Part shown: piece after piece, positions 1-64,000 of the stretch | How positions within the stretch are numbered: position 1 is the first letter of the stretch | How the letters are laid out: every line of letters begins with the position of its first letter | DNA from: Streptomyces lunaelactis | Lineage (GTDB): Bacteria > Actinomycetota > Actinomycetes > Streptomycetales > Streptomycetaceae | Reading direction: 5' to 3' | DNA length: 64,000 bases | Assembly (NCBI RefSeq): GCF_003054555.1 | Contig: NZ_CP026304.1 | Location: 1,054,001-1,118,000, forward strand | The notes under the pieces: generated by a model | What the model was told of the DNA's origin: nothing | What the model saw: the letters and a program-made list of their open reading frames with translations, nothing else | Databases searched by the model: none | Made by a program: the position numbers and the translations under genes

Positions 1-240
1 CCGTCGACAGCGAGGTGCGGCATGGGTCGTGGCCTCCTGGAGCGTGGTTCGGGTATGGCCGGGTACTGGCGCCGACCGCCCTGGAGGCCGTAACGGCGCT
101 TGCCGAGGAAGTCGAGGATGTGCCCGAAACGTGTCGAGGGCAGCGCCCCGGCCGAGGAACGTGTCGAGGTGACCGTAGCCGGGAATCTCGGTGTACGCCA
201 CGTCCAATTACGGCTGCCGGTCGGCGAGTACCTCGTGGCC
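1..240 (-). pseudogene. C-terminal remnant of an alpha/beta hydrolase-like gene
   Basis: Read on the minus strand, about 60 codons contain the phrase YTEIPGYGHLDTFLGRGA. It resembles the end of the alpha/beta hydrolases found beside or fused to GMC/cholesterol oxidases, where the His of GYGHLD is the catalytic histidine. After that the reading continues as GHILDFLGKRRYGLQGGRR only in another frame, so at least one frameshift is present, and an in-frame stop lies just upstream. It is a fragment and the window edge cuts it. Positions 241-693 hold no convincing gene on either strand. Confidence 0.35.
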
Positions 241-693
241 TGGGCGCCACACCACTCCGCCTCCGCACCGCAGCCCTGGCACACAGTCATCGGCCCCGTC
301 GCCGCGGCGTTCCTCCCTCGCGGCCCGGTTTCGAGTACCGATCCTGCGGCATCGCAGGAACCCCCGTGAGGGGCGTCGTCCGTGAGGCGGTTTCGACCGG
401 GGGGCCGGAGGATGAGAGTGGCGGCCTCGTAGCCGACCCATGAGCTGTCTCAGGGTTGTCGGTTCCGGGGGCCGTCGGCCATGCAGTCACTGTCCTTGAG
501 ACCTGGGTTTCCGAGCGCGCGGGCGGTTTGGCGATGAGGACGGATGAGCCGGCGTCCACGGTCGGCGGCAGCACCCCACCGCTCCTGTGGGAACTGGGCA
601 AGCTCCTGGCCCGCAGGTCGCAGCGCAGCGGGTGAGTACGATCCGTTCCCTCGTCCGTGACCCTGCCCGCGCGGACCCACCCGAAGGAGACCC

Positions 694-2424
694 GTGTCGA
701 AGCACCCCGGCACCCCGGGCAGAGGGTGGCATCGTGCCGTGCCGGGGGTACCGGGCCTCGCGGTGTTCAAGGGGTACCGGCGCGACTGGCTGCGTGGGGA
801 CCTCCTGGCCGGGGTCACGGTCGCCGCGTATCTCGTGCCGCAGGTCATGGCGTACGCCAGCGTCGCGGGCCTGCCACCGGTCGTGGGCCTGTGGGCCATC
901 CTGCCCGCGCTTGTGCTGTACGCCTTCCTGGGCTCGTCCCGGCTGCTGTCCGTGGGGCCGGAGTCGACGACAGCGCTGATGACCGCGACCGTCGTGGGGC
1001 CGCTCGCCGATGGCGATCCCGCGCGGTACGCGGTCCTGGCCTCCGCGCTCGCCGTCGCGGTGGGTCTGATGTGCCTGGTGGCGTGGGCGGCGAGGCTGGG
1101 ATTCGTGGCCGATCTGCTCTCACGGCCCGTGCTGATCGGGTATCTGGCGGGCGTGGCGCTGATCATGATGGTGGATCAGCTCACCAAGCTCACCGGTGTC
1201 CCCACGGAAGGTTCGGGGTTCTTCCCGAAGCTGGTCTCCTTCGCGCAGAACCTGACCGAGGCCCATCCCACGACGGTGATCTTCAGTGCCGGGACGCTGG
1301 TCTTCCTGTACCTGGCCACCCGGTTTCGCTGGGGCATTCCCGGCCCACTGCTTGCCCTCGCTCTCGGTACGGCGGTGGTGGCTGTGTTCGACCTGCAGGA
1401 CCGCGGTCTCGCGGTGATCGGGGAGATCCCGGCCGGGCTGCCCCGCCCGGACATACCCGATCTCGGCAGCCTGCCCGAGTTGCTGCTGCCCGCCGTCGGT
1501 GTCCTGCTCGTGGGCTATACCGACTTCATCCTCACAGCGCGCGCCTTCACCACCGACGACAGTGGGCCGCGCCTGGACGCGAACCAGGAGCTGTTCGCCC
1601 TGGGCGCCGTGAACCTCGGCGCCGGCACGCTTCAGGGATTCCCGGTGAGCAGCAGTGCCAGCCGCACCGCACTCGCCCAGTCCACGGGCGGGCACACCCA
1701 GGCGTACGGGCTCACCGCCGGGGCTGCCGTGCTGGCCGTACTGCTTTTCCTGAGTCCGCTGCTCACCAACACCCCCATGGCCGTACTGGGTGCGCTGGTC
1801 GTCTACGCCGCGATCCGGATGATCGACCTGGCCGGGTTCCGGCGGCTGGCATCCTTCCGCCTCCAGGAACTCCTGCTGGCCCTCGGCTGCCTCGCCGGAG
1901 TCCTCGCCCTGGACATCCTGTACGGGGTGCTCGTGGCCGTGGGCCTGTCGGTCGCCGAGCTACTGACCAGGGTGGCGCGACCGCACGACGCCGTTCAGGG
2001 CCTGGTGCCCGGTTTGCCGGGCATGCACGACGTCGACGACTACCCGCAGGCACGGGTGGTCCCCGGGCTGCTGGTCTACCGCTACGACTCCCCTCTGTTC
2101 TTCGCCAATGCGGAGGACTTCAGGCGCAGTGCTCTGGCCGCGGTGGCCGAGCAGGAAATCCCGGTCAGGTGGTTCGTCCTCAACGCCGAGGCGAACGTGG
2201 AGGTGGACATCACCGCACTGGACTCGCTGGACCAACTACGGAGGGAACTGACCGGACGCGGCATCGAGTTCGCCATGGCCCGCGTCAAACAGGATCTGCG
2301 GGACGAGCTGGACGCGTATGGACTCAGCGCATCCGTCGGCGAGGACCGGATCTTTCCCACGCTGCCCACCGCGCTTGCCGCGTACCGCTCTTGGTGCCGG
2401 AACCACGACAGCGATGGCGGCTAG
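694..2424 (+). CDS. SulP-family anion permease with STAS domain
   Basis: The 576-residue protein is a SulP/SLC26-type inner-membrane transporter for sulfate, bicarbonate or another anion. The N-terminal part (about residues 20-430) is a series of hydrophobic segments with the family signature region VAAYLVPQVMAYASVAGLPP. The C-terminal part (about 450-560) is a cytoplasmic STAS domain, including SPLFFANAEDFRR, of the type related to anti-sigma antagonists. Length is normal for the family. The ATG follows a GGAG-like site in 'gaaggagaccc'. The substrate cannot be read from sequence. No carbonic anhydrase partner lies next to it, unlike many SulP genes. It appears monocistronic. Confidence 0.9.
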   Translation: MSKHPGTPGRGWHRAVPGVPGLAVFKGYRRDWLRGDLLAGVTVAAYLVPQVMAYASVAGLPPVVGLWAILPALVLYAFLGSSRLLSVGPESTTALMTATVVGPLADGDPARYAVLASALAVAVGLMCLVAWAARLGFVADLLSRPVLIGYLAGVALIMMVDQLTKLTGVPTEGSGFFPKLVSFAQNLTEAHPTTVIFSAGTLVFLYLATRFRWGIPGPLLALALGTAVVAVFDLQDRGLAVIGEIPAGLPRPDIPDLGSLPELLLPAVGVLLVGYTDFILTARAFTTDDSGPRLDANQELFALGAVNLGAGTLQGFPVSSSASRTALAQSTGGHTQAYGLTAGAAVLAVLLFLSPLLTNTPMAVLGALVVYAAIRMIDLAGFRRLASFRLQELLLALGCLAGVLALDILYGVLVAVGLSVAELLTRVARPHDAVQGLVPGLPGMHDVDDYPQARVVPGLLVYRYDSPLFFANAEDFRRSALAAVAEQEIPVRWFVLNAEANVEVDITALDSLDQLRRELTGRGIEFAMARVKQDLRDELDAYGLSASVGEDRIFPTLPTALAAYRSWCRNHDSDGG

Positions 2425-2442
2425 CTGGGGCGTGTTTCGAAT

Positions 2443-2661
2443 GTGCCCGCACCCCCCGGCCACACAGTCTCGCGGCCCATCGGCGTCATCACGGTCCGCG
2501 ACACCCCCACCGCGGGCACCCGCCCCTACGCATTCGTCATCACCGAGGACTCCCACGTCTGGGCCAACATGTGGGACGCGCATGAGCTCGCTCAGCTCGA
2601 CGAGAAGGGCCACCGTCCGCTGCGGTCCGTGGCCACCGACGACCCGGCGGCCGGGCTGTAG
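2443..2661 (+). CDS. Small hypothetical protein, possibly a fragment
   Basis: A 72-residue ORF with the phrase TRPYAFVITEDSHVWANMWD. This faintly resembles blades of PLL-type beta-propeller lectins, in which W and D residues recur, but a single blade would not fold alone. It may therefore be a remnant of a longer gene. There is no clear ribosome binding site. It lies 18 bp after the SulP gene on the same strand. Positions 2662-2891 hold no other recognisable gene. Confidence 0.3.
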   Translation: MPAPPGHTVSRPIGVITVRDTPTAGTRPYAFVITEDSHVWANMWDAHELAQLDEKGHRPLRSVATDDPAAGL

Positions 2662-2891
2662 ACGGCCGGACCCGGCCTTCCTGAAACGCCGCAGTACGTG
2701 GCCGAGCCATCCGCCGCTACGGCGAACGGACATGTAGCGCTGCGTGTCTTCCGTGTTCGTCCCCTCGCCCGCCACCGTCATGCGCATGCTGCGCACTACG
2801 CCGGTCGGGTGATCGACCTGCGAGTGGCGCGTCCGCCCGCCGACGGAAGGGCACCCATCGAGGAGAGGTTCACCCGAGGGAAGGGCTTTCC

Positions 2892-3482
2892 ATGCGTCGT
2901 GCATTGATCATCGTCGATGTGCAGAAGGACTTCTGCGAGGGCGGCAGCGTTCCGGTGAAGGGCGGCGCGGACCGCGCTGCGGCTATCGCCGAACTGGTCC
3001 GGCGCGCCGACGGGCAGTACGCCTTCGTCGTCGCCACCCGTGACCACCACATCGATCCGGGCGCCCACTTCTCTGAGAACCCCGACTTCCGGGACTCGTT
3101 CCCTGTGCATTGCGTCGTCGGCAGTGAGGGAGGCGAGTTCCATCCGGATTTTGCGCCCGCCGTCGACTCCGGGCACGTCGACGAGGTCTTCTTCAAGGGC
3201 GCGCACTCCTCCTCGAAGAGCGGTTTCGAGGGCTCGGCCCAGGACGGCACGACACTGTCCGCCTGGCTGAAGGCCCGCGACATCGCCGACCTCGACGTCG
3301 TCGGCATCGCGACCGATCACTGCGTGAAGGCCACCGCACTGGACGGAGTGCGCGCGGGCTTCACGGTGCGGGTCCTGCTCGACTACACCGCCGGCGTCGC
3401 CGCCGACACCACGCGCACCGCAATCGCCGAGCTGCGCCGGGCCGGTGTCAAGCTGAGCGGCGAACCTGTCATCGCCGCCTGA
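2892..3482 (+). CDS. pncA: Nicotinamidase (isochorismatase family)
   Basis: The 196-residue protein converts nicotinamide to nicotinate plus ammonia in the NAD salvage (Preiss-Handler) pathway and is cytoplasmic. It carries the cysteine-hydrolase triad at the usual spacing: Asp9 (VDVQKDF), Lys102 (FFKGAH) and Cys144 (TDHCVKATALD). The candidate metal ligands Asp51, His53, His59 and His73 sit two residues later than in the Mycobacterium tuberculosis enzyme. The cis-peptide region GIATDHCV is intact. The ATG follows a 'gaggag' site. The P450 gene starts 21 bp downstream, so the two may be co-transcribed, although no functional link is obvious. Confidence 0.92.
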   Translation: MRRALIIVDVQKDFCEGGSVPVKGGADRAAAIAELVRRADGQYAFVVATRDHHIDPGAHFSENPDFRDSFPVHCVVGSEGGEFHPDFAPAVDSGHVDEVFFKGAHSSSKSGFEGSAQDGTTLSAWLKARDIADLDVVGIATDHCVKATALDGVRAGFTVRVLLDYTAGVAADTTRTAIAELRRAGVKLSGEPVIAA

Positions 3483-3503
3483 AAAAGGCCCTACGGAGCC
3501 CAC

Positions 3504-4889
3504 ATGAGCGTCCCCCTGATCTTGCTGATGGCGATCCCGCCAGCCGCTGCCGCCACCGTGCTGCTCGCATGTGCCGCGAATCCGCGCATTGGAGACGCCT
3601 ACAGGCTCCGCTTGCTCGCCAAAGGCGACGACCCGGCTGACGCCCCGACGATCCGGATCCCCAACCGGGACATCCATGGGCATCTCCTGGATAGGCTCTT
3701 CGCCCACAAGTCCGCAAGCCAACGCGGACATACCCACGCGCGGCGAACCTTCCTCTACTACAACAGGCCGGCGAACGAACACCAGGAGTGCATCGACACC
3801 GACCACCCCCACTACGCGGAGCTGGCCAAGGCGACGCTCCGCACTCTCTCCGTTCCGCGCGAGGAGATCGTCGCCACGGCCCGGAGGTGCACCCACCAGG
3901 TCCTGGAGGACGTCTGGCGCGCCGGCACCACAAGCCGCGTGCTGCGGCTCACGGACCTCACCGTCCCTATCGCCTCCCGTCTCATGTTCGAACTGGTCTT
4001 CAGGGCTGCGCCATCGCAGGAACAGATCGCGCTGATCGGTCGTTCCGCCAGCGATACCACGAAGAACTTCAAGGGAATTCGGCACTCAAAAAACATCTCC
4101 ACCAAGCTGGAGCTCCTCGGCCTTTTGCAGGCCAAGGTGACCGAGTACGGCGGGTGCCCCGGCATCTTCGGTCACGAGAGCGCGCTCGACACGAACTCCA
4201 GGGCGAAACACCTGCAGGGTGTGTTCTTCAGCAAGGGCGTTAACCAGCTCTCCGAATTCGCCTGCCATACCGTGCTCGCGGCATCCCGGCATCCACACGT
4301 CGTCGAGCGGGTCATCGAGCGCGACGCCCGCTACCTCGACCACGTCCTCTCGGAAACACTGCGGCTCTACCCCCAGCACGCCACGATCCAGCGACTCGTG
4401 GTCGACGACGTCCCCTTGAGCCCGACGGTGACGATCCCGCGCGGGACTCAGCTCCTGGTGGACATCAGCCGGCACCAGCGAATGGGCCACACGGAACCAG
4501 ACGCGTTCATTCCGGAGAGATGGGAACACCACAGCCGCGCCGACAGCGGATTCGTGGTCTTCGGCAAGGGGCAACGGAAGTGTCCTGCCGAGCGGTTCTC
4601 TCGGACAGCGGGAGCTGTGATCGTGCAAGAACTGCTGAGCTCGTTCGCAGTACACGCTCCCATCCGCCACACCCGGGCGCTGGAGGGAGGCGGCCTCTGC
4701 TGCCTGGTGCCCCTCGGCTCGGCCGGAACTCCCGGGATTGGGTTCAAGAAGATGCTCGTGTGGACACGCGACCACGCGGAGCGCCTTGCCTTCGGCGCGG
4801 CACAGTTGATGTGCTTTTCCCTGGCAGCCCGAGCAGTGCGGCGCCTGCCACGCGGCACCGACAGCAACAACTTCCCCAACCGCACATGA
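3504..4889 (+). CDS. Atypical cytochrome P450
   Basis: The 461-residue protein has the ExxR pair in ETLRLYP (Glu284, Arg287), a PERW motif near 337-340, and a heme-thiolate loop FGKGQRKCPAERF with Cys360 as ligand. In the cysteine loop the usual Gly two residues after Cys is Ala. The I-helix region (about 238-262) reads FFSKGVNQLSEF where most P450s have AGx(D/E)T, so the acid/alcohol pair used for oxygen activation is missing. The N-terminus has a hydrophobic stretch (residues 3-25), uncommon in soluble bacterial P450s. A tail of about 60 residues follows the core. It may use peroxide, isomerise a substrate or be inactive. It lies 21 bp after the nicotinamidase gene. Confidence 0.8.
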   Translation: MSVPLILLMAIPPAAAATVLLACAANPRIGDAYRLRLLAKGDDPADAPTIRIPNRDIHGHLLDRLFAHKSASQRGHTHARRTFLYYNRPANEHQECIDTDHPHYAELAKATLRTLSVPREEIVATARRCTHQVLEDVWRAGTTSRVLRLTDLTVPIASRLMFELVFRAAPSQEQIALIGRSASDTTKNFKGIRHSKNISTKLELLGLLQAKVTEYGGCPGIFGHESALDTNSRAKHLQGVFFSKGVNQLSEFACHTVLAASRHPHVVERVIERDARYLDHVLSETLRLYPQHATIQRLVVDDVPLSPTVTIPRGTQLLVDISRHQRMGHTEPDAFIPERWEHHSRADSGFVVFGKGQRKCPAERFSRTAGAVIVQELLSSFAVHAPIRHTRALEGGGLCCLVPLGSAGTPGIGFKKMLVWTRDHAERLAFGAAQLMCFSLAARAVRRLPRGTDSNNFPNRT

Positions 4890-5224
4890 TCTCGCCGGCG
4901 AGATAGGTGACGGCTCCGGCGGTATGCCATACGGCCGGGCAGAAGTTGTCCGAACGGAGCAAGCAGGCGGTGGCGCCCATGTGTCTCGGTGGCTTCCTCC
5001 GAAAAGCAACGGAAATAGCTCCTGAGCTGCGGGGCTCATACATCCGCCACGCGTCTGTGGTGCCGGTGCTGTGATGGGCGGCTGTGGCGGGCGGCGCGTT
5101 GTCAGGGGCGGCGGCACGGGAAGAAGGCCAAGCCCACCTCCCCGGCGTCGATGGCGCGGATGACGCCCTGGTAGATGGCGGCCGTCTCCTGCGATGTCTG
5201 CTGCGTCACGCGGAGGCTTCTGTC
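4890..5224. other. Intergenic, between convergent P450 and monooxygenase genes
   Basis: No supported gene. On the minus strand a GTG-started 35-codon ORF (5209-5102) contains TSQETAAIYQGVIRAIDAGE, which looks protein-like. It follows the monooxygenase gene on the same strand, but I cannot assign it and it may be the end of a lost gene. Confidence 0.4.
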
Positions 5225-7009
5225 TCACCGACCGGGGCGGGTGTGATCCGGCGTGATAGGCGCGGACCGAGGGCTGGGCAGGGGTGGTCCTTGAAGGGTG
5301 TAGGCCGCTGGGTCGAAGCGGCTGAGGCTGCGGATGAGCCGACCCGTGGACCAAGGCCAGGAGAAGGTGTTCCGCCCGGTGGGGCTGAGGTAGTAGCTGG
5401 AGCAGTGGCCAGCGTCGTACACGGTGGTGCGCAGCGCGTCCTGTAACGCGGTGTTGTACGCAGCCTGGACCGCCGGTTTCACGTCCACGGCGGTGTAGCC
5501 GCCCTGGCGTCGGTGTGTCAGGGCGGCGCACAGGTAGGTGAGCTGGGCTTCGAGGACGGTGATGGCGGAGGTGGAGCCGCTGAGGATGTTGGGACCCAGG
5601 AGGAGGAAAAGATTGGGGAAGCCGCTGACGGTGGTGCCGAGGTAGGCTGCGGGCCCCTCTGCCCAGGTCTCCTGCAGGGTCAGGCCGCCCGTGCCGTGCA
5701 CGCGTCGTGCCAGCGGCAGCTCGCCGATGTGGAAGCCCGTGGCCAGGACCACTACGTCGGCCTCGGCCTGGGCGCCGTCGGCGCCGATGAGGCGATTTCC
5801 CCGAGCGGCGGACACAGCGGTGGGGTGAAGGTGGACGTGGGGCTTGGCCAGCGCTGGATAGTAGGTGCTCGAGGTCAGCAGGCGCTTGCAGCCCAGTGTG
5901 TAGTGCGGCGTGAGCGCCTGTCGCAGGCGCCGGTCACGGACCGCGAGGTGCAAGTGAGCGCGGGCCGCTGCCTGCAGGGGGCGGACGAGCCGTGGGTGGC
6001 GGAAGACGTAACCGAAGCCCTCCTGCATCCTGAACTGGGCACTCCGCATGACTCGTTGGGCGCCCGGCAAGTGGCGCAGACACCAGCCGAGGGCCCGAGG
6101 GACCGGGAAGTCGGGTTTGGGCAGGATCCATTGGGCGGTGCGCTGGAAGACGTGCACCGCTGCCGCCTGTTCCTGGATGGCCGGGACGACCTGCACGGCC
6201 GAAGCCCCGCTCCCCACCACGGCCACGCGCCGGCCGGCCAGGTCCACGGTGTGGTCCCACTGCGCGGTGTGGAAAACCGGACCGGGAAATTCGGCCAGCC
6301 CCGGCACCTCAGGACGCCGTGGCCGGTGCCAAGGGCCCGTGGCCATGACCAGCACCTCGCTGCTGTAGTCACCGTCGGTCGTTTCCAACCGCCAACGTCC
6401 CGCGGACCGATCCCACCAGGCCCGCAACACACGGACATCGCAGCGCAGCGCTTCGTCTACGCCGTACTGCTCCGCAGTCGTCCGGAGATAGTCGTGGATC
6501 TCCCGTTGCCCTGCGAAGAGTCTGCTCCATCCGGGGTTGGGGCTGAAGGAGTAGGAGTAGAGCGAGGACGGCACATCGCACGCGCAGCCCGGATAGGTGT
6601 TCTCCCGCCAGGTACCCCCGAGCTGCGGAGCCTTCTCCAGCACCAGGAGGTCACCGAATCCCTCCTGGCGCAGCCGGATGGCGGCACCGATGCCGGAGAA
6701 GCCCGCACCGACCACGATGACATGGGCCTCCTTGCCTCCCGACGCACCGCGTGACAGATCGTGCTGCAAGCGCCGACTCCTCTCCGAGACGGAGAGCAAT
6801 AGCTCCCCTGTCAGCAGCAACGGGAGGGGGAGCGGGAAGACACGGTCATCCAGCCTCTGCTGCTCGATCGACACCGCCCTCCAGTGGAGATGTCCGCCGG
6901 GTTGCACCACCGGTTGCGCCAACTGTTGCGCGAGCCGAATTGCGCCCTGGAGTTCGCGCGGGTCTACATCAAGCGGCATGGTACTGAAAGGGCCTGAAAG
7001 ATACTCCAC
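5225..7009 (-). CDS. Flavin-dependent monooxygenase, Baeyer-Villiger type
   Basis: The 594-residue protein is predicted to use FAD and NADPH to insert oxygen into ketones or oxidise N/S centres. The FAD-binding GAGFSG is at residues 101-106, and the family fingerprint FPGPVFHTAQWD (about 241-252) has the conserved His and Trp. The NADPH-binding GSGASA is near 266-271, and ATGFHIGELP follows near 400. The first 95 residues before the FAD site have no recognised domain; alternative starts exist, for example ATG at 6979. The body matches Baeyer-Villiger monooxygenases from GGTWRENTYPGCACD onward. It converges with the P450 gene. The substrate is unknown. Confidence 0.85.
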   Translation of the reverse strand: MEYLSGPFSTMPLDVDPRELQGAIRLAQQLAQPVVQPGGHLHWRAVSIEQQRLDDRVFPLPLPLLLTGELLLSVSERSRRLQHDLSRGASGGKEAHVIVVGAGFSGIGAAIRLRQEGFGDLLVLEKAPQLGGTWRENTYPGCACDVPSSLYSYSFSPNPGWSRLFAGQREIHDYLRTTAEQYGVDEALRCDVRVLRAWWDRSAGRWRLETTDGDYSSEVLVMATGPWHRPRRPEVPGLAEFPGPVFHTAQWDHTVDLAGRRVAVVGSGASAVQVVPAIQEQAAAVHVFQRTAQWILPKPDFPVPRALGWCLRHLPGAQRVMRSAQFRMQEGFGYVFRHPRLVRPLQAAARAHLHLAVRDRRLRQALTPHYTLGCKRLLTSSTYYPALAKPHVHLHPTAVSAARGNRLIGADGAQAEADVVVLATGFHIGELPLARRVHGTGGLTLQETWAEGPAAYLGTTVSGFPNLFLLLGPNILSGSTSAITVLEAQLTYLCAALTHRRQGGYTAVDVKPAVQAAYNTALQDALRTTVYDAGHCSSYYLSPTGRNTFSWPWSTGRLIRSLSRFDPAAYTLQGPPLPSPRSAPITPDHTRPGR

Positions 7010-7126
7010 TGCAGGTCAGAGGCCAAGAAATGCGCGTTTCCGCAGGTCAGGCGGGTTCAGTAGATGGAATCAAGAAGATCTCCTCGTGGGCCGCCATTCT
7101 GTTTGCACCCACGCTCGTGGGAACCA

Positions 7127-7429
7127 TTTGCTCATGGCGACGGGCAGCAACGAGGACGCGGCGTACGGCCGGTCGTTGACGTACTGCGCGAGCGCCGAAT
7201 CGGGCGCGCCGCCGCGGCCCTTGCCCTTGCCGCGCCGCACCAGCGCCACCGGATCCACCTCCAGCAGCAGGGCGGCCGTGCAGCGCTCGGCGGATGCCTC
7301 GGGGTAGAAGACATGCGCCGTGCCGTGCAAGGTGGAGAACGCCTGCGCCTTGTCGGGGTGCTTGTGCAGCAGAAAGCCGAGGTCGGTGGCGGGACGTTCT
7401 GGAGTACCGCTCGTACTGATCGTCAGGAA
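7127..7429 (-). pseudogene. hen1: Remnant of hen1 (RNA 3'-terminal ribose methyltransferase), N-terminal part
   Basis: About 100 minus-strand codons match the N-terminal domain of actinobacterial Hen1, with FLTISTSG, TDLGFLLHKHPDKAQAFST, HGTAHVFYPEAS, ALLLEVDPVALVRRGKGK and YVNDRPYAASSLL in order. The expected ATG before FLTIS is replaced by GAT. After AMSK the sequence diverges, so the methyltransferase domain is gone. Known Hen1 proteins work with Pnkp to repair tRNA cut by ribotoxins; no pnkp is present here. This is a relic of that RNA-repair system. Confidence 0.75.
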
Positions 7430-7585
7430 ATCCGACGCACCTCTTGATCTTTGCTTGCACGGGGTTGAAACGACTGTGACCTGCTAGGACGGTTTCAGAG
7501 GCTATAGGAGGCAGTCGGAGCCAACCACCGGGTTTCGACCCCGATTCGACCCGGTCCGCTCGGAGGCAATCAGAGGCAACACCCT

Positions 7586-7682
7586 TGCTGTCTGCCTTCA
7601 GGAAAGCACTCAGCTGCAGGAGCACATCTACCTTGTCGCGGAGGTACAGGTAGAACCCCGAGCGGGAGATGCCCCCTACAGC
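7586..7682 (-). pseudogene. Remnant of a TetR-type helix-turn-helix
   Basis: A stretch of about 32 codons reads GISRSGFYLYLRDKVDVLLQ. This is the recognition-helix and post-helix signature of TetR regulators (compare S-x-FYxYFxxKxDLL). Neither the preceding helix nor the ligand domain is present in frame. It lies between two other decayed genes. Confidence 0.5.
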
Positions 7683-7913
7683 AGAGCGGAGTTGCTTCGA
7701 GGCCCTCAGGCGACTCAGCGCGTCGCGCAGGTGGAGGTCAGGTCGGGCACCCGGCCGCTGGCCGTGGCCGCGGTCGCCCACCGATGGGGTTTCCTCAGCC
7801 CCGCCCATTTCAGCCGTGTGTTCCGGGCCGCTTACGGATTGTCCCCGCGCGCCTGGCGGGCCCTGTCAGAGGGCGCCGACGGAGCCGCGCCAGGCCCGGC
7901 AAAGGGGCAGTGA
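7683..7913 (+). pseudogene. C-terminal remnant of an AraC-family regulator
   Basis: The plus-strand reading contains VAAVAHRWGFLSPAHFSRVF followed by RAAYGLSPRAWRAL. This is the second HTH of AraC/XylS regulators and is close to the type with an AraC-like ligand-binding N-terminus. Sequence before it is short and appears out of frame relative to the family, and no N-terminal domain precedes it. The stop at 7913 is natural for the family. It is a truncated gene. Confidence 0.55.
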
Positions 7914-8122
7914 GCGCGCTCGGCCAGCCGGCCGGCCGGCCGGTGAATGCCCGCCGCTCCGATGCACCGTGCAGTAGTGATCCCGTCCCGGCAGAACAGC
8001 CGAGGACCGCAGTTCGCTCTCAGTCAAAAGCCGTGACGCAGGCAGTCAAGTTCCCCGGTGTCGCCGCCCTACCGTCGAGCCGGAAGGAAGAAACGTCCGA
8101 CTCATTGGCGAGGCGCGGCCTC

Positions 8123-8742
8123 ATGTACGCAAACAGCATTGACCTTGGCACCAGTTGCTCTGGTGCGTGTGTTGCCGTGGACCAGGTGTGGGCCGCCCCC
8201 GCCCGCCGGGGTGAGGGGCGGCCCCCGGGCGTGCTGTCCGACTTGCGTGCTGCGAGGCAGGACACCAGATGGCTGCTGCCGCACCGCCCCGAGGCCGCAG
8301 GGCGTGCCCGCCGGATCACCAGCGCGTTCCTCAAAGACTGGCACGACGGTGAAACCGAATCCGTGCTGCTTGTGGTCTCCGAGCTGGTACCGAATCCGTG
8401 CTGCTTGTGGTCTCCGAGCTGGTGGCGAACGCGGTGCTGTATGCCCGTCCGCCGCTGCTCCTGCACCTGGTGCGTGATCGCATCGGCTCCTGGGTGTGGG
8501 TGGGAGTCACGGACGGCGGCCCCACCGGAGAGAGCGCCGGGACTGCCCCACGGGAGGACGATGAGCACGGGCGCGGCCTGGTCATAGTCGATGCCCTCGC
8601 ACCGGCCCATGGAACCCGCAACCACGCAAGCGGCCGCGTGACCCACTGGGCGAACTGGTCCGTCGGCCCGGCGGTTAGGCTGTGCATGTGCCCCGACCTG
8701 CCAATCCCCTCGTCCGCGAGAGTCTCCTCGACGCAGGAATGA
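8123..8742 (+). pseudogene. RsbW/SpoIIAB-like ATPase, frameshifted by tandem duplication
   Basis: The gene encodes a HATPase_c domain of the anti-sigma/serine-kinase type common in Streptomyces. The first frame (from ATG 8123) carries AGRARRITSAFLKDWHDGE and then LLVVSELV. The continuation VANAVLYARPP, VTDGGP and GRGLVIVDALA (N, G1 and G2 box region) is in the +2 frame. A perfect 35-bp tandem repeat at 8354-8423 causes the switch; removing one unit restores a single continuous frame, as shown by the CTG codons at 8366 and 8401. The second frame ends at 8742, overlapping the next gene. As it stands only a C-terminal piece could be made. Confidence 0.75.
8354..8423. repeat. Perfect 35-bp tandem duplication
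   Basis: Units 8354-8388 and 8389-8423 are identical, each starting 'accgaatccgtgctgc'. Because 35 is not a multiple of three, the duplication breaks the ATPase gene that contains it. The perfect identity suggests a recent event or an assembly artefact. Confidence 0.95.
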
Positions 8743-9299
8743 CCCTTTTCCATGCTCGCGGCTTCAACGCGGTGGGCATCAAGGAGATCACGGACACCGC
8801 CGGCGTCCCGAAAGGGTCGTTCTACAGCTACTACAGCAGCAAGAACGTCTTCGCGGCCGCGGTCCTCGACCGCTTCTGGACCGGAATCGTCCGTCATCAC
8901 GGCCCGATCCTCACCGACCCGTCCACCCCGCCGGTGCGCCGCCTCGTCGCATTCTTCGAGGCCTTGACCCGGGACAATGCCGAGCGGGGGTTCGCGCTCG
9001 GGTGTCTCCTCGGCAATCTCGCTCTCGAACTCTCCGACGACAACGGGGAAGCACGGCTCCGGCTGGCGAACATCATGGAGCAGTGGTCGGATCTCATCGC
9101 TGCCTGTCTGGCGCAAGCGGGGAACACCGCTGATGACGGCGTCGCGACAACTGAGACAACAGACCTGGCATCGATGATCATCGAGAGCTGGGAGGGAGCT
9201 GTCATGCGCGGCCGGGTTGACCAGAGCCGTGCCCCGTACGACCGGTTCCTCACCGTATCGCTGCCGCGACTGCTGGACGCAGTCGGGGTATCCGTCTGA
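8688..9299 (+). CDS. TetR/AcrR-family transcriptional regulator
   Basis: The 203-residue repressor-type protein has an N-terminal HTH with MTLFHARGFNAVGIKEITDT, then AGVPKGSFYSYYSSKNVFAA, the classical TetR DNA-binding domain. The C-terminal part (about 70-200) is a ligand domain with ALGCLLGNLALELSD and ARLRLANIMEQW, like the AcrR subgroup in which this domain senses a small molecule. I chose the GTG at 8688 giving MPRPANPLVRESLLDAG; a GTG at 8682 adds two residues. Its 5' end overlaps the broken ATPase frame by 55 bp. No divergent target gene is adjacent, so its regulon is not evident. Confidence 0.85.
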   Translation: MPRPANPLVRESLLDAGMTLFHARGFNAVGIKEITDTAGVPKGSFYSYYSSKNVFAAAVLDRFWTGIVRHHGPILTDPSTPPVRRLVAFFEALTRDNAERGFALGCLLGNLALELSDDNGEARLRLANIMEQWSDLIAACLAQAGNTADDGVATTETTDLASMIIESWEGAVMRGRVDQSRAPYDRFLTVSLPRLLDAVGVSV

Positions 9300-9609
9300 A
9301 CCCCAAAGCGCACACCTTGCACTGCCTCACTGTGATGTATGCCCTTCGATTCATTCATAGGCGACTGGTCGCGTATTATTGGGGAGTCTCTTCCGCCTCT
9401 CGGAGTCGCTTCCGTCTCCCGAACTCACGCCAACCACGAGTCCGACACATGACGTCCGCCCAGACCGGCCTCAACGCCGAACCTCGATGCGCCGGCGGGC
9501 GGGGACGGCAACACGCCGCTGGTGCGTGACCACCCGTTGCGGCAACAGCTCCCGTGTGACCCTCTCCTACCAACACCACAAGACCGCCACCGCACGAGGG
9601 GAGACTGCG

Positions 9610-9750
9610 GCCGCCTTGGACGATTAAGCAAGTTCTCCAGACGCTTGATCATGGCCCATCCCGCCGGCGGACCGTAGCGTCGCAGCCAGCCGTACCTACG
9701 GCCGCAGCGAAGTCATCCACGGCCAGAAACGAATCAGTGGAAGGCACATC
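9610..9750 (+). promoter_or_regulatory. Conserved leader/promoter module, copy 1
   Basis: This stretch starts with 'gccgccttggacga', passes 'gttctccagacgcttgatca' and ends just before ATG 9751. It aligns nearly end to end with 19478-19616 and with the complement of 47411-47565. Here it precedes a decayed aldo/keto reductase. Conservation in front of different genes suggests a regulatory region. The rest of 9300-9609 holds no gene I can support. Confidence 0.6.
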
Positions 9751-9850
9751 ATGCGGTACGAGCAGGCAGGGCTTTTCGTTCTCCCGGATCGCGGTGGGAA
9801 CACTGACGTTCCACGGCGCGGGGACACCGGCGCGGAGTCGGATGCGGAAC
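9751..9850 (+). pseudogene. Decayed 5' end of an aldo/keto reductase
   Basis: The start MRYEQ and, in another frame, FSRIAVGTLTFHGAGTP match the first 30 residues of the intact aldo/keto reductase at 19617 (MQYEQ and VSRIALGTMTFGGAGTP). A small deletion shifts the frame and homology ends near 9845. Only the leader and the first codons of the duplicate survive. Confidence 0.65.
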
Positions 9851-9924
9851 GTCCGTGCTCCTCGGGGAGCAGGGCAGCAGGGCGGCGATGGCCTTGCTCC
9901 CCGTCTGACCAGGGGAGAGTTTGA

Positions 9925-12747
9925 GTGCCGGAACAAATGCGCTTCGCTGTTCTGGGGCCTGTCCGTAGCTGGTGCGGGCCGGACGAGGTGGACCTCGGGC
10001 CTCCGAAGCAGCGTGCGGTCCTTGCCGTATTGCTGCTCGGCGAAGGCGCACAAGTCCCGGTCGACGCGCTGGTCGACGCCGTCTGGGGGACCGGATCGCC
10101 GGGCTCCGCGGTGAGTTCGCTGCGCACCTACGTCCATCGGCTGCGTCGGCTGCTCGGCCCTCTGGCGATCCTTTCCGTGCGGGACGGTTACCAGATGCAT
10201 ACGTCGCCCGAATCGCTCGATCTGGCTGCCTTCCGGGACCTCGTCGCCCGGGGGGACCGGGCCCGACGCGACAACGATGCCAAGACCGCCGCCCGGTACC
10301 TGAACGACGCCCTCGCTCACTGGCAGGGGACAGCGCTGGCCGGAATCCGCGGCGAGTACGCCCAAGCCCAGCGCAAACGGCTTGACCGACTGCGGCTGTC
10401 CGCCCTGGAGGCGAGCCTCGCGGTCCGGCTCGAGCTGGGCGAACACGCTGATGCCGCAAGGGAGTTGGCGGCCCTGGTGGCCGAGCACCCGCTGGACGAA
10501 CGGTTCCGGGAGATGCTGATGCTCGCCCTGTACCGGTCGGGACGCCAGGCGGAGGCGCTCGTGACGTACAAAGAGGCCCGCGCGGTTCTCGCCGATGAGC
10601 TGGGTGTCGATCCGGGACCTGAACTCCGGCACATGTTCGAGCGCATCCTGCGGGCGGACGCCGGACTGATCGCCCCGCCCACGCCCGCGCCGGCACCCGA
10701 CCAGCCGACGCCGGCACAGCTCCCCGCCGAGCTGCCGGCCTTTGTCGGGCGTGCGGCGCAACTCGCACAGTTGGACCTGCTGCTTCCCGGCAACGGCGAG
10801 GTGCCCACGACCATCGTCGTCAGCGCCATCGCCGGCATGGCCGGAGTCGGCAAGAGCACCTTCGCCGTGCACTGGGCCCACCATGTCAGCTCCCGTTTCC
10901 CCGACGGTCAGCTCTACATCGACCTGAGGGGCTTCGATCCGGCCGGACTGCCGGTCTCCCCGGACCGGGCGCTGCGCACGCTTCTTGAGTCACTTGGGGC
11001 CGATCCGCAGAGCCTGCCGCAGGACGCCGACGCGCTGGTGGCCTGCTACCGCACACGGCTCGCCGGGCGGCGTGTGCTGCTCCTGCTGGACAACGCCAGC
11101 GACGCTCAGCAAGTGCGCCCGCTGCTGCCGGCGAGCCCCGGCTGCCTGGTGATCGTCACCAGCAGGAACCGGCTGTCCGGCCTGATCGCCACAGACGGGG
11201 CCTGCCCCGTCCACCTCGACGTGCTCTCTGTGGCGGAGGCGCGCGACTTCCTCGTACGCAGGCTGGGCGCCGACCGGGTGGCCGCCGAGCCGACGGCCGT
11301 CGACGAGATCATCGAACTCTGCGCCCGGCTGCCACTGGCCCTGTCCATCGCGGCTGCGCGGGCGCTGACCTGCTCGGGCTTCCCTCTTGCGAGCCTCGCC
11401 GGCGAACTGGCCGACGGTCAAAACCGCCTGGACGCCTTCAACATGCCCGACACGGCGACCGACGTACGCGCCGTCTTCTCGTGGTCGTACCACGCCCTCA
11501 CCCCCGCCGCCGCACGCCTGTTCCGGCTGATCGCCCTGCATCCGGGCCCGGACACCTCGTTGGCCGCCGCCGCAAGCCTCGCAGGCCTCACCGTCGCGCA
11601 CACCCACCAATTGCTGACCGAACTGACTCACGCCCACCTCGTGGACGAACCCGTGCCCGGCCGGTATGCCGCCCACGACCTGCTGCGCACCTACGCCGGT
11701 GAACTGGCTCGTGCCTCCGACACGCCGGAGGAGCACCACACCGCCCGGGTCCGCGTCCTCGACCACTATCTGCACAGTGCCCACCGCGCAGGGCGGGCGT
11801 ACTCTCCCGACCGGCCCGCGATCGTGCTGTCTGCCCCCTCCCGGGGCGTCCGGGTCGAGGAATTCGCCCCGGAGCCTGGGCACTCCGGCCCGGCCGCGGC
11901 CTGGTTCGACGCCGAACGGGCGGTGCTGATGGCGGCCATCAGAACGGCGGCCGCTCATGGGCTCGACACGCACACCTGGCAACTCGCCTGGGCCGTCGGA
12001 CACTACCTGGACCGCAAGGGGCTGTGGCACGACCTCGAAGCAACACAGAACATCGCGATGGAGGCGGCAGAGCGTCTCGGCGACCCCCGCGCCCAGGCAC
12101 ACGTCCACCAGGGACTGGCGCGGGCCGCGACCGATCTGGGCCGGGTCGAAGAGGCACGGAACCGCATGGAGCGGGCGGTGGAGCTGTTCACCGCTGCCGG
12201 CGACGTCACCGCCTGCGCCGAGAGCATCCGGGTGCTGAGCCGGGCGGCCGAACGGCAGGGCGACCTGGAAGCAGCGCTCTCCCACGCCCAACAGGCTCTC
12301 GCTCTGCACCGGGCTGCCGGCCACAGCGCTCGCACCGCCGCGGCACTCAACGCCGTCGGCTGGTGCCACACCCTCCTCGGGCAGCACCAGCAGGCGCTCG
12401 ACCACTGCCAGGAAGCCCTGACGATCAAGGAGCTGCCCGACCGCCCCTACCTCAAGGCGGACGTCTGGGACAGCATCGGCCTCGCCCAGCACCATCTGGG
12501 CCGGTACACCGAGGCCGTCGCCAGCTACGAACAGGCCCTCGTCCTCTTCCGTGAAGTCGGCGTCGCCTACGCCGAAGCGGACACGCTGAGCCGTCTCGGG
12601 GACACCCACCACGTGGTGGGCCGCGTGGCCTCGGCGCGTGAGGCATGGGCCGAGGCCCTCGTCATCCTGGAACGGCTCGGCCATACGGACGCGGAGGTCG
12701 TCCGTGCGAAGCTCACGGGGCTCACAGAGAACCGACCCTGTAACTGA
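9925..12747 (+). CDS. AfsR/SARP-type regulator (BTAD + NB-ARC + TPR)
   Basis: The 940-residue cytoplasmic regulator has an OmpR-like winged-helix (about 5-95, VLGPVRSWCGPDEVDLGPPK), then a bacterial transcriptional activator domain (about 100-250, ending ADELGVDPGPELRHMFERIL). An NB-ARC ATPase follows with P-loop GMAGVGKS near 304-311 and a Walker-B-like LLLLDN. The C-terminal third is tetratricopeptide repeats (about 680-930). Such proteins typically activate secondary-metabolite genes. GTG at 9925 has 'aggggag' upstream. A paralogue of the same architecture is at 34254. It lies upstream of the RiPP operon on the opposite strand and could regulate it, which is inference. Confidence 0.9.
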   Translation: MPEQMRFAVLGPVRSWCGPDEVDLGPPKQRAVLAVLLLGEGAQVPVDALVDAVWGTGSPGSAVSSLRTYVHRLRRLLGPLAILSVRDGYQMHTSPESLDLAAFRDLVARGDRARRDNDAKTAARYLNDALAHWQGTALAGIRGEYAQAQRKRLDRLRLSALEASLAVRLELGEHADAARELAALVAEHPLDERFREMLMLALYRSGRQAEALVTYKEARAVLADELGVDPGPELRHMFERILRADAGLIAPPTPAPAPDQPTPAQLPAELPAFVGRAAQLAQLDLLLPGNGEVPTTIVVSAIAGMAGVGKSTFAVHWAHHVSSRFPDGQLYIDLRGFDPAGLPVSPDRALRTLLESLGADPQSLPQDADALVACYRTRLAGRRVLLLLDNASDAQQVRPLLPASPGCLVIVTSRNRLSGLIATDGACPVHLDVLSVAEARDFLVRRLGADRVAAEPTAVDEIIELCARLPLALSIAAARALTCSGFPLASLAGELADGQNRLDAFNMPDTATDVRAVFSWSYHALTPAAARLFRLIALHPGPDTSLAAAASLAGLTVAHTHQLLTELTHAHLVDEPVPGRYAAHDLLRTYAGELARASDTPEEHHTARVRVLDHYLHSAHRAGRAYSPDRPAIVLSAPSRGVRVEEFAPEPGHSGPAAAWFDAERAVLMAAIRTAAAHGLDTHTWQLAWAVGHYLDRKGLWHDLEATQNIAMEAAERLGDPRAQAHVHQGLARAATDLGRVEEARNRMERAVELFTAAGDVTACAESIRVLSRAAERQGDLEAALSHAQQALALHRAAGHSARTAAALNAVGWCHTLLGQHQQALDHCQEALTIKELPDRPYLKADVWDSIGLAQHHLGRYTEAVASYEQALVLFREVGVAYAEADTLSRLGDTHHVVGRVASAREAWAEALVILERLGHTDAEVVRAKLTGLTENRPCN

Positions 12748-12784
12748 CCCACTCGGTCAGATTCCCCCTGCACCCCGACGAAGC

Positions 12785-13000
12785 GCAGGTGCGGTCGCCG
12801 GGACGATCCGGCTGACCGCAACCGTCGTGCTGACAAGCGGCTTGCCGACCCCGCCCGCCATCGCCGCAGAGGCGGCCTGCATTCCAGCCGGCGCCAACGC
12901 CTCTGTCCAGGAAGCGTTGGTCGGCCCCGGAGCGGTCGCAGTGACCTGTGCGCCGGATCGGTCTTCGACCTTTACTCGATCCCAGCGGCCGTGCGTCAAG
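12785..13000 (+). pseudogene. Decayed N-terminus of a secreted beta-helix protein
   Basis: The reading ends a signal-peptide-like segment with PPAIAAEAACIPAGANASVQ and continues EALVGPGAVAV. It parallels AAGCISSGTDADITAALVGP in the intact beta-helix gene at 30153-31808. After that, VFDLYS is recovered only in another frame, so the gene is frameshifted and truncated. It follows an AfsR-like regulator, as the intact gene is near the second AfsR paralogue. Confidence 0.55.
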
Positions 13001-13135
13001 TGGCGTCATCGGTATCGACTCCACCAACACGCGCGGGTGCTCGGCCATGCCAAGCAGGGCACCGAGTACGCTGCTTGGCGTCCGCACCCCGCTCGCGCGG
13101 TCGGCCGCGATCTGCACGCCGACTGCCCCGGCCGG

Positions 13136-16100
13136 TCATCGCCGCGATCCGCTACGGCGGGTAGGTCCGCCGGCTCCGGGGGCGCCGAACGGTTTGTCTC
13201 CGAAGCCCTGGCCACCGCCGTTGAGGCCGGCTGCACCGGGCCGCGTCCCGTGCGCAGACTCATCCTGGACAGGACCATCGGGGAGGCGGGCCAGGGCATT
13301 GCTCCGGTCGAGGTGTGCGACCGCAGCGCCGCGCGCAACGGCGTATACGTCCTGTTCTATGTCCGCCGCGAAACGCAATCGCCGGTTGCAATGCATGTGC
13401 AGCAACGCCTTGAGGATCTCGGCGGGCAGGATCCAGTTCTCCCGCTCTGCCGCCCGGCGCACCGTGGCAGCGTACGCGGCCAGGCCGGCGTGCCATTCGG
13501 CGTCCTCGGCCTTCTGGGCCGGCCCGTCGACGGGGATCAGCGCCAGTGCTTCGCGGCGCCTGCGGGCGAAGACCCGGTGCCGGGTCTCGTCCTTCTCGTA
13601 GTGATTGATCAACCATTGCTCCCAGGCCACCGCTCCAGCCCCCTGGAATCCGCGGATCAGACGGACTACGTCGGCGGCCACGGGCAGCGGGTCGGTGTCG
13701 TCATCGAGGCGGCGCAGGGCCAGTCGGCTGTCCGCGCAGAAGAATCGCTCCGCGGCCTCAATGGCGGCCTTGCCCCCGTACCGCTCGACCTCCGGGCGGT
13801 ACACGTGCAGGGACAGGTCGTCGCTGAGCCCGGCGGCCGAGAGGTCCCGGGCCCAGTCCCGAAGGCTCGGCAGCACGTGCCGGGCGACAGCGGACGGGTC
13901 TCCGTGCAGCCGGAGCCGTAGGTGCGGCCGGCCGGTTGACGCGTCGGCGTAGCGGACGAAGAACCAGCGGTCCACGTGCTCAGCCTGGCTGCGCAGCCAC
14001 GGCTCCAGGTGGGTCGCGAGGATCAGCCTCTGGCTTTCGGCCGACGAGGGGATCCGGGCGGACAGCCATTCCCCGCCGGGCGGGTGCGGTGCGGACAAGG
14101 GGCCGCGGGTCGGGGCCGGGGCAACTGGCTCGCGCACGATGGGGGATCTCGCAAAGAGTGGTACGACGATTTCCGCGTCGTATGTGCCGTCCGGTCCGCG
14201 CAGCCATCCCAACGGCGGTTCGTGGGACAGGTCCTCGTGCAGCACGCACTCCCGGTCCGACAGGACCTGATGGCACAGCAGCTCCCTGTGACGGGGCAGC
14301 CGGAGATCCAGAGCCAGCCGCTGGTCCGCGCTGGCCAGATGGATGCGGTCGGGCATCCGCCACCGTTCGCGCCACGCCGCCAGGCGTTCCGCGGCTTCTC
14401 CGTCGGCAAGGTCGGCAAGGCGCAGTCGCCAAGTGGCGGGCATCAGTATGGTCCGGCCGTAGCGCACGGCGGGGAGGAAGGGGCAGCTGTTCAAGTGGCC
14501 CCAGTCCCAAGCCCCCAGCTGGGTCGTTCCCATGAGAGGGACCTCGAGGAGGAAGCGTGCCACGTTGGGGGCGAGCCGACTGCTGAGCATGTGCGGGGCG
14601 AACGGGCTGATCTCCCGTCCGGAGGAGGTGTCAACGACGTGGAACCGCTGGGTGTCGGCGTAGACGCAGACGTGTGCGAGATCGACAGCGCCCGGTGACG
14701 TGGGATCGGCGTAGATCCCCACGGCGACGTGGTGGGCGGCAATGTCCGTTGCTCCGGTGACATTCTGTACCCTGCGGTCGCGGGTTGCGTAGTCCACCCG
14801 CACCGGCAGCGGAGTGTCGGGGCCTGCGCCCCATGTGCGCCGGGCGAACGCGGCGAGGTGCTCCTCGGCACCGAGGAGTTGGGAAAACCGCCCCCATGCC
14901 GTGCCGGCCAGTCGGGAGACCTGGAACGGCGGGACCATCAGGAGGAAGCGGCCTGCGGCCAGTTCTCCAGGCGAGTCGGCAAGGACCGAGACGAACAGCT
15001 CGGCGGATGGCGGCGGATACCCGCGCCCGGATTCCAGCGAACGGATGGTGGACTCGTCGAGCTCGACGCTCGTCCGCCCGGCGGTCAATGCGCCTGCGTA
15101 CAGCGCGTTGAGGTCGCTCGCACGGTCCGGATCCACCAGGGGCGGGAGAGGTCTGCGGTGACCGGTCGGCAACTCGTAACCGGCTGGAGGGCCGAGTCCG
15201 GTGTCGGGGTCGAGCAGGCTGCTCACCGGCACCAACTCCCCCAGCCCGTAGTGCTCCAGGAACTCCCGGTGGTACGCCGTCAGCGCACGCTGTCCGTCGC
15301 TTTCGGGCACGGACACCCGCCACAACACCGAGGCCGCGGAGGCAGCCTCCCGGGCAACCTCCGCCTGCAGGCGAACGTCGGCCTCGAGTGCCAGATCAAC
15401 CTGCACGCACGCCGACGAGCCGGCGGCCCGGTACAGCTCGGCCAGAGCCGGTGCGCCCCTGCCGACGTCACAGGAAGCGTAATGCCGCAGCCTCGCTGCG
15501 TAATTCCGCAACCCGGTGTGCCCCGGCGCGGCGCGCGCGGCGTGGCCCAGAGGATCAGGCTCGGCGGGCGACGGCAGGCTGTCGGTGACGAGGAATTCAA
15601 GCGCGATCAGGCGGGTCAGCAGCCTGGCGGCCTGCTCCGGCGCGAGGCCGGGGCAATCCGCGGTGACCGCGGTGACCAAGTCCCCGAAAGCCACGGGCCG
15701 CCGTGCCTGCCGCAACACGGCTTCGACGGGCGGGGTCCTGCGAACGCTGCGCCGGGCAGGCTTCGGCGAGCGCATCGCGAGGGGCAGGAGGAGCTGGTCG
15801 CCTTGTATCCGGCAGGTGTTGTTGACAACGACGCGCAGGGCCGCCGGGGGGTCGGCGATGTCCCGCGCGTCAAGGAGTGTGCCAAGCCAAGCCCGGTCCG
15901 GCTGGACGAGCTTGGTGCGCCGACCGGTCAGCCGGGCGCTGGGCCTGTCGCCGAAGGAACCCACAGCCACTCCCGCGAGCAGGCCGAAAGGCGTGGCCCT
16001 GCGGGACATCCGCAGGTGGTAGCGGAGCAGCGACCGGGTCAGTCGCTGTCCCGCCGGGACTGGCGGCCGGCTCCCGGCGAGAGTGTCCTGCACGGCACGC

Positions 16101-16273
16101 GCCAGCGAGGGGCTGGACACCAGCAGCGCCTCGGCGGCCAGTGGGTCCCGGGCCAGCGCCATGACCGTGTCGGTGTCGGTCTGCTCCCCGCCGGCAGCTT
16201 CGTTCGGCAGGACGGGAACGCGAAGGAGAAAGACGTCGCCGCTCTCGAAGACGGGGAGCGCGTCGTCAGACAT
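13136..16273 (-). CDS. Class I lantibiotic dehydratase (full-length LanB)
   Basis: The 1,045-residue enzyme is predicted to glutamylate Ser/Thr of the precursor peptide from glutamyl-tRNA and then eliminate glutamate to give Dha/Dhb. The N-terminal glutamylation domain (about 1-730) shows the LanB signature YHLRMSRRATPFGLLAG near 90-105. The C-terminal 'thiopeptide-type' elimination domain (about 755-1020) contains EHVDRWFFVRYADA and PHLRLRLHG. Both halves are in one chain, unlike the split LanBs of thiopeptide and goadsporin clusters. The ATG has a 'ctggaggcccc' site. It is the last gene of the RiPP operon, 209 bp after the YcaO gene. The C-terminal 30 residues are Gly/Pro-rich. Confidence 0.92.
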   Translation of the reverse strand: MSDDALPVFESGDVFLLRVPVLPNEAAGGEQTDTDTVMALARDPLAAEALLVSSPSLARAVQDTLAGSRPPVPAGQRLTRSLLRYHLRMSRRATPFGLLAGVAVGSFGDRPSARLTGRRTKLVQPDRAWLGTLLDARDIADPPAALRVVVNNTCRIQGDQLLLPLAMRSPKPARRSVRRTPPVEAVLRQARRPVAFGDLVTAVTADCPGLAPEQAARLLTRLIALEFLVTDSLPSPAEPDPLGHAARAAPGHTGLRNYAARLRHYASCDVGRGAPALAELYRAAGSSACVQVDLALEADVRLQAEVAREAASAASVLWRVSVPESDGQRALTAYHREFLEHYGLGELVPVSSLLDPDTGLGPPAGYELPTGHRRPLPPLVDPDRASDLNALYAGALTAGRTSVELDESTIRSLESGRGYPPPSAELFVSVLADSPGELAAGRFLLMVPPFQVSRLAGTAWGRFSQLLGAEEHLAAFARRTWGAGPDTPLPVRVDYATRDRRVQNVTGATDIAAHHVAVGIYADPTSPGAVDLAHVCVYADTQRFHVVDTSSGREISPFAPHMLSSRLAPNVARFLLEVPLMGTTQLGAWDWGHLNSCPFLPAVRYGRTILMPATWRLRLADLADGEAAERLAAWRERWRMPDRIHLASADQRLALDLRLPRHRELLCHQVLSDRECVLHEDLSHEPPLGWLRGPDGTYDAEIVVPLFARSPIVREPVAPAPTRGPLSAPHPPGGEWLSARIPSSAESQRLILATHLEPWLRSQAEHVDRWFFVRYADASTGRPHLRLRLHGDPSAVARHVLPSLRDWARDLSAAGLSDDLSLHVYRPEVERYGGKAAIEAAERFFCADSRLALRRLDDDTDPLPVAADVVRLIRGFQGAGAVAWEQWLINHYEKDETRHRVFARRRREALALIPVDGPAQKAEDAEWHAGLAAYAATVRRAAERENWILPAEILKALLHMHCNRRLRFAADIEQDVYAVARGAAVAHLDRSNALARLPDGPVQDESAHGTRPGAAGLNGGGQGFGDKPFGAPGAGGPTRRSGSRR

Positions 16274-16482
16274 GGGGCCTCCAGCTGATGCGTCGGGGTG
16301 GTGAGACCCGGATCCCGCGCACTGGTCGCGCAGAACCGGCAGACGCAGTCACGGGAGCTCGTAACAAACACACTCGAGGCCGAAAGCGGGCGAATGCGGT
16401 CCCGGTAGGGGTAACAGCTCACCTCGTGACCGTGGCCGACTGAGGGGGTCGCGGAACTCCCGCTGCGTAGAGGGGCAGCGGG

Positions 16483-18726
16483 CTAGAGGAACATGGCGAT
16501 CGGATTGAGTTCCGTTTCCGGCACCCTCGACTCTGTCCAGCCGAGGGCAACGGGAACGTCGTACAGCCTGCCGGGCGCGTACTGCGGCCAGAAGCTGCGC
16601 AGGCCTGGGACTATGACCTTGACTACCGGCAGGCAGATGTCCGGCCGTGTCTGGTCCAGCACCAGCATCTCCATGTCGTTCTCCTCGACAATCCGCTGGG
16701 CCTCCCGAACGCCGGACAGCAGGTCGGGGCCCACAGGTGTCTGACGGGCCTGTCTGGTGAAGAGGCCGGAAGTGCCGCGTGGCGCGAGGTACGGCTGGCT
16801 CTCCAGCGTCGCGGTCCGCCACCACTCGGTGTCCGGGCCGCCCTCGGCGCGGTCCGGGGCGGAGCGAAACTCCAGGAGGCCGGCCAGGAATTGGTTCATC
16901 TCCGTCAGGGCCCGGGTGACCGCCACGGCCGGGTCGAAGTGCGCGCCGAAGCCGAAGAGAATGTCCTCGGTGGGGCCATCGGTCCGGCGCGACACCGCTG
17001 CCGCGACAGGGATTCCCAGGTCCGAGGTCAGATCCAGGACCCAGGTCTCGCGGCCGATGCTCGCATAGTGTTCCTGCCAGCGCTCGATATATGCGATGTC
17101 CGCCAGGTTCACGTCGATCGCCGGACGGGCCGTGCGGTTGTACCACCACATGGCGACACTGTCCCTTTCAACCAACTCGAAGAAGCCTTGGAGAATCGCG
17201 TCCTCCAGGCTGCTCCCGGCCGCATTCCCGTTGGAGTCGGCGAGGGCGACGACAGGGCCGGTCGGGGTGGGGAAGTCGTAGTACAGGTAGGCGGTCGGCA
17301 CGTACTTGTGCGCCTCCTCGCTCAGCGACCAGACAGGCGTCCAGGCCATGTCCTGCGCCTCATCGAACGGGTCAGGCACCCAGGTGAAGGGAGTGCCGCG
17401 GCCGCGCCACTCCTCACGGTTGCGGAACTGGTCTTCACTGAAGTGCTGCAGGGTGTCCAGCGGCACGGCGTCGGCGCCCAGTGCGCGGGCGGAGGTCACG
17501 ATGTGCGCTTCGTCGCCCTGCCAGACGCCGGAGTACCGCTCGATGGCCTCGCCGAGAGCGCTCGCCCGGGCCTGCAGGTCACTCATGCCCTTGCCGGCGC
17601 TCTCGGTGCGCAACGCGCGCTGCGCCCGGCTGAGTTCCCGGGGCCGGCCAATCGCGAAATTGTGACCGGCGGAATAGACGTGCAACAGCTCTGACGACGT
17701 CTTCATCCGGGTCAGCTCCGACACGACGCCCGTGATGGGACTGACGAGGTGTCCGTACGTGTCGAGCATGTGGTAACGGCTTCGCGACCGGTACCCGCCG
17801 TCGGCACCCGGTGCCGCAGGCACGCTGCGCAAGGCCGGCGGCAGGTGTGCCGCAGTCGCCACCAACGTTGGGTCGCCACAGTCCGGGCATTGCGGGCGCC
17901 GGGTGAGACGGTGCTTACGGGATTCCAGGGCCAAGGGGTCGAAGCTCACGATCGTCGGCGGGTCGTCGGGCAGTCCGGCCATCCACTGCGTGACCCGCAA
18001 AACCGCCAGCCGGGCAGCCAGTCCCGTGGCCGTTGTGAGCCGCACGTCACCCATCACTGGGACGTAGTCCCGATGGGTCATTCTGGCGAGCGTGGCCTGG
18101 AGCTGCCGGTGGCCTCGGGCTCGCTGCACCAGGCAGCTCCAGCACGCGGTGTGCCGGGGTTCGAGGACGGGCGAGATCCAGGCGCTCTCCCCGGTCAGTT
18201 TGGCCACGAGCCAGGAGCTACGGGTCTTCAGAGCATCCTGGTTGAACGCCAAGATGTCCGGGTGGAGGAAATCGGATGTGAGCACGACGGTGAGGCCCGG
18301 ATCACCGTCGCCAAGACGCAGGCCTTGCGCCGTCGCGGCTTCCGTGAACGCATCTGTGCTCGCGCCGCCGACGGCGACCGCGCGCACACTCCGGTTTTCG
18401 ATCGCCTCGCTCACGGAGTCCGGAGCCACGCCGGCAAGTTCCCAGAACCCGGCGTCGTCGCGTTCGGAATCTCCCCACCGCTCGACTACGAGCCCGGCAG
18501 TGAGCAGCCGGTCCAGGCCGCGGTCCACGACGGACCCGGGAAAAGACGCCGCGAGCGCATGCCGCAGCGCCACGCGCGTCGCGCCCTTCAGCAGCAGAGG
18601 GGCCAACTGCTCGACGAGCTTGCCACGCAGCACCGTGTTGCGCCCCTGGGAGAGCAGGTACACCCCCGCTCCCGGAATGACTTCGACGCCCACGTGCCGC
18701 GGGAAGCGCACGATGCGACCAGCCAT
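16483..18726 (-). CDS. Fused E1-like/YcaO cyclodehydratase (TOMM type)
   Basis: The 747-residue protein is predicted to bind the leader and activate backbone amides with ATP to form azolines or related groups. The N-terminal part (1-330) is an ocin-ThiF-like leader-binding domain with a zinc tetracysteine, CWSC near 194 and CPDC near 279. The YcaO domain (about 340-747) has GKGMSDLQARASALGEAIER near 376, GSSLEDAILQGFFELVERDS near 502 and ALTEMNQF near 605, all ATP/Mg-binding regions. It ends ELNPIAMFL rather than PxPxP. I chose ATG 18726, preceded by 'ggaaagaaag'; the longer ORF upstream overlaps the precursor in another frame. No separate azoline dehydrogenase was found. Confidence 0.9.
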   Translation of the reverse strand: MAGRIVRFPRHVGVEVIPGAGVYLLSQGRNTVLRGKLVEQLAPLLLKGATRVALRHALAASFPGSVVDRGLDRLLTAGLVVERWGDSERDDAGFWELAGVAPDSVSEAIENRSVRAVAVGGASTDAFTEAATAQGLRLGDGDPGLTVVLTSDFLHPDILAFNQDALKTRSSWLVAKLTGESAWISPVLEPRHTACWSCLVQRARGHRQLQATLARMTHRDYVPVMGDVRLTTATGLAARLAVLRVTQWMAGLPDDPPTIVSFDPLALESRKHRLTRRPQCPDCGDPTLVATAAHLPPALRSVPAAPGADGGYRSRSRYHMLDTYGHLVSPITGVVSELTRMKTSSELLHVYSAGHNFAIGRPRELSRAQRALRTESAGKGMSDLQARASALGEAIERYSGVWQGDEAHIVTSARALGADAVPLDTLQHFSEDQFRNREEWRGRGTPFTWVPDPFDEAQDMAWTPVWSLSEEAHKYVPTAYLYYDFPTPTGPVVALADSNGNAAGSSLEDAILQGFFELVERDSVAMWWYNRTARPAIDVNLADIAYIERWQEHYASIGRETWVLDLTSDLGIPVAAAVSRRTDGPTEDILFGFGAHFDPAVAVTRALTEMNQFLAGLLEFRSAPDRAEGGPDTEWWRTATLESQPYLAPRGTSGLFTRQARQTPVGPDLLSGVREAQRIVEENDMEMLVLDQTRPDICLPVVKVIVPGLRSFWPQYAPGRLYDVPVALGWTESRVPETELNPIAMFL

Positions 18727-18756
18727 GACACCCGACTTTCTTTCCGGTGCGATGCA

Positions 18757-18794
18757 GCATGCGGCTTCACAGTCGCAACTGCGAGGCCGCATGC
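18757..18794 (-). terminator. Hairpin between precursor and enzymes (attenuator)
   Basis: GCATGCGGC at 18757-18765 is repeated inverted as GCCGCATGC at 18786-18794. The 20-nt loop can itself pair (TCGCA/TGCGA). It lies 26 bp after the precursor stop and 30 bp before the YcaO start, with no T-run. This suits partial termination or message stabilisation that favours precursor over enzymes. Confidence 0.6.
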
Positions 18795-18820
18795 CTTTAG
18801 CAACTATGCGTCCCCGCTGA

Positions 18821-18922
18821 TTACCAGGTGGGGCGGCTGTATCGCTGGCTGGGGCGCACGTCGAGCTCCTCGATCGCGATCTCCTCCTCGGAGACCTCGA
18901 GGATGTTGTCTTCCTTCTCCAT
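18821..18922 (-). CDS. Putative RiPP precursor peptide (33 aa)
   Basis: A short ORF with a strong ribosome site (AGGGAGGTG, 5 nt before ATG). The first 22 residues are acidic and leader-like, containing LEVSEEEIAIEEL, similar in character to TOMM/thiopeptide leaders. The C-terminal tail RPSQRYSRPTW is basic and aromatic, with Ser25, Ser29 and Thr32 as the only hydroxyl targets and no Cys. It is the first gene of an operon with a YcaO fusion and a LanB. Where cleavage occurs and which residues are modified is unknown. The gene is on the minus strand within a longer ORF in another frame, so gene callers may miss it. Confidence 0.8.
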   Translation of the reverse strand: MEKEDNILEVSEEEIAIEELDVRPSQRYSRPTW

Positions 18923-19075
18923 AGTTCACCTCCCTGTCTGTGGGCGGACACCGCGTACGCTAGCTGCGCTGTTCGCCTGGGAACAGCTCGCTCGGACATG
19001 GCAACAATCACTGGTGCCGGACTGATCCTGACAAGCAATCAGGTCGTTGTTAATAATCTTTCCAGTACGGGCATG

Positions 19076-19109
19076 GGTGTTTGCACCAATGGTCACGGAT
19101 GCAAACACC
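19076..19109. promoter_or_regulatory. 10-bp perfect inverted repeat upstream of RiPP operon
   Basis: GGTGTTTGCA and TGCAAACACC are separated by 14 bp, about 155 bp before the precursor ATG. The symmetry and AT-richer surroundings (an 'ttaataatc' stretch lies nearer the gene) fit an operator for a dimeric regulator. A terminator is also possible, but no T-run follows. Confidence 0.45.
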
Positions 19110-19309
19110 ACTGGGAGTCTGAGAGTTCGTAGCGGCGCGCCCCCATCTCTCCCGACGGAGCAGGTGCCACCGTGGATCAGCCCCTCCTCGCCACCCTCAC
19201 CGGCGACATCCCTGCCGAAGCCGCCCGCCTTCGAATCCCAGGGCGACTGGGAAAGCAACGCACGCGTGATGACAACACGGCTGGTGCCACGGGTCGGCGT
19301 TGTATCCCC

Positions 19310-19421
19310 TCATGGGTGCATCAGCGCCTACGTGGCGGGATGGATCCGCCGAAAGTACAAACGGCCGGCGGGCCTGAAGAAGCTGCACGGCGGACGGCCG
19401 ATCGCCCGGGTGGTGTCGTGA
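19310..19421 (+). pseudogene. Remnant of a group II intron maturase C-terminus
   Basis: About 35 codons read SAYVAGWIRRKYKRPAGLKK. This resembles the maturase-specific end of group II intron reverse transcriptases (compare YLMRWIRKKYKRLRxFKK). The stop follows 13 codons later and nothing upstream matches. It is too short for certainty. Confidence 0.4.
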
Positions 19422-19477
19422 AGCCCGAACCGGGCGATGCCGTGCTCCGTCGGCACCGGCGCGCCGGCGGAGCGTCG

Positions 19478-19616
19478 GCCGCCTTGGACGAGCGCGCAGG
19501 TTCTCCAGACGCTTGATCATGGTCTGCCCGGCCGGCCGCCCGTAGCGTCGCAGGCAGCCGTGCGGACGGCCGCAGCGCCGTCCACGACCAGAGCACGGGT
19601 CACCGGAAGGCAGAAC
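19478..19616 (+). promoter_or_regulatory. Conserved leader/promoter module, copy 2
   Basis: This is the intact copy in front of the functional aldo/keto reductase. It begins 'gccgccttggacga', has 'gttctccagacgcttgatca', then a block around 'cgtccacgaccagagcac', and ends in 'ggaaggcagaac' before the ATG, where GGAAGG is the ribosome site. Confidence 0.65.
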
Positions 19617-20642
19617 ATGCAGTACGAGCAGTTGGGCGCCACGGGGGTTTTCGTGTCCCGGATCGCTTTGGGCACGATGACGTTCGGCGGGGCGGGCACG
19701 CCGCCGTGGAGCCTGGTAGGTGGTCTGGACGAGAAGGCCGCGGACGAGCTTGTGGGCCTGGCTCTCGATGCGGGTGTCAACCTCGTCGACACCGCCGACA
19801 TGTACGCCGCGGGCGAGTGCGAGGAGATCCTCGGCCGGGTGCTGGGCTCGAGGCGCCAGGACGTACTGCTTGCCACCAAGCTCTTCGCCCGCATGGGCAC
19901 CGGCCCCAACGACGTCGGTCTGTCCCGGCATTGGGTCACCCGGGCGCTGGAGGACAGCCTGCGCCGACTGCGTACCGACCATATCGACCTGTACCAGATA
20001 CACAGCTTCGATCCGCTGACCCGGGTCGAGGAGACGCTGGCCGCATTGGACGACGCCGTCCGGCAGGGCAAGATCCGTTACATCGGCGCCTCCAACCTGG
20101 CCGCGTGGCAGATGATGAAGTTCCTCGGTGCCTCGCAGCACAGCTCGCTGGAGCGCTTCGTGTCCCAGCAGGTGTACTACTCGCTGGCCGGACGGGACAT
20201 CGAGCGGGAGATCCTGCCCATGGCCAGGGACCAGCAGCTCGCCACGCTGGTGTGGAGCCCGCTCGCCGGCGGGTTCCTGTCCGGCAAGTTCGACCGCAAC
20301 GGCACCAGCGACGACACCGCGCGCCGCGCCATTGCCGACTTCCCGCCCGTGGACCGGGAACGCGGCTGGGACATCGTGGACGCTCTGCGCGTCGTCGCCG
20401 CACGCCACGGCGTGGGTGTGGCCCGCACCGCCCTCGCCTGGGTACTCGCCCAACCCGGGATCACGAGCGTGATCGTCGGCGCGAAGCGCCCCGACCAGCT
20501 CACCGAAAACCTGGCCGCCGTCGACCTCGTACTCACCGACGAGGACCTGGCAGACCTGGACGCGGCCAGCGCGCTCCCGGTCCCCTACCCCAACTGGTGG
20601 GACCAGGGCGCCCTCGAGCACCGGCCGCCGCTGCACTCCTGA
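19617..20642 (+). CDS. Aldo/keto reductase
   Basis: The 341-residue NADPH-dependent reductase of the TIM-barrel superfamily would reduce a carbonyl substrate. The catalytic tetrad is visible as Asp (VDTADMY), Tyr of the same motif, Lys (LLATKLF) and His (YQIHSFD). The C-terminal cofactor region reads ITSVIVGAKRPDQLTENLAA. Length is typical of AKR families 11-14. The ATG is preceded by GGAAGG. It carries the conserved leader module that also precedes a decayed copy at 9751 and the hydrolase at 46676, so these genes may respond to the same signal. It is divergent from the RiPP operon but separated from it by about 700 bp. Confidence 0.9.
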   Translation: MQYEQLGATGVFVSRIALGTMTFGGAGTPPWSLVGGLDEKAADELVGLALDAGVNLVDTADMYAAGECEEILGRVLGSRRQDVLLATKLFARMGTGPNDVGLSRHWVTRALEDSLRRLRTDHIDLYQIHSFDPLTRVEETLAALDDAVRQGKIRYIGASNLAAWQMMKFLGASQHSSLERFVSQQVYYSLAGRDIEREILPMARDQQLATLVWSPLAGGFLSGKFDRNGTSDDTARRAIADFPPVDRERGWDIVDALRVVAARHGVGVARTALAWVLAQPGITSVIVGAKRPDQLTENLAAVDLVLTDEDLADLDAASALPVPYPNWWDQGALEHRPPLHS

Positions 20643-20779
20643 CCCGACGGCGACCGCCACCGGGACACATCGGCAGTCGGCCGCACCCCGGTTGAGCACC
20701 CATCGTTCGCGCTGCGAGCACAGCCGTGGCCGGGCGAGGCGAGGTGGCCGTGCTTGCCGGAGCCGGGACAGCACGGCGT

Positions 20780-20910
20780 AACTGACTGAGTATCAGAAAG
20801 CAATCGTGCGTCGATCGCCGGCCAGGAGCATGCGAGACGTCTTTGGCGTCCCGACGCAGACACCGAACCGAGAGACTTTTCACGGCTGTCACACCCGTGC
20901 ACCGACCCGC
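20780..20910 (+). promoter_or_regulatory. Element shared with the sigma-factor promoter region, copy 1
   Basis: The segment beginning 'aactgactgagtatcagaaa' and running through 'agcatgcgagacgt' aligns with the complement of 29301-29381, upstream of the ECF sigma gene. Similarity continues weakly to about 20910. No sigma gene follows here. The surrounding gap (20643-21247) holds only a doubtful 47-codon ORF at 21026-21169. Confidence 0.5.
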
Positions 20911-21247
20911 GGCCGTTCCAACCGTCAGCGATCACCACGTGCGGCCTGGGCCACGGCTCCAGAGCCGGCAACTGCTCACCGCACCCATCACATTCAACCG
21001 TCCAACCACCTTCCGAGGATCCTTGATGACCCTGGTACCGGCGGCGCGCTCACGCAACAGCTCATCGGCCCCCAATCTCCAAGCGCTGATCCGGGCGCGA
21101 GCCATGCACGACCCAGTGCCGGAGGTCCCTGACGTGTCGCCGTGCTTCGCACGGCGCCACCCTTCGTGACGGTAAGCCGCGCGCTGCGCGTACCCGCACA
21201 CCATCTTTCGCACCACCCGCCGCACACTGCCCCAGAGGAGAAAGAGC

Positions 21248-22093
21248 ATGAGCCGCAGCGACGTCCTGGTAGACGCCGACTGGGTCGAGGCCCACATCGA
21301 GGACCCGAAGGTCGTCATTGTCGAGGTCGACGAGGACACCTCCGCGTACGACAAGAACCACATCAAGAACGCCGTCCGGATCGACTGGAAGTCCGACCTC
21401 CAGGACCCGGTCCGCCGTGACTTCGTCGACCAGGAGGGCTTCGAGAAGCTCCTGTCCGCGAAGGGCATCGCCAACGACGACACCGTCGTCCTCTACGGCG
21501 GAAACAACAACTGGTTCGCCTCGTACGCCTACTGGTACTTCAAGCTCTACGGCCACGACAGCGTCAAGCTCCTCGACGGCGGCCGCAAGAAGTGGGAGCT
21601 GGACTCCCGCGACCTGGTCGACGGCTCCGAGGTCCCCAGCCGCCCGGCGACCGAGTACAAGGCCCAGGCCCAGGACACCTCCATCCGCGCCTTCCGCGAC
21701 GAGGCCGTCGCCGCGATCGGCAAGCTGAACCTGGTCGACGTGCGCTCCCCCGCCGAGTTCAGCGGCAAGCTGCTCGCCCCGGCGCACCTCCCGCAGGAGC
21801 AGTCGCAGCGCCCGGGCCACATCCCGAGCGCCCGCAACATCCCGTGGTCCACGAACGCCAACGAGGACGGCACCTTCAAGTCGGACGACGAACTCAAGGA
21901 GCTCTACGCGGAGGAGCAGGTCGACCTGGCGAAGGACACCATCGCGTACTGCCGCATCGGTGAGCGTTCCGCGCTCACCTGGTTCGTCCTGCACGAGCTG
22001 CTCGGCGTCCAGAACGTCAAGAACTACGACGGCTCGTGGACCGAGTACGGCTCCCTCATCGGCGTGCCGATCGAGCTCGGCGCCAACGAGTAA
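21248..22093 (+). CDS. Thiosulfate sulfurtransferase (tandem rhodanese)
   Basis: The 281-residue cytoplasmic enzyme transfers sulfane sulfur from thiosulfate to cyanide or thiol acceptors. Two rhodanese domains are visible. The N-terminal one is non-catalytic (about 8-120, LYGGNNNWFASYAYWYFKLY). The C-terminal one is catalytic (about 150-275), with active-site loop YCRIGERS containing the reactive Cys. Length and both signatures match the actinobacterial CysA/SseA-type enzymes. The ATG has 'agaggagaaagagc' upstream. It forms a two-gene operon with the DUF1416 gene 40 bp downstream, a pairing seen widely in Streptomyces and mycobacteria. Codon use is strongly biased, suggesting high expression. 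Confidence 0.93.
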   Translation: MSRSDVLVDADWVEAHIEDPKVVIVEVDEDTSAYDKNHIKNAVRIDWKSDLQDPVRRDFVDQEGFEKLLSAKGIANDDTVVLYGGNNNWFASYAYWYFKLYGHDSVKLLDGGRKKWELDSRDLVDGSEVPSRPATEYKAQAQDTSIRAFRDEAVAAIGKLNLVDVRSPAEFSGKLLAPAHLPQEQSQRPGHIPSARNIPWSTNANEDGTFKSDDELKELYAEEQVDLAKDTIAYCRIGERSALTWFVLHELLGVQNVKNYDGSWTEYGSLIGVPIELGANE

Positions 22094-22133
22094 CCCCACT
22101 CCCCTCCCTCCCCGCTCACAAAGGACAGCCTCT

Positions 22134-22421
22134 ATGTGTGGAGCAAGGGCCGGCGGCCCCGACTCCTCGACGATCAAGCACGGCGAGACGACCATCCAGG
22201 GCAGCGTGACCCGTGACGGCGAGCCCGTCACCGGCTACGTCCGCCTGCTGGACTCGACCGGCGAGTTCACCGCCGAGGTCCCGACCTCGGCGACCGGACA
22301 GTTCCACTTCCACGCGGCCGAGGGCACATGGACGGTGCGCGCACTCGTCCCGGGCGCCACGGCGGACCGCACGGTCGTCGCGCAGACCGGCGGCCTGGCC
22401 GAGGTCGCCATCGCCGTCTGA
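22134..22421 (+). CDS. sseC: DUF1416 protein (SseC-like)
   Basis: A 95-residue protein starting MCGARAGGPDSSTIKHGET. It has a carboxypeptidase-regulatory/transthyretin-like beta fold (about 20-90, IQGSVTRDGEPVTGYVRLLD). Its homologues lie directly downstream of thiosulfate sulfurtransferase in mycobacteria (SseC) and Streptomyces, and a role in sulfur transfer is presumed from that linkage only. Cys2 near the N-terminus is conserved in the homologues I know. An 'aaaggacagc' ribosome site precedes the ATG. A strong terminator follows at 22538. Confidence 0.9.
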   Translation: MCGARAGGPDSSTIKHGETTIQGSVTRDGEPVTGYVRLLDSTGEFTAEVPTSATGQFHFHAAEGTWTVRALVPGATADRTVVAQTGGLAEVAIAV

Positions 22422-22537
22422 CGTCCCAACGCGCCTCTCGCACCGCTCGGCGCGGGGACGCGTCACGGGCTACGAGCCGCGGCGCCGACGTGACATCAGC
22501 CGCTCCGCGACGGGCGTCCGTCAGATTCCGATAGCTC

Positions 22538-22592
22538 GAAGGGCCGCACCCCAGGGGGTTGGACGCTTTCCTGGAACCGGGTGCGGCCCTTC
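22538..22592 (+). terminator. Rho-independent terminator of the rhodanese operon
   Basis: GAAGGGCCGCACCC at 22538-22551 pairs perfectly with GGGTGCGGCCCTTC at 22579-22592, a 14-bp GC-rich stem with a 27-nt loop, followed by a pyrimidine-rich stretch. It can act in both directions. Confidence 0.85.
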
Positions 22593-22826
22593 TGGTCGTC
22601 CCGGTTTCCGGTCGTACCCCGAAGGTATGTACGCGTGCCCTTCTTGCCCAGCGCAGGTCAATCGGCCGGACTGTGACGCTGCGGCCAGGGGGTGCGGCAT
22701 CACCGTGGCGATCAGCCAGCAGCAGAGAACCAATGTGCCATGACGCCCGTAGTGCGCTGTGACGCTTTCAGTCCCGGAAGGGGGAGGGCCGCGGTTGCGC
22801 CACTGGCGCCCAGTCGGCTGCAAGCC

Positions 22827-23306
22827 ATGTCCACAACACCCCGTCACCTCATCCACATCACCCCGCTGTATGCGAGCCGACTCGCCGACGCGATGGAGGC
22901 AGGGCGGTCACGTGACTTCGCCACCGCCGTGCGCGCCGCGGACCGGCTGATGAGCGACATGGCCGAGGACGTCGAAGTGACCGTGCCACAACGTCTGGAG
23001 ACGGAGCAGTTCCGGGCTGATCTCGCTTACCTGACCGGAGACTTCCTGCTCGCCACGAGGCTGTGGACGGCAATTGCGCGCTCCTGGACGGAACATACCG
23101 GCCTGCATGGGCGGAGCCGAATCGCCGCCTGCAACGCGGCGGCTTGTTGGATGGAGCTCCAGGGGGTCCAGGCTGTCGGTCTCGCCCCGCAGCTCCTCGA
23201 CATGCTGCGCTTCGTTGCCGCACCGGAGCGCACGGCTGCGGTGAGAGCCGCGGTCGAGCGGCGACTCGGCAGGGTGTTCGTGTCGGTCCGTGTGTCGGCG
23301 GTGTGA
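22827..23306 (+). CDS. Hypothetical protein with helical repeats
   Basis: The 159-residue ORF from ATG 22827 is alpha-helical and resembles two tetratricopeptide-like repeats, for example EQFRADLAYLTGDFLLATRLW and AACNAAACWMELQG. Similar helical tails occur at the C-terminus of some Streptomyces serine/threonine kinases, so this may be a separated domain or truncated gene. The frame is open further upstream but without a ribosome site. It has no neighbour on the same strand within 300 bp. Function unknown. Confidence 0.5.
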   Translation: MSTTPRHLIHITPLYASRLADAMEAGRSRDFATAVRAADRLMSDMAEDVEVTVPQRLETEQFRADLAYLTGDFLLATRLWTAIARSWTEHTGLHGRSRIAACNAAACWMELQGVQAVGLAPQLLDMLRFVAAPERTAAVRAAVERRLGRVFVSVRVSAV

Positions 23307-23479
23307 TCGGGCTCTGTGTGTCGTGAGTTGCCGGACCGCCGAGCGGGCTGAACCAAAGACCCTGGCCGGCGCCGCGAACCAAGGCCCACCAGCATGTACT
23401 GCGGGGCAGCACAACCAGGCGGCCGTCAACGGTTTGCAACGGATTCATATCCGATGCCCTCAGTGTGCTGATCGATCGA

Positions 23480-23498
23480 TGTCCGGCACAGCCGGACA
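23480..23498. promoter_or_regulatory. 19-bp palindrome upstream of aldoxime dehydratase
   Basis: TGTCCGGC and GCCGGACA form a perfect inverted repeat with a 3-bp centre, about 115 bp before the ATG at 23614. Size and position fit an operator. The rest of the gap 23307-23613 holds nothing else recognisable. Confidence 0.4.
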
Positions 23499-23613
23499 AC
23501 AATGTCGTTTCTGGTCAAGTCCCGGGGCGCCGACAGTCAAATCCGGCCACGTATCCGGCTTAGCGTCCAGCCACCCCTGATGCCACTGCTTGCCAGAGGA
23601 GACCGGAGGAGAC

Positions 23614-24651
23614 ATGTCCACAACCGGGCGCTCGGGAACCACCCCGCGCTTCCCCGCGTACAGTTCGCACTTCCCTGAGGACACGCAGGCGTTCGTGTTC
23701 GCCCAGTACGCCTGTCAGGCGGGCTCACTCGGCCAGGCCGCGAACGGCGCCGCCACGATCGCGGAACTGTTCAGCGGGGAGCACCAGCCGGAGGTGCTGG
23801 ACCGCGGATGGTTCACCGACACCGTCGGCGCTCACAATGTCGTCTGGCTGGCCTACTGGTTCGACCTGGAGGCGTACGACCGGTGGCAGCGGTCCGATCG
23901 TGTCCGCTCCGCCTGGGAACAGCTGCCCTCCGACGGCCCGGTCGGCCACTGGCGCGAGGTGTGCGTCATCCCGGTCGAGCGCAACGAGACCCTGCACACC
24001 CACCAGCGTGCCGACTACGCGACCAGCGGCCTGTCCCAGCACGAGGCGGTGGAACACCTTGAGACTCAGGTGCACGACTACTGGGGTGCCGCTCGCGACC
24101 GCATCGCGGACTCGGCCGTCGACCCGTTGGAGCCCGCTCTTCCCGTCTTCGAACCGCAGACCGCCCTCGAGCGCGACACGCTGGGTCGGCGCGTCACCGT
24201 CGAGGTGCCCGGGAACGTCGCCCTGATCCGGACGGCGCAGGACTGGTCCGCCAGCACCCTGTACCGCGAGAAGTACCTGGCCGACGTCAAACCGGCCAAG
24301 GACCGCGGTGTCGACTACCTCGCCACCCACCCGGACTCCGGCTGCATCGCCGCCCGCAATCTCGACGAGGAGTCGGCCGACGGCACATGGCTCGAGCGCA
24401 CCTGCACCATCGCCTGGTTCGCCTCGCTCGAGCACCTCATGACCTGGTGCCGCTCACACCGCACCCACCTGGAGATCTACGCCAGCTTCTTCCAGATGGT
24501 CGGAGGCGGAGAGGGGCCCCTCGACGTCGCGTTCTGGCACGAGGTGTCTGTCCTGCCCAGCGGCTCGGTCACCACCGAGTACGTCAACTGCCACCAGGCG
24601 ACCGGCTTCCTGTCGCTGACCGCCGACCACCGCAGCACCATCACCGTCTGA
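23614..24651 (+). CDS. oxd: Aldoxime dehydratase (heme enzyme)
   Basis: The 345-residue cytoplasmic heme protein dehydrates aldoximes (R-CH=NOH) to nitriles. It matches phenylacetaldoxime dehydratases: NVVWLAYWFDLEAYDRW in the N-terminal half and GCIAARNLDEESADGTWLER later. Two histidines fit the expected roles, His285 (RTHLEIYASF) as proximal heme ligand and His309 (FWHEVSVL) as the distal catalytic residue. The ATG at 23614 has GGAGGAG seven bases upstream. The nitrilase gene follows 44 bp later, so the pair converts aldoxime to acid, and phenylacetate-pathway remnants lie beyond. Length is typical of the family (about 350). Confidence 0.93.
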   Translation: MSTTGRSGTTPRFPAYSSHFPEDTQAFVFAQYACQAGSLGQAANGAATIAELFSGEHQPEVLDRGWFTDTVGAHNVVWLAYWFDLEAYDRWQRSDRVRSAWEQLPSDGPVGHWREVCVIPVERNETLHTHQRADYATSGLSQHEAVEHLETQVHDYWGAARDRIADSAVDPLEPALPVFEPQTALERDTLGRRVTVEVPGNVALIRTAQDWSASTLYREKYLADVKPAKDRGVDYLATHPDSGCIAARNLDEESADGTWLERTCTIAWFASLEHLMTWCRSHRTHLEIYASFFQMVGGGEGPLDVAFWHEVSVLPSGSVTTEYVNCHQATGFLSLTADHRSTITV

Positions 24652-24695
24652 CCGGGACCGGCAGCGTCCGGACCAAGAACAAGGAGACGAAGAAC

Positions 24696-25712
24696 ATGGT
24701 GGAGTACACAGGCACTTTCAAGGCCGCCGTGGTCCAGGCGGAGCCGGTATGGCTGGATGCCGATGCCACGATCGACAAGAGCATCGCCCTGATCGAGGAG
24801 GCCTCCCGGGCGGGAGCGCAGCTGATCGCATTCGGGGAGACCTTCATCCCCGGCTACCCCTGGTGGCTGTGGCTGGACTCGCCCGCCGCGGGCTTTGGGT
24901 TCTTCGGCCGCTACCACGAGAACTCCCTCACCCTGGACGGCCCACGCTTCCGGCTCCTGCTGGATGCGGCCCGTACGCACGGCATCTCCGTGATGGCCGG
25001 GTACAGCGAGCGCAGCGGCGGCAGCCTCTACATGGGCCAGGCACTGATCTCCGCCGACGGTGAACTGGTTTACTCCCGGCGCAAGCTCAAGCCCACCCAC
25101 GTAGAGCGCACCGTCTTCGGCGAGGGCAACGGCTCCGACCTTTCCGTCCACGACACCCCGCTGGGCCGGGTCGGCGGCCTGTGCTGCTGGGAACACCTGC
25201 AGCCGCTGTCCAAGTACGCCATGTTCAGCCAGCACGAGCAGATCCACGTGGCTGCGTGGCCCAGCTTCTCGGTCTACAGGGGAGCCGCCTACGCACTCGG
25301 CCCGGAGGTCAACACGGCCGCCTCCCAGATATACGCCGTCGAAGGGCAGGTCTTCGTGCTGGCCCCCGGCTCGCTGATCGGGGACGCCGCCTTCGATCTG
25401 TTCTGCGACACCCCGGTCAAGCAGCAGCTGCTGCAACGCGGCGGCGGCTTCGCCCAGATCTACGGCCCGGACGGCAGTCCCCTGGCCGAACCGCTGCCCG
25501 AGGACGCCGAAGGCATCCTGTACGCCGACATCGACCTTGCGGCCATCACCATCGCCAAGGCCGCCGCCGACCCCGTCGGGCACTACTCCCGCCCCGACGT
25601 CACCCGCCTACTGCTCAACCAGACCCAGCAGCGCCCGGTGGAACACACCACCCCCAGCACAGAGAGCTGCGACGAGCCGACGCTGTCGGAAACGGAGACG
25701 GCCCAGGCCTGA
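24696..25712 (+). CDS. Nitrilase
   Basis: The 338-residue cytoplasmic enzyme hydrolyses a nitrile to carboxylic acid and ammonia. The triad of the superfamily is Glu48 (FGETFIPGYPWWLW), Lys132 (RKLKPTHVER) and Cys164 (GLCCWEHLQPL). The motif around Cys164 and the PWWLW phrase are those of true branch-1 nitrilases. The 'aaggagacg' site precedes ATG 24696. It is coupled with the aldoxime dehydratase gene upstream and ended by a terminator at 25745. Residues 310-338 are a poorly conserved acidic tail. In this context phenylacetonitrile or a similar arylacetonitrile is a reasonable substrate, by inference. Confidence 0.93.
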   Translation: MVEYTGTFKAAVVQAEPVWLDADATIDKSIALIEEASRAGAQLIAFGETFIPGYPWWLWLDSPAAGFGFFGRYHENSLTLDGPRFRLLLDAARTHGISVMAGYSERSGGSLYMGQALISADGELVYSRRKLKPTHVERTVFGEGNGSDLSVHDTPLGRVGGLCCWEHLQPLSKYAMFSQHEQIHVAAWPSFSVYRGAAYALGPEVNTAASQIYAVEGQVFVLAPGSLIGDAAFDLFCDTPVKQQLLQRGGGFAQIYGPDGSPLAEPLPEDAEGILYADIDLAAITIAKAAADPVGHYSRPDVTRLLLNQTQQRPVEHTTPSTESCDEPTLSETETAQA

Positions 25713-25744
25713 TGTGAGCCACCGTCAACCGCCGGCTCCGGGAA

Positions 25745-25771
25745 ACGGTGCGGGGACCTGCCCCGCACCGT
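25745..25771 (+). terminator. Terminator after nitrilase
   Basis: ACGGTGCGGGG (25745-25755) and CCCCGCACCGT (25761-25771) form a perfect 11-bp stem with a 5-nt loop, 32 bp past the nitrilase stop. Confidence 0.8.
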
Positions 25772-25844
25772 CTCGGGCACCAACCGGTAGGAGTACCCGC
25801 CACACCACAACCGGCGTGTTGGATCACGGCCAGGGAACCGCCTG

Positions 25845-25985
25845 GTGGCCACGGCCCGGGAGCGCACCCGGTTCGGTCGTAGCGGCATGCACGACGTGAG
25901 CGTCCTGCGCGGCGACGAGGTGATCGTGGAGTTCCACGGTCGCAGCCGCAGCATCAGGGAAACACAATCCAAGGAGTCGCATTGA
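25845..25985 (+). pseudogene. paaI: C-terminal remnant of paaI (hydroxyphenylacetyl-CoA thioesterase)
   Basis: 46 codons read [20 protein letters not shown], then [15 protein letters not shown]. This matches the last beta strands of PaaI hotdog thioesterases (compare R-x-G-x-YDVTV and EFRGRSR). The N-terminal two thirds are missing. Its TGA overlaps the TTG start of the paaK remnant, preserving the original operon junction. Confidence 0.6.
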
Positions 25986-26335
25986 CCGTCGAACGGAAGA
26001 CCTCAGAGGCCGCCGCGGCCCGCCGTGGGGAAACCCTGCCCGCGGAGCTGCTGGACGACGCCGAGCAGATGTCGCGCGAGGAGCTCGGAGCCCTCCAGCT
26101 CCGCCGCTTGCGCACGACACTGCGGCACGCGTACGACAACGTCGAGCTGTACCGCATGAAGTTCGAAGAGGCCGGGGTGTCGCCCGAGGACTGTCGCTCG
26201 TTGGAGGATCTGGCCCGGTTCCCCTTCACCACCAAGGCCGATCTGCGCGACACGTACCCCTTCGGTATGTTCGCTGTGCCCATGGCCGACGTCCGCCGCG
26301 TCCATGCCTCCAGCGGCACCACCGGCCGGCCCGAC
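25982..26335 (+). pseudogene. paaK: 5' remnant of paaK (phenylacetate-CoA ligase)
   Basis: About 118 codons from TTG 25982 match the N-terminus of phenylacetate-CoA ligase: [37 protein letters not shown] and the AMP-binding phrase [10 protein letters not shown]. Directly after GRP (near 26332) the similarity stops and the sequence is the antisense of the neighbouring hydroxylase. The ligase is therefore cut at its nucleotide-binding loop and cannot be active. Context (aldoxime dehydratase, nitrilase, paaI) shows it belonged to a phenylacetate route. Confidence 0.8.
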
Positions 26336-26347
26336 CTTGGGCCGGCG

Positions 26348-27457
26348 TCAGGGCAGGTCGCGCAGCGGGGCGTTGCCGCGCTCGAACAAGGCCTTGGCGC
26401 CGTAGCGGAAGGCGATGTTGCGGACGGCGGGCGGCATGGACCTGGTCCTGTCGCGCCGGTGGGTCTGCTGCTGCACCCACCGGGTGCGGGGGAGCCTGCG
26501 CTGGACGTACTGCTGGAGGAGGTGTTCGGTGTCTCCCCCGGTGGCCAGCACCTCGGCGAGGACCTGGGCGTCCTCGACGGCCATGGCAACGCCCTGGGCC
26601 ATGTTGGGCGAGCTGGCGTGGGCGGCGTCCCCCACCAGCACGACGCGTCCGTGCGCCCATGTCTCGCCGCTGGCCTCCTCCACCGGTGAGAAGTACGCCT
26701 CATGGGCGGCGGGTGTGGCCAGCAGGTCCCGTACGCGCTGGTCGTAGCCGGAGAAGAGCCCGGGGAGACCGGCGCGAGTGGTCGGGTCCTTGGGTGCGGC
26801 GGCCGTCACGTCGGCGTAGCAGCACACCCGGCCCCCGCCGACGGGGTAGGCCAGGAAGGCCGTTCTCGGGCCCAGCCACACGGTCCACCGGTCGATGTCG
26901 GGAGCGTCGGTCAGGAAGCGCCAGCAGACCTGCCCGAGGTAGCGGGCACCGGTCGCCGGATCGACCAACTCGCGCAGGTCCGACCGTATGCCGTCCGCTC
27001 CCACGACCACGTCGTAACGGCCGCTCCTGCCGTCACTGAACTCCACGTCCACACCGTCGTCGGACTGCTTGAGCGAGACCAGGGTGATCCCGTGGCGGAC
27101 AGGCACCGGCACGATGTCGTGCAGGGCCGCATGGAGGTTGGCGCGCGTGATGCCGACGCAACCGGCGGTACCTCTCCACAGTTCAGCCATGGCGATGTCG
27201 GCCAGCACCCTGCCCCGGTGGTCCATCAGCCGCTGCCCCGGCACGGGCGCTCCCGCCCCGCTGAGGTGGTCCCCCAGCCCCAGTGCGGTCAGCGCGCGGA
27301 CACTGTTCCCGGGCAGGAAGAGCCCGGCTCCCGTGGCACGGCGCTCGGGAGAACGCTCGATGACGTCGACGGACATTCCCTCGCGGTGCAGAGCGGTGGC
27401 GGTCGCGAGGCCGGCGATACCGGCTCCGACCACAAGGACGTCAAGGGGGGTGGGCAT
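26348..27457 (-). CDS. FAD-dependent monooxygenase (PHBH fold)
   Basis: The 369-residue aromatic-hydroxylase-type flavoprotein has the FAD-binding [19 protein letters not shown] at 10-28. The DG motif [12 protein letters not shown] is near 151-162. The GD motif [20 protein letters not shown] near 275-294 contacts the flavin ribityl chain. The size fits single-component class A hydroxylases using NAD(P)H. It is oriented against the paaK remnant and its 3' end abuts the break point, so the gene arrived with or after the rearrangement that truncated paaK. A LuxR regulator and a sigma factor lie upstream on the same strand but are not clearly co-transcribed. Confidence 0.88.
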
Positions 27458-27653
27458 TCGGATCTCCGTAATGTGGTGGCCTTGGGTGGTACGTCGTGCA
27501 CTACGGCCCCGTCAGCGGCCAGGTTCACGGCCACGGGCCGCCATACGCTCCCCTGCCCTCCGGGCCTGGCCGCGGTGACCGCACCGCGGGAGAGGATGCC
27601 CTCGACAGGTGACTGGCCTGCTCAAACTCCGCACTTGGTTCGGTCAGTTGACG

Positions 27654-28286
27654 TCACAGGGTCCCGGAGCGCAATGCGAAGGCGACCGCGTGGGCGCGGT
27701 TACGCAGTCCCAGGCGGTTGATCATGCCGCTGATGATGTTCTTGATGGTGCGCTCGGAATAGCTCAGCTTCTGGGCGATCTCCGTCGTGTCCAAGCCGTC
27801 CGCCAGCAGGCGCAGCACCTCCACTTCGCGGACTTCAAGTCCGGACGGCATCAGCCCCATCGGCCCCAGCACGTCGCTGTGGACCGTGCCGATGTGATCG
27901 ATCAGCCAGCCCTGGACCGAGGCGGGCAGCACGCCGCGTCCGTCGGCGACGCCTCGGATGGCCTTGGCGATTCGGTCGAACCCGGCATCCTGACGCCATA
28001 TCACGCTGCGCAGGCCGAACTGCACCGCCCGCACCACCTGGCCCTCGCGCACACTTCCGGTGACCAGCACGATTCCCATGCCGGGCTTGACCGAGCGGGC
28101 GGACACCGCTTCCATGAGCAGCATCGTCTCGTCGGTGACGTCCACGGTCAGCATCACAACCACGTCCGCCCGCTCGTGCTCCTGCAGCGGCAGCACTGTC
28201 AGTTCCCGCTGCCTGCTCAGGCAGGAGGCCGCTCCCTCCCTCGTGACCGGGTCACTGGCAAGGATCGCGATCGAGATCACCCTCAA
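27654..28286 (-). CDS. LuxR/NarL-family response regulator
   Basis: The 210-residue protein has an atypical receiver domain (about 5-125, ILASDPVTREGAASCLSR) and a C-terminal LuxR HTH (about 145-205, LEVREVEVLRLLADGLDTTE and YSERTIKNIISGMINRLGLR). The receiver has Asp residues near position 10 and around 48-52 (TVDVTDET), but the usual kinase-phosphorylated environment is not clear, so signalling may be phosphorylation-independent. No sensor kinase is adjacent. The start may be TTG 28286 or GTG 28280. Two damaged relatives occur in this window, at 29737 and 48678. Confidence 0.85.
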   Translation of the reverse strand: MRVISIAILASDPVTREGAASCLSRQRELTVLPLQEHERADVVVMLTVDVTDETMLLMEAVSARSVKPGMGIVLVTGSVREGQVVRAVQFGLRSVIWRQDAGFDRIAKAIRGVADGRGVLPASVQGWLIDHIGTVHSDVLGPMGLMPSGLEVREVEVLRLLADGLDTTEIAQKLSYSERTIKNIISGMINRLGLRNRAHAVAFALRSGTL

Positions 28287-28289
28287 ACA

Positions 28290-28587
28290 CCCTTCCTGGG
28301 ACGCATCACCGTGACGGCCGGGGCCGCGCCCCGTCGCGGAACCTTCCTGAAGGGTGAGGTCGAAGGCACGGAAGTCGCCACCGTCCTCAAGGCCCTCTTC
28401 GACCGGTTCCAGGACACCGCCCTGACCACCACCGAGGAACCCGTTCCGCCACGATCGCCGCCAGCGAACAGATCACCCGCCTCACGCCCGCCGGAATCCG
28501 CGTCGCCGAACACCTCGCCCTGGCACCACGTCGAGGGCGCGGCCCAGCTGAAGATCAGCGTCACCGCCTTCAGCGGTCGTCCGGAGT
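28290..28587 (+). other. Unassigned coding-like remnant
   Basis: Between the LuxR and sigma genes, plus-strand pieces read GTFLKGEVEGTEVATVLKAL and, in another frame, EQITRLTPAGIRVAEHLALA. Both look like real protein but are separated by frameshifts and match no family I recognise. Probably a decayed gene. Confidence 0.3.
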
Positions 28588-29205
28588 TCACCCCGCGTGG
28601 AGTCCCTGGGACGTCAAGCCTTGGCGCAGTGCCCGCAACGCATGGCTGGTGCGGGACTTCACCGTGCCGATCGGGAGTTTCAATGCGGCAGCGGTGTCCT
28701 CAACACTGCGATCGAGGTAGTACCGGTGAACAAGTACCTCGCGGTGGGGCGGGGTCAGGTCCGCCATCGCCCTCTTCAGCACGTGCGAGGTGAGCATGCG
28801 CTCGCCTGCATCGGGCACCACGTCCACGTCCACTTCCGATGCGCACAGCTCGACCGGACGGACGCGAGAGGCCCGGAGACGGTCGATGGCCAGCCGCCGC
28901 ACCACGGTGAAGAGCCAGGGACGCGCGAGTCCTTGGGTGGAGATGAGCCGATCCGCGTGGCGCCAGGCCCGTAACAGCGCCTCCTGGACAAGGTCTTCAG
29001 CGCTGTGGACGTCACCCAGGGTGAGTGTCTTGGCGAAGCGCAGCAGGTCGGCTTCCTCCGTACTGATCGCCAACATGAAGTCCTGGCCTCTGTCCGGGAC
29101 CACGTTCCTGGAGCCTGCGACGTGGTGCGCAACGCTGCCGGACAACGAGGCGACTGCGGGCAATTTCTCGTCTTCCTTCAGAGTGATCGAAGACGTGACG
29201 TACAT
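28588..29205 (-). CDS. ECF-type RNA polymerase sigma factor
   Basis: The 205-residue group 4 sigma factor redirects RNA polymerase to its own promoter set. Region 2 (about 50-115) includes AEDLVQEALLRAWRHADRLI and WLFTVVRRLAIDRLRA. Region 4 (about 140-195) includes LTPPHREVLVHRYY and LPIGTVKSRTSHALRALR. ATG at 29205 has a weak ribosome site; an internal ATG at 29076 has 'aggac' upstream and would remove 43 poorly conserved residues. No anti-sigma gene is adjacent, so how it is controlled is not evident. Its upstream region shares an element with 20780-20910. Confidence 0.87.
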   Translation of the reverse strand: MYVTSSITLKEDEKLPAVASLSGSVAHHVAGSRNVVPDRGQDFMLAISTEEADLLRFAKTLTLGDVHSAEDLVQEALLRAWRHADRLISTQGLARPWLFTVVRRLAIDRLRASRVRPVELCASEVDVDVVPDAGERMLTSHVLKRAMADLTPPHREVLVHRYYLDRSVEDTAAALKLPIGTVKSRTSHALRALRQGLTSQGLHAG

Positions 29206-29300
29206 GGTGGTTCGACCGAGCCTTTCAGGCCACGCCGATTGCTCGCGCGGCGGCGGGTCGGCGTATGGATGACAGCTGGGAACGTCCCCTGATGTACCGC

Positions 29301-29381
29301 CGCGTCGGAACGCCCGAGAACGTCTCGCATGCTTCTGGCCCTCGATGGACGCACCGTTGCTTTCTGATACTCAGTCAGTTC
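29301..29381 (-). promoter_or_regulatory. Element shared with 20.8 kb, copy 2
   Basis: Read on the minus strand it starts 'aactgactgagtatcagaaa' and runs through 'agcatgcgagacgt', ending about 95 bp before the sigma-factor ATG. Conservation with copy 1 over about 80 bp suggests a promoter or operator. The remaining gap to 29736 shows no gene. Confidence 0.5.
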
Positions 29382-29736
29382 AGACGGAGGTCGACGACCT
29401 TCAGACCTCAAGCCCGGTGACCCACAGCCCCGGCCCGGCGGCGCGGGCCCGGGCGGTCACTTTCACGCCGCTCCGCCACCAGTGCGGCAAGGGCGGCGAC
29501 GAGCGCATCCACCCAGGACGACGGCCGGCAGCAGGGGCACGGTCATAAAGTCACCTCGGCCCGGGAGAAGGGGTTCGGTCGGCGCCGGATCGGCATCGGC
29601 GCCCTGATCGCGTCCAGGGAGACGGACGTGAAGGGGTCTGGACACCGGCGGAGCCGGCGGCAGCACCCCGGCCGACCGCGGGGGCCGTAGTGGACCACCA
29701 GGCGGACCACGCACCGCTGACATGGCGTCTCGCCTA

Positions 29737-29975
29737 TCGATCGCGATCCTCGCCAGTGACCCGGTCACCGTGGAGGGAGCCGCCTCCTGCCTGAGCCGGG
29801 TTCGACAGAATCGCCAAGGCCATCCGAGGCGTCGCCGACGGACGCGGCGTGCTGCCCGCCTCGGTCCAGGGCTGGCTGATCAACCACATCGGCACGGTCC
29901 ACGGCGACGTGCCGGAGCCGATGGGGCTGACGCTGGGCGAGCAGTTCCCCGAAACTGGGTGCCGACGACGTCTCG
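29737..29975 (+). pseudogene. Internally deleted copy of the LuxR regulator
   Basis: It begins LSIAILASDPVTVEGAASCL like the intact gene at 27654. It then jumps, in another frame, to GFDRIAKAIRGVADGRGVLP, then ASVQGWLINHIGT, and ends before the HTH. About 80 codons of the receiver and the whole DNA-binding domain are missing. It is inverted relative to the intact gene. Confidence 0.75.
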
Positions 29976-30152
29976 GGCACAGGCCCCAATGATCAACGTG
30001 CCGAGCCTGAGATCAACTCAGGACGCTGCGGCCAACGACCACCGAACCGCTCACCCTTGATCATGCTGGGGTGGGTCGTCCTACCGATCCGCGGGGCGGG
30101 ATCGGGCCGCAGCGCCCGGAAGTTGTTTCAGCGGGCCTTTGTCGATTCGGGC

Positions 30153-31808
30153 TCAGTAGGCGTAGAGAGTGAACTTTTCCCAGCCGTTGTTGGCGGGTCG
30201 GTTTGCGATCAGGGGCGCGGTGCCGTTGTTGGAAGTCACGTACATGTTGTTCGCCCCGGCAACCAGACCGACGGTACCGTTGGAATTCTTGATCATGCGG
30301 AATGTCTCCCAGCCCTTGGCGACAGTCCGGTTGGCGATCAGCGGCTCCGTGCCGGCGCTCTCCGCCGTGACGAACAGGCCGTTGACTTGCGCACGCAGCT
30401 GAACCTGGTCCCCACTGAGATAGATCACGTCGAACGCCTCCCATGGCCCGACCTGCGCGCGGTTGGCGATGAGGGGCTGCGTGCCGGCGCCCTCCGCCGT
30501 GACGAACAGGCCGTTGTTCGCCTTGAAGCTTACGGTGGTGGGGCGTTCCGTCAGTCCGAGCAGGCTCGTCAGGGACTGGTTGGGGACGAAGTTCGACTGC
30601 AGCGTGCTGTTGCTGACGGAAGCCGACTGGAATCCGCTCGGTGCTGAGGCGATGGAGCCCGAGCAGTTGGAGCCCTTCACATGGCCCACGTGGGTGGAGT
30701 TGTCGGTGTTGCCGGTCACCGTCCAGTCTCGGACGCCGTTGGCGACGAACCCGTAGCCCATGTGCGCGCCCTCGAGCTTGTTACCCGTCACGGTGGCGCC
30801 GTAGTTGACGACGGTGGAACCACATCCCCAGGGCAGCGGGCCCATGGGCACTGCGATCTTGATCAGGGAACCCGCGGCGTTGATCGTGTTGCCCGACACC
30901 ACGGTGTCCGTGTAGTTGCCTCCGGCCGGGCCGTAGTCGACCATGTTGATACCGCCGAGCATCACCTGGGTTGCGGCGATGATCGTGTTGTTCCGGACAG
31001 TCGAGCCGGGAGCACCGAAGATCACGATGCCGCCGTCGGTGGCATCCCGGATGGTGTTGTTCTCAACCAGAGTGTTGCCGCAGTCCAGGGAGATGCCGTC
31101 CGCCCATGTGTCCGGCGCGTCCGTGCCGGCGTCGGTGAGCAGATTGCCGGACAAGGTGGCCTGCTGGCACCCGGGTACGCCGCCGGTCGAGTCGCCGCCG
31201 AACAGGTGGAGGTCCGACCAGCCGCGGGTGTGGTGGGCGTAGACGTTGCGCACGGCCTGGCCGGTGCTGTTGCCACCCATCTCGATCAGCGCGTCAGAGT
31301 TGGGAATCCGTCCGTACTGCGGGCGGGAGCCGTCCACTTCGACGTTCTGCAGAACCGCGCCGGACTGGTCGTGCCCGAAAACGGCCATCGCCAGGGTGGG
31401 GCTGGCGACCCGCAGGATGGCGCGGGTCCCGTCGGTGGGCAGCCCCTGGGTCTCGATTCGCTGCTGAGCGGCAGTGAAATAGATGGTCTTGCTGAGGTTG
31501 AAGACAGCTCCCGGGCAGAGTTCCGCCACGTCTCCAGGGCCTACCAGTGCAGCGGTGATGTCGGCGTCTGTCCCAGAGGATATGCAACCGGCCGCGGAGG
31601 CCGGAGAGGTGGTCGGGCCGAACCACGTCAGACCCGTGACGGCCATGCCCAGAACGGTTCCGATCACCAGAGCCGAACGCCGCCGAGTGCGGGGCGTACC
31701 AGCAGAGCCCAGGCGTCCGTCGCGCCTCCCTCTGACTGCGGCTCCGACTCCGGCGGCTCGGCCTCGAGCGGCCTCGCGTGATTGGCGGGACAGTGGTCGT
31801 AGCTTCAT
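30153..31808 (-). CDS. Secreted parallel beta-helix protein with beta-trefoil tail
   Basis: The 551-residue protein has a long basic N-region, then a hydrophobic segment and a signal peptidase-like site (TSPASAAGC), so it is exported. Residues about 75-400 form a right-handed parallel beta-helix of the pectate-lyase type, with recurrent N-N-T-I steps such as LVENNTIRDATDGGIVIFG and TVRNNTII. Residues about 420-551 hold three copies of a fascin-like beta-trefoil unit, NGLFVTAEGAGTQPLIANR and variants, likely carbohydrate-binding. The enzymatic activity is not assignable. I chose ATG 31808 with AAGGA upstream; the ORF extends 27 codons further. A decayed relative lies at 12785. Confidence 0.82.
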   Translation of the reverse strand: MKLRPLSRQSREAARGRAAGVGAAVRGRRDGRLGSAGTPRTRRRSALVIGTVLGMAVTGLTWFGPTTSPASAAGCISSGTDADITAALVGPGDVAELCPGAVFNLSKTIYFTAAQQRIETQGLPTDGTRAILRVASPTLAMAVFGHDQSGAVLQNVEVDGSRPQYGRIPNSDALIEMGGNSTGQAVRNVYAHHTRGWSDLHLFGGDSTGGVPGCQQATLSGNLLTDAGTDAPDTWADGISLDCGNTLVENNTIRDATDGGIVIFGAPGSTVRNNTIIAATQVMLGGINMVDYGPAGGNYTDTVVSGNTINAAGSLIKIAVPMGPLPWGCGSTVVNYGATVTGNKLEGAHMGYGFVANGVRDWTVTGNTDNSTHVGHVKGSNCSGSIASAPSGFQSASVSNSTLQSNFVPNQSLTSLLGLTERPTTVSFKANNGLFVTAEGAGTQPLIANRAQVGPWEAFDVIYLSGDQVQLRAQVNGLFVTAESAGTEPLIANRTVAKGWETFRMIKNSNGTVGLVAGANNMYVTSNNGTAPLIANRPANNGWEKFTLYAY

Positions 31809-31910
31809 CTTTTTCCTTCGACATGAGCTGGATTCAATCCACGTGAAAAGTTGCGGTACGTCAAAATCCCCTTGGCGACGCACCGCCAACTTCCCGCGGC
31901 CGCATGCTAG

Positions 31911-32329
31911 GGCCGTAATTCGGAGAAGGACGCGTCCGCGCCCGCGCCGCCGTACGCGAGGGAAGTAATCCAGGTCCTGCCGGGCAGAATCCGGCGCGGC
32001 CGGGCCGCCTGCCGCGCCGGGATTCCTACGGTCGTTGCTGCACAGCGGCTTTCAGGACCTCGGGTCACCGTGGACGGCACTCGCACCCCGGAGAACCGGA
32101 GGTATGTCGCCGTGCCGGCCGGGGGGACACCACGCGCGGTGCTCCCCCGGCACTGAACCCTCCCGCCGTCGTCGGCGGTGACCACCACCCGTCACGGACG
32201 ACGAGCACCGCGCGCGGGACCCGCGGCGCTGCGGCTCGGCCGTCCGCCCATGCCGGACCGGTGGCGCCGCAGTGAGAAGTGGGGATGAGGGTTCGGGCTG
32301 CCGCCGAACGAAGAGTGGAGCAGAGGCAC
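31911..32329. repeat. Non-coding part of the duplicated lectin locus, copy A
   Basis: The region upstream of the lectin gene matches 48800-49066 closely, with shared blocks such as 'cgtacgcgagggaag', 'ccaggtcctg' and 'ttcgggctgc'. Here about 150 extra bases are present. Together with the lectin genes this is a segmental duplication of about 1.5 kb. No ORF is supported inside it; it presumably holds the lectin promoter. Confidence 0.7.
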
Positions 32330-33502
32330 ATGGAACGCACAACGAGGCCGGCAGTCAGGGGCGAGGAACCCGCCGTGGACCTGTTCGGCAACGTCATTGG
32401 GCCGCGGGAGCCGTCGGTCGCGCGCACCGCCGGGCACGACGAGGGCGAAGCGCTCGGGGAGCGCCGTCTGCCATGGCAGACGCGCCGAGACCGCGGTCGC
32501 GAACGCACCAACCGGGCGGAAGCAGCCCGGCACCAGCCCGCAGAACAGATCTCCCGACAACGCGATGCGGACGGGGAGCACGGCGTCGTCCCGGCACAGG
32601 AGCCTGTCGGCGAACGCCCAGGAGGTGGACCAGAGCGGCTGGCCAGGCTGCTGCACAGGATCCGCGCCTCGCGGAGCCACACACCGGCGGAACCGGGAGC
32701 GGGCCTGCACGGCGGACCAGACGAACGGGATCCGGAGCGGAACGCCCGGATCTCCCGGCCCGTGGTCACTGCCTGCGCACTGGTGGCCTTCGCGCTGGCC
32801 GCTGTGTCGTTCCTGGCATTTTCCGGCAAGAGCGGGACACAGGCTCGCCCTTCCGTGCACCCTACCGGGGCATCGGTCGGCGATTTCGCCGCCGAGGTGA
32901 TGCCGGGCGGGTCAGCGTCCGCCACGGGCGACCCCACGCCCGTTAGCTCCGGGGCGAAGAGCCCGGCGCGGGGGCCCGCCGTGGCGAGCGGCACCGCCTC
33001 CGACCCGAGCGCCGGAGCGCCAGGCCCGGCCGCCTCCCGCGCGACCGGGGTGGTGGCAGGAGCGACGGCCGATGCGACAGCCGAGCAGGGTACGTCCGCC
33101 ACCGAGTCGAAGGCCGCAGCCGGCCGCATGATCGTCGGCTACGCGTCGTCACGGTGCATCGAGGTGGCCGCGCACGACGGAACGGACGGCTCCCCGTTGC
33201 GGCTCTGGGACTGCGGTGGCGACGCCTGGCAGAAGTGGGTGTTCCGGTCGGACGGCAGCGTGCGTTCCATGGGCCTGTGCATGGACATTGCGAACGCCTC
33301 GACCGCGAACGGCACCATGATTCAGCTGGCCCGTTGCAACGGCGGTTGGGCACAGCGGTTCACCGTGAACAGCACGCACAACCTGGTCAACACCCAGATC
33401 GGGAAGTGTGTCGATGTCACTGACTCGGCCACTGGCAGTGGAGCTCGACTGCAGCTGTGGGACTGTGCAAGCACGTCCAACCAGAGGTGGACCCTGCGCT
33501 GA
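32330..33502 (+). CDS. Membrane-anchored ricin-B lectin, copy A
   Basis: The 390-residue protein has a charged, probably cytoplasmic N-terminal region (1-140), one transmembrane helix (about 144-165, VVTACALVAFALAAVSFLAF), an Ala/Gly/Pro/Thr-rich linker to about 255, and a ricin-type beta-trefoil (about 262-390). Three QxW-type units are visible, such as WDCGGDAWQKW and LWDCASTSNQRW, with paired Cys. The trefoil would bind galactose-like sugars outside the cell. It lacks a catalytic domain. The ATG follows 'tggagcag'. The copy at 49067 is a close paralogue. Confidence 0.85.
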   Translation: MERTTRPAVRGEEPAVDLFGNVIGPREPSVARTAGHDEGEALGERRLPWQTRRDRGRERTNRAEAARHQPAEQISRQRDADGEHGVVPAQEPVGERPGGGPERLARLLHRIRASRSHTPAEPGAGLHGGPDERDPERNARISRPVVTACALVAFALAAVSFLAFSGKSGTQARPSVHPTGASVGDFAAEVMPGGSASATGDPTPVSSGAKSPARGPAVASGTASDPSAGAPGPAASRATGVVAGATADATAEQGTSATESKAAAGRMIVGYASSRCIEVAAHDGTDGSPLRLWDCGGDAWQKWVFRSDGSVRSMGLCMDIANASTANGTMIQLARCNGGWAQRFTVNSTHNLVNTQIGKCVDVTDSATGSGARLQLWDCASTSNQRWTLR

Positions 33503-33503
33503 G

Positions 33504-33715
33504 ATGTTCTGGATCTTCATCGAGTCGATGGGCGAGCTCAGCTCCGCCTCCGTGGCCATCGGCATCGGCGGTCTCGCCGCCGGTCTGATCCCGATGGTCT
33601 GGTACTGGAAGCAGGGAAGCGACTACTACCGGCCGGCGAAGCTGGACGCGACCCGCGCCGTCACGACGGACTACGTGCCCGACGGCCACCCCGCCTCGGT
33701 CACCGAGCGGTCCCA
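33504..33715 (+). pseudogene. Truncated membrane-protein ORF after the lectin
   Basis: Starting one base after the lectin stop, codons give MFWIFIESMGELSSASVAIG, a hydrophobic helix (IGIGGLAAGLIPMVWYW), then a soluble stretch ending VPDGHPASVTER, where IS5 sequence begins. The original gene is unknown and cut by the IS remnant. Confidence 0.4.
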
Positions 33716-33986
33716 TACAGCTGCTCGACCAGGCCAAGAAGACCTACCCGACCATCTCCAAGACCTGCGTCGACACCGGATTCAAGAACGCCGTCATCGA
33801 GCACGGCACCACTCTCGGAATCGACGTAGTCGTCAACAGAACCCCGAAGCCCCCAGGTTTCAGGTTGTCAAAAGGCGTTGGGGAGTGGAACGAAGTCTCG
33901 GTTGGCGCGATTACGAGGCCCTTCCCGCCAGCTCCGAAGCCATCATCCACGTCGCCTCGATCGACAACCTCGCCAAGCGCATATAA
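33716..33986 (+). mobile_element. IS5-family transposase remnant (C-terminal part)
   Basis: The reading LLDQAKKTYPTISKTCVDTG, then FKNAVIEHGTTLGIDV is followed in another frame by FQVVKRRWGVERSLGW and EAIIHVASIDNLAKRI. This is the end of IS5-type DDE transposases, with the catalytic Glu in the VERSLGW region. A frameshift and a small deletion before RDYEALP inactivate it, and the N-terminal half is absent. Positions 33987-34253 contain no gene. Confidence 0.75.
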
Positions 33987-34253
33987 CGGACGAGACCACC
34001 CCCTCCTGGCGAGGCACCTACTAGCGCATAAGGGTAATCGACCTAAATCAAATGCCCTCTGAGATTGACACACGCGCTCCCGGCTTCACCAGGCCCCGAA
34101 CATCGACACGTCAAGGCCCAGGTCATATGCTGCCCCAAGATTCCAAGTTGACCCGAAGGGATTCGAAACGCAGGCCCGGCACGGAAGTCCACGCGTGATA
34201 CGCGCGGTGCACAGGTGCCGACTCGAAGGCAGGCGGGGAAGGGCGTTAGTTTG

Positions 34254-37112
34254 GTGCGGTTCGCGGTACTGGGACCGGTCAGCGCGTGGCGTGGCACGGA
34301 AGAGATCGAGCTCGGCCCGCCGCAGCAGCGGGCGATGCTTGCCGCGTTGCTGCTGGCAGAGGGCGCCCAGGTGTCCGTCGGCGCACTGGTCGACGCCGTA
34401 TGGGGGAGCACCGTACCCGCCTCCGCGGTGTCCACGCTGCGCACCTACGTCCACCGGCTGCGGCAGTTGCTGGAGCCGGGTGTCGACAAGGCGTCGTCCG
34501 TGATTCAGTCCGTCGGCGACGGCTACCGTGTGCACACGACGCCGGACGAACTGGACCTGGGAGCCTTCCGGCGCTTTCTCGCGCAGGCTGAGCAAGCCCG
34601 CAGAGCCGGGAACGTCAAGGGCACGGCGGGGCACCTCCGTGACGCGCTCGCGCTCTGGCGGGGACCGGCGCTGGCCGGCCTCCGGGGCGAGTACGCCGAG
34701 AACCAGCGACAGCGGCTCAGTGAGTTGCGGCTGTCCGCGCTGGCGGCGCGTCTGACGGCCGAACTGGAGCTGGGTGCCCACGCGGAGATCACCGGGGAGC
34801 TGACAGATCAGGTCACCGATCACCCCCTGGACGAGCGGTTCCGGAATATGCTGATGCTCGCCCTGTACCGGTCCGGCAGGCAGGCAGCGGCTCTCGACAC
34901 CTACCGGGAGGCGCAGGCACTGCTCGCGGACGAACTCGGCGTCGATCCGGGCCCGGAACTCCAGGCCACGTACGAGCGGGTGCTGCGAGCCGACCCGGGA
35001 CTTTTGGGCCCTGCCGCCCCGGCCGAGCCCGCTGCCGTGTCCCTCCTCCCTCCTGAGGGTAAACTTGCCGTCCCGGCACAACTGCCCGCGGACCTGGCCG
35101 TGTTTGTCGGCCGGGAGACCCAACTGGCTGAGGCGACCCGCCTGGTCCCGGGCGGTACGGTAGTGATCAGCGCCATCGCGGGCATGGCCGGCGTCGGGAA
35201 GACGGCCTTCGCGGTCCACTGGGCGCGGCAGATCGCCCACCTCTTTCCCGACGGTCAGATCTGTCTCGATCTGCGCGGCTTCGATCCCGACGGAGTCCCG
35301 GTCCCGCCGGACCGTGCGCTGCGCACGGTCCTCGAGGCGCTCGGTGTCCCGCCGCAGAGCCTTCCGCAGGACCCGTCCGCGCTGGCGGCCCACTATCGCA
35401 CCCTGATCGCTGACCGGCAGATCCTGCTGTTGCTGGACAACGCCCGCGACGCCGAACAGGTACGACCGCTGCTACCCGGGGCACCCGGCTCACTGGTTAT
35501 CGTCACCAGCCGGAACCGGCTGGCCGGGCTGATCGCCAAGGACGGTGCGTTGCCTCTCCACCTCGACGTGCTCTCCCCGGCCGAGGCCCGTGACCTGCTC
35601 GCCCGCCGCTTGGGGCACCGGCGCGTCGCGGCGGAGCCGGAGGCGGTGGACGAGATCATCGAGCTGTGCGCCCGGCTGCCGCTGGCACTGGCGGTCACAG
35701 CAGCCCGTGCCGCCGTCCAGCCCGCCTTTCCCCTCGCGGCCGTGGTCGACGAACTGTGCGACAGCCGGGGCAGACTGGACGCCTTCAGCGACTTGGACAC
35801 CGCCGTCGACGTACGGGCCGTTTTCTCCTGGTCGTACCACGCGCTGACCCCGGACGCCGCCCGGCTGTTCCGCCTGCTTGCCGTGCATCCCGGGCCCGAC
35901 ATCTCCCTCCGCGCCGCCGCAAGCCTGGCCGGGCTCACCGTCCAGCAAGTCCGGCGGCTGCTCGCCGAGCTGACTCAGGCACACCTGGTGGACGAGCGCA
36001 CCCCGGGCCGCTTCGCCTCCCACGACCTGCTGCGCGCGTACGCCGGCGAGCTGGCCGGGACCGTCGACGATCCGGAGGAACTGCGGGCGACCCGTCACCG
36101 GATATACGACCACTATCTGTACAGTGCGGTCGCGGCGGGGAACCCCACCCTCTTCATCAGGCACCGGATCGCACTCACCCCACTGTCCCCGGAAGTGTGT
36201 CCCGAGGAGTTCACCGGCTCCAAAGAGCGGGCCTCGGCCTGGTTCGCCGCCGAACAACCGGTACTGCTCGCGGTCGTACATCAGGCCGAAGCCGCCAGGT
36301 TCGACCAACACACCTGGCAACTTGCGTGGGCCATCGAGCTCTACCTCGGCAGGCACGGCCAATGGCGCGAACTTGAGAGCGCCCTCCTCATGGCAATGGC
36401 AGCGGCCCGACGGCTCGCCGACCCAACCGCCGAGGCCCACGTCCTGCGCGGTCTCGCGCAGGCCGAAAGATATGCCGGGGAGACCAAGTATTCGCGGACG
36501 CGCCTCGAGCGGGCCATTGAGCTGTTCGGCAGAGCCGGGGAGAAGACCGCCGTCGCCGAGACCCACCGTCAGCTCAGCGCCGTACTGGAGCAACAAGGTG
36601 ATCTCGAAGCAGCCCTGCACCACTCCAAGCTGTGCCTGCACCTACTCCCCAGCACCCCAGACAATGACAGGCTGCGAAACGCGGCGCTTCTCGGGGTCGG
36701 CTGGTGCAACGCTTTGCTGGGCCGCTACGAGGAGGCAATCCACCACTGCCAGACCGCACTGGCCTTCGCCCAAGAACAAGGTGACGACTACGGCGCGCTC
36801 CACATTTTCCACACCATCGGCTACGCCCAGCACCACCTAGGTCAGTACGCCGAGGCTGCCGACTGCTTCGAGCACGCCCTGGAACTCATCGGAAGGGAGG
36901 GCGGCATTCCCTGGGCAGAAGCCACGACCCTCAAGCACCTGGGCGACACCTGGCTGAGTCTCGCCCGCCCGGACGCGGCGCGCACCGCGTGGACCAACGG
37001 TCTTCACATCCTGGAAAAGCTCAGGCATCCCGACGCCGACCTCCTCCGCGCGAGGTTGCGTGAGCTCGACAAGCCGAGCGGTCCCGCCAGAAGCCATGCT
37101 CACGACGTATAG
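34254..37112 (+). CDS. AfsR/SARP-type regulator, second paralogue
   Basis: The 952-residue regulator has the same layout as the one at 9925. A winged-helix begins VRFAVLGPVSAWRGTEEIEL, a BTAD domain ends near 255, an NB-ARC domain carries GMAGVGKTAFAVHWAR near 309-324 and ILLLLDNARDAEQVRPLLPG, and TPR repeats occupy about 690-930 (RYEEAIHHCQTALAFAQEQG). It probably activates a local or global secondary-metabolism gene set in response to nucleotide and kinase input, as AfsR does. GTG 34254 is preferred, with GGGAAGGG upstream; the frame opens at 34215. Flanking genes are lectin/IS remnants, so its target is not evident. Confidence 0.9.
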   Translation: MRFAVLGPVSAWRGTEEIELGPPQQRAMLAALLLAEGAQVSVGALVDAVWGSTVPASAVSTLRTYVHRLRQLLEPGVDKASSVIQSVGDGYRVHTTPDELDLGAFRRFLAQAEQARRAGNVKGTAGHLRDALALWRGPALAGLRGEYAENQRQRLSELRLSALAARLTAELELGAHAEITGELTDQVTDHPLDERFRNMLMLALYRSGRQAAALDTYREAQALLADELGVDPGPELQATYERVLRADPGLLGPAAPAEPAAVSLLPPEGKLAVPAQLPADLAVFVGRETQLAEATRLVPGGTVVISAIAGMAGVGKTAFAVHWARQIAHLFPDGQICLDLRGFDPDGVPVPPDRALRTVLEALGVPPQSLPQDPSALAAHYRTLIADRQILLLLDNARDAEQVRPLLPGAPGSLVIVTSRNRLAGLIAKDGALPLHLDVLSPAEARDLLARRLGHRRVAAEPEAVDEIIELCARLPLALAVTAARAAVQPAFPLAAVVDELCDSRGRLDAFSDLDTAVDVRAVFSWSYHALTPDAARLFRLLAVHPGPDISLRAAASLAGLTVQQVRRLLAELTQAHLVDERTPGRFASHDLLRAYAGELAGTVDDPEELRATRHRIYDHYLYSAVAAGNPTLFIRHRIALTPLSPEVCPEEFTGSKERASAWFAAEQPVLLAVVHQAEAARFDQHTWQLAWAIELYLGRHGQWRELESALLMAMAAARRLADPTAEAHVLRGLAQAERYAGETKYSRTRLERAIELFGRAGEKTAVAETHRQLSAVLEQQGDLEAALHHSKLCLHLLPSTPDNDRLRNAALLGVGWCNALLGRYEEAIHHCQTALAFAQEQGDDYGALHIFHTIGYAQHHLGQYAEAADCFEHALELIGREGGIPWAEATTLKHLGDTWLSLARPDAARTAWTNGLHILEKLRHPDADLLRARLRELDKPSGPARSHAHDV

Positions 37113-37169
37113 CCAGGGACTGTCAAACGATTGGCTGGGACTGCAAATCGTTCGGTGTAACTCCCGATC

Positions 37170-37807
37170 ATGGAAGATGCATCGATGAATAGTGACAACG
37201 TGAACGAGCCGGAGACAGCCGAGTCGGTTGCGTCGGCGTCGGCCAAGCCCGTGGACGACCAGCTGATCGACGAGCTGGTGGGCCGGGCGCCCAGTGGTGG
37301 GACGAGTTGCACGTACGCGATCCGTACAACCTCGAAGGCCACCTCCAGGTGCTGCACTACTACACCTCCCGCTGGCACGGCAGCCACGGCTCAATGTACG
37401 ACTTCGCCCACCACGCGGCTGGAGTGGCACTTCCAGGTTCCCCGCTGCCGGTCCTGATGCAGTACGCCCGCGTCGAGGAGTACCGCTGCATTCTGGACAG
37501 GGGCAAGGGGCAGCAGTCCGCCCTCTTCGGCATCGGTCAGCACTGGGACCACGACGGTGCCGTTCGCGACGTACGCCGCACCTGGGAACGCTGGATAGCC
37601 GCCCGCGTGGACGGCCCTGTCGTTCCCGCAGAGGTGCAGGCCCTCAACTCACTGGCTCACGCCGCCTGTCACGCGGGACACCTTGACCTCGCCTCCGTAC
37701 TGTTCCGGATGCTCGGCAACCGCGCGACACGAACACCCTGGTCGTGCACGGGAGACCCCGAGAAGCAGTTCATCAAGTGGCGCAAGGAGTCGTTGCGGGG
37801 CGAGTGA
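37170..37807 (+). pseudogene. DUF4034-like protein, frameshifted
   Basis: The N-terminal piece (ATG 37170) gives 40 residues to DDQLIDELVGRA. The rest continues in the next frame as QWWDELHVRDPYNLEGHLQV, RWHGSHGSMYDFAHHAAG and so on to 37807. The shift is at about 37290 inside 'gcgcccagtgg', consistent with one extra C. The combined protein of about 210 residues resembles DUF4034, a helical-repeat domain of unknown function. It could be a real mutation or a sequencing error, because both parts are otherwise well preserved. Positions 37808-38006 hold nothing recognisable. Confidence 0.55.
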
Positions 37808-38006
37808 GGTGCCGTCGGCGTCGGCGCGTTACGCGCCACTTCAGTGGCCGCGTCGCTCCTTCACTCCTGCCCGCGGGTGGACCTGCGCCCGATCGCGGAG
37901 CGGTGTGTGGGACGCGCTCCGTCGGCGAGGGGGCGCAGCAGCGGGGCCAAGCGGAAGTCGACCACCTCTCCGCCGCACGGAGTAGCCCGCCGCCCCACCA
38001 CCCGCG

Positions 38007-38528
38007 GTGCCGGCCGATCTGCGCCTGTCCACCCGACCGGTGGACCAGACCCTGGCGGCCGTGCCGAAGGACTCGGCGGCCAGGGAACACCGACGTCGGC
38101 AGGTCGTCGCCGGTGCCTACCCGGCGCGGCACGAACCACCCGTGGTAACCATCGCGGCGATGGGCGCGGTGATCACCGAGGCACTCTCAGCCGCCGACCG
38201 CCTGGACGCAATGGGGCTCGGTGCCGACGTGGTCTGCGTGACCAGTCCCGGGCTCGTCTTCCGTGCTCTTCAGGCGCGGCAGGGGCGACAGAAGGGATCC
38301 GACTGGATCCTCAAGCAAGCTTTCCCCGCCCGACGGGCGCGACCACTTGTCACCGTCCTGGACGGGCATCCGCACACGCTGGCCTTTCTGGCGTCGGTCA
38401 ACAATGTGCGCAGCACCTCCCTGGGGGGCACCTCCTTCGGGCAATCCGGCACCATCGAGGACCTGCACCGCTTCCCCGGGCTCGACACGGACAGCGTCGT
38501 CGGCGCCGCTCTCGATTTGATCGACTGA
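38007..38528 (+). pseudogene. C-terminal fragment of a pyruvate dehydrogenase E1-like gene
   Basis: 173 codons match the transketolase C-terminal domain of a homodimeric 2-oxoacid dehydrogenase E1-like family in Streptomyces: VVTIAAMGAVITEALSAADR, ADVVCVTSPGLVFRALQARQ and PLVTVLDGHPHTLAFLASVN, followed by SFGQSGTIEDLHRF. The thiamine-binding domains that should precede it are missing. A middle fragment of the same kind of protein lies at 42041-42205, 4 kb away in the wrong order. A stable isolated domain could be made, but it would not be catalytic. Confidence 0.6.
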
Positions 38529-38787
38529 TCCCCGGTGGCCCCTCGCCGGCAAGCCTGGGGTAATAGGCCGCGCGCCGAGGCGACCGTTCCAGTGAACGAG
38601 CTTCTCGCCCGCAGCACGCGGGCCACCCGCTCCATCGGGCTGGTCCGGACACTGGATGACGGGTGCAACGAGGCCGACTTGCTCCCTCATCTCGGCGAGA
38701 CGCACCCCACGGCCGAGCGTCCGGCCGCCGCCGTGGGCCGTGGCCGTGAGCCGTGAGCCGTGGAGAACATGCCCCCACAACTGCCGG

Positions 38788-38816
38788 GGGCCGCCCCGGT
38801 TATGCCGGGGCGGCCC
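38788..38816 (-). terminator. Terminator of glnII
   Basis: GGGCCGCCCCGG (38788-38799) pairs perfectly with CCGGGGCGGCCC (38805-38816), 12 bp with a 5-nt loop, 22 bp beyond the glnII stop. The interval 38529-38787 contains only a doubtful 50-codon ORF. Confidence 0.85.
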
Positions 38817-38838
38817 TGGTGGGTTCGGAGCCGGCAGG

Positions 38839-39861
38839 TCAGACCTGGCCGGCCTTCTCCAGTGCGGTGCAGCAGGTGTCGACGATCAGGCGGGTCACGA
38901 CGTACGGGTCGACGTTGGCGTTCGGGCGGCGGTCCTCGATGTAGCCCTTGCCGTCCTTCTCGACCTGCCACGGGATACGCACCGACGCGCCGCGGTCCGA
39001 TACGCCGTAGCTGTACTCGTTCCACGGGGCGGTCTCGTGCAGGCCGGTCAGCCGGTCGTCGATGCCCGCGCCGTAGTTCTTGACGTGGTCCAGCGGCTTG
39101 GAGCCCTCACCGAGCGACTCGCACGCCGTGATGATCGCGTCGTAGCCCTCGCGCATCGCCTTCGTCGAGAAGTTGGTGTGCGCGCCCGCGCCGTTCCAGT
39201 CGCCCTTCACAGGCTTCGGGTCCAGCGTCGCGGAGACACCGAACTCCTCGGCGGTGCGGTAGAGCAGCCAGCGGGCGATCCACAGCTGGTCCGAGACCTC
39301 CAGCGGGGACAGCGGGCCGACCTGGAACTCCCACTGACCCGGCATGACCTCGGCGTTGATGCCCGAGATGCCCAGGCCCGCCATGAGGCAGTTCTCCAGG
39401 TGCGCCTCCACGACGTCACGGCCGAAGATCTCGTCTGCGCCGACACCGCAGTAGTAGCCGCCCTGCGCGGCCGGGAAGCCGCCGACCGGGAAGCCCAGCG
39501 GGCGGTCGCCCTCGAAGAAGGTGTACTCCTGCTCGATGCCGAAGATCGGCTCCTGGGCCGCGAACTTCTCGGCGACCTCGGCGAGCGCGGCACGCGTGTT
39601 GGACTCGTGCGGGGTCATGTCCGTGTTCAGGACTTCGCACATCACCAGGACGTTGTCGCCGCCGCGGATCGGGTCCGGGCAGGAGAAGACCGGCTTGAGA
39701 ACGCGGTCGGATGCGTGACCCTCGGCCTGGTTGGTGCTGGATCCGTCGAAGCCCCAGATCGGCAGCTCTGCGGCGCTATCGTTGATGATCTTTGTCTTGG
39801 AGCGGAGCTTAGCGGTCGGCGATGTGCCGTCGGTCCAGATGTACTCAGCGCGGTAACTCAT
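38839..39861 (-). CDS. glnII: Glutamine synthetase type II
   Basis: The 340-residue eukaryote-type glutamine synthetase makes glutamine from glutamate, ammonia and ATP. Actinomycetes carry it beside GlnA. Family features are MSYRAEYIWTDG at the start, LPIWGFDGSSTNQAEG, the metal/glutamate site QEPIFGIEQEYTFFEG, the ATP-binding NGAGAHTNFSTKAMR and the ending EDRRPNANVDPYVVTRLIVD. Length is right for GSII, shorter than GSI. ATG 39861 has 'ggaaagaaaag' upstream, and a strong terminator follows. No adenylylation site is expected in GSII. It lies beside a glutaminase that performs the reverse hydrolysis. Codon use is highly biased. Confidence 0.97.
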   Translation of the reverse strand: MSYRAEYIWTDGTSPTAKLRSKTKIINDSAAELPIWGFDGSSTNQAEGHASDRVLKPVFSCPDPIRGGDNVLVMCEVLNTDMTPHESNTRAALAEVAEKFAAQEPIFGIEQEYTFFEGDRPLGFPVGGFPAAQGGYYCGVGADEIFGRDVVEAHLENCLMAGLGISGINAEVMPGQWEFQVGPLSPLEVSDQLWIARWLLYRTAEEFGVSATLDPKPVKGDWNGAGAHTNFSTKAMREGYDAIITACESLGEGSKPLDHVKNYGAGIDDRLTGLHETAPWNEYSYGVSDRGASVRIPWQVEKDGKGYIEDRRPNANVDPYVVTRLIVDTCCTALEKAGQV

Positions 39862-40022
39862 GGCTCTTTTCTTTCCTTGATTTCCGGGGCAGGAAGGCCC
39901 TGTCCCGGTGTGGGTGGGTGATAGCCGGCTGGGATCCGCCGGGCCTTTGGGCCCGGCGGATTCCGGCAGCGCGGCGGATTGGTGGGTCTGTGGGTGCGGA
40001 TTCGTGCGGGAATCCGGCAGCG

Positions 40023-41654
40023 TCAGGCGGTCTGCTTCCTGGCCCGGGGAGTTGCCGAGGCGGGATCGGCCGCCCGCCTCAAGGCCTCGATGACCGTGGT
40101 GTGGCGGCCGTTCTCCGCGTCGGTGAGCGGGGTCCCGCCCCACCGGTCAGTGGCAGCCAGGTCGGCGCCCTGCTCCAACAGATAGGTGACGGCGTCGAGA
40201 TGCCCCTCGGAAGCTGCCAGGTGGAGGGCTGTGCGCCCGTCGTAATCACTGGCGGAGGGCGCGACTCCCGATGCCAGACAGGCACGTACTCCGTCGGCGT
40301 CGCCCTTGCTCGCCGACCACAGGAGCTGGATCGTTCCCTCGATCGCCGCCTGGTTCTTCTGCAGCCGCGGGTCGCGCTTGCCCTGCCGGTCGTCTCCTAC
40401 GAGGGAGTCGTAGACGTGGAAGTTGTACTTGGCGACCAGTTGCTTGCAGAACTCGATGCCGCGCACGGAGTTGCCCAGTGCGTCGAGGCGGGGCGACCAG
40501 ATGGCGATCCCCATGACCTGCGGGACGACGAGCATGAGGGCCCCGGACACGCCGCTCTTGGCCGGCAGGCCGATGGTGAAGGCGAACTCACCGGAGTAGT
40601 CGTACATGCCGCAGGACGACATGAGGGACAGGCACTTCTGTACGGTGCCGGTCGAGAAGACCCGGTCGCCGGACAGGGGCACGACGCCGCCGTTGGCGAG
40701 AGTGGAGGCCACGGAAGCCAGCGCACCGGCGTCGAGTTCGACGGAACAGCACTGGAAGTAGAACTCCAGGGTCTCGATCAGGTTCGTGCCGGCCGGGAAG
40801 GCACCGTGCTCGCGCATGAAGTAGCCGAGGGCGAAGTTACGGTCCGCCGTCTGCCGCTCGGAGAGGTAGACGGCGTTGTTGAATCCGACGGGGCTGCCGC
40901 CCGACAGCCGCCGCCAGGTGTCCGCGACGTAGTCGAAGCGGTCGGCCATGTCGAGGGAGGCCTCGATGAGCGAACAGCTCATGATGGCACCGGAGTTGAT
41001 CATCGGATTGTGCGGGAGCCCGTTCCCGTTGACCGACAGTTCGTTGAATCCGAGTCCGCTCGGCTCCCGTCCCACGTGCCGGTGGACCACCTCGGCGCCG
41101 TGTCCCTCCAGCGTGAGGCAGTAGTTGATCGGCTTGCACACCGACTGCACGCAGAAGCTCTGACCGAAGTCGCCGATCGTGAACCGCTGGCCGTCCACCG
41201 TGCAGATCGCGATGGCGAACTGGTCGGGCGCCACCCGTTTCAGCTGGGGGATGTAGTCGGCCACCTGGCCGCGCCTGTCGGGCAGCAGACTCTCGTAGAT
41301 CTCGGTGATGTCGGCCATGAAGGAGGGAAAGTCCGGGATGACGAGTTCGCCGGTGATGGCACGGGCCAGCAGTCGTCGGTTGCGCTGGCACAGCTTGGTG
41401 AACCGTGCGAGGTCCAGCCGTTGGCCGTCGCCGTCCGACTCCTCCGGCGAAGCCCAGATGTCCCTCATGCGCGGGTCTTCGGGAGTGATGCCCGCCTTTC
41501 GGAGCCGCTCCATGATCTCGACGCGCGAAATGCACCCCTTGGCATCCTTCTTGAAGGAGTCGAACAGCTCCCGCACTGCGCCGAGGTCCTCGTCCGTGCC
41601 CTTCCCCGCCCGCCGCACGGTGTCGGTATCAGGGGTGCTGCCGGCGCTCCTCAC
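40023..41654 (-). CDS. glsA: Glutaminase with EF-hand-like and ankyrin domains
   Basis: The 543-residue serine-dependent beta-lactamase-fold glutaminase hydrolyses glutamine to glutamate and ammonia. The catalytic SxxK is S171-V-C-K174 (FCVQSVCKPINYCL). Substrate-binding stretches NGLPHNPMINSGAIM and the oxyanion region SSCGMYDYSGEFAFTIGLPA are intact. An N-terminal region (20-100) looks like EF-hand helices, and two ankyrin repeats end the protein (about 450-520, GRTALHLAASEGHLDAVTYL). This resembles animal kidney-type glutaminase rather than the short bacterial form. The start GTG overlaps the stop of the lipoprotein ORF upstream. With glnII it forms a synthesis/hydrolysis pair. Confidence 0.9.
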   Translation of the reverse strand: MRSAGSTPDTDTVRRAGKGTDEDLGAVRELFDSFKKDAKGCISRVEIMERLRKAGITPEDPRMRDIWASPEESDGDGQRLDLARFTKLCQRNRRLLARAITGELVIPDFPSFMADITEIYESLLPDRRGQVADYIPQLKRVAPDQFAIAICTVDGQRFTIGDFGQSFCVQSVCKPINYCLTLEGHGAEVVHRHVGREPSGLGFNELSVNGNGLPHNPMINSGAIMSCSLIEASLDMADRFDYVADTWRRLSGGSPVGFNNAVYLSERQTADRNFALGYFMREHGAFPAGTNLIETLEFYFQCCSVELDAGALASVASTLANGGVVPLSGDRVFSTGTVQKCLSLMSSCGMYDYSGEFAFTIGLPAKSGVSGALMLVVPQVMGIAIWSPRLDALGNSVRGIEFCKQLVAKYNFHVYDSLVGDDRQGKRDPRLQKNQAAIEGTIQLLWSASKGDADGVRACLASGVAPSASDYDGRTALHLAASEGHLDAVTYLLEQGADLAATDRWGGTPLTDAENGRHTTVIEALRRAADPASATPRARKQTA

Positions 41655-41944
41655 TTTGACGTCGCTCCCCGTTCTTCTCGACCGTGGCGGACCTGCCCGT
41701 GCAGGACCACGGGTTGCTTCACGCCCGTGGCCGGTGCGGCATCATTCGCCCAATCGCCTGTGTTCTGCGTCGTGTTGTTCTGCCTGACGGTGCCGCGTTT
41801 TAACTCCAGCTCGATCGCCCCGGACGAGGACGCGGCGGCCGGGGCCCTCCCGCCTGTGGCAGCATCACTACCAGCGTCGCTGCCGCAGGCAGACAGCAGA
41901 ACAGTGCCCGCAGCGGTAAGCGTGACCGCACGTGGTTGGAACAT
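41651..41944 (-). CDS. Small putative lipoprotein
   Basis: The 97-residue ORF starting MFQPRAVTLTAAGTVLLSAC has a classic lipobox, LSAC, so the mature protein would begin at Cys20 and be membrane-anchored. The remainder is short and polar (ELELKRGTVRQNNTTQNTG) and no domain is seen. Its stop overlaps the glutaminase GTG by 3 bp, as in translational coupling. A truncated larger lipoprotein is equally possible. Confidence 0.55.
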   Translation of the reverse strand: MFQPRAVTLTAAGTVLLSACGSDAGSDAATGGRAPAAASSSGAIELELKRGTVRQNNTTQNTGDWANDAAPATGVKQPVVLHGQVRHGREERGATSK

Positions 41945-42040
41945 GGGGAGCCCCCGGTGGAAGAGAGACGGTTGCCGCGCGGCCTCGAAGCCGGCGCCGA
42001 CAACCCCTGCTACGGGGCGCATCGACTGCAGGATTCACCT

Positions 42041-42205
42041 GCGGCGGCCTGATACACAACCGTGACAACTTCTCTACGCTCCCCCACCGGCAATCCCTGG
42101 ACCGTGTCGTCCCCGGCATCGCCGCGGACAAGCTCCAGGGAATGTTCGCCGCGGCCGGCTGGCAGGTCATCACCCTCAAATACGGGCATCTGCTGGGCGT
42201 TCGGT
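42041..42205 (+). pseudogene. Middle fragment of a pyruvate dehydrogenase E1-like gene
   Basis: Codons read NRDNFSTLPHRQSLDRVVPG, then IAADKLQGMFAAAGWQVITL. I recognise this as the region between the thiamine-diphosphate domains of the same E1-like family whose C-terminus lies at 38007-38528. It then runs directly into P450-like sequence. The order of the two pieces is reversed relative to a normal gene. Confidence 0.5.
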
Positions 42206-42224
42206 TGAGCGGCTGTACGGCCCT

Positions 42225-42660
42225 GGGTTCGCCGCCGACCCCATGGCGTCGTATGCCCGACTGCGCGCCCGCCGCTCTGTCGCGACCGTGGAGATATCAC
42301 CCGGTGTACGCGCCTGGCTGGTCACCGGCTACGAGACCGCTCTGGAGGTGCTGCGCAGTCCGGAGCGCTTCTCCAAGGACCCGCGCCGCTGGCGGGCTCT
42401 CGCCGACGGGACGGTGCCGGCGGACAGCCCGGTCGTGCCGATGATGATGCCCGAACGCCCTGTGGGCCGACGGGGAGGAGCACAGCCGACTGCGCGGCGC
42501 CATCACCGACAGCCTCGGCCGCGTGGACCCCGACGCGCTCAGGGGGTACGTGGAGCACAGCGCCGACACCCTCATCGACCGGATCGGGCCCAGGGGACGG
42601 GCGGATCTGCTCAACGAGTACGGTGCCGTCCTGCCGTTGCTGGTCTTCAACCGCTCACTG
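42225..42660 (+). pseudogene. Cytochrome P450 N-terminal fragment, frameshifted
   Basis: FAADPMASYARLRARR, SPGVRAWLVTGYETALEVLR and SPERFSKDPRRWRALAD match the start of bacterial P450s. After MMMPER the frame shifts, and NALWADGEEHSRLRGAITDS, LGRVDPDALRGYV and LLNEYGAVLPLLVFNRSL continue helices B'-D. I-helix, ExxR and heme loop are all absent. The gene breaks at about 42660. Confidence 0.7.
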
Positions 42661-42792
42661 AGCGCGAACGGCTCCGTCAAAATCTGGGAGGAAGCCGACT
42701 GCAAGAGCAGGTCCGCCACGGTCCAGGGCAACGTGAACAACCTCGCCGACATTCGGTTCACCACGATCAAGTCGATCCGCTTCGCAGGCTGA
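42661..42792 (+). pseudogene. C-terminal fragment of an I36/crystallin-like secreted protein
   Basis: In frame after the P450 piece, GSVKIWEEADCKSRSATVQG and NVNNLADIRFTTIKSIRFAG resemble the end of secreted peptidase-inhibitor I36 or beta/gamma-crystallin-type proteins. The 89-codon ORF at 42523-42792 is thus a chimera of two genes joined in frame. Confidence 0.45.
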
Positions 42793-42952
42793 CCACTGTC
42801 TCCGGGGCGGGCGGGCAAATCCCCCTTGCACCGCCCGCCCCGGGCTCCACACGAGCTGAAGGAGGCGTGTGCTCCGGCACCGCGGTGGAGAACCCGGGAT
42901 GCCCGGCACATTGAGGCCGGCGCGGACGCCGGCCTCTCCGGCGAAGGAGGCA

Positions 42953-43050
42953 GCCCATCACCACCGTCCCTGAACAGTCCGAGCGATTCGAGCAGGTCGC
43001 CTCCGACTCGTTCGCCCCGCTGCGCATCCGCCCCCACAAGAGGACCGACG
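42953..43050 (+). pseudogene. N-terminal fragment of an AraC-type regulator
   Basis: After a good ribosome site ('gaaggagg') the reading is [20 protein letters not shown], like the start of AraC-like ligand-binding domains, but with ATC where a start codon should be. It ends within 35 codons against the neighbouring GMC gene. Weakly supported. Confidence 0.3.
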
Positions 43051-43088
43051 CCACCAGACCGGCCGGCACTCTGCGGAGTGCTGCGGTG

Positions 43089-44615
43089 TCAGGAAGCGGC
43101 GAGGATGAGGTCGGAGGCCTTCTCGCCGACCATGATCGAAGGGGCGTTGGTGTTGCCGGAGGGCACCGACGGCATGATCGAGGCGTCCGCGACGCGCAGC
43201 CCTTCGACGCCGTGCACCCGCAGCTCGGGGTCGACGACGGCGAGCGAGTCCTGTCCCATCCGGCAGGTGCCGACCTGGTGGTGGTATGTGCCGACGGCCC
43301 GGCGAACGTAGGCGCGCAGGTCGTCGCGAGTACGTGCCTCGGGCCCCGGCGCCACCTCGGCCTTGCGCCAGGCGTCGAAAGCGGCCTGTCCGCCGATCTC
43401 GCGGCAGAGCTCCACGGCGTCGACCAGCGCTTCGAGGTCGTACCGCTCGGAGAGTACGTTCGGATCGAGCAGTGGCGCCTTCCGCGGATCGGCCGACGCA
43501 AGCCGCAGTGTGCCGCGCGAGAGCGGTCGTACGATGCCGGGGGCGATGGTGTAGCCGTGCTCCGGCACCGGATAGGACTCCGCCGGGTAGACCAGGTGCA
43601 GGAAGAGCGGCTGCAGATCGGGGCCCGGGCGGCGGGCGTCGGTGGAGGCGAACAACTGGCTCTCCAGCAGGTTGGCCTTGCCGGGCGGCAGCGGCCGGGA
43701 GGCCTCGTACACGTTGCTGACCAGCAGGTGGTCGTGCAGGTTCTCGCCAACGCCGGGCAGGTCCACGGTCACCTCGACGCCGACCTCGCGCAGGTGCTGC
43801 GCGGGGCCGATGCCGGAGAGCAGCAGCGTCTGCGCCGAGCCGATGACGCCGCCGCTGAGCACGACCTCGGCGGAGGCGTACGCCCGGTGCACGGCGCCGT
43901 CGGCTGCGTACTCGACGCCGACGGCCCGGCCGCCCTCCATCAGCACCCGGTGCACATGGGCTCCCGTCGTGACGGTCAGCGCCGGGTTGCCGAGCACCGG
44001 GGCGACGAAGCTCTGCCAGGCGCTCATCCGTCGGCCGTCGCGGATCGTGGCGTGGTTGAAGCCGACGCCGGTCATCCGCTCGCCGTTGAAGTCTTCGATG
44101 TGCTCGTGTCCGAGCGCAAGGGCGGCCTCCACGAACGCGGCGGCGGTGGGATGCGGCTCGGTGATCCGGCTGACCGGCAGCGGTCCGCCCTTGCCGTGCC
44201 AGGCGCTCTCGCCGTCAACGTGGTCTTCGGACCGTTTGAACAGCGGCAGAACGCTGTCCCAGTCCCAGCCGGGACAGCCCGCGTAGGCCCAGGCGTCGTA
44301 GTCGCTGCGGTGACCGCGGACGTAGATCATGCCGTTCAGAGAACTGGAGCCGCCCAAGACCTTGCCACGAGGCCAGTACAACGACCGGTTGTTCGCATGC
44401 CGCTGAGGCACTGTCATGAGCGCCCAGTCCAAGGGAGACTGGAGAAGCAGCGGCCAGCCCTGCGGGTTGTGCACGCGCTCGTCGTCGTCCGCCGATCCGG
44501 CCTCCACCACATGGACCGAGTGCCCGGCGTCCAGCAGCCTCCGAGCGATCACACTGCCCGCCGATCCGGCGCCCACCACGAGGTAGTCGTGCTCGAAACC
44601 TGTTCGCTGTGACAT
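43089..44615 (-). CDS. GMC-family FAD oxidoreductase
   Basis: The 508-residue alcohol oxidase/dehydrogenase family enzyme is like choline dehydrogenase or other GMC proteins. The FAD site is [20 protein letters not shown] (13-32), and GMC signature 1 is [20 protein letters not shown] near 84-103. The second signature near 255 reads [17 protein letters not shown]. The catalytic His is in [11 protein letters not shown] near 448-458, followed by [22 protein letters not shown] 44615 follows 'gtgaggagcgtaaggcg'. Substrate unknown; betaine synthesis is not supported because no aldehyde dehydrogenase is adjacent. Confidence 0.9.
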
Positions 44616-45098
44616 CGCCTTACGCTCCTCACTCCGTTGTTGCTTTGGCGGAAAGCTATGTTGGCGCGGTCAACACGGCCCTCCGCCGGGCGCACGGGCA
44701 GTCGCCATTGAGCGCACAGCGAGGGACGAGACCTATGACATGCACGTCCTGGGCGTCATCGACTATGCGGACGCTCCGTGGACCGCTGGACCCCTTCATC
44801 ACTCCGCGCCCAGTGGTGCGTTGATCAGCACCGTTGGGATACCGCACAGCTCGAACGCGCCGACAGCCGGCGACGCGCCCGTGAGGATGTGCACGGAGCT
44901 GCACCAAGGGGCTGGTCAGAGCGGCCGTCCCCAATACGGCACCTGCGGCACTCGGATGTGCTGCCGCACCCGTACGGGGTATGCGGCGCATCCACTGACG
45001 CCCCTACCTCATCGATGGATGCCCCGCCGGAACCGGCCTCTCACTTGCCCGACAATCCAACGGAAGGGGCAGTGGCAGGTCGGCTTCGACACGTGCTG
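44616..45098. other. Intergenic gap between GMC and quinone-reductase genes
   Basis: ORFs here lack ribosome sites and recognisable protein sequence. The GMC promoter presumably lies at its left side. I see no repeat or RNA gene. Confidence 0.5.
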
Positions 45099-46094
45099 CT
45101 ACTTCGAGGCCACCCGGACCACTGATTTGCCTGCCCCCGGGGCTGTCTGTTCGGCGACCATGCGGGGCACTTCGTCAAAGCCGTACACCCTGCCCACTGG
45201 CGTCGTGATCGCTCCATGCTTCGCGAGGCTCACCAGATGGTCCCACACGGCAGCCTCCGTTTCCGGGTCATCATTCGGGCTCGCGAGCACGCCAACCGCC
45301 GTATAGTTCCGCAGCAACATGTCCATCGAGTCGAGCGACAGGGCCGATCCGCTCGCGAGACCGATCACGGCGATACGCCCGTTGCGCGCAATGCTCTTCA
45401 CGGCTGTGGCCGCCGTGTCGCCACCGATCGGATCGTAGATCAGGTCGACGCCACATCCCTCCGTGATCTCGGTGATCCGGGCCGTCAAGTCGTCCGTGCG
45501 GTAGTTCACGACGTGATCCGCTCCATACCGCGCGCAGAACTCCAGCTTCTCCTGGCTTCCCGCGACCGCGATCACTGTCGTTCCCAACGCCTTGCCAAGC
45601 TGCAAGGCAGCGACGCCGCTGCTGCCCGCAGCGCCCAAAATGAGCAAAGTCTGTCCGGCCTCGACCGGGGCCCGCTCGACGAGGCCCGCGTACGCCGTGC
45701 GGAAACCGATCGGAAAGCCGCCGGCCTGCTCGTCCGTCATGCCCGCCGGGATGCGGATGGCCGACCCTTCGCGCACGTAAGCGTACTCGGCGTACCCGCC
45801 CCACCCCTCCAGGAATCCGGTTATGCCCGCCACCTGGTCGCCGATCGCGAACCGCGAGCCCGGCGGTACGGCGACGACCTCCCCTGCAGCTTCCTCTCCG
45901 AGGCCGAAGGGAGGTTCACCCAGCAGCGGAAAATGACCTGCGGTCATCATCGCATCGGGGAACCCCGCACCCGCCGTCCGTACGCGGATCAGCACCTGCC
46001 CGGGCGACGGCTCGCCCCAGGTCAACTCATGGAGCTCGACCGCATCCTTCGGCTCGCCGAACTTGACAACACGCCACGCATGACCGGAAAACAT
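45099..46094 (-). CDS. Zinc-less alcohol dehydrogenase/quinone oxidoreductase
   Basis: The 331-residue medium-chain reductase has a GroES-like N-terminal domain (about 28-110, GQVLIRVRTAGAGFPDAMMT) and a Rossmann NADPH domain with AGSSGVAALQLGKALGTTVI near 152-171. The zinc ligands of alcohol dehydrogenases are absent, so it belongs to the quinone oxidoreductase (QOR) type. It would reduce quinones or enones. ATG 46094 is preceded by 'gaaagggacgaa'. The ORF extends 20 codons further, but that part lacks a ribosome site. It is not obviously in an operon. Confidence 0.9.
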   Translation of the reverse strand: MFSGHAWRVVKFGEPKDAVELHELTWGEPSPGQVLIRVRTAGAGFPDAMMTAGHFPLLGEPPFGLGEEAAGEVVAVPPGSRFAIGDQVAGITGFLEGWGGYAEYAYVREGSAIRIPAGMTDEQAGGFPIGFRTAYAGLVERAPVEAGQTLLILGAAGSSGVAALQLGKALGTTVIAVAGSQEKLEFCARYGADHVVNYRTDDLTARITEITEGCGVDLIYDPIGGDTAATAVKSIARNGRIAVIGLASGSALSLDSMDMLLRNYTAVGVLASPNDDPETEAAVWDHLVSLAKHGAITTPVGRVYGFDEVPRMVAEQTAPGAGKSVVRVASK

Positions 46095-46399
46095 TTCGTC
46101 CCTTTCGTACTGATTTTGTAACGCTCTTAACCACGAGATGCTGACGAGGTTCACTGAATGGGCGGTGGCGCGACCGCCGCGTGAGGTGACGCCAGGGGGC
46201 CGTTTTCACTCCGACAGCCCTTGCCGGTCCGAGCCCGCCCGACGGTGTTGGGTGCCGTCAGGCTCATCAGCGATCCGGTAGTCACGCCGGGTCGGCCCGA
46301 CCCGGCGTGACTGGGTAAATGACCGCGCCACTGCAGTCGGTACGCTCGGAAGTTGCTTTCACAAGCTGGGAACTCGCAAGCCACCCAACCGAAGTGGGT

Positions 46400-46545
46400 A
46401 CCTGGGCCGCAAGCGGCTGATGCACCCCGAGATCACGATTGTCTGGGCCGACTCCGGCTAAGCCGGACAGCTCGTGTGGGCGAGGAAGTCCTGAACCTCA
46501 CCCTCAAGACCGTCAGCCGACCGAAGGACGCAAGAGCGGTCAGCA
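46400..46545 (+). mobile_element. IS5-family transposase remnant
   Basis: GRKRLMHPEITIVWADSG, followed by a stop where Tyr is expected, then AGQLV and, in another frame, LNLTLKTVSRPKDA. This is the central part of an IS5-type transposase (compare ITIVWADSGYAGQLV). It is frameshifted and lacks ends. The rest of 46095-46675 shows no gene. Confidence 0.6.
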
Positions 46546-46675
46546 GAGAACTGCAAACTGACACTCACTCACCCGAGGTGCCAGGAACCGGCCCGGTCCC
46601 CGCCGCACCGGTGTCGACTGCGGAGGCAGCCTGAGCCACACGCGCCGGAAACCGAGCCCCCAGAGCCGGCGCAGC

Positions 46676-47410
46676 CTACTCGACCGCAGCCCAGAAGCCT
46701 TCGAGAGCGGACACGGTCTTCCCGGTGTCGTCATACATCCACCAGTGGCTGAGTCCGTCAAGGACCTCAGGGCGGGCACCGAGCCGACCGGCTACCTGCC
46801 GGGAAAGACTTTCATCATCAACCTGGTCACCGGTCGGCAGCAGAACCATCCCAGGGGCAGACGTCGGCGCCTGCGCCAGTGCACCCCAGTCAGCGGAGAC
46901 GTTGGGCGCGGCCGAACGGTAGAGGCCGAGGATGCACTGACTCATGACGTCGTCGTGGGCGGCGACCATTTCGGCAGCGGCCTTCGTGGGAACACCACCA
47001 CGGGCCATCAGAGTCCCCGCCTCCTTAGGGCTGGACTGCCGCCGCCGCAGCGTCTCCTCACCCTCATCAGGATTGATCAGCGTCGCCGCCCACGGGTGCC
47101 ACGCGTAGTCCGGATGAAACACGCTGCCCACGTCACAGATCCAGCTCCTCAGCCGTACCTCGCCGACGGTGGCCAGCCGCAGGGTGAGCAACGCACCCCA
47201 ATCGTGGCCGATCAGGTCAATGGGGCCCTGGATTTTCTTCAGTTCGTCCGTCAGCCACGAGGCGTACTGATCCTTGGTGGGAGTGAAGCCCGCAGGCAGA
47301 CCGGTACCGAAGCCAGGCAGCGGAAGCGCCACCGAAGGGGCTCCCAGCTCGTCCCGTAAGCCATCCCAGACAACGGCGGTCTCCGGGACCCCGTGAACGA
47401 ACACGCGCAT
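46676..47410 (-). CDS. Alpha/beta-fold hydrolase (epoxide hydrolase/dehalogenase-like)
   Basis: The 244-residue hydrolase has the nucleophile elbow GHDWG near residue 70, where the nucleophile is Asp rather than Ser, as in haloalkane dehalogenases and epoxide hydrolases. The oxyanion stretch HGVPE is at the N-terminus and the catalytic His is in LSHWWMYDD near 220. It is small for the family (usually 280-310), with a short cap. ATG 47410 is the start, preceded by GAAGG. It carries the same leader module as the aldo/keto reductase at 19617, so the two may be co-regulated. Confidence 0.85.
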   Translation of the reverse strand: MRVFVHGVPETAVVWDGLRDELGAPSVALPLPGFGTGLPAGFTPTKDQYASWLTDELKKIQGPIDLIGHDWGALLTLRLATVGEVRLRSWICDVGSVFHPDYAWHPWAATLINPDEGEETLRRRQSSPKEAGTLMARGGVPTKAAAEMVAAHDDVMSQCILGLYRSAAPNVSADWGALAQAPTSAPGMVLLPTGDQVDDESLSRQVAGRLGARPEVLDGLSHWWMYDDTGKTVSALEGFWAAVE

Positions 47411-47565
47411 GACCTTCTGCCTTCCGATGGTCCGTGCTTTGGTCGTGGACGGCGCTGCGGCCGTTCGCACGCTGCCTGCCACGCTATGTGTGGACGGCCG
47501 GGCAAACCATGATCAAGCGTCCGGAGAACCTGCGCATTCGTCCGAGGCGGCCGGAGGACGCAAGG
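47411..47565 (-). promoter_or_regulatory. Conserved leader/promoter module, copy 3
   Basis: Read on the minus strand it has 'gccgcctcggacga', 'gttctccggacgcttgatca' and the block 'cgccgtccacgaccaaagca', and ends at the hydrolase ATG with GGAAGGCAGAAGG. It aligns with copies at 9610 and 19478 over the full length. The opposite strand begins an ORF MIKRPENLRIRPRRP that is also conserved in all three copies. Confidence 0.65.
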
Positions 47566-47839
47566 AAACCGAGGGCCAACCGCCCGGTCTCGCGATCTCT
47601 GCTGCGGGCGGGGCGTTGCGGTAGTGCGCCGGCGAGAGGCCGCAGCCCAGATGTGCAGCAGTTCTTCCAGCAGGCCCAGGCGATGCAGCGCGAATTTGTT
47701 CAACGCGCAGCAGGAGCTGACCCGCCGACCCGCCCGACAGCGAGGGCCTCGCCGAACTGGTGCTACGCGGCCCTTCGCGAAGCCACCCAGTCGGCCCAGG
47801 AGTTGGCCCAGCAGAACTGCTGCCGACCATCGGCAATGC

Positions 47840-48240
47840 ACGGGGCATGGCACGGCCCTTGGTGCTGGGGAGAAGCTGGAGTCCGCGCTGGAGGGCGAGG
47901 GTTGGGCGACTCGAACGGTGGAACTGCCCAGTGCTGTGAGGTCGGACGCCCCGACCGCAGAACTGCTCGAAGGGCGTCTACCCGCCTTTGGAGAAAAGTG
48001 ATACGCAGCTCTACGCCGATGTGTCCGAGGAGGAGACCGTGCGAGCGGTCCGGCAGCTCGTGCCGCAAAGTGTGAGATCGATGAGCGACCGGGTGACAAA
48101 GGCGGGGTGGCGAACCATCCCCTCCACCTACATCATCTGCGAGCAGGACCAGGCTCTGCCGCCGGAGGAACAGGAGCAGCTCGCTGCCCGGGCGAATGGC
48201 GTCCACCGCCTGCAGAGCAGCCACTCGCCGTTCCTCCCTC
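47840..48240 (+). pseudogene. Decayed alpha/beta hydrolase
   Basis: HGAWHGPWCWG begins a typical Ser-hydrolase N-terminus and EKLESALEGEGWATRTVELP continues it in another frame. After DAPTAELLEGRLPAFGEK the middle of the gene, including the nucleophile elbow, is missing. DTQLYADVSEEETVRAVRQL and AGWRTIPSTYIICEQDQALP resume at the C-terminus, with the His motif SSHSPFL. A frameshift and an internal deletion inactivate it. Confidence 0.7.
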
Positions 48241-48575
48241 CGCCCACTCGCGCATCCCGCCGCTCACGTCCACGGCATCGACGCCGCCCGCTGTCAGCAG
48301 TGCGGCGGCCTGCCGGGACCGGTTGCCCGAGCGGCAGATGACGATCAGTCGTTGCCCTCGGTCCCCGGGAGGCAGTGGCGCGCCATCGGATAGTTCGGTG
48401 AGGGAACGGTGTACGGCTCCGGGCGCGTGCCCGCGCTCCATTCGTCGAGTTCCCGGACGTCCAGCAGGACGGACGTGTCGACGCGGCGGGCAGCTTCGTC
48501 CTCACGGCCGTGGCCGATGCGTTCGGCCGCTTCCTCTACGGTGATCCGGTCTGTGCCGGAACCGGATGTCTTCAT
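48133..48575 (-). pseudogene. Rhodanese-domain protein, frameshifted
   Basis: From ATG 48575 the reading is a small protein with ITVEEAAERIG and SVLLDVRELDEWSAG. The next residues of a rhodanese, HAPGAVHRSLTELS, appear only after a -1 shift in 'gcgcgggcac' near 48430. Beyond it the active-site loop VICRSGNRSRQAAALL and GGMREWAEGG are intact. One missing G explains the break, so it may be a sequencing error. A functional product of about 145 residues would be a single-domain sulfurtransferase. Confidence 0.65.
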
Positions 48576-48677
48576 GGGCGGTCCAAGTATCTTGTGCAGT
48601 GGTGGGTTGATCCGGCCTGGGTGGGTTCAGGCGGTACGGAGGGTGAGTCCGGCCGTGTCGGCGGCGGCGAAGGAGTC

Positions 48678-48790
48678 GTCCACCGCGACTATTCCAAGCG
48701 CACCATCAAGAACATCACCAGCGGCATGATGAACCGGCTCGGACTGCGCAACCGCGCCCACGCGGTCCGCCTTCGCACTGCGCTCCGGGA
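48678..48790 (+). pseudogene. C-terminal fragment of a LuxR regulator (third copy)
   Basis: YSKRTIKNITSGMMNRLGLR, then NRAHAVRLRTALRD corresponds to the recognition helix and end of the HTH in the intact regulator at 27654. No receiver sequence precedes it. Positions 48576-48677 hold nothing recognisable. Confidence 0.7.
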
Positions 48791-48799
48791 CCCGGCGAG

Positions 48800-49066
48800 G
48801 ACGCGCCCGCGCCTGCGCCACCGTACGCGAGGGAAGGATTCCAGGTCCTGTCGGGCAGGGTCCGGCACGGCCGGGCCACCTGACGCACCGTGACTCCTAG
48901 GGTCGTGGCTGCGCAGCGGCTCAGGACCTTGGGTCACCGTGGACCGCACCAGCACCCCTGCGAACCGGAGGCATGTCGCCGCGTCGGCCGGGTACACCAC
49001 GCGCGGCGTGCCCCGGCACCGGGGAGGGCTTGGGCTGCGTCCGAACGAAGAGTGGAGCAGACGCAC
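48800..49066. repeat. Non-coding part of the duplicated lectin locus, copy B
   Basis: It aligns with 31925-32329 (shared blocks such as 'cgtacgcgagggaag' and 'gaagagtggagcag'), with a deletion of about 150 bp relative to copy A. It presumably carries the lectin promoter. Confidence 0.7.
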
Positions 49067-50260
49067 ATGGAACGCACACCAGCCCCGGCAGTCAGGGGCG
49101 GGGAACCCGACGCGGACACGTGCGGCAACGCCGCAGAGCCGCAGGAACCGTCGACCACGCGAACTGGCGGGCGCGACGAGAGCGAAGCGCTCTGGGAGAG
49201 GCCTCTGCCCTGGCAGGCGGGCCCCGACCGCGGTTCCGAACCCGCCGCCCGGGCGGAGTCGGCCCCGGATGCCGCGGGAGACCAGTCCGCCGGACAGGTC
49301 TCCCGGCAGCGCGACGCGGGCGCGGAGCACGGCACCGTCCCGGCGCAGCAGCTTGCCGGGGGGCGCCTGGAGGGCGGAGAAGGACGGCTGGCCAGGCTGC
49401 TGGCCCGGGGCGGCTCGCAGAGCTACGGCAGACCCGCGGAACCGGGGGGTGCCCCGGCGCCGGACGTCGTGCCTGACGCAGGTGAGCCGGAGCGGGACGC
49501 CCGGATCTCCGGGGCCGTGGTCGCCGTCTGCGTACTGGTGGTCTTCGGGCTGACCGTCGGGGCGTTTCTGGCTTTCCCCGGCGAGAGCGGGGAACAGGTT
49601 CGCGCCGTGAACCCGGCCACGCCATCGGCCGACGACATGGCCACCGAGGAGGGGATGTCGGGCGGGTCGCCGTCCGCCACGAGCCGCCCTACGCCCGGCA
49701 GGTCCGGGGCGACGAGCCGGGGGCAGGGGCCCGCCGTGGCGAGCGGCACGGCTTCCGCCCCGACCCCCGGAGGGAAAGACGCTGCCGCCTCCGACTCGCC
49801 GGAGGCCGTGACGGGAGCGACAGCCAAACCGGGGACGGCCAAACCGGGTAAGGCCGCCACCACGCCGTCCACCGCGGTCGGCCGCATGATCGTCGGCTAC
49901 GGGTCGTCGCGGTGCGTCGAGGTGACCGCGCACGACGACACGGACGGCTCCCCGTTGCGGCTCTGGGACTGCGACGGCGACGCCTGGCAGAAGTGGGCGT
50001 TCCGGTCGGACGGCAGCGTCCGTTCGATGGGCCTGTGCATGGACATCGCGAACGCCTCGACCGCGAACGGCGCCACGATCCAGCTGGCCCGCTGCAACGG
50101 CGGATGGGCCCAGCGGTTCACCGTCGACAGCACACACGGTCTGGTCAACGCCCAGGCCGGGAAGTGTGTCGACGTCACTGACTCGGCCACCGGCAATGGA
50201 GCACGACTGCAGCTGTGGGACTGCGCGGGTACCTCCAACCAGAAGTGGTACCTGCGCTGA
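49067..50260 (+). CDS. Membrane-anchored ricin-B lectin, copy B
   Basis: The 397-residue paralogue of the protein at 32330 has a charged N-terminal part, a single transmembrane helix (about 147-168, VVAVCVLVVFGLTVGAFLAF), a low-complexity Pro/Thr/Ala linker and a C-terminal ricin-type beta-trefoil with repeats LWDCDGDAWQKW and LWDCAGTSNQKW. The trefoil is nearly identical between copies, whereas the linker has diverged, so selection acts on the lectin. No enzyme domain is attached. ATG 49067 follows GGAG. Confidence 0.87.
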   Translation: MERTPAPAVRGGEPDADTCGNAAEPQEPSTTRTGGRDESEALWERPLPWQAGPDRGSEPAARAESAPDAAGDQSAGQVSRQRDAGAEHGTVPAQQLAGGRLEGGEGRLARLLARGGSQSYGRPAEPGGAPAPDVVPDAGEPERDARISGAVVAVCVLVVFGLTVGAFLAFPGESGEQVRAVNPATPSADDMATEEGMSGGSPSATSRPTPGRSGATSRGQGPAVASGTASAPTPGGKDAAASDSPEAVTGATAKPGTAKPGKAATTPSTAVGRMIVGYGSSRCVEVTAHDDTDGSPLRLWDCDGDAWQKWAFRSDGSVRSMGLCMDIANASTANGATIQLARCNGGWAQRFTVDSTHGLVNAQAGKCVDVTDSATGNGARLQLWDCAGTSNQKWYLR

Positions 50261-50419
50261 GGCGACATCAGGCCGGAGCGTCATAAGACCGTGTCCCATG
50301 CGGTGAGTCGGACGAGTCGCTTGCAGCAGCACAGAGCGGACGCGGTCCTGCTGCTCACCGTCGCGGTCGCGGTCGCACCGGACATGCGATTGGTTGCCGG
50401 GGTCGCATGGTCCGCCCGC

Positions 50420-50612
50420 TGTGGGGACCGACCGGCGCGGCCCAGCGGCTGAAGGAGGGCGAGGCGTCCGCCCCGCGGAGGACGGCATCGTCCCGACCGA
50501 CGGCGCCCTGGTTTCCTTCCTGCTGGAGCAGCCCTCCCCCAGCACGTCGTCGGCACCACGTACTTCGCCGCGGCCGACGCGGGCGAACTGCGACTGGCCA
50601 GGACCCCGACGT
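50420..50612 (+). other. Unassigned coding-like fragment
   Basis: The plus strand can be read as EDGIVPTDGALVSFLLEQPS, then HVVGTTYFAAADAGELRLAR with one frame change. It looks protein-like and lies just before a terminator, but I do not recognise the family. Probably the end of a lost gene. Confidence 0.3.
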
Positions 50613-50644
50613 CCTACCGGACCTGCTCCGCCAGGTCCGGTAGG
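50613..50644 (+). terminator. Terminator between lectin and DUF6924 genes
   Basis: CCTACCGGACCTG (50613-50625) pairs perfectly with CAGGTCCGGTAGG (50632-50644); the loop is 6 nt and TTT follows. It lies between convergent units and may end both. Confidence 0.85.
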
Positions 50645-50696
50645 TTTCACGGCGGCCGCGCGGAAGCGGCGGGCGCCGCCGCGCAGAGCGCCGCGA

Positions 50697-51098
50697 TCAG
50701 AAGCCCCTGAAGACACCGTCCTCATCGGCGCCGTCGACGAATTCCGACCAGTCCATGTTCGCGATAGAGATGTTGTTCTCGATCGACGCCAATTCCTTGG
50801 CGATGACTCGCAGTTCACCGCCGTCGCTTTCGCTCTTCAGGATGACGAGCAGCGGCATCCCGGGTTCGGTGAGGGCGGTCGTGTCGGCCACGATCAGGAG
50901 CTCTCCGTCAGCGGCCAGCGATGTGACCTGCTCGGACGTCAGATCCCGGTAGGCGGGGTCGTCCACGATGTCCACGTACGCAAGGAAATCCTCCTCCTGT
51001 GGCGTCGCGACCGCCGTCTGCAGGGCTTCCCAAGCCGCCTGGTCGGAGAAGTCGGTGCGGATCAGCAGGGTGGCTTCTGCCTGGGGCAGGCTCTTCAT
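50697..51098 (-). CDS. DUF6924 protein, candidate immunity protein
   Basis: The 133-residue acidic protein starts MKSLPQAEATLLIRTDFSDQ and contains LLIVADTTALTEPGMPLLVI and NMDWSEFVDGADEDGVFRGF. It matches a Streptomyces family of unknown function (DUF6924). ATG 51098 has AAAGGAGG upstream, a strong site. It lies 61 bp after the giant secreted protein on the same strand, as small acidic immunity genes do after polymorphic toxins. That role is inference from position only. The larger ORF to 51287 is a poor extension. Confidence 0.75.
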   Translation of the reverse strand: MKSLPQAEATLLIRTDFSDQAAWEALQTAVATPQEEDFLAYVDIVDDPAYRDLTSEQVTSLAADGELLIVADTTALTEPGMPLLVILKSESDGGELRVIAKELASIENNISIANMDWSEFVDGADEDGVFRGF

Positions 51099-51159
51099 AG
51101 GTGGGCCTCCTTTGTGAGGGTGGGCAGTCTCGGAACGCGTCGGCTGAACCCGGCGCGGC

Positions 51160-54100
51160 CTACAGCGGGGCGGGCCCGCCGGCGTCGGCAGGTGAGAGGG
51201 TCGCGAGGTCGATTTCCAGCATCCGTGCCAGGTCGAGCAGGATGCGGCGCGGGCTGAAGTCACCCTCCGTCTTCGTGAAGGCGGCAATCCTTTCGGAGAG
51301 CAGGCTCGCCAGGCCCGAAAGCAGCGCAGCCGTTCTCTCCGGCTGCTCGGCGAACAGGGGATGGTAGGGCAAGGAGGACTCCAGCTCGTCCGTGAGCATC
51401 ATCTGGTACTCGCCCTCGTTGAACTCCCGGTCCATGAACAGGAAGTGGTCCCGAGCGGCGGCCATGGCCGCCTGGAACAGCGCGTCGGCGTCCGCGCTCG
51501 CACCGCCATCCGCTGACGAGTCCGCAGCGGGCACGACGGCGGGCCTGGCGGCCTTCTGACGCAGGTGCAGTTCCTCGTAACCGCTCCACATGGGGTGGGC
51601 CACGCCCTGGCCGCTGAGGGACAGCTCCGAGAACGGGCCGCGGGCGGAGTCGGGCAGCTGGAGTCCGCCGATCCAGGTGCCGCCGTCGCTCAGGAGCCCG
51701 CCGATCGTCTCGGCGACCGCGGCATGCTCGTGGTTCTTCCAGTCCAGGAGCCAGGAGTCCTTGTCCATCACCACGTCGAACGTCGCGCCGGGATGGGCTT
51801 CGACGAACTCGTCGTACGTCTCCGAGCGGTACTCGATGGAGAGCTCCTTCTGTCCGTCGGAGCCGTGGACGGTCAGCCTGGCCACCCTGCCCGGCACGAT
51901 CTCGGTGGTCTCGACGGTGTACCCGTCCTTCGCGTACGAGACGAGGTTCTCCTGCATCACAAGGACCACGTTGTCGAGGTGCTTCTTGCGCGCAACGTCG
52001 TTCAGACCCGCCGGGTCCACACCTACGAACGTCATCTCGCGGGCGGACGTGGTGAACAGCGGGTGGTGGAAGTCCGAGTTCGCGCCGAGGTAGAGCAGCG
52101 ACTCGCCCTGCAGCCCCTCCCCGGACCTGGTCCACTTGTTGAGCGCCACAAGGGCCGTGTACCTGGACGTGAGCGGCAGGCCCACGACCCACTGCCCAAG
52201 AGCCCGCTCGTTCACCCAGGACGGATGCTCGCCGATCGTGCGAGAGACCTCGTCCGTCCTGGCGCCGTCGTGGAAGAGGTACGCGATGGTCTCGCCGCCG
52301 ATCTTGTGCCGCCGGATCGCGGTCTCGGACGCCCGCTGCTCCAGCTCCGACAGTTCGCGAGCGGGAGGGGGAGGCGGAGGGGGAGCAGGAGCGGTCACCA
52401 ACTGGACGGCGGGGGGCGCGGTCCCGGTCTCGGCCGCGGTCGGGATCTCGGCCTGGATCTCGGTCTCGGTCGGAGGTACGACGGCGGGCTGCGCGGCGCC
52501 ATCGGCCGACGGGAGCGTGACGGTGACGACCACTTGGTGGCGGGTATCCAGGGCGTCGTTCGCGGTGTCCGTTCCGCTCGGCAGGTCATGGCCCTGGCTT
52601 TCCGACCGGATGTCGAAGGCACCCGCCGTGAGGGGGGAGCCGAGGTAGGCCAGATGATCGGTGAGGTGCGCGGAGAAGTGGTCCTCGACGCTGTCCGCGC
52701 GCTCCTTGCCGACCTGCAGCGTCCGTCCGAAGTGCGGTTGCCCCGACACGGAACCGTTGCCGTGCCCGGTGATCGTCACGCTCGGCAGCGCGCGCCCGGC
52801 CTTGGTCCCCACCGCCGTACGGGCGACGTCGGCGGCCATGGTGCCGATGTGGGCGATCTGCTCGGGAGCCGGCCGGGTCTCGCCCTCGCCGAACGGCACA
52901 CTCCGGTTGAACAACGGGACAGGGCTGGGTTGTCCCGGGTGCTGCGGCAGTGACGGCTGGTCGGGCGGCTGCTGTTCGTGAACGGTGCCCGACGGGGCCG
53001 CGGGCATGTTCTCAGCGGGTGACGCGGTTGACGTGGTCGACGCGGGGGACGACTCGGCGGGCAGCCCGGGGGGCGTCGTCCGCGGAGCCGTCGACCCGGG
53101 CGCCGGAGCCTTCACAGGCTCCGTGTTCGCAGCGCTCTGCGAGCTCTGGGCCGGCTCCCGCGGCGCCTCCGTCGGGGTCTCGGTGTCCCGGGGCGGGGCG
53201 GCGGCTTCAGGGGCGGGCTCACTCCCGACGTTCGTGGTCCAGTAGAAGACGTGGCCGGGAACGGTTCTGGGGGTGCCGTACGGGCCCTTGTCGTCCTGGG
53301 TGTGGACGGTGATCCGTACGGGCTGGCGCATCAGGGCCTGGGGGCCGGTGAGCTGGGCCTTGCCGGGGTCCGTGGCCGGCTTGCCGTGCGGGAGGGCGGT
53401 GTCCGGGGTGGGGCGCCCAGGGGTGCCGGGGCGCCGGGTGACCGGGCGAAAACTGTCGTAGGACTGGTCACGGGCGAAGCTGATGCTGCCGGTGCCCAGA
53501 GGGACGGAGACGGTGGGTTGGCTGGTGAGGACCGACAGCTCGATCGGGGAGACATTCCAGTTGTAGGCGTCACTGGCCGCGGTGACGGACTCGTCCTTGA
53601 CGGCAACGCTCAGTTCGTCGTCAGCCGCATCGCGGCTGCTCAGCTCTACGGCGGGGCCAGCAGCCTCCATGGAGAGGGCGAGGGAGGTGCCCGGGATCGG
53701 GTAGGGGGTGCCAGCGTTCTGAAGCTGGTGGAAGACGGCGGGCAGCGACTGGCCCGAGAGCGTGCGACGGATCGCGAACTGCTCCTCCAGGGTGAGGCGT
53801 TGCTCCTGGTTCAGGTCGTGCTCGCGGCGCAGGCGGGGATCGGCCACGAAGGAGTCAACGACCCGGCGTGCCATGGTCGTGAGCGCCTCGGGCAGAGCGA
53901 CGTTCGCAGCCCACCTGGCCCCCTCGGCGCCGAAGGACAGGGCCGCGGAGGAGTACGCCCCGGCCCGGCCGAGCGTTCCGGAGCCCCAAGGGCGGGGGGT
54001 GGCCTGGGCCTGTACGGCGACGTCGTGCAGGACCTTGGTGTTGTCGAAGCCGACCAGGTCGTGGGCTTCGCGCAGGGCGACCTGCCAGTTCTCGTGGCCG

Positions 54101-57100
54101 GCCGGGGGCGCGCCGCGCATCAGACCGAGTTCGATGTCGTCCGGACGGGCGGCGGACGCGGCGGCAGAGGAGTGGTCGGGGACGTCCGCGGCGCGCGGGT
54201 GCGGGGGCGAAGTCACCTTCTCGGTCAGGGATTCCGGGACCCACACGGTGACCCGAGAGGGCGCGGCTACGGGCTCCGGGGGCTTGGGCAGGTTGACGAA
54301 CCGGCCGGTCTCGGTACGCCGGGTGACCGTCACCTCGAGCCGCATATCGGTGCTGAACCGGGCGTTGACGTCACCGAACCCCGACGTCTTGTGCCCGACG
54401 GTCGTGGTCACGCCGGATTCGGCGCCGTTGCCCCGGCTGCCCTCGCCGCCTGCGCGGGGGGCCAGGGCGACGGCGTTCATGTGCGTCAGCGGGGGCATCA
54501 CCGCGGCTCGGAAGGTGGCCTCGGCTCCCAGGGACCACCTGCCCGCAGCCTTGCCCTTGACCGTCTGGGCCGCGCTCACCTCGCGTGTCAGCGGACGGTC
54601 CGAACGCTCGCCGTCGTCGCGCCAGCCGTCCGGGACGCCGCGCACCAGGACCTCGGTGATGGTCCGCCCTGCGCGGGTCTCCTGGACGTGGCGGTCCAGG
54701 ATGCCCGGGCCGAGGAGGGCGTCGAAATTGGCTGCGAGGTTGTCGGGCGAGTAGGTGTCGGCGAACGGCAGCGCGGCGACCGGGACCATGTCGTCGTTGC
54801 GGCCGCGCAGTTGCTCGTCGATCTCCTTGAGAACGGCGTCCGTACCGGGCACGTCCGCCAGCGCGCCGCCCGTGACGCCCTGCTCCAGCAGGGTCGCCCG
54901 GCGCAGCTCGGGCGCGGTACGCGTCTCGGACGGGGTGGGCTGCGTGGACGGGGTGGCCTGCTCGGACACCGTGCCCTGCCCGGGCGCGGTGCCCGCCGGG
55001 CCCGTGGTCGCGGTCGGGGCCGCCTGTTCGGCCTTGAGTCGGGCCACGTCCTCGTCGGACAGCAGGACGAGCACCTTGTGAGTTCGTGGGACCGGCGCGC
55101 CGACGTGCGGCACGCCCTTGGCGTCGGTGACGCGCCCGGCGACGCTGATCTCGGCCATCGCCTCGTACACGTGCCAGGTGTCCTTGTGGCTGACCTTGCG
55201 CGTGGTGCTCGTCTGCTGCTTGAACGTGTCGGCGCCGTCCCACTGGTAGCCGAACTTGCCCCGGGCGCCCCCGCGTACCTGGTAGCTGGTGGTCAGCTCG
55301 CCGGCCGGGGTCTCGGGGAAGCGGCCGGCGTCCGGGCCGAGGTTGCCCTTGAGGGACGCGGACCACTGGTCGGCAAGGGTGGTGGAGCCGCTGGACTTCA
55401 CCTCCAGCTCGAGGGTGCCGTCGCCGGGCAGGGTCTCCTTGTAGGCCAAGTCCCGCAACCGGGTGCGGACGGACAGGCCGACGGTGTCGCGGTTCCGGCC
55501 GGCGCCGACATGCTGGTCGTGGGTGTTGGCCCAACCCGCGTGCGAAGCGGAGACCAGACTGCGCAGCTGTGCCTGCCCGGACAGGGACTCCAGCGCCTTG
55601 CTCAGGTCGGGTACGTCGGGTCCGTCGGAGGCGGCGTCCCGCGCCTCGTACGCACGTCTCAGGGCGATTTCGGCCTCCCGGCCGAATCCGGCCTCGTCGG
55701 CGACATGCAGGACGATGTGCGTCTGCGGCAGCCGGTCGGCCCGGAGGTAGCGGGGCGCCGACGCCGAGGCCTCCGGTCGCCGTACCTCGACGCGCAGCTC
55801 ACCGTTGCCGGCCGGGCGGACGATCTCCTCGCTCCCGTGCGCGGACTGCGTGGCATTCCCGGTCCCCTCCTGATGGGGGCCGACCATGACGCTGTACGTC
55901 ACCGGGTACCCGAACACGTCGGCCTCGCCGCGGTGCTGGAAACCGCGTTTGACCTGCGTGTCGGCCCCGTCGACGATCTGGCGGGCCGGTCCGTACGAGC
56001 CGTCGCCGCCGCCGAGCCCGAAAACCCGCACGGTGTCCAGCGGGTTCAGCGCTCTGCGCACGTTGCCGCTCATGCCGAGGGTGTGCTTGTCACCCCGGGT
56101 GACGGCCTTGTCGGAGGAGTGGGCCCGCGTCACCGTGTTGTTCTCCGTCGCCTCGCTGGGCCCGTGGTGCGTGCCGCCACCGAGGTCGGCTCTTATCACG
56201 GCCTCGTACGTCCGGCCGGGCAGCCCCGGCAGGTGGGAGGCGTCCAGGGTGATGCGGAAGGTGCCGCCGAGGAGCTGGTCGCCGGCGCTGCGCAGGGCGG
56301 AGGGCGAGAGACGTTCGCGCAGGATGCGCTGGTTTTCCATGGCCTGCGGCGTCGTCCTGCCGCCCCCCGGCGGCGGGAGGATGCCGGGGGCCAGTGTGCT
56401 CAGTCGGCCGGTGATGTGCCGTTCCAGCTCCGTCGAGCCAGGGAAGTCGACATAGGCTGTGCGGTGGGCGGTCAGCGGCTCGCGCAGGTCGTGCGGAGCG
56501 TCGGCCCGGACACCCCGGCCGTCCTGCACCTCGACCGGGCGGGGCCGGACGGTGACGACCTCACCGGTCGGCAACGCGGGCGGGTTCTCCTCGTCCCGCA
56601 CGGCCGGCGCGGGCTCCTTGACAGGGCGGACCGCGTACAGGCCGTCCGTACCCGGCGAGAGCTGCTCGTGCAGCACCTCCACCCGGAACCTCACCTTCGT
56701 GGCGATCAGGTCGCCCTTCCTCGTGTGCTCGATGCTGTTCTCCAGCGAGAAGGTCTGCTTGCCCTTCTCCTGGTGCGCCTGGCTGTGGGCGTACGTGTAA
56801 CCGCCGGTGAGGGTCAGCCAAGTGGACTCCTTGGTGTTCGCGTCCTTCCAGACCCGGTGTGCTCCGCCGCCGCTCCCGCCGAAGGACCAGGTGGCGTTGT
56901 CGGTACGGCCGGTGGAGTGCTCCGCCGTCGACTTGGCGCTGAGGGTGTCCTTGCCGGAGACGGTGCCCTCATGGGTCGATCCATCGGGTTCCAGGGTGAG
57001 GCGCAGCCAGGCGTGGCCGCCGTCGGAGAGGTCGAGCCGCTTGGAGGTCAGGCCCCAGCCGGAGGCGTGTTCGTAGCCGTCGAGGACATTCTTCGGGGTC

Positions 57101-57942
57101 AGGAACTCGATGATGGCGTTGTGGGCTGTGCCATCGGGGCGTGCCTCCCGGGGCAGTTGGCCGAAGACCTGGTCACGGACCGCTTCCAGGCCCGTGATGT
57201 CGAGCGGTCTGGAGTCGGCCCGGCCGTCGCGCTCGGTGTTCGCGCCGGCCGTGGTGCCGGTGGTGTCGTCCGGCTCGGGGCGTGCGATCTGTGCCGTCAC
57301 GTCGGCGGCGATCTTCGTGGAGTTCGGCTGGGGCAGGGAGCGGCCGTCCGGGCCGATGACCACGGCCTCGTACCGGAAGGCGGAGACGTACGTGTCGGTC
57401 CGGCCCGTGAGCGTGGTCTTCGCGGCCGTCTCGGTGATGGTCTCCGCCGAGGTGTCCGCCGCGTGCGTGGCGCCGCCCGCCTTGACCGACAAGGACCCGA
57501 TGCCGAGCAGATCGTCGCGGCCGGCGACGGGGCGGACGATGGTGAAGGGCAGGTCGACGCCCGCCTCGGAGGTGGTGAGGGACGTCTTGTCCGGCTCGGG
57601 CCGGTGCCGCGTCTCGGCGGACCGCTCGAAGCCCTTGCCGTCGTTCTCCGGGCTCGTCCCGGCCACGTCCCGTCGCCATGTGTGGGGGTGGGCCGTGAGC
57701 ACGACATCGTGCAGCTTGCCGCCGGCCCGGATCTGGAATCGCCAGCCGCCGTTCACCATCTGGTCGTGCTTGTCACGGAAGTTGGCTTCGCTGAACTCCG
57801 CGTCGAGCTTCTGGACGACCTGGCGCTCGATGCGGTGAGCCGGTGGGAGGGTCTTCTCGACCCGCTCGCGCAGGGCCTGCGGGCCCGGCGCATCGGTGAT
57901 CTTGATGCCGACCAGCGACCGCAGATACCGGCCGCGCAGCAC
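51160..57942 (-). CDS. C-terminal half of a giant WXG100-linked effector
   Basis: A 2,260-codon frame continuing the protein that begins at 63743. From MLRGRYLRSLVGIKITDAPG on, residues 1-1,500 are beta-rich modules with repeated blocks of HTVSGK/VTR-type strands and Thr/Arg-rich linkers. Residues about 1,670-1,810 form an OmpA-like domain (SVPFGEGETRPAP and GHGNGSVSGQPHFGRTLQVG). Residues about 1,940-2,110 look like a Rossmann methyltransferase-type domain (LLYLGANSDFHHPLF, MTFVGVDPA and FDVVMDKDSWLLD), a possible toxic tip, and a 100-residue helical tail ends it. Its own start has no ribosome site, so it is most likely expressed only through the upstream frame. Confidence 0.75.
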   Translation of the reverse strand: MLRGRYLRSLVGIKITDAPGPQALRERVEKTLPPAHRIERQVVQKLDAEFSEANFRDKHDQMVNGGWRFQIRAGGKLHDVVLTAHPHTWRRDVAGTSPENDGKGFERSAETRHRPEPDKTSLTTSEAGVDLPFTIVRPVAGRDDLLGIGSLSVKAGGATHAADTSAETITETAAKTTLTGRTDTYVSAFRYEAVVIGPDGRSLPQPNSTKIAADVTAQIARPEPDDTTGTTAGANTERDGRADSRPLDITGLEAVRDQVFGQLPREARPDGTAHNAIIEFLTPKNVLDGYEHASGWGLTSKRLDLSDGGHAWLRLTLEPDGSTHEGTVSGKDTLSAKSTAEHSTGRTDNATWSFGGSGGGAHRVWKDANTKESTWLTLTGGYTYAHSQAHQEKGKQTFSLENSIEHTRKGDLIATKVRFRVEVLHEQLSPGTDGLYAVRPVKEPAPAVRDEENPPALPTGEVVTVRPRPVEVQDGRGVRADAPHDLREPLTAHRTAYVDFPGSTELERHITGRLSTLAPGILPPPGGGRTTPQAMENQRILRERLSPSALRSAGDQLLGGTFRITLDASHLPGLPGRTYEAVIRADLGGGTHHGPSEATENNTVTRAHSSDKAVTRGDKHTLGMSGNVRRALNPLDTVRVFGLGGGDGSYGPARQIVDGADTQVKRGFQHRGEADVFGYPVTYSVMVGPHQEGTGNATQSAHGSEEIVRPAGNGELRVEVRRPEASASAPRYLRADRLPQTHIVLHVADEAGFGREAEIALRRAYEARDAASDGPDVPDLSKALESLSGQAQLRSLVSASHAGWANTHDQHVGAGRNRDTVGLSVRTRLRDLAYKETLPGDGTLELEVKSSGSTTLADQWSASLKGNLGPDAGRFPETPAGELTTSYQVRGGARGKFGYQWDGADTFKQQTSTTRKVSHKDTWHVYEAMAEISVAGRVTDAKGVPHVGAPVPRTHKVLVLLSDEDVARLKAEQAAPTATTGPAGTAPGQGTVSEQATPSTQPTPSETRTAPELRRATLLEQGVTGGALADVPGTDAVLKEIDEQLRGRNDDMVPVAALPFADTYSPDNLAANFDALLGPGILDRHVQETRAGRTITEVLVRGVPDGWRDDGERSDRPLTREVSAAQTVKGKAAGRWSLGAEATFRAAVMPPLTHMNAVALAPRAGGEGSRGNGAESGVTTTVGHKTSGFGDVNARFSTDMRLEVTVTRRTETGRFVNLPKPPEPVAAPSRVTVWVPESLTEKVTSPPHPRAADVPDHSSAAASAARPDDIELGLMRGAPPAGHENWQVALREAHDLVGFDNTKVLHDVAVQAQATPRPWGSGTLGRAGAYSSAALSFGAEGARWAANVALPEALTTMARRVVDSFVADPRLRREHDLNQEQRLTLEEQFAIRRTLSGQSLPAVFHQLQNAGTPYPIPGTSLALSMEAAGPAVELSSRDAADDELSVAVKDESVTAASDAYNWNVSPIELSVLTSQPTVSVPLGTGSISFARDQSYDSFRPVTRRPGTPGRPTPDTALPHGKPATDPGKAQLTGPQALMRQPVRITVHTQDDKGPYGTPRTVPGHVFYWTTNVGSEPAPEAAAPPRDTETPTEAPREPAQSSQSAANTEPVKAPAPGSTAPRTTPPGLPAESSPASTTSTASPAENMPAAPSGTVHEQQPPDQPSLPQHPGQPSPVPLFNRSVPFGEGETRPAPEQIAHIGTMAADVARTAVGTKAGRALPSVTITGHGNGSVSGQPHFGRTLQVGKERADSVEDHFSAHLTDHLAYLGSPLTAGAFDIRSESQGHDLPSGTDTANDALDTRHQVVVTVTLPSADGAAQPAVVPPTETEIQAEIPTAAETGTAPPAVQLVTAPAPPPPPPPARELSELEQRASETAIRRHKIGGETIAYLFHDGARTDEVSRTIGEHPSWVNERALGQWVVGLPLTSRYTALVALNKWTRSGEGLQGESLLYLGANSDFHHPLFTTSAREMTFVGVDPAGLNDVARKKHLDNVVLVMQENLVSYAKDGYTVETTEIVPGRVARLTVHGSDGQKELSIEYRSETYDEFVEAHPGATFDVVMDKDSWLLDWKNHEHAAVAETIGGLLSDGGTWIGGLQLPDSARGPFSELSLSGQGVAHPMWSGYEELHLRQKAARPAVVPAADSSADGGASADADALFQAAMAAARDHFLFMDREFNEGEYQMMLTDELESSLPYHPLFAEQPERTAALLSGLASLLSERIAAFTKTEGDFSPRRILLDLARMLEIDLATLSPADAGGPAPL

Positions 57943-60900
57943 GGGCGGGGCGGGGTGCGACTCGGCTCCGGGGTGGAGGGGACCTCGGGGTCCGGGAGGT
58001 CAGAGGGCTTGGGAGGCGCGGGTTGGGCGCGGTCGGTGTCGGCCTCGACGACCTTCGGCTCCGGCTCCCGCTCGACGATCGATTCCGGCTCCGGCAGCTT
58101 CGGCTCGGGCGGGGCCGCCTCTGACGAGGGCGCACGTTCGTGTTCGCGTCCGGATTCGGGTCCGCGCTCGGGCGTCTGCTGGTCGTCGGCAGGATCGGGG
58201 GCGACGGTGTCCTTGTCCTTGTCCGCCTCCGTCGCAAGAGTGGGCCCGTTCCGTACGGGGGGCGTGGCGGGGAGGAGTTCCTCGTCGTTCGCGCCCGGTC
58301 GGGAACGGCTCAGCGGCTCGCCGTCCGGCTGGTGCGGCTCCACGATCTTGGACTGATTCTTCGGAGTCCCGTCATGCGACGGTGCCACGGCCGGGGCCAC
58401 CTCCCGCGAGGGTGCCGTCTGCGATGCGGGCGCGGGCTTCTCCTCCGTCGCGTTCGTGGTCCGGACTTCCGGGATGGGCGAATGCGACGAGGTCTCGGCG
58501 GGCACGTTCCTGTCGACGTGGCGGCGCGCGGACGACGCCGCCCGCAATTCGTCCACACCGCGCTTGTCGGGAACCGAGGACGACGGGCGCTCACCCATGG
58601 ACGACGACTCCGGGCGCGGCTCGTCGAAACTCCGTGTATCGGGAATCGCCGACTGCGACGGGGGCTCGTCGGACGACTCCCTACCGGGATGCCCTTGCTC
58701 AAGGGTGTCCGGGTAACGCGTATTCGTCACCTCTGCCTCCGCCGGATCCGGCGGAGGCAGAGTGGAGCCCGCCCCGTGCCCGGGCGGTGGCGAGGGCTGC
58801 CCGGGGTTCGCGGCGGGGGTGGTCGTGCCTTGTGCGGGTGCGGGTGCGGGGGTGTGCGGTTGGGGCTGGTGGGTGCCTTCCACCTGGTCCCAGAACGCCC
58901 GGTAGCCCTCGTAAAGGTCGTTCTCCCCCTGTGTGCGGTTCACCGGGTTCGCCTGGCCGGGGTGGGCCACCTGCGGGTCCGTCCCGTACAGCCGCTCCAT
59001 GATCGGCAGCAACGCCGGCTCGTGCGTCCGCACCCAGTCCGCACCGTTGTTCCGCCGCTGACCGGTGTACGGGTCGGTGCCGGTGTTCGTGCCCAAGTAG
59101 GCGTTGGTCACCTGGGCGAAGTACTCCAACTCGTCCTTGGACGCGTAGTTGTCGACCTCGTTTCCGAGGATGTCCCGGCGCGGGCCGTCGGCCCACTGGG
59201 CATCGGGCCCCTGGTTGTGCTTCGCCAGGTACGCGTCCGAGACTGCCTTCTTGTCCGCATCACTCAGCCCGTGTTGATGGATCGTGTGCGCGAGCTCGTG
59301 CGTCGTCGTCGAGTACCCGTCCGCATATTGCGGCGAAGAGCCCACGCTGGTGTGCTCACCGAGCAGGTTCTCCTCCGTGACGGCGGCCCGCAGGCCACCC
59401 GAACCCCGCACCTCGTCCCAGGACCGGCCGCCACCCGACGCTCCACCGGCCGTGGTGCCCGCAAGGTGCCGGAAGGGATCCAGCGACGTCATCGCCTGGT
59501 CCTTGGGCACCACCACCACCCGCGACCCCCCCTTCAGCAGCCTCGCCGCCACCTCCGGATCCCCCAGCATCCGCCCCACCTGCGCCCGCACCTCATGCTG
59601 CGCCGACACCGGACGATCCACACCCGACGGCACCTGGACCATCAACCGGGCAGCCAGCCCAGCGAATTCCGACGCCGGCACGGCAGCACGCAAGGCGTCC
59701 ACCAACGCCGCATCCGACGCCAGCCGCTCACGATCCGCCGACGACAACATTTCCAACGCCGACGCGCGCTCATCCGCCGACATCCCCGACAACCGCCCCG
59801 CCAGATCCACCACCGGATCACCCGACGGCACGGCAACCGGCGACGCTCCCTGCGGCCGGCCCTGCGACACGGACGACGCACCGCTGTCCGAATGCGCCGA
59901 TGAGTCACTGTCGGAATCGTGGGCCGACTCGGAGGACACCGACTCCGGATCCGACGCCGGATCCGCGAATGGATCGCCCACCACAGAGTCGGTATCCGAC
60001 ACCGGATCCGCGAACGGATCACTCACCAGGGGCGACGCCGACGGAGGCGGTGCCGGATCGTTCTGCCGGGCGGTTCCGGCTGCCGAGGGCTGCGACTCCG
60101 TCTGCTGCTGCGACGCGAAGTGCAGCGCCTGCAGCACCTGGTCGTTGCGCGGATCACGAGCCTGGTCGGCGAGCGTGCGGAAGTACCTGTGCAGCCCGCT
60201 GCCTTCCCGCCGTATCGCGGTGATCGCCCGAGCGATGGTCGCGCCCCGGTCGGACGACGGGGCGACCGAGTATTCGTCCAACTCCCTCCGCAGGCCCTCC
60301 ACCGCGTTCGTCCGCTCCCCGCTCACCCGTGCTTTGAGCTGCTCCACGGCCGAGGTGGCGATGATCGCCGTGGGCACGATCTCGTCACCGTTCTCGTCGT
60401 ACCGGAACGCGTAGCCCGTGGAACCATTGAGCAGCTCCCGGATCTCCGGCCCGTCGCCCAGCACATCGGACACGTCCTCACTGTCCAGCACCGCGGTGAC
60501 CCGCTGCATCTCGTACCGCGACAGCTCCAACCCGCCCTGGGCCGGCGGAAGGGCCCCCAGCACCGACAGTGCCGTGTCCGCCTTCTGGACGCGCTCCCAG
60601 TCACGCGCGAACTCCAGCTCCTGCCCCCATTCGCTCTCCTGAACGATGGCGTCCGTGACCTGCTGGAGATGCGCGGCCACGTCAGGGTCGTGTGCGTCGT
60701 ACGGTGTGTGCTTGGTCAGTGCGGAGAAGAACGGCCGGCCGAGCAACTGCACCAGATTGTTGGTGTTGGCGCCCTCCAGAACCGCGGGCAGCGAACCGCG
60801 CTGGTAGACCTGCCGGAACACGTCCTGCGGCAGGCGCCCCCCGTCGACCACCATGACCTCGCCGGGTCCCATGGTGGCGATGTGCTCCCTCAGGCCCGGA

Positions 60901-63743
60901 TCAGCCAGGCTGCCGTAGGACAACCAGTCCGCACGGTATTGCGGTGCGACGTCCACCGAGAAGCCGCCCAGGCCCAGCACCACCGCCGGACGCCCGATCC
61001 CCGCCTCGTGGATCCCGTACGCCAACGCGCCAACGGCACCCGCCCGCCGGGCCGGAGGCACATTGTGCAGCCCGTACGCCGGCATCAGATCCACCGCGTC
61101 GCCGTCCACCGCATCCAGCAGCGCCCGCAGGTCGCCGCCCCGCGGGCCCGGGACCTGCGCGTCGATCATTGCACCGAGCTCGTCGCCCGCGAGCCGGGGC
61201 ACATGGAAGCGGTACAGGGCGCCATCGCCGATCCGCCCACCGGTCGCGGCTCCTTCGGACACCGGCTCACCGGCCGGCGCCGCCAGGTTCACCACCTGCA
61301 CCGGCTGCCCAGGGCCCTCCCGGGTGACCATCAACCGGTGCGCGTCGTTCCACGCATACGGCTTGAGCACGATCGCCCGGTCCGCGCCCACGGAATCCAG
61401 GAGCGCGGCACCCGACGTCGGATCCCTCCCGATGGCATCGCTCGCCGCGACCATCACCAGGTGCGGCCCCGGCTCGTTACCGCCGCCGTTCGACCGCGGA
61501 TCGGCTCGTCCCTCCGTCAGCTCGTCCGTCACCACGTCGATCCGCTGCCACAGCGCATCGGAGACAAGCGTCCGCAGCCGGCCCTGCACCCGCTCCGGCG
61601 CGACCAGGGTGATCCGGCCCCTGTAGCCCAGTTCGGTCACCGAGTCCATCAGCATCGTGGCGGCGGCCTGGTGACCGAAGTTGGCCGCGTCGTCCACGAG
61701 GACCGTCAGTCCGGACAGTGAGTGAAGAAACGCGTGCACGTCTCCCCGCACGCCGATCTCCTCGTGTGACGGTGCGACACCATCACGTACGCGCGCAACC
61801 GCCTCGGCGAGTGAAGCCTGGTCCCTGCCTCCCTCAGGACCCTCGAACCACGACCGCCAGATCTCATGCTCGGTCGGCGTACTCACCGGGGCCGGCGGCG
61901 AGTTCTGGGAAGAACTCGGAACGGCGTTCGAGGGGGGAGGAGGAGGTGCCGGGTCGCTCACCGACGCGGTCGTGTCCGAAGCGTCGGCGCCTGCCCTCCC
62001 GGGAGCGGCCTCGGTGGGACCGTGGCCGTGGGGGCCGTCGCCGCCGGGACCGCCAGAGCCCAGTGGGCGACCGTCGGCGGCCGGGTGCTCCCCGCCTCCG
62101 GTCACGGCGGGCCCAGCCGTGGCCGTCTGGGTCCGGGCGGGCGTCGGGGCGTCCGCCTGCCCGGCTTTCGGCCCGGTGGCCGTCTCGGTACGCGGGACCT
62201 CCGGAGTGCCGGTCCCACCGGACGTGGACGGACCGGCCGTCTCGGTGGACAGTTGACGGACCGGGATGGCGGTGCTCGAACCGAAGCCGCCGGACGTCGC
62301 CGGGCGGTTCACGGTCGGGGCCGGGCGCTCGGACGGCGGCGGTGCCGTCGCAGCCCCGGTGCCGTCGCCGCGAGCGGGGGCCGGGGTGTACCCCGAGTAC
62401 GGAGCCGTCCCGCCGCCGGTGTGCTGGCGGGTCGCCTCCGTCGGCACCGTACCGGCGGTCACCGACCCGGAGGCGCTCGGGACGGTGGCCGTGCTCGTGC
62501 TCGTCGTCACGCGCGAAGCAGGCGCCGGGGTACCACCGGCCCGGTCGGTGGTCGTGGCGCCGGTCGCGGTGGAGGAGCTGGGCGCCGTGGAGGCACGGCT
62601 GGGGGTGCCCGTGGTCTGGTGGGACGTACCGGCGAGGGTGTTGGTGAAGCCCGCCAGGCCTCCGTCGACCCCTGGACCGACCGAGGAGGGCGTGCCACCG
62701 GTGGCCTCACGAACGGCCAGGGTCTGTTCGGGACCGGTCACGCGGATGTCGCCTTCCGGGCCGCCCGTGCTCCCGGCCTGGTTCTCGGCCTGGTTCCCGC
62801 CCTGGTTCTCGGCCTGGTTCGAGAACGTGGGCTCGGCGTCGGGCGGGTCCGACGCCGGCAGCCCGTCGGCTGAGGTCACGTCGGGCACGTCGAACTCGGG
62901 CACGGCCGACAGGTCCGGGACCGGGTCCACCTCCGTCGGCCCGCCCCTGCCGAACCGCCACTTGCCACCGCCCTCGAGGGCACTCAGGGCGCCGGAGGTG
63001 ATGGACGAGCCGAAGGCCTCCTCACCGCCGTAGATGCCCTGCATGACTCCGGTTGTGGTTATCCCGGTGGCCACGCCGAGGATGCCCTTGCCGGGCAGGC
63101 TGTTCGCGAACTTCGGGGCGAGGACGCTGCCGACGCCGAAGAAGATCCCGCCGACGGCGCCGCCGATCGCGCCCGATCCAGCGGCCGAGACGGTGTTCTC
63201 GATGCTCCACTGGGTGCGGTCGCCCTTCAGCATCTGGAGGGTCTGGACGGCGACGTCCATCCCGACGTTCAGGCCGACGCCGATCGCGATGGAGATGAGC
63301 AGGCGGCGCAGGATCATCTGGATCGCGACGCGCGCCGACGTGATGGCCGCGGGGATGAGCTCGGGCGCGAAGAAGGCCCAGTGCGCGATCTGCGCGGCGA
63401 GCAGGATGAGCTGAAGGAGGATCATGTACTTCGCGTACTCGAGTTGCAGGCCGGTGTTCCTGCCGAGCGTCCCCAGCCCCTTCGCGGACTCCGACATCGC
63501 CGGGAGGCTGCCCTCCAGTTGGACGATGAAGTCGCGGAACTCGTCGCCGACCTGACCGCCCACGCTCTCCAGGACACCGTTGGCGGACGAGCCGATGTGC
63601 TCGCTGATGCCCCTGAGCTCCTGGGCGGCGTCCTCCCATGCCGCGCCCAGGGCGCGCAGATTGTCCTCGTCGCCCTGGGGCCAGGACTGGCCGACCGCCA
63701 GATTGGCGACCCAGGCGAGTTCGGGGGGCATCTCGATGCTCAT
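57753..63743 (-). CDS. N-terminal half of a giant WXG100-linked effector
   Basis: 1,996 codons from ATG 63743. The first 100 residues are a WXG100-like helical hairpin (MPPELAWVANLAVGQSWPQG), the type VII secretion entry signal. Hydrophobic helices follow to about 240, as in CpnT-type toxins, then Pro/Thr/Ser-rich disorder (about 290-640). A folded region (about 645-1,260, LTVLVDDAANFGHQAAATML) and a zincin-like domain follow, with HELAHTIHQHG at 1482-1492 and downstream DELEYFAQ. After PSRTPPRP (about residue 1,930) the frame drifts and overlaps the second ORF. The C-run near 57955 is the break; the joined protein would be about 4,190 residues. Confidence 0.8.
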   Translation of the reverse strand: MSIEMPPELAWVANLAVGQSWPQGDEDNLRALGAAWEDAAQELRGISEHIGSSANGVLESVGGQVGDEFRDFIVQLEGSLPAMSESAKGLGTLGRNTGLQLEYAKYMILLQLILLAAQIAHWAFFAPELIPAAITSARVAIQMILRRLLISIAIGVGLNVGMDVAVQTLQMLKGDRTQWSIENTVSAAGSGAIGGAVGGIFFGVGSVLAPKFANSLPGKGILGVATGITTTGVMQGIYGGEEAFGSSITSGALSALEGGGKWRFGRGGPTEVDPVPDLSAVPEFDVPDVTSADGLPASDPPDAEPTFSNQAENQGGNQAENQAGSTGGPEGDIRVTGPEQTLAVREATGGTPSSVGPGVDGGLAGFTNTLAGTSHQTTGTPSRASTAPSSSTATGATTTDRAGGTPAPASRVTTSTSTATVPSASGSVTAGTVPTEATRQHTGGGTAPYSGYTPAPARGDGTGAATAPPPSERPAPTVNRPATSGGFGSSTAIPVRQLSTETAGPSTSGGTGTPEVPRTETATGPKAGQADAPTPARTQTATAGPAVTGGGEHPAADGRPLGSGGPGGDGPHGHGPTEAAPGRAGADASDTTASVSDPAPPPPPSNAVPSSSQNSPPAPVSTPTEHEIWRSWFEGPEGGRDQASLAEAVARVRDGVAPSHEEIGVRGDVHAFLHSLSGLTVLVDDAANFGHQAAATMLMDSVTELGYRGRITLVAPERVQGRLRTLVSDALWQRIDVVTDELTEGRADPRSNGGGNEPGPHLVMVAASDAIGRDPTSGAALLDSVGADRAIVLKPYAWNDAHRLMVTREGPGQPVQVVNLAAPAGEPVSEGAATGGRIGDGALYRFHVPRLAGDELGAMIDAQVPGPRGGDLRALLDAVDGDAVDLMPAYGLHNVPPARRAGAVGALAYGIHEAGIGRPAVVLGLGGFSVDVAPQYRADWLSYGSLADPGLREHIATMGPGEVMVVDGGRLPQDVFRQVYQRGSLPAVLEGANTNNLVQLLGRPFFSALTKHTPYDAHDPDVAAHLQQVTDAIVQESEWGQELEFARDWERVQKADTALSVLGALPPAQGGLELSRYEMQRVTAVLDSEDVSDVLGDGPEIRELLNGSTGYAFRYDENGDEIVPTAIIATSAVEQLKARVSGERTNAVEGLRRELDEYSVAPSSDRGATIARAITAIRREGSGLHRYFRTLADQARDPRNDQVLQALHFASQQQTESQPSAAGTARQNDPAPPPSASPLVSDPFADPVSDTDSVVGDPFADPASDPESVSSESAHDSDSDSSAHSDSGASSVSQGRPQGASPVAVPSGDPVVDLAGRLSGMSADERASALEMLSSADRERLASDAALVDALRAAVPASEFAGLAARLMVQVPSGVDRPVSAQHEVRAQVGRMLGDPEVAARLLKGGSRVVVVPKDQAMTSLDPFRHLAGTTAGGASGGGRSWDEVRGSGGLRAAVTEENLLGEHTSVGSSPQYADGYSTTTHELAHTIHQHGLSDADKKAVSDAYLAKHNQGPDAQWADGPRRDILGNEVDNYASKDELEYFAQVTNAYLGTNTGTDPYTGQRRNNGADWVRTHEPALLPIMERLYGTDPQVAHPGQANPVNRTQGENDLYEGYRAFWDQVEGTHQPQPHTPAPAPAQGTTTPAANPGQPSPPPGHGAGSTLPPPDPAEAEVTNTRYPDTLEQGHPGRESSDEPPSQSAIPDTRSFDEPRPESSSMGERPSSSVPDKRGVDELRAASSARRHVDRNVPAETSSHSPIPEVRTTNATEEKPAPASQTAPSREVAPAVAPSHDGTPKNQSKIVEPHQPDGEPLSRSRPGANDEELLPATPPVRNGPTLATEADKDKDTVAPDPADDQQTPERGPESGREHERAPSSEAAPPEPKLPEPESIVEREPEPKVVEADTDRAQPAPPKPSDLPDPEVPSTPEPSRTPPRPCCAAGICGRWSASRSPMRRARRPCASGSRRPSHRLTASSARSSRSSTRSSAKPTSVTSTTRW

Positions 63744-63791
63744 GCAGTGCCGTTCCTCGGTCTACTTCCGGCGCGCCGCTCGCGCCGCTCG

Positions 63792-64000
63792 TCAGCGGCG
63801 GGAAGGCCGGGGGGTCCCGGTGTCCGAGGACTGCACGGCGGTATTGATCACGTGTGCGACCTCCGCGCTCTGCTCCTCGGTGCGCTCGAAGCCCTTGGCC
63901 ATGGTCCAGATGCCGTCGACCGTGCTGTCCAGCACCTCGCCCGTGTCGGCGATGCCTCGGGTGATCTGTCGGCTGGGCTCGGCGTACTGCTCCAGGAACT
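63792..64000 (-). CDS. WXG100-family type VII secretion protein (partial)
   Basis: The window edge cuts the N-terminus; 68 residues remain. They are helical (FLEQYAEPSRQITRGIADTG and DSTVDGIWTMAKGFERTEEQ) and end RPSRR. This fits the second half of an ESAT-6-like helical hairpin, and the gene lies 48 bp before the giant effector. It could be the secretion partner of that protein, a role inferred from position. Confidence 0.5.
   Translation of the reverse strand, partial: FLEQYAEPSRQITRGIADTGEVLDSTVDGIWTMAKGFERTEEQSAEVAHVINTAVQSSDTGTPRPSRR

Follow-up and report, generated by a model that had tools for sequence, protein, structure and literature searches.

A three-gene Streptomyces cassette encoding a conserved 33-residue peptide, a YcaO fusion enzyme and a full-length LanB dehydratase

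Gene organization of the cassette

The Streptomyces lunaelactis window, i.e. the whole stretch of 64,000 nucleotides analysed here, carries on one strand the genes for a 33-aa peptide, a leader-binding/YcaO fusion and a full-length LanB. An orthologous peptide-YcaO-LanB operon with the same gene order was found in Streptomyces hygroscopicus (locus L039; YcaO 82 %, LanB 80 % identity). It was drawn from the best 80 loci of a scan of genome contigs, and closer loci may exist. The features of the window locus are as follows.

18998-19011, minus strand: second conserved upstream stretch, GTGATTGTTGCCAT (window versus L039, two sequences only)
18957-18962, minus strand: TAGCGT, candidate -10 element, within an upstream stretch also conserved at L039 (two sequences only)
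18821-18922, minus strand: precursor peptide gene, 33 aa, MEKEDNILEVSEEEIAIEELDVRPSQRYSRPTW (stop included), from the ORF list and the family of six sequences
18842-18922, minus strand: leader, residues 1-27, from the six-peptide alignment
18824-18841, minus strand: proposed core YSRPTW, residues 28-33, from the alignment
18756-18795, minus strand: hairpin between the peptide and YcaO genes (z -3.59 in the window, -4.47 in L039)
16483-18729, minus strand: YcaO fusion gene, 748 aa, with RRE-like N-terminus, leader-binding domain and YcaO domain
13136-16273, minus strand: LanB gene, full-length dehydratase of 1045 aa with glutamylation and elimination domains

The peptide ORF is preceded by a GGAGG ribosome site. 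The ATG at 18729 was preferred as the start of the YcaO gene (end 16483) over the TTG at 19038, a merely mechanical ORF start, because the sequence conserved in the S. hygroscopicus locus continues across the ATG. The outer stem of the intergenic hairpin is conserved between the two loci, and the hairpin is possibly an attenuator or a processing site that would leave the peptide in excess. TAGCGT may similarly have a promoter role. No known RNA family was found in 8600-21500. The SARP gene at 9925-12747 was set aside as a cassette member since its orientation is convergent with that of LanB and, in S. hygroscopicus, LanB is not followed by an ORF of such kind or size.

A Pfam scan of 20 surrounding ORFs of about 100 aa or more (0.7-37.8 kb, some in overlapping frames) gave no peptidase, peptide-exporter or SagB-type dehydrogenase domain, and no macrocyclase was found among the same ORFs. 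In the whole host genome TIGR03605 (SagB) had no match among the 6 candidates scored, and PF05147 (LanC) had neither a match nor a candidate.

The precursor family and its two enzymes

A profile search of 5.8 billion sequences returned, besides the two query sequences, four more members of the precursor family (E 8.5e-17 to 6.7e-14). The match is beyond chance and, judged from sequence, the 33-aa peptide is a conserved precursor. DNA was read for two of the six members (window and S. hygroscopicus), and since the six peptides are close kin the residue counts given below are not independent. In the alignment the leader is nearly fixed and the tail variable, which in sequence terms is the pattern of a RiPP precursor. 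The sequence-only reading had placed a RiPP precursor beside a YcaO and a full-length LanB and had expected a conserved short ORF next to related pairs; both expectations held, the latter in the S. hygroscopicus locus, the sole related pair with readable DNA.

The tails (YSRPTW, ATRPTW, ICYPPTW, ICTPPSW, VCYPPSW and ACGPPSW) follow an invariant Gln-Arg and conform to X-[C/S/T]-(x)-[R/P]-P-[S/T]-W. Position 29 (Ser in the window) is Cys in four peptides, Ser in one and Thr in one; the penultimate position (Thr32 in the window) is Ser in three, Thr in three and never Cys. All six peptides have Q26, R27, a Pro preceding the penultimate residue and a C-terminal Trp (Trp33 in the window). The reading from sequence had treated the lack of Cys as a feature of the system, which it is not, because Cys stands in place of Ser29 in four of the six tails. 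It had also named Ser25, Ser29 and Thr32 as modifiable: 29 and 32 stand as conserved candidate targets, but Ser25 is not a required one, because Gly replaces it in two of the six precursors (P0197 and P0199), and is unlikely to be essential. By this alignment the candidate targets come down to position 29, for ring formation, and position 32, which is always Ser or Thr.

Instead of the eleven-residue core assumed earlier, the core probably comprises the six to seven residues after Gln-Arg, and Q26-R27 is the proposed cleavage site. A longer core, starting after Arg23 or including Ser25, with LanB dehydrating Ser25 and Thr32 to give a ten- to eleven-residue product, is considered unlikely. R23 is present in all six precursors, Ser25 in four, and LanBs often dehydrate several residues; against this, P0197 and P0199 have Gly25, though P0121, a LanB on a contig equal in size to that of P0197, is 98 % identical to the LanB of the window.

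Within the leader, V10-S-E-E-E-I15 is similar to the L(X)4L element, described as binding the LynD RRE (PMC12455567), and may likewise mediate RRE binding. No PDB chain resembling the leader was found, nor was any precursor for the YcaO relatives at 60-67 % identity.

The YcaO fusion passes TIGR03882 (leader-binding; 106.9 versus a cut-off of 36.9 bits) and TIGR03604 (SagD/YcaO; 251.9 versus 219.25 bits). C196, C199, C281 and C284 of the leader-binding domain are invariant in 20 of 20 aligned YcaO sequences and presumably form a zinc site. The protein aligns over its full length with its homologues LynD and TruD, matches MusD in two stretches and shares 47 % identity with P0043, a goadsporin protein taken here as GodD. 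These are the features of an azoline-forming fused YcaO cyclodehydratase, and azoline formation is predicted. Amidine or bottromycin-type chemistry was rejected in view of the fused, LynD-type architecture of the YcaO and the C/S/T residue at position 29 of all six precursors; nothing was found pointing to the amidine or the macrocycle that had been envisaged at first, although a macrocycle is chemically conceivable.

LanB carries PF04738 and PF14028 in one 1045-aa protein. Thirteen NisB positions, which we take to be active-site residues, were compared: 12 could be mapped and 10 are identical (R14, R83, R87, D121, D299, R464, R784, R786, E823 and R826), while I298 is replaced by Val and N405 by Gly. 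H961 lies outside the NisB alignment, and HMHCNR occupies 959-964. The closest LanB relative with known structure is 5ehk, which we believe to be MibB. The LanB search of viral contigs returned nothing.

The missing accessory genes (20 ORFs scanned; SagB and LanC in the host genome) could also mean that the cassette is a decayed goadsporin-type or lanthipeptide locus from which the dehydrogenase, protease and exporter genes have disappeared and which yields no product. This is very unlikely, as the reading frames are intact, the active-site residues are kept, the leader is almost unchanged and S. hygroscopicus retains the three genes in the same arrangement, with 80-82 % identity.

Distribution of YcaO-LanB pairs

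The YcaO and LanB protein searches, in which the roughly 8000 candidates sharing most words were scored, gave 359 YcaO relatives, 120 of them listed, and 72 LanB relatives. Of the 120 listed YcaOs, six share their longest-contig size with one of these LanB relatives, and every one of the six ranks in the top ten of the list. A tree was computed for 35 YcaOs, comprising that of the window and 34 from the list of 120. It places the window YcaO and the six in one 11-row Streptomyces clade with support of 100/100; for five of these seven the pairing is read from equal contig sizes. The remaining four rows of the clade (P0001, P0003, P0006 and P0010) had no LanB on an equal-sized contig, so that four changes of the pairing label have to be assumed along the tree. 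On a contig equal in size to the one with the tail VCYPPSW there is a LanB with 98 % identity to that of the window.

A split LanB pair was found in two of 80 YcaO loci (L041, the query source, and L042). In S. monashensis (L104) a YcaO is accompanied by a full-length LanB, but this locus was rejected as a counterpart: LanB is oppositely oriented and, by eye, two lanthipeptide-like precursor ORFs adjoin. On plasmids, 244 records had a YcaO match, all below 60 % identity. For Bacteroidales, PMC10352776 reports that no LanB was found.

Three genomes (G387, G038 and G380) have a SagB match about 0.9 kb from their own YcaO. The genome taken as that of the S. hygroscopicus locus (G364) has one SagB match above the cut-off on another contig, so an azoline there could be oxidised in trans, and one LanC match just above the cut-off, also on another contig.

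Predicted product and comparison with known systems

The last six residues of the 33-residue peptide probably receive one ring and one double bond from the two enzymes. The leader would dock through V10-S-E-E-E-I15 on the RRE of the YcaO fusion, and the YcaO would close the one C/S/T residue at position 29 onto the carbonyl before it. The ring formed would be an oxazoline in the window and a thiazoline or methyloxazoline in relatives. LanB would glutamylate Thr32 from Glu-tRNA and eliminate glutamate to leave Dhb (Dha in relatives with Ser). Each enzyme would therefore have one conserved target. As the host genome gave no SagB dehydrogenase match, oxidation of the azoline is not expected, and a trypsin-like host protease would cut after Arg27 to release a six- or seven-residue peptide ending in Pro-Dhb/Dha-Trp. 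The calculated [M+H]+ is 3990.94 for the unmodified full-length peptide and 773.37 for a YSRPTW core that has undergone two losses of 18.01. The combination of azoline at 29 by YcaO, Dha/Dhb at 32 by LanB and a housekeeping protease cut after Arg27 is judged rather likely on the strength of the sequences compared.

A lanthionine is possible in the Cys-bearing relatives, where Cys29 could add to the penultimate Dha/Dhb; it is ruled out for the Cys-free precursor of the window, which, with no LanC match in the host, should give no lanthionine.

Goadsporin (GodA/D/E/F/G/H) likewise combines a heterocycle with a dehydroamino acid in one peptide and has a heterocycle at core position 2 of an X1-(S/T/C)-X2 motif, where GodD/E are described as converting Thr, Cys or Ser (PMC5303826). 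That GodD/E convert all three residues alike, and that position 32 is always Ser or Thr, would suit a YcaO acting on both positions to form two azolines, with a different or minor role for LanB. We regard this as quite unlikely: LanB accompanies the YcaO in the clade with ten active-site residues kept, and Cys is never penultimate, whereas it occupies position 29 in four of six peptides. For the preferred model, one ring and one dehydrated residue, two goadsporin results matter. According to the same report, replacing Ala at X1 by Tyr, Trp, Arg or Glu prevented azole formation by GodD/E (PMC5303826); X1 is Tyr in the window, which would demand of its YcaO a wider tolerance than that of GodD and makes the preferred model slightly less likely. 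GodF glutamylation needed GodD/E to be present, which has been read as a requirement for azoles, not azolines, and counts against the model.

The sequence-only reading had set the locus apart from goadsporin and thiopeptide loci and had noted no azoline dehydrogenase and no adjacent protease or exporter; the ORF and genome scans agree. Goadsporin has the dehydrogenase GodE (assumed here to belong to TIGR03605, the model used for the dehydrogenase search), an acetyltransferase and a putative peptidase-exporter, none of which was found at the window locus. Its LanB is split into GodF and GodG, whereas the window has both domains in one protein, and its 19-residue core with several S/T/C contrasts with six- to seven-residue tails bearing two conserved S/T/C positions. 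As for thiopeptides, no second PF14028 protein that could be a separate pyridine synthase was seen among the scanned ORFs, and the proposed core, with one Ser and one Thr, is not Cys/Ser-rich.

The cyanobactin heterocyclases LynD, TruD and MusD share the YcaO homology and an L(X)4L-like leader, and an oxidase is optional in their clusters. Those clusters have two proteases and recognition sequences round the core, with LanB unmentioned in the passages cited (PMC4663559); at the window locus no subtilisin-type protease or other peptidase domain appeared in the 20 ORFs scanned. Class I lanthipeptide systems (NisB; MibB) share the full-length LanB with the ten matching NisB residues but differ in that the window has a YcaO, a Cys-free precursor and no LanC match in the host genome. 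Dehydrazoles such as carnazolamide also combine azol(in)es with dehydroalanine, but are described as using a DUF4135 LanMbC, a nitrile-hydratase-like leader and a dehydrogenase (PMC10676384); the window has a LanB and a leader of about 27 aa.

The YcaO-LanB pairing as such is not new, because a YcaO has been reported inside class I lanthipeptide clusters (PMC7268733). No description of the three-gene cassette was found in the literature searched, which took in few subscription papers, and the cassette is a small, little-noticed variant among ribosomal peptide natural products. We give an even chance to its being the first example sighted of a RiPP family whose two enzymes modify one residue each of a variable core of six to seven residues, with an unoxidised azoline at core position 2 and Dha/Dhb before an invariant C-terminal Trp. 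If so, a YcaO and a class I dehydratase would act here on a common substrate within a very small natural system. The same pair of enzymes would also handle widely differing tails, because a LanB nearly identical to that of the window is reported on a contig equal in size to the one with VCYPPSW. The division of work between two Ser/Thr-using enzymes was called not yet known by the authors of the dehydrazole study (PMC10676384). Here conservation already suggests a residue-to-enzyme assignment, a 33-residue peptide with two proteins makes a testable system, and the six natural tails, with proposed cores of six or seven residues, form a ready substrate panel.

Precursor and enzymes of the cassette

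The peptide gene, a hairpin, the YcaO fusion and the LanB gene follow one another in this order on the minus strand:

18821-18922, minus strand: precursor peptide gene, 33 aa
18756-18795, minus strand: hairpin between the peptide gene and the YcaO gene
16483-18729, minus strand: YcaO fusion, 748 aa
13136-16273, minus strand: LanB, 1045 aa

Beyond the host's own copy, the window peptide had seven matches in six of 199 related genomes, all at E 0.5-0.96 and taken as chance. In Streptomyces hygroscopicus ATCC 21589 (locus L039) peptide, YcaO and LanB genes occur in the same order as in the window; the peptide reads MKQESSILELSEEEIAIEELDARPSQRICYPPTW, and the YcaO and LanB are 82 % and 80 % identical to those of the window. 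Used as a query, the L039 peptide was matched at E <= 0.01 in 2 of 295 Streptomyces genomes, the window's own among them. A profile of the two peptides found six of six candidates, i.e. the two queries and a further four proteins (E 8.5e-17 to 6.7e-14). It is very probable that the window peptide is a true precursor. The sequence-only reading was sound in placing a short peptide gene together with YcaO and LanB genes.

The YcaO fusion exceeds the curated cut-offs of both TIGR03882 and TIGR03604. Its homology to LynD spans residues 7-746 (E 1.4e-163); TruD is also homologous, and MusD in two stretches. The window LanB contains both dehydratase domains and has relatives of known structure in 5ehk (which we take to be MibB), 9g04 and NisB. 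Of 13 NisB positions presumed to be catalytic, 12 were mapped onto it in the printed alignment: R14, R83, R87, D121, D299, R464, R784, R786, E823 and R826 are identical, I298 is replaced by Val and N405 by Gly. H961 lies beyond the alignment, although HMHCNR is present at 959-964.

Precursor tails and the proposed modification route

The six precursors are close kin, so that residue counts among them are non-independent: 21 of the 33 window residues, mainly in the leader, are invariant, and at position 25 four have Ser and two have Gly. The tails after Gln26-Arg27 are YSRPTW (window), ATRPTW, ICYPPTW, ICTPPSW, VCYPPSW and ACGPPSW. At the second position four tails have Cys, one Ser and one Thr; the next-to-last position is divided evenly between Ser and Thr (three each), and every tail ends in Trp. 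Because of this composition, the cysteine-free core emphasized in the sequence-only reading holds for this species but not for the system, and Ser25, listed there as a target, is unneeded. A precursor relative (P0197) and a LanB relative 98 % identical to that of the window (P0121) are reported with a longest contig of the same length, 14834 bases, which suggests that near-identical enzymes serve a different tail.

An L(X)4L element of PatE binds the RRE of LynD, and its Leu is replaceable by Val and Phe in a related system, with Ile unmentioned in the relevant excerpt of PMC12455567. A putative counterpart in the family leader is V/L10-S-E-E-E-I15. The motif on which GodD/E act is X1-(S/T/C)-X2, in which the Thr, Cys or Ser that they convert occupies core position 2 (excerpt of PMC5303826); by analogy, this preference fits the tails of the window family. 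The same excerpt reports no azole from GodD/E when X1, the residue before the ring position, is Tyr, Trp, Arg or Glu. Since X1 is Tyr in the window (Ile, Val or Ala in the relatives), the window YcaO would need greater tolerance.

Following the YcaO, the LanB would modify the single position occupied only by Ser or Thr. In an extract of the published work, glutamylation by GodF required the presence of GodD/E, which makes such an ordered route plausible by analogy. Given the invariant Gln-Arg, and because no peptidase domain turned up in the 20 ORFs that were scanned from 0.7 to 37.8 kb, a host protease would cleave after Arg27. The product would be one small Trp-ended peptide with one azoline and one dehydro residue. 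This assignment, which we consider moderately probable and which was slightly weakened by the X1 data on GodD/E, narrows the range of oxazolines, an amidine or Dha/Dhb residues proposed earlier.

YcaO relatives, SagB and LanC

YcaO and LanB relatives (120 listed of 359 and 72, respectively) were paired when their longest contigs were of equal size. The YcaOs of all six resulting pairs are within the ten closest among the 120 listed; one pair, P0002/P0124 of L039, was read as an operon. In a maximum-likelihood tree of the window YcaO and 34 of the 120 listed relatives, the window and the six LanB-paired YcaOs fall inside one 11-row clade (support 100/100). The remaining four rows (P0001, which is 98 % identical to the window YcaO, P0003, P0006 and P0010) had no LanB on a same-size contig, and the pairing label requires four changes on the tree.

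Among the 80 listed YcaO loci taken from named genomes, which differ in length, a SagB relative was found at 46 with one tblastn query. A split LanB occurs at two (L041, the source of the query, and L042), a full-length LanB at two (L039 and L104) and none of the three at 32. L104 was rejected as a second cassette: it resembles a lanthipeptide locus in its own right, arranged back to back with a YcaO gene. At L041 exporters, YcaO, SagB and split LanB lie in a row, a goadsporin-like arrangement.

Three genomes with YcaOs 48-52 % identical to that of the window (G387, G038 and G380) have a SagB match about 0.9 kb from the YcaO; the genome taken as that of L039 (G364, YcaO 82 % identical) has one above the cut-off, on a different contig. 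In the window's clade LanB seems to occupy the place held by SagB in neighbouring YcaOs. In the host genome TIGR03605 (SagB) gave no match among six candidates scored, and PF05147 (LanC) not even a candidate. As no SagB was matched, the heterocycle should remain an azoline in this host, an unrelated oxidase being conceivable.

A second fused YcaO of the host (L137, 8854-11226; C1:7336853-7339078), 43 % identical and located near a P450 and regulators, is likewise without that dehydrogenase, given no SagB match anywhere in the host. At L121 (4195-5141) six successive short precursor-like ORFs, each with an E-D/E-L motif and its own tail, adjoin a YcaO 52 % identical and outside the window's clade.

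Goadsporin and cyanobactin systems share its YcaO, and class I lanthipeptide systems its LanB, but the cassette lacks defining features of each. YcaOs within class I lanthipeptide clusters were noted earlier (PMC7268733, in part), and dehydrazoles reach similar chemistry through other enzymes (excerpt of PMC10676384). No description of the three-gene cassette was found in the literature searched; RiPP cluster 6, present in three strains only according to a portion of PMC7408125, may or may not be the window's cassette.

Upstream DNA and neighbouring genes

The hairpin 3' of the peptide gene is stable relative to shuffles (z -3.59 in the window, -4.47 in L039) and its outer stem is conserved between the two. 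TAGCGT and GTGATTGTTGCCAT upstream are also common to both, and from these two sequences all three elements are putatively regulatory. The 14-mer GTGATTGTTGCCAT (18998-19011) also contains the ATG of an opposite-strand 44-aa ORF (MATITG...); in L039 these six residues also begin at the 14-mer, but what follows them differs. The conserved 14-mer may be a regulatory site or part of a short divergent gene.

The upstream region and 5' part (19476-19711) of an aldo/keto reductase gene (19437-20642) are repeated at 9608-9837, with 74-83 % identity in three stretches and a spacing of about 9.87 kb. The SARP-LanB-YcaO-peptide block is thus flanked by a remnant of the reductase gene on one side and the complete gene on the other, which may be a scar left when the block was inserted. 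Both the window (8682-9299) and L039 (9065-9673) encode a TetR-family regulator close to the LanB end; the two are 56 % identical over 203 aa and differ in orientation.

At 40026-41654 a bacterial glutaminase combines an EF-hand-like N-terminus with ankyrin repeats at the C-terminus, a layout familiar from animal glutaminases; a glutamine-synthetase-like gene (38842-40143) adjoins it. At 23590-25709 a gene for a haem-containing dehydratase, presumably of the aldoxime type, overlaps a nitrilase-family gene, and the two are perhaps an aldoxime-to-nitrile-to-acid pair. Two very large ORFs occupy 51160-63743: one of 2260 aa, for which no Pfam family was matched at 1e-10, and one of 1996 aa, which begins with a WXG100-like domain.
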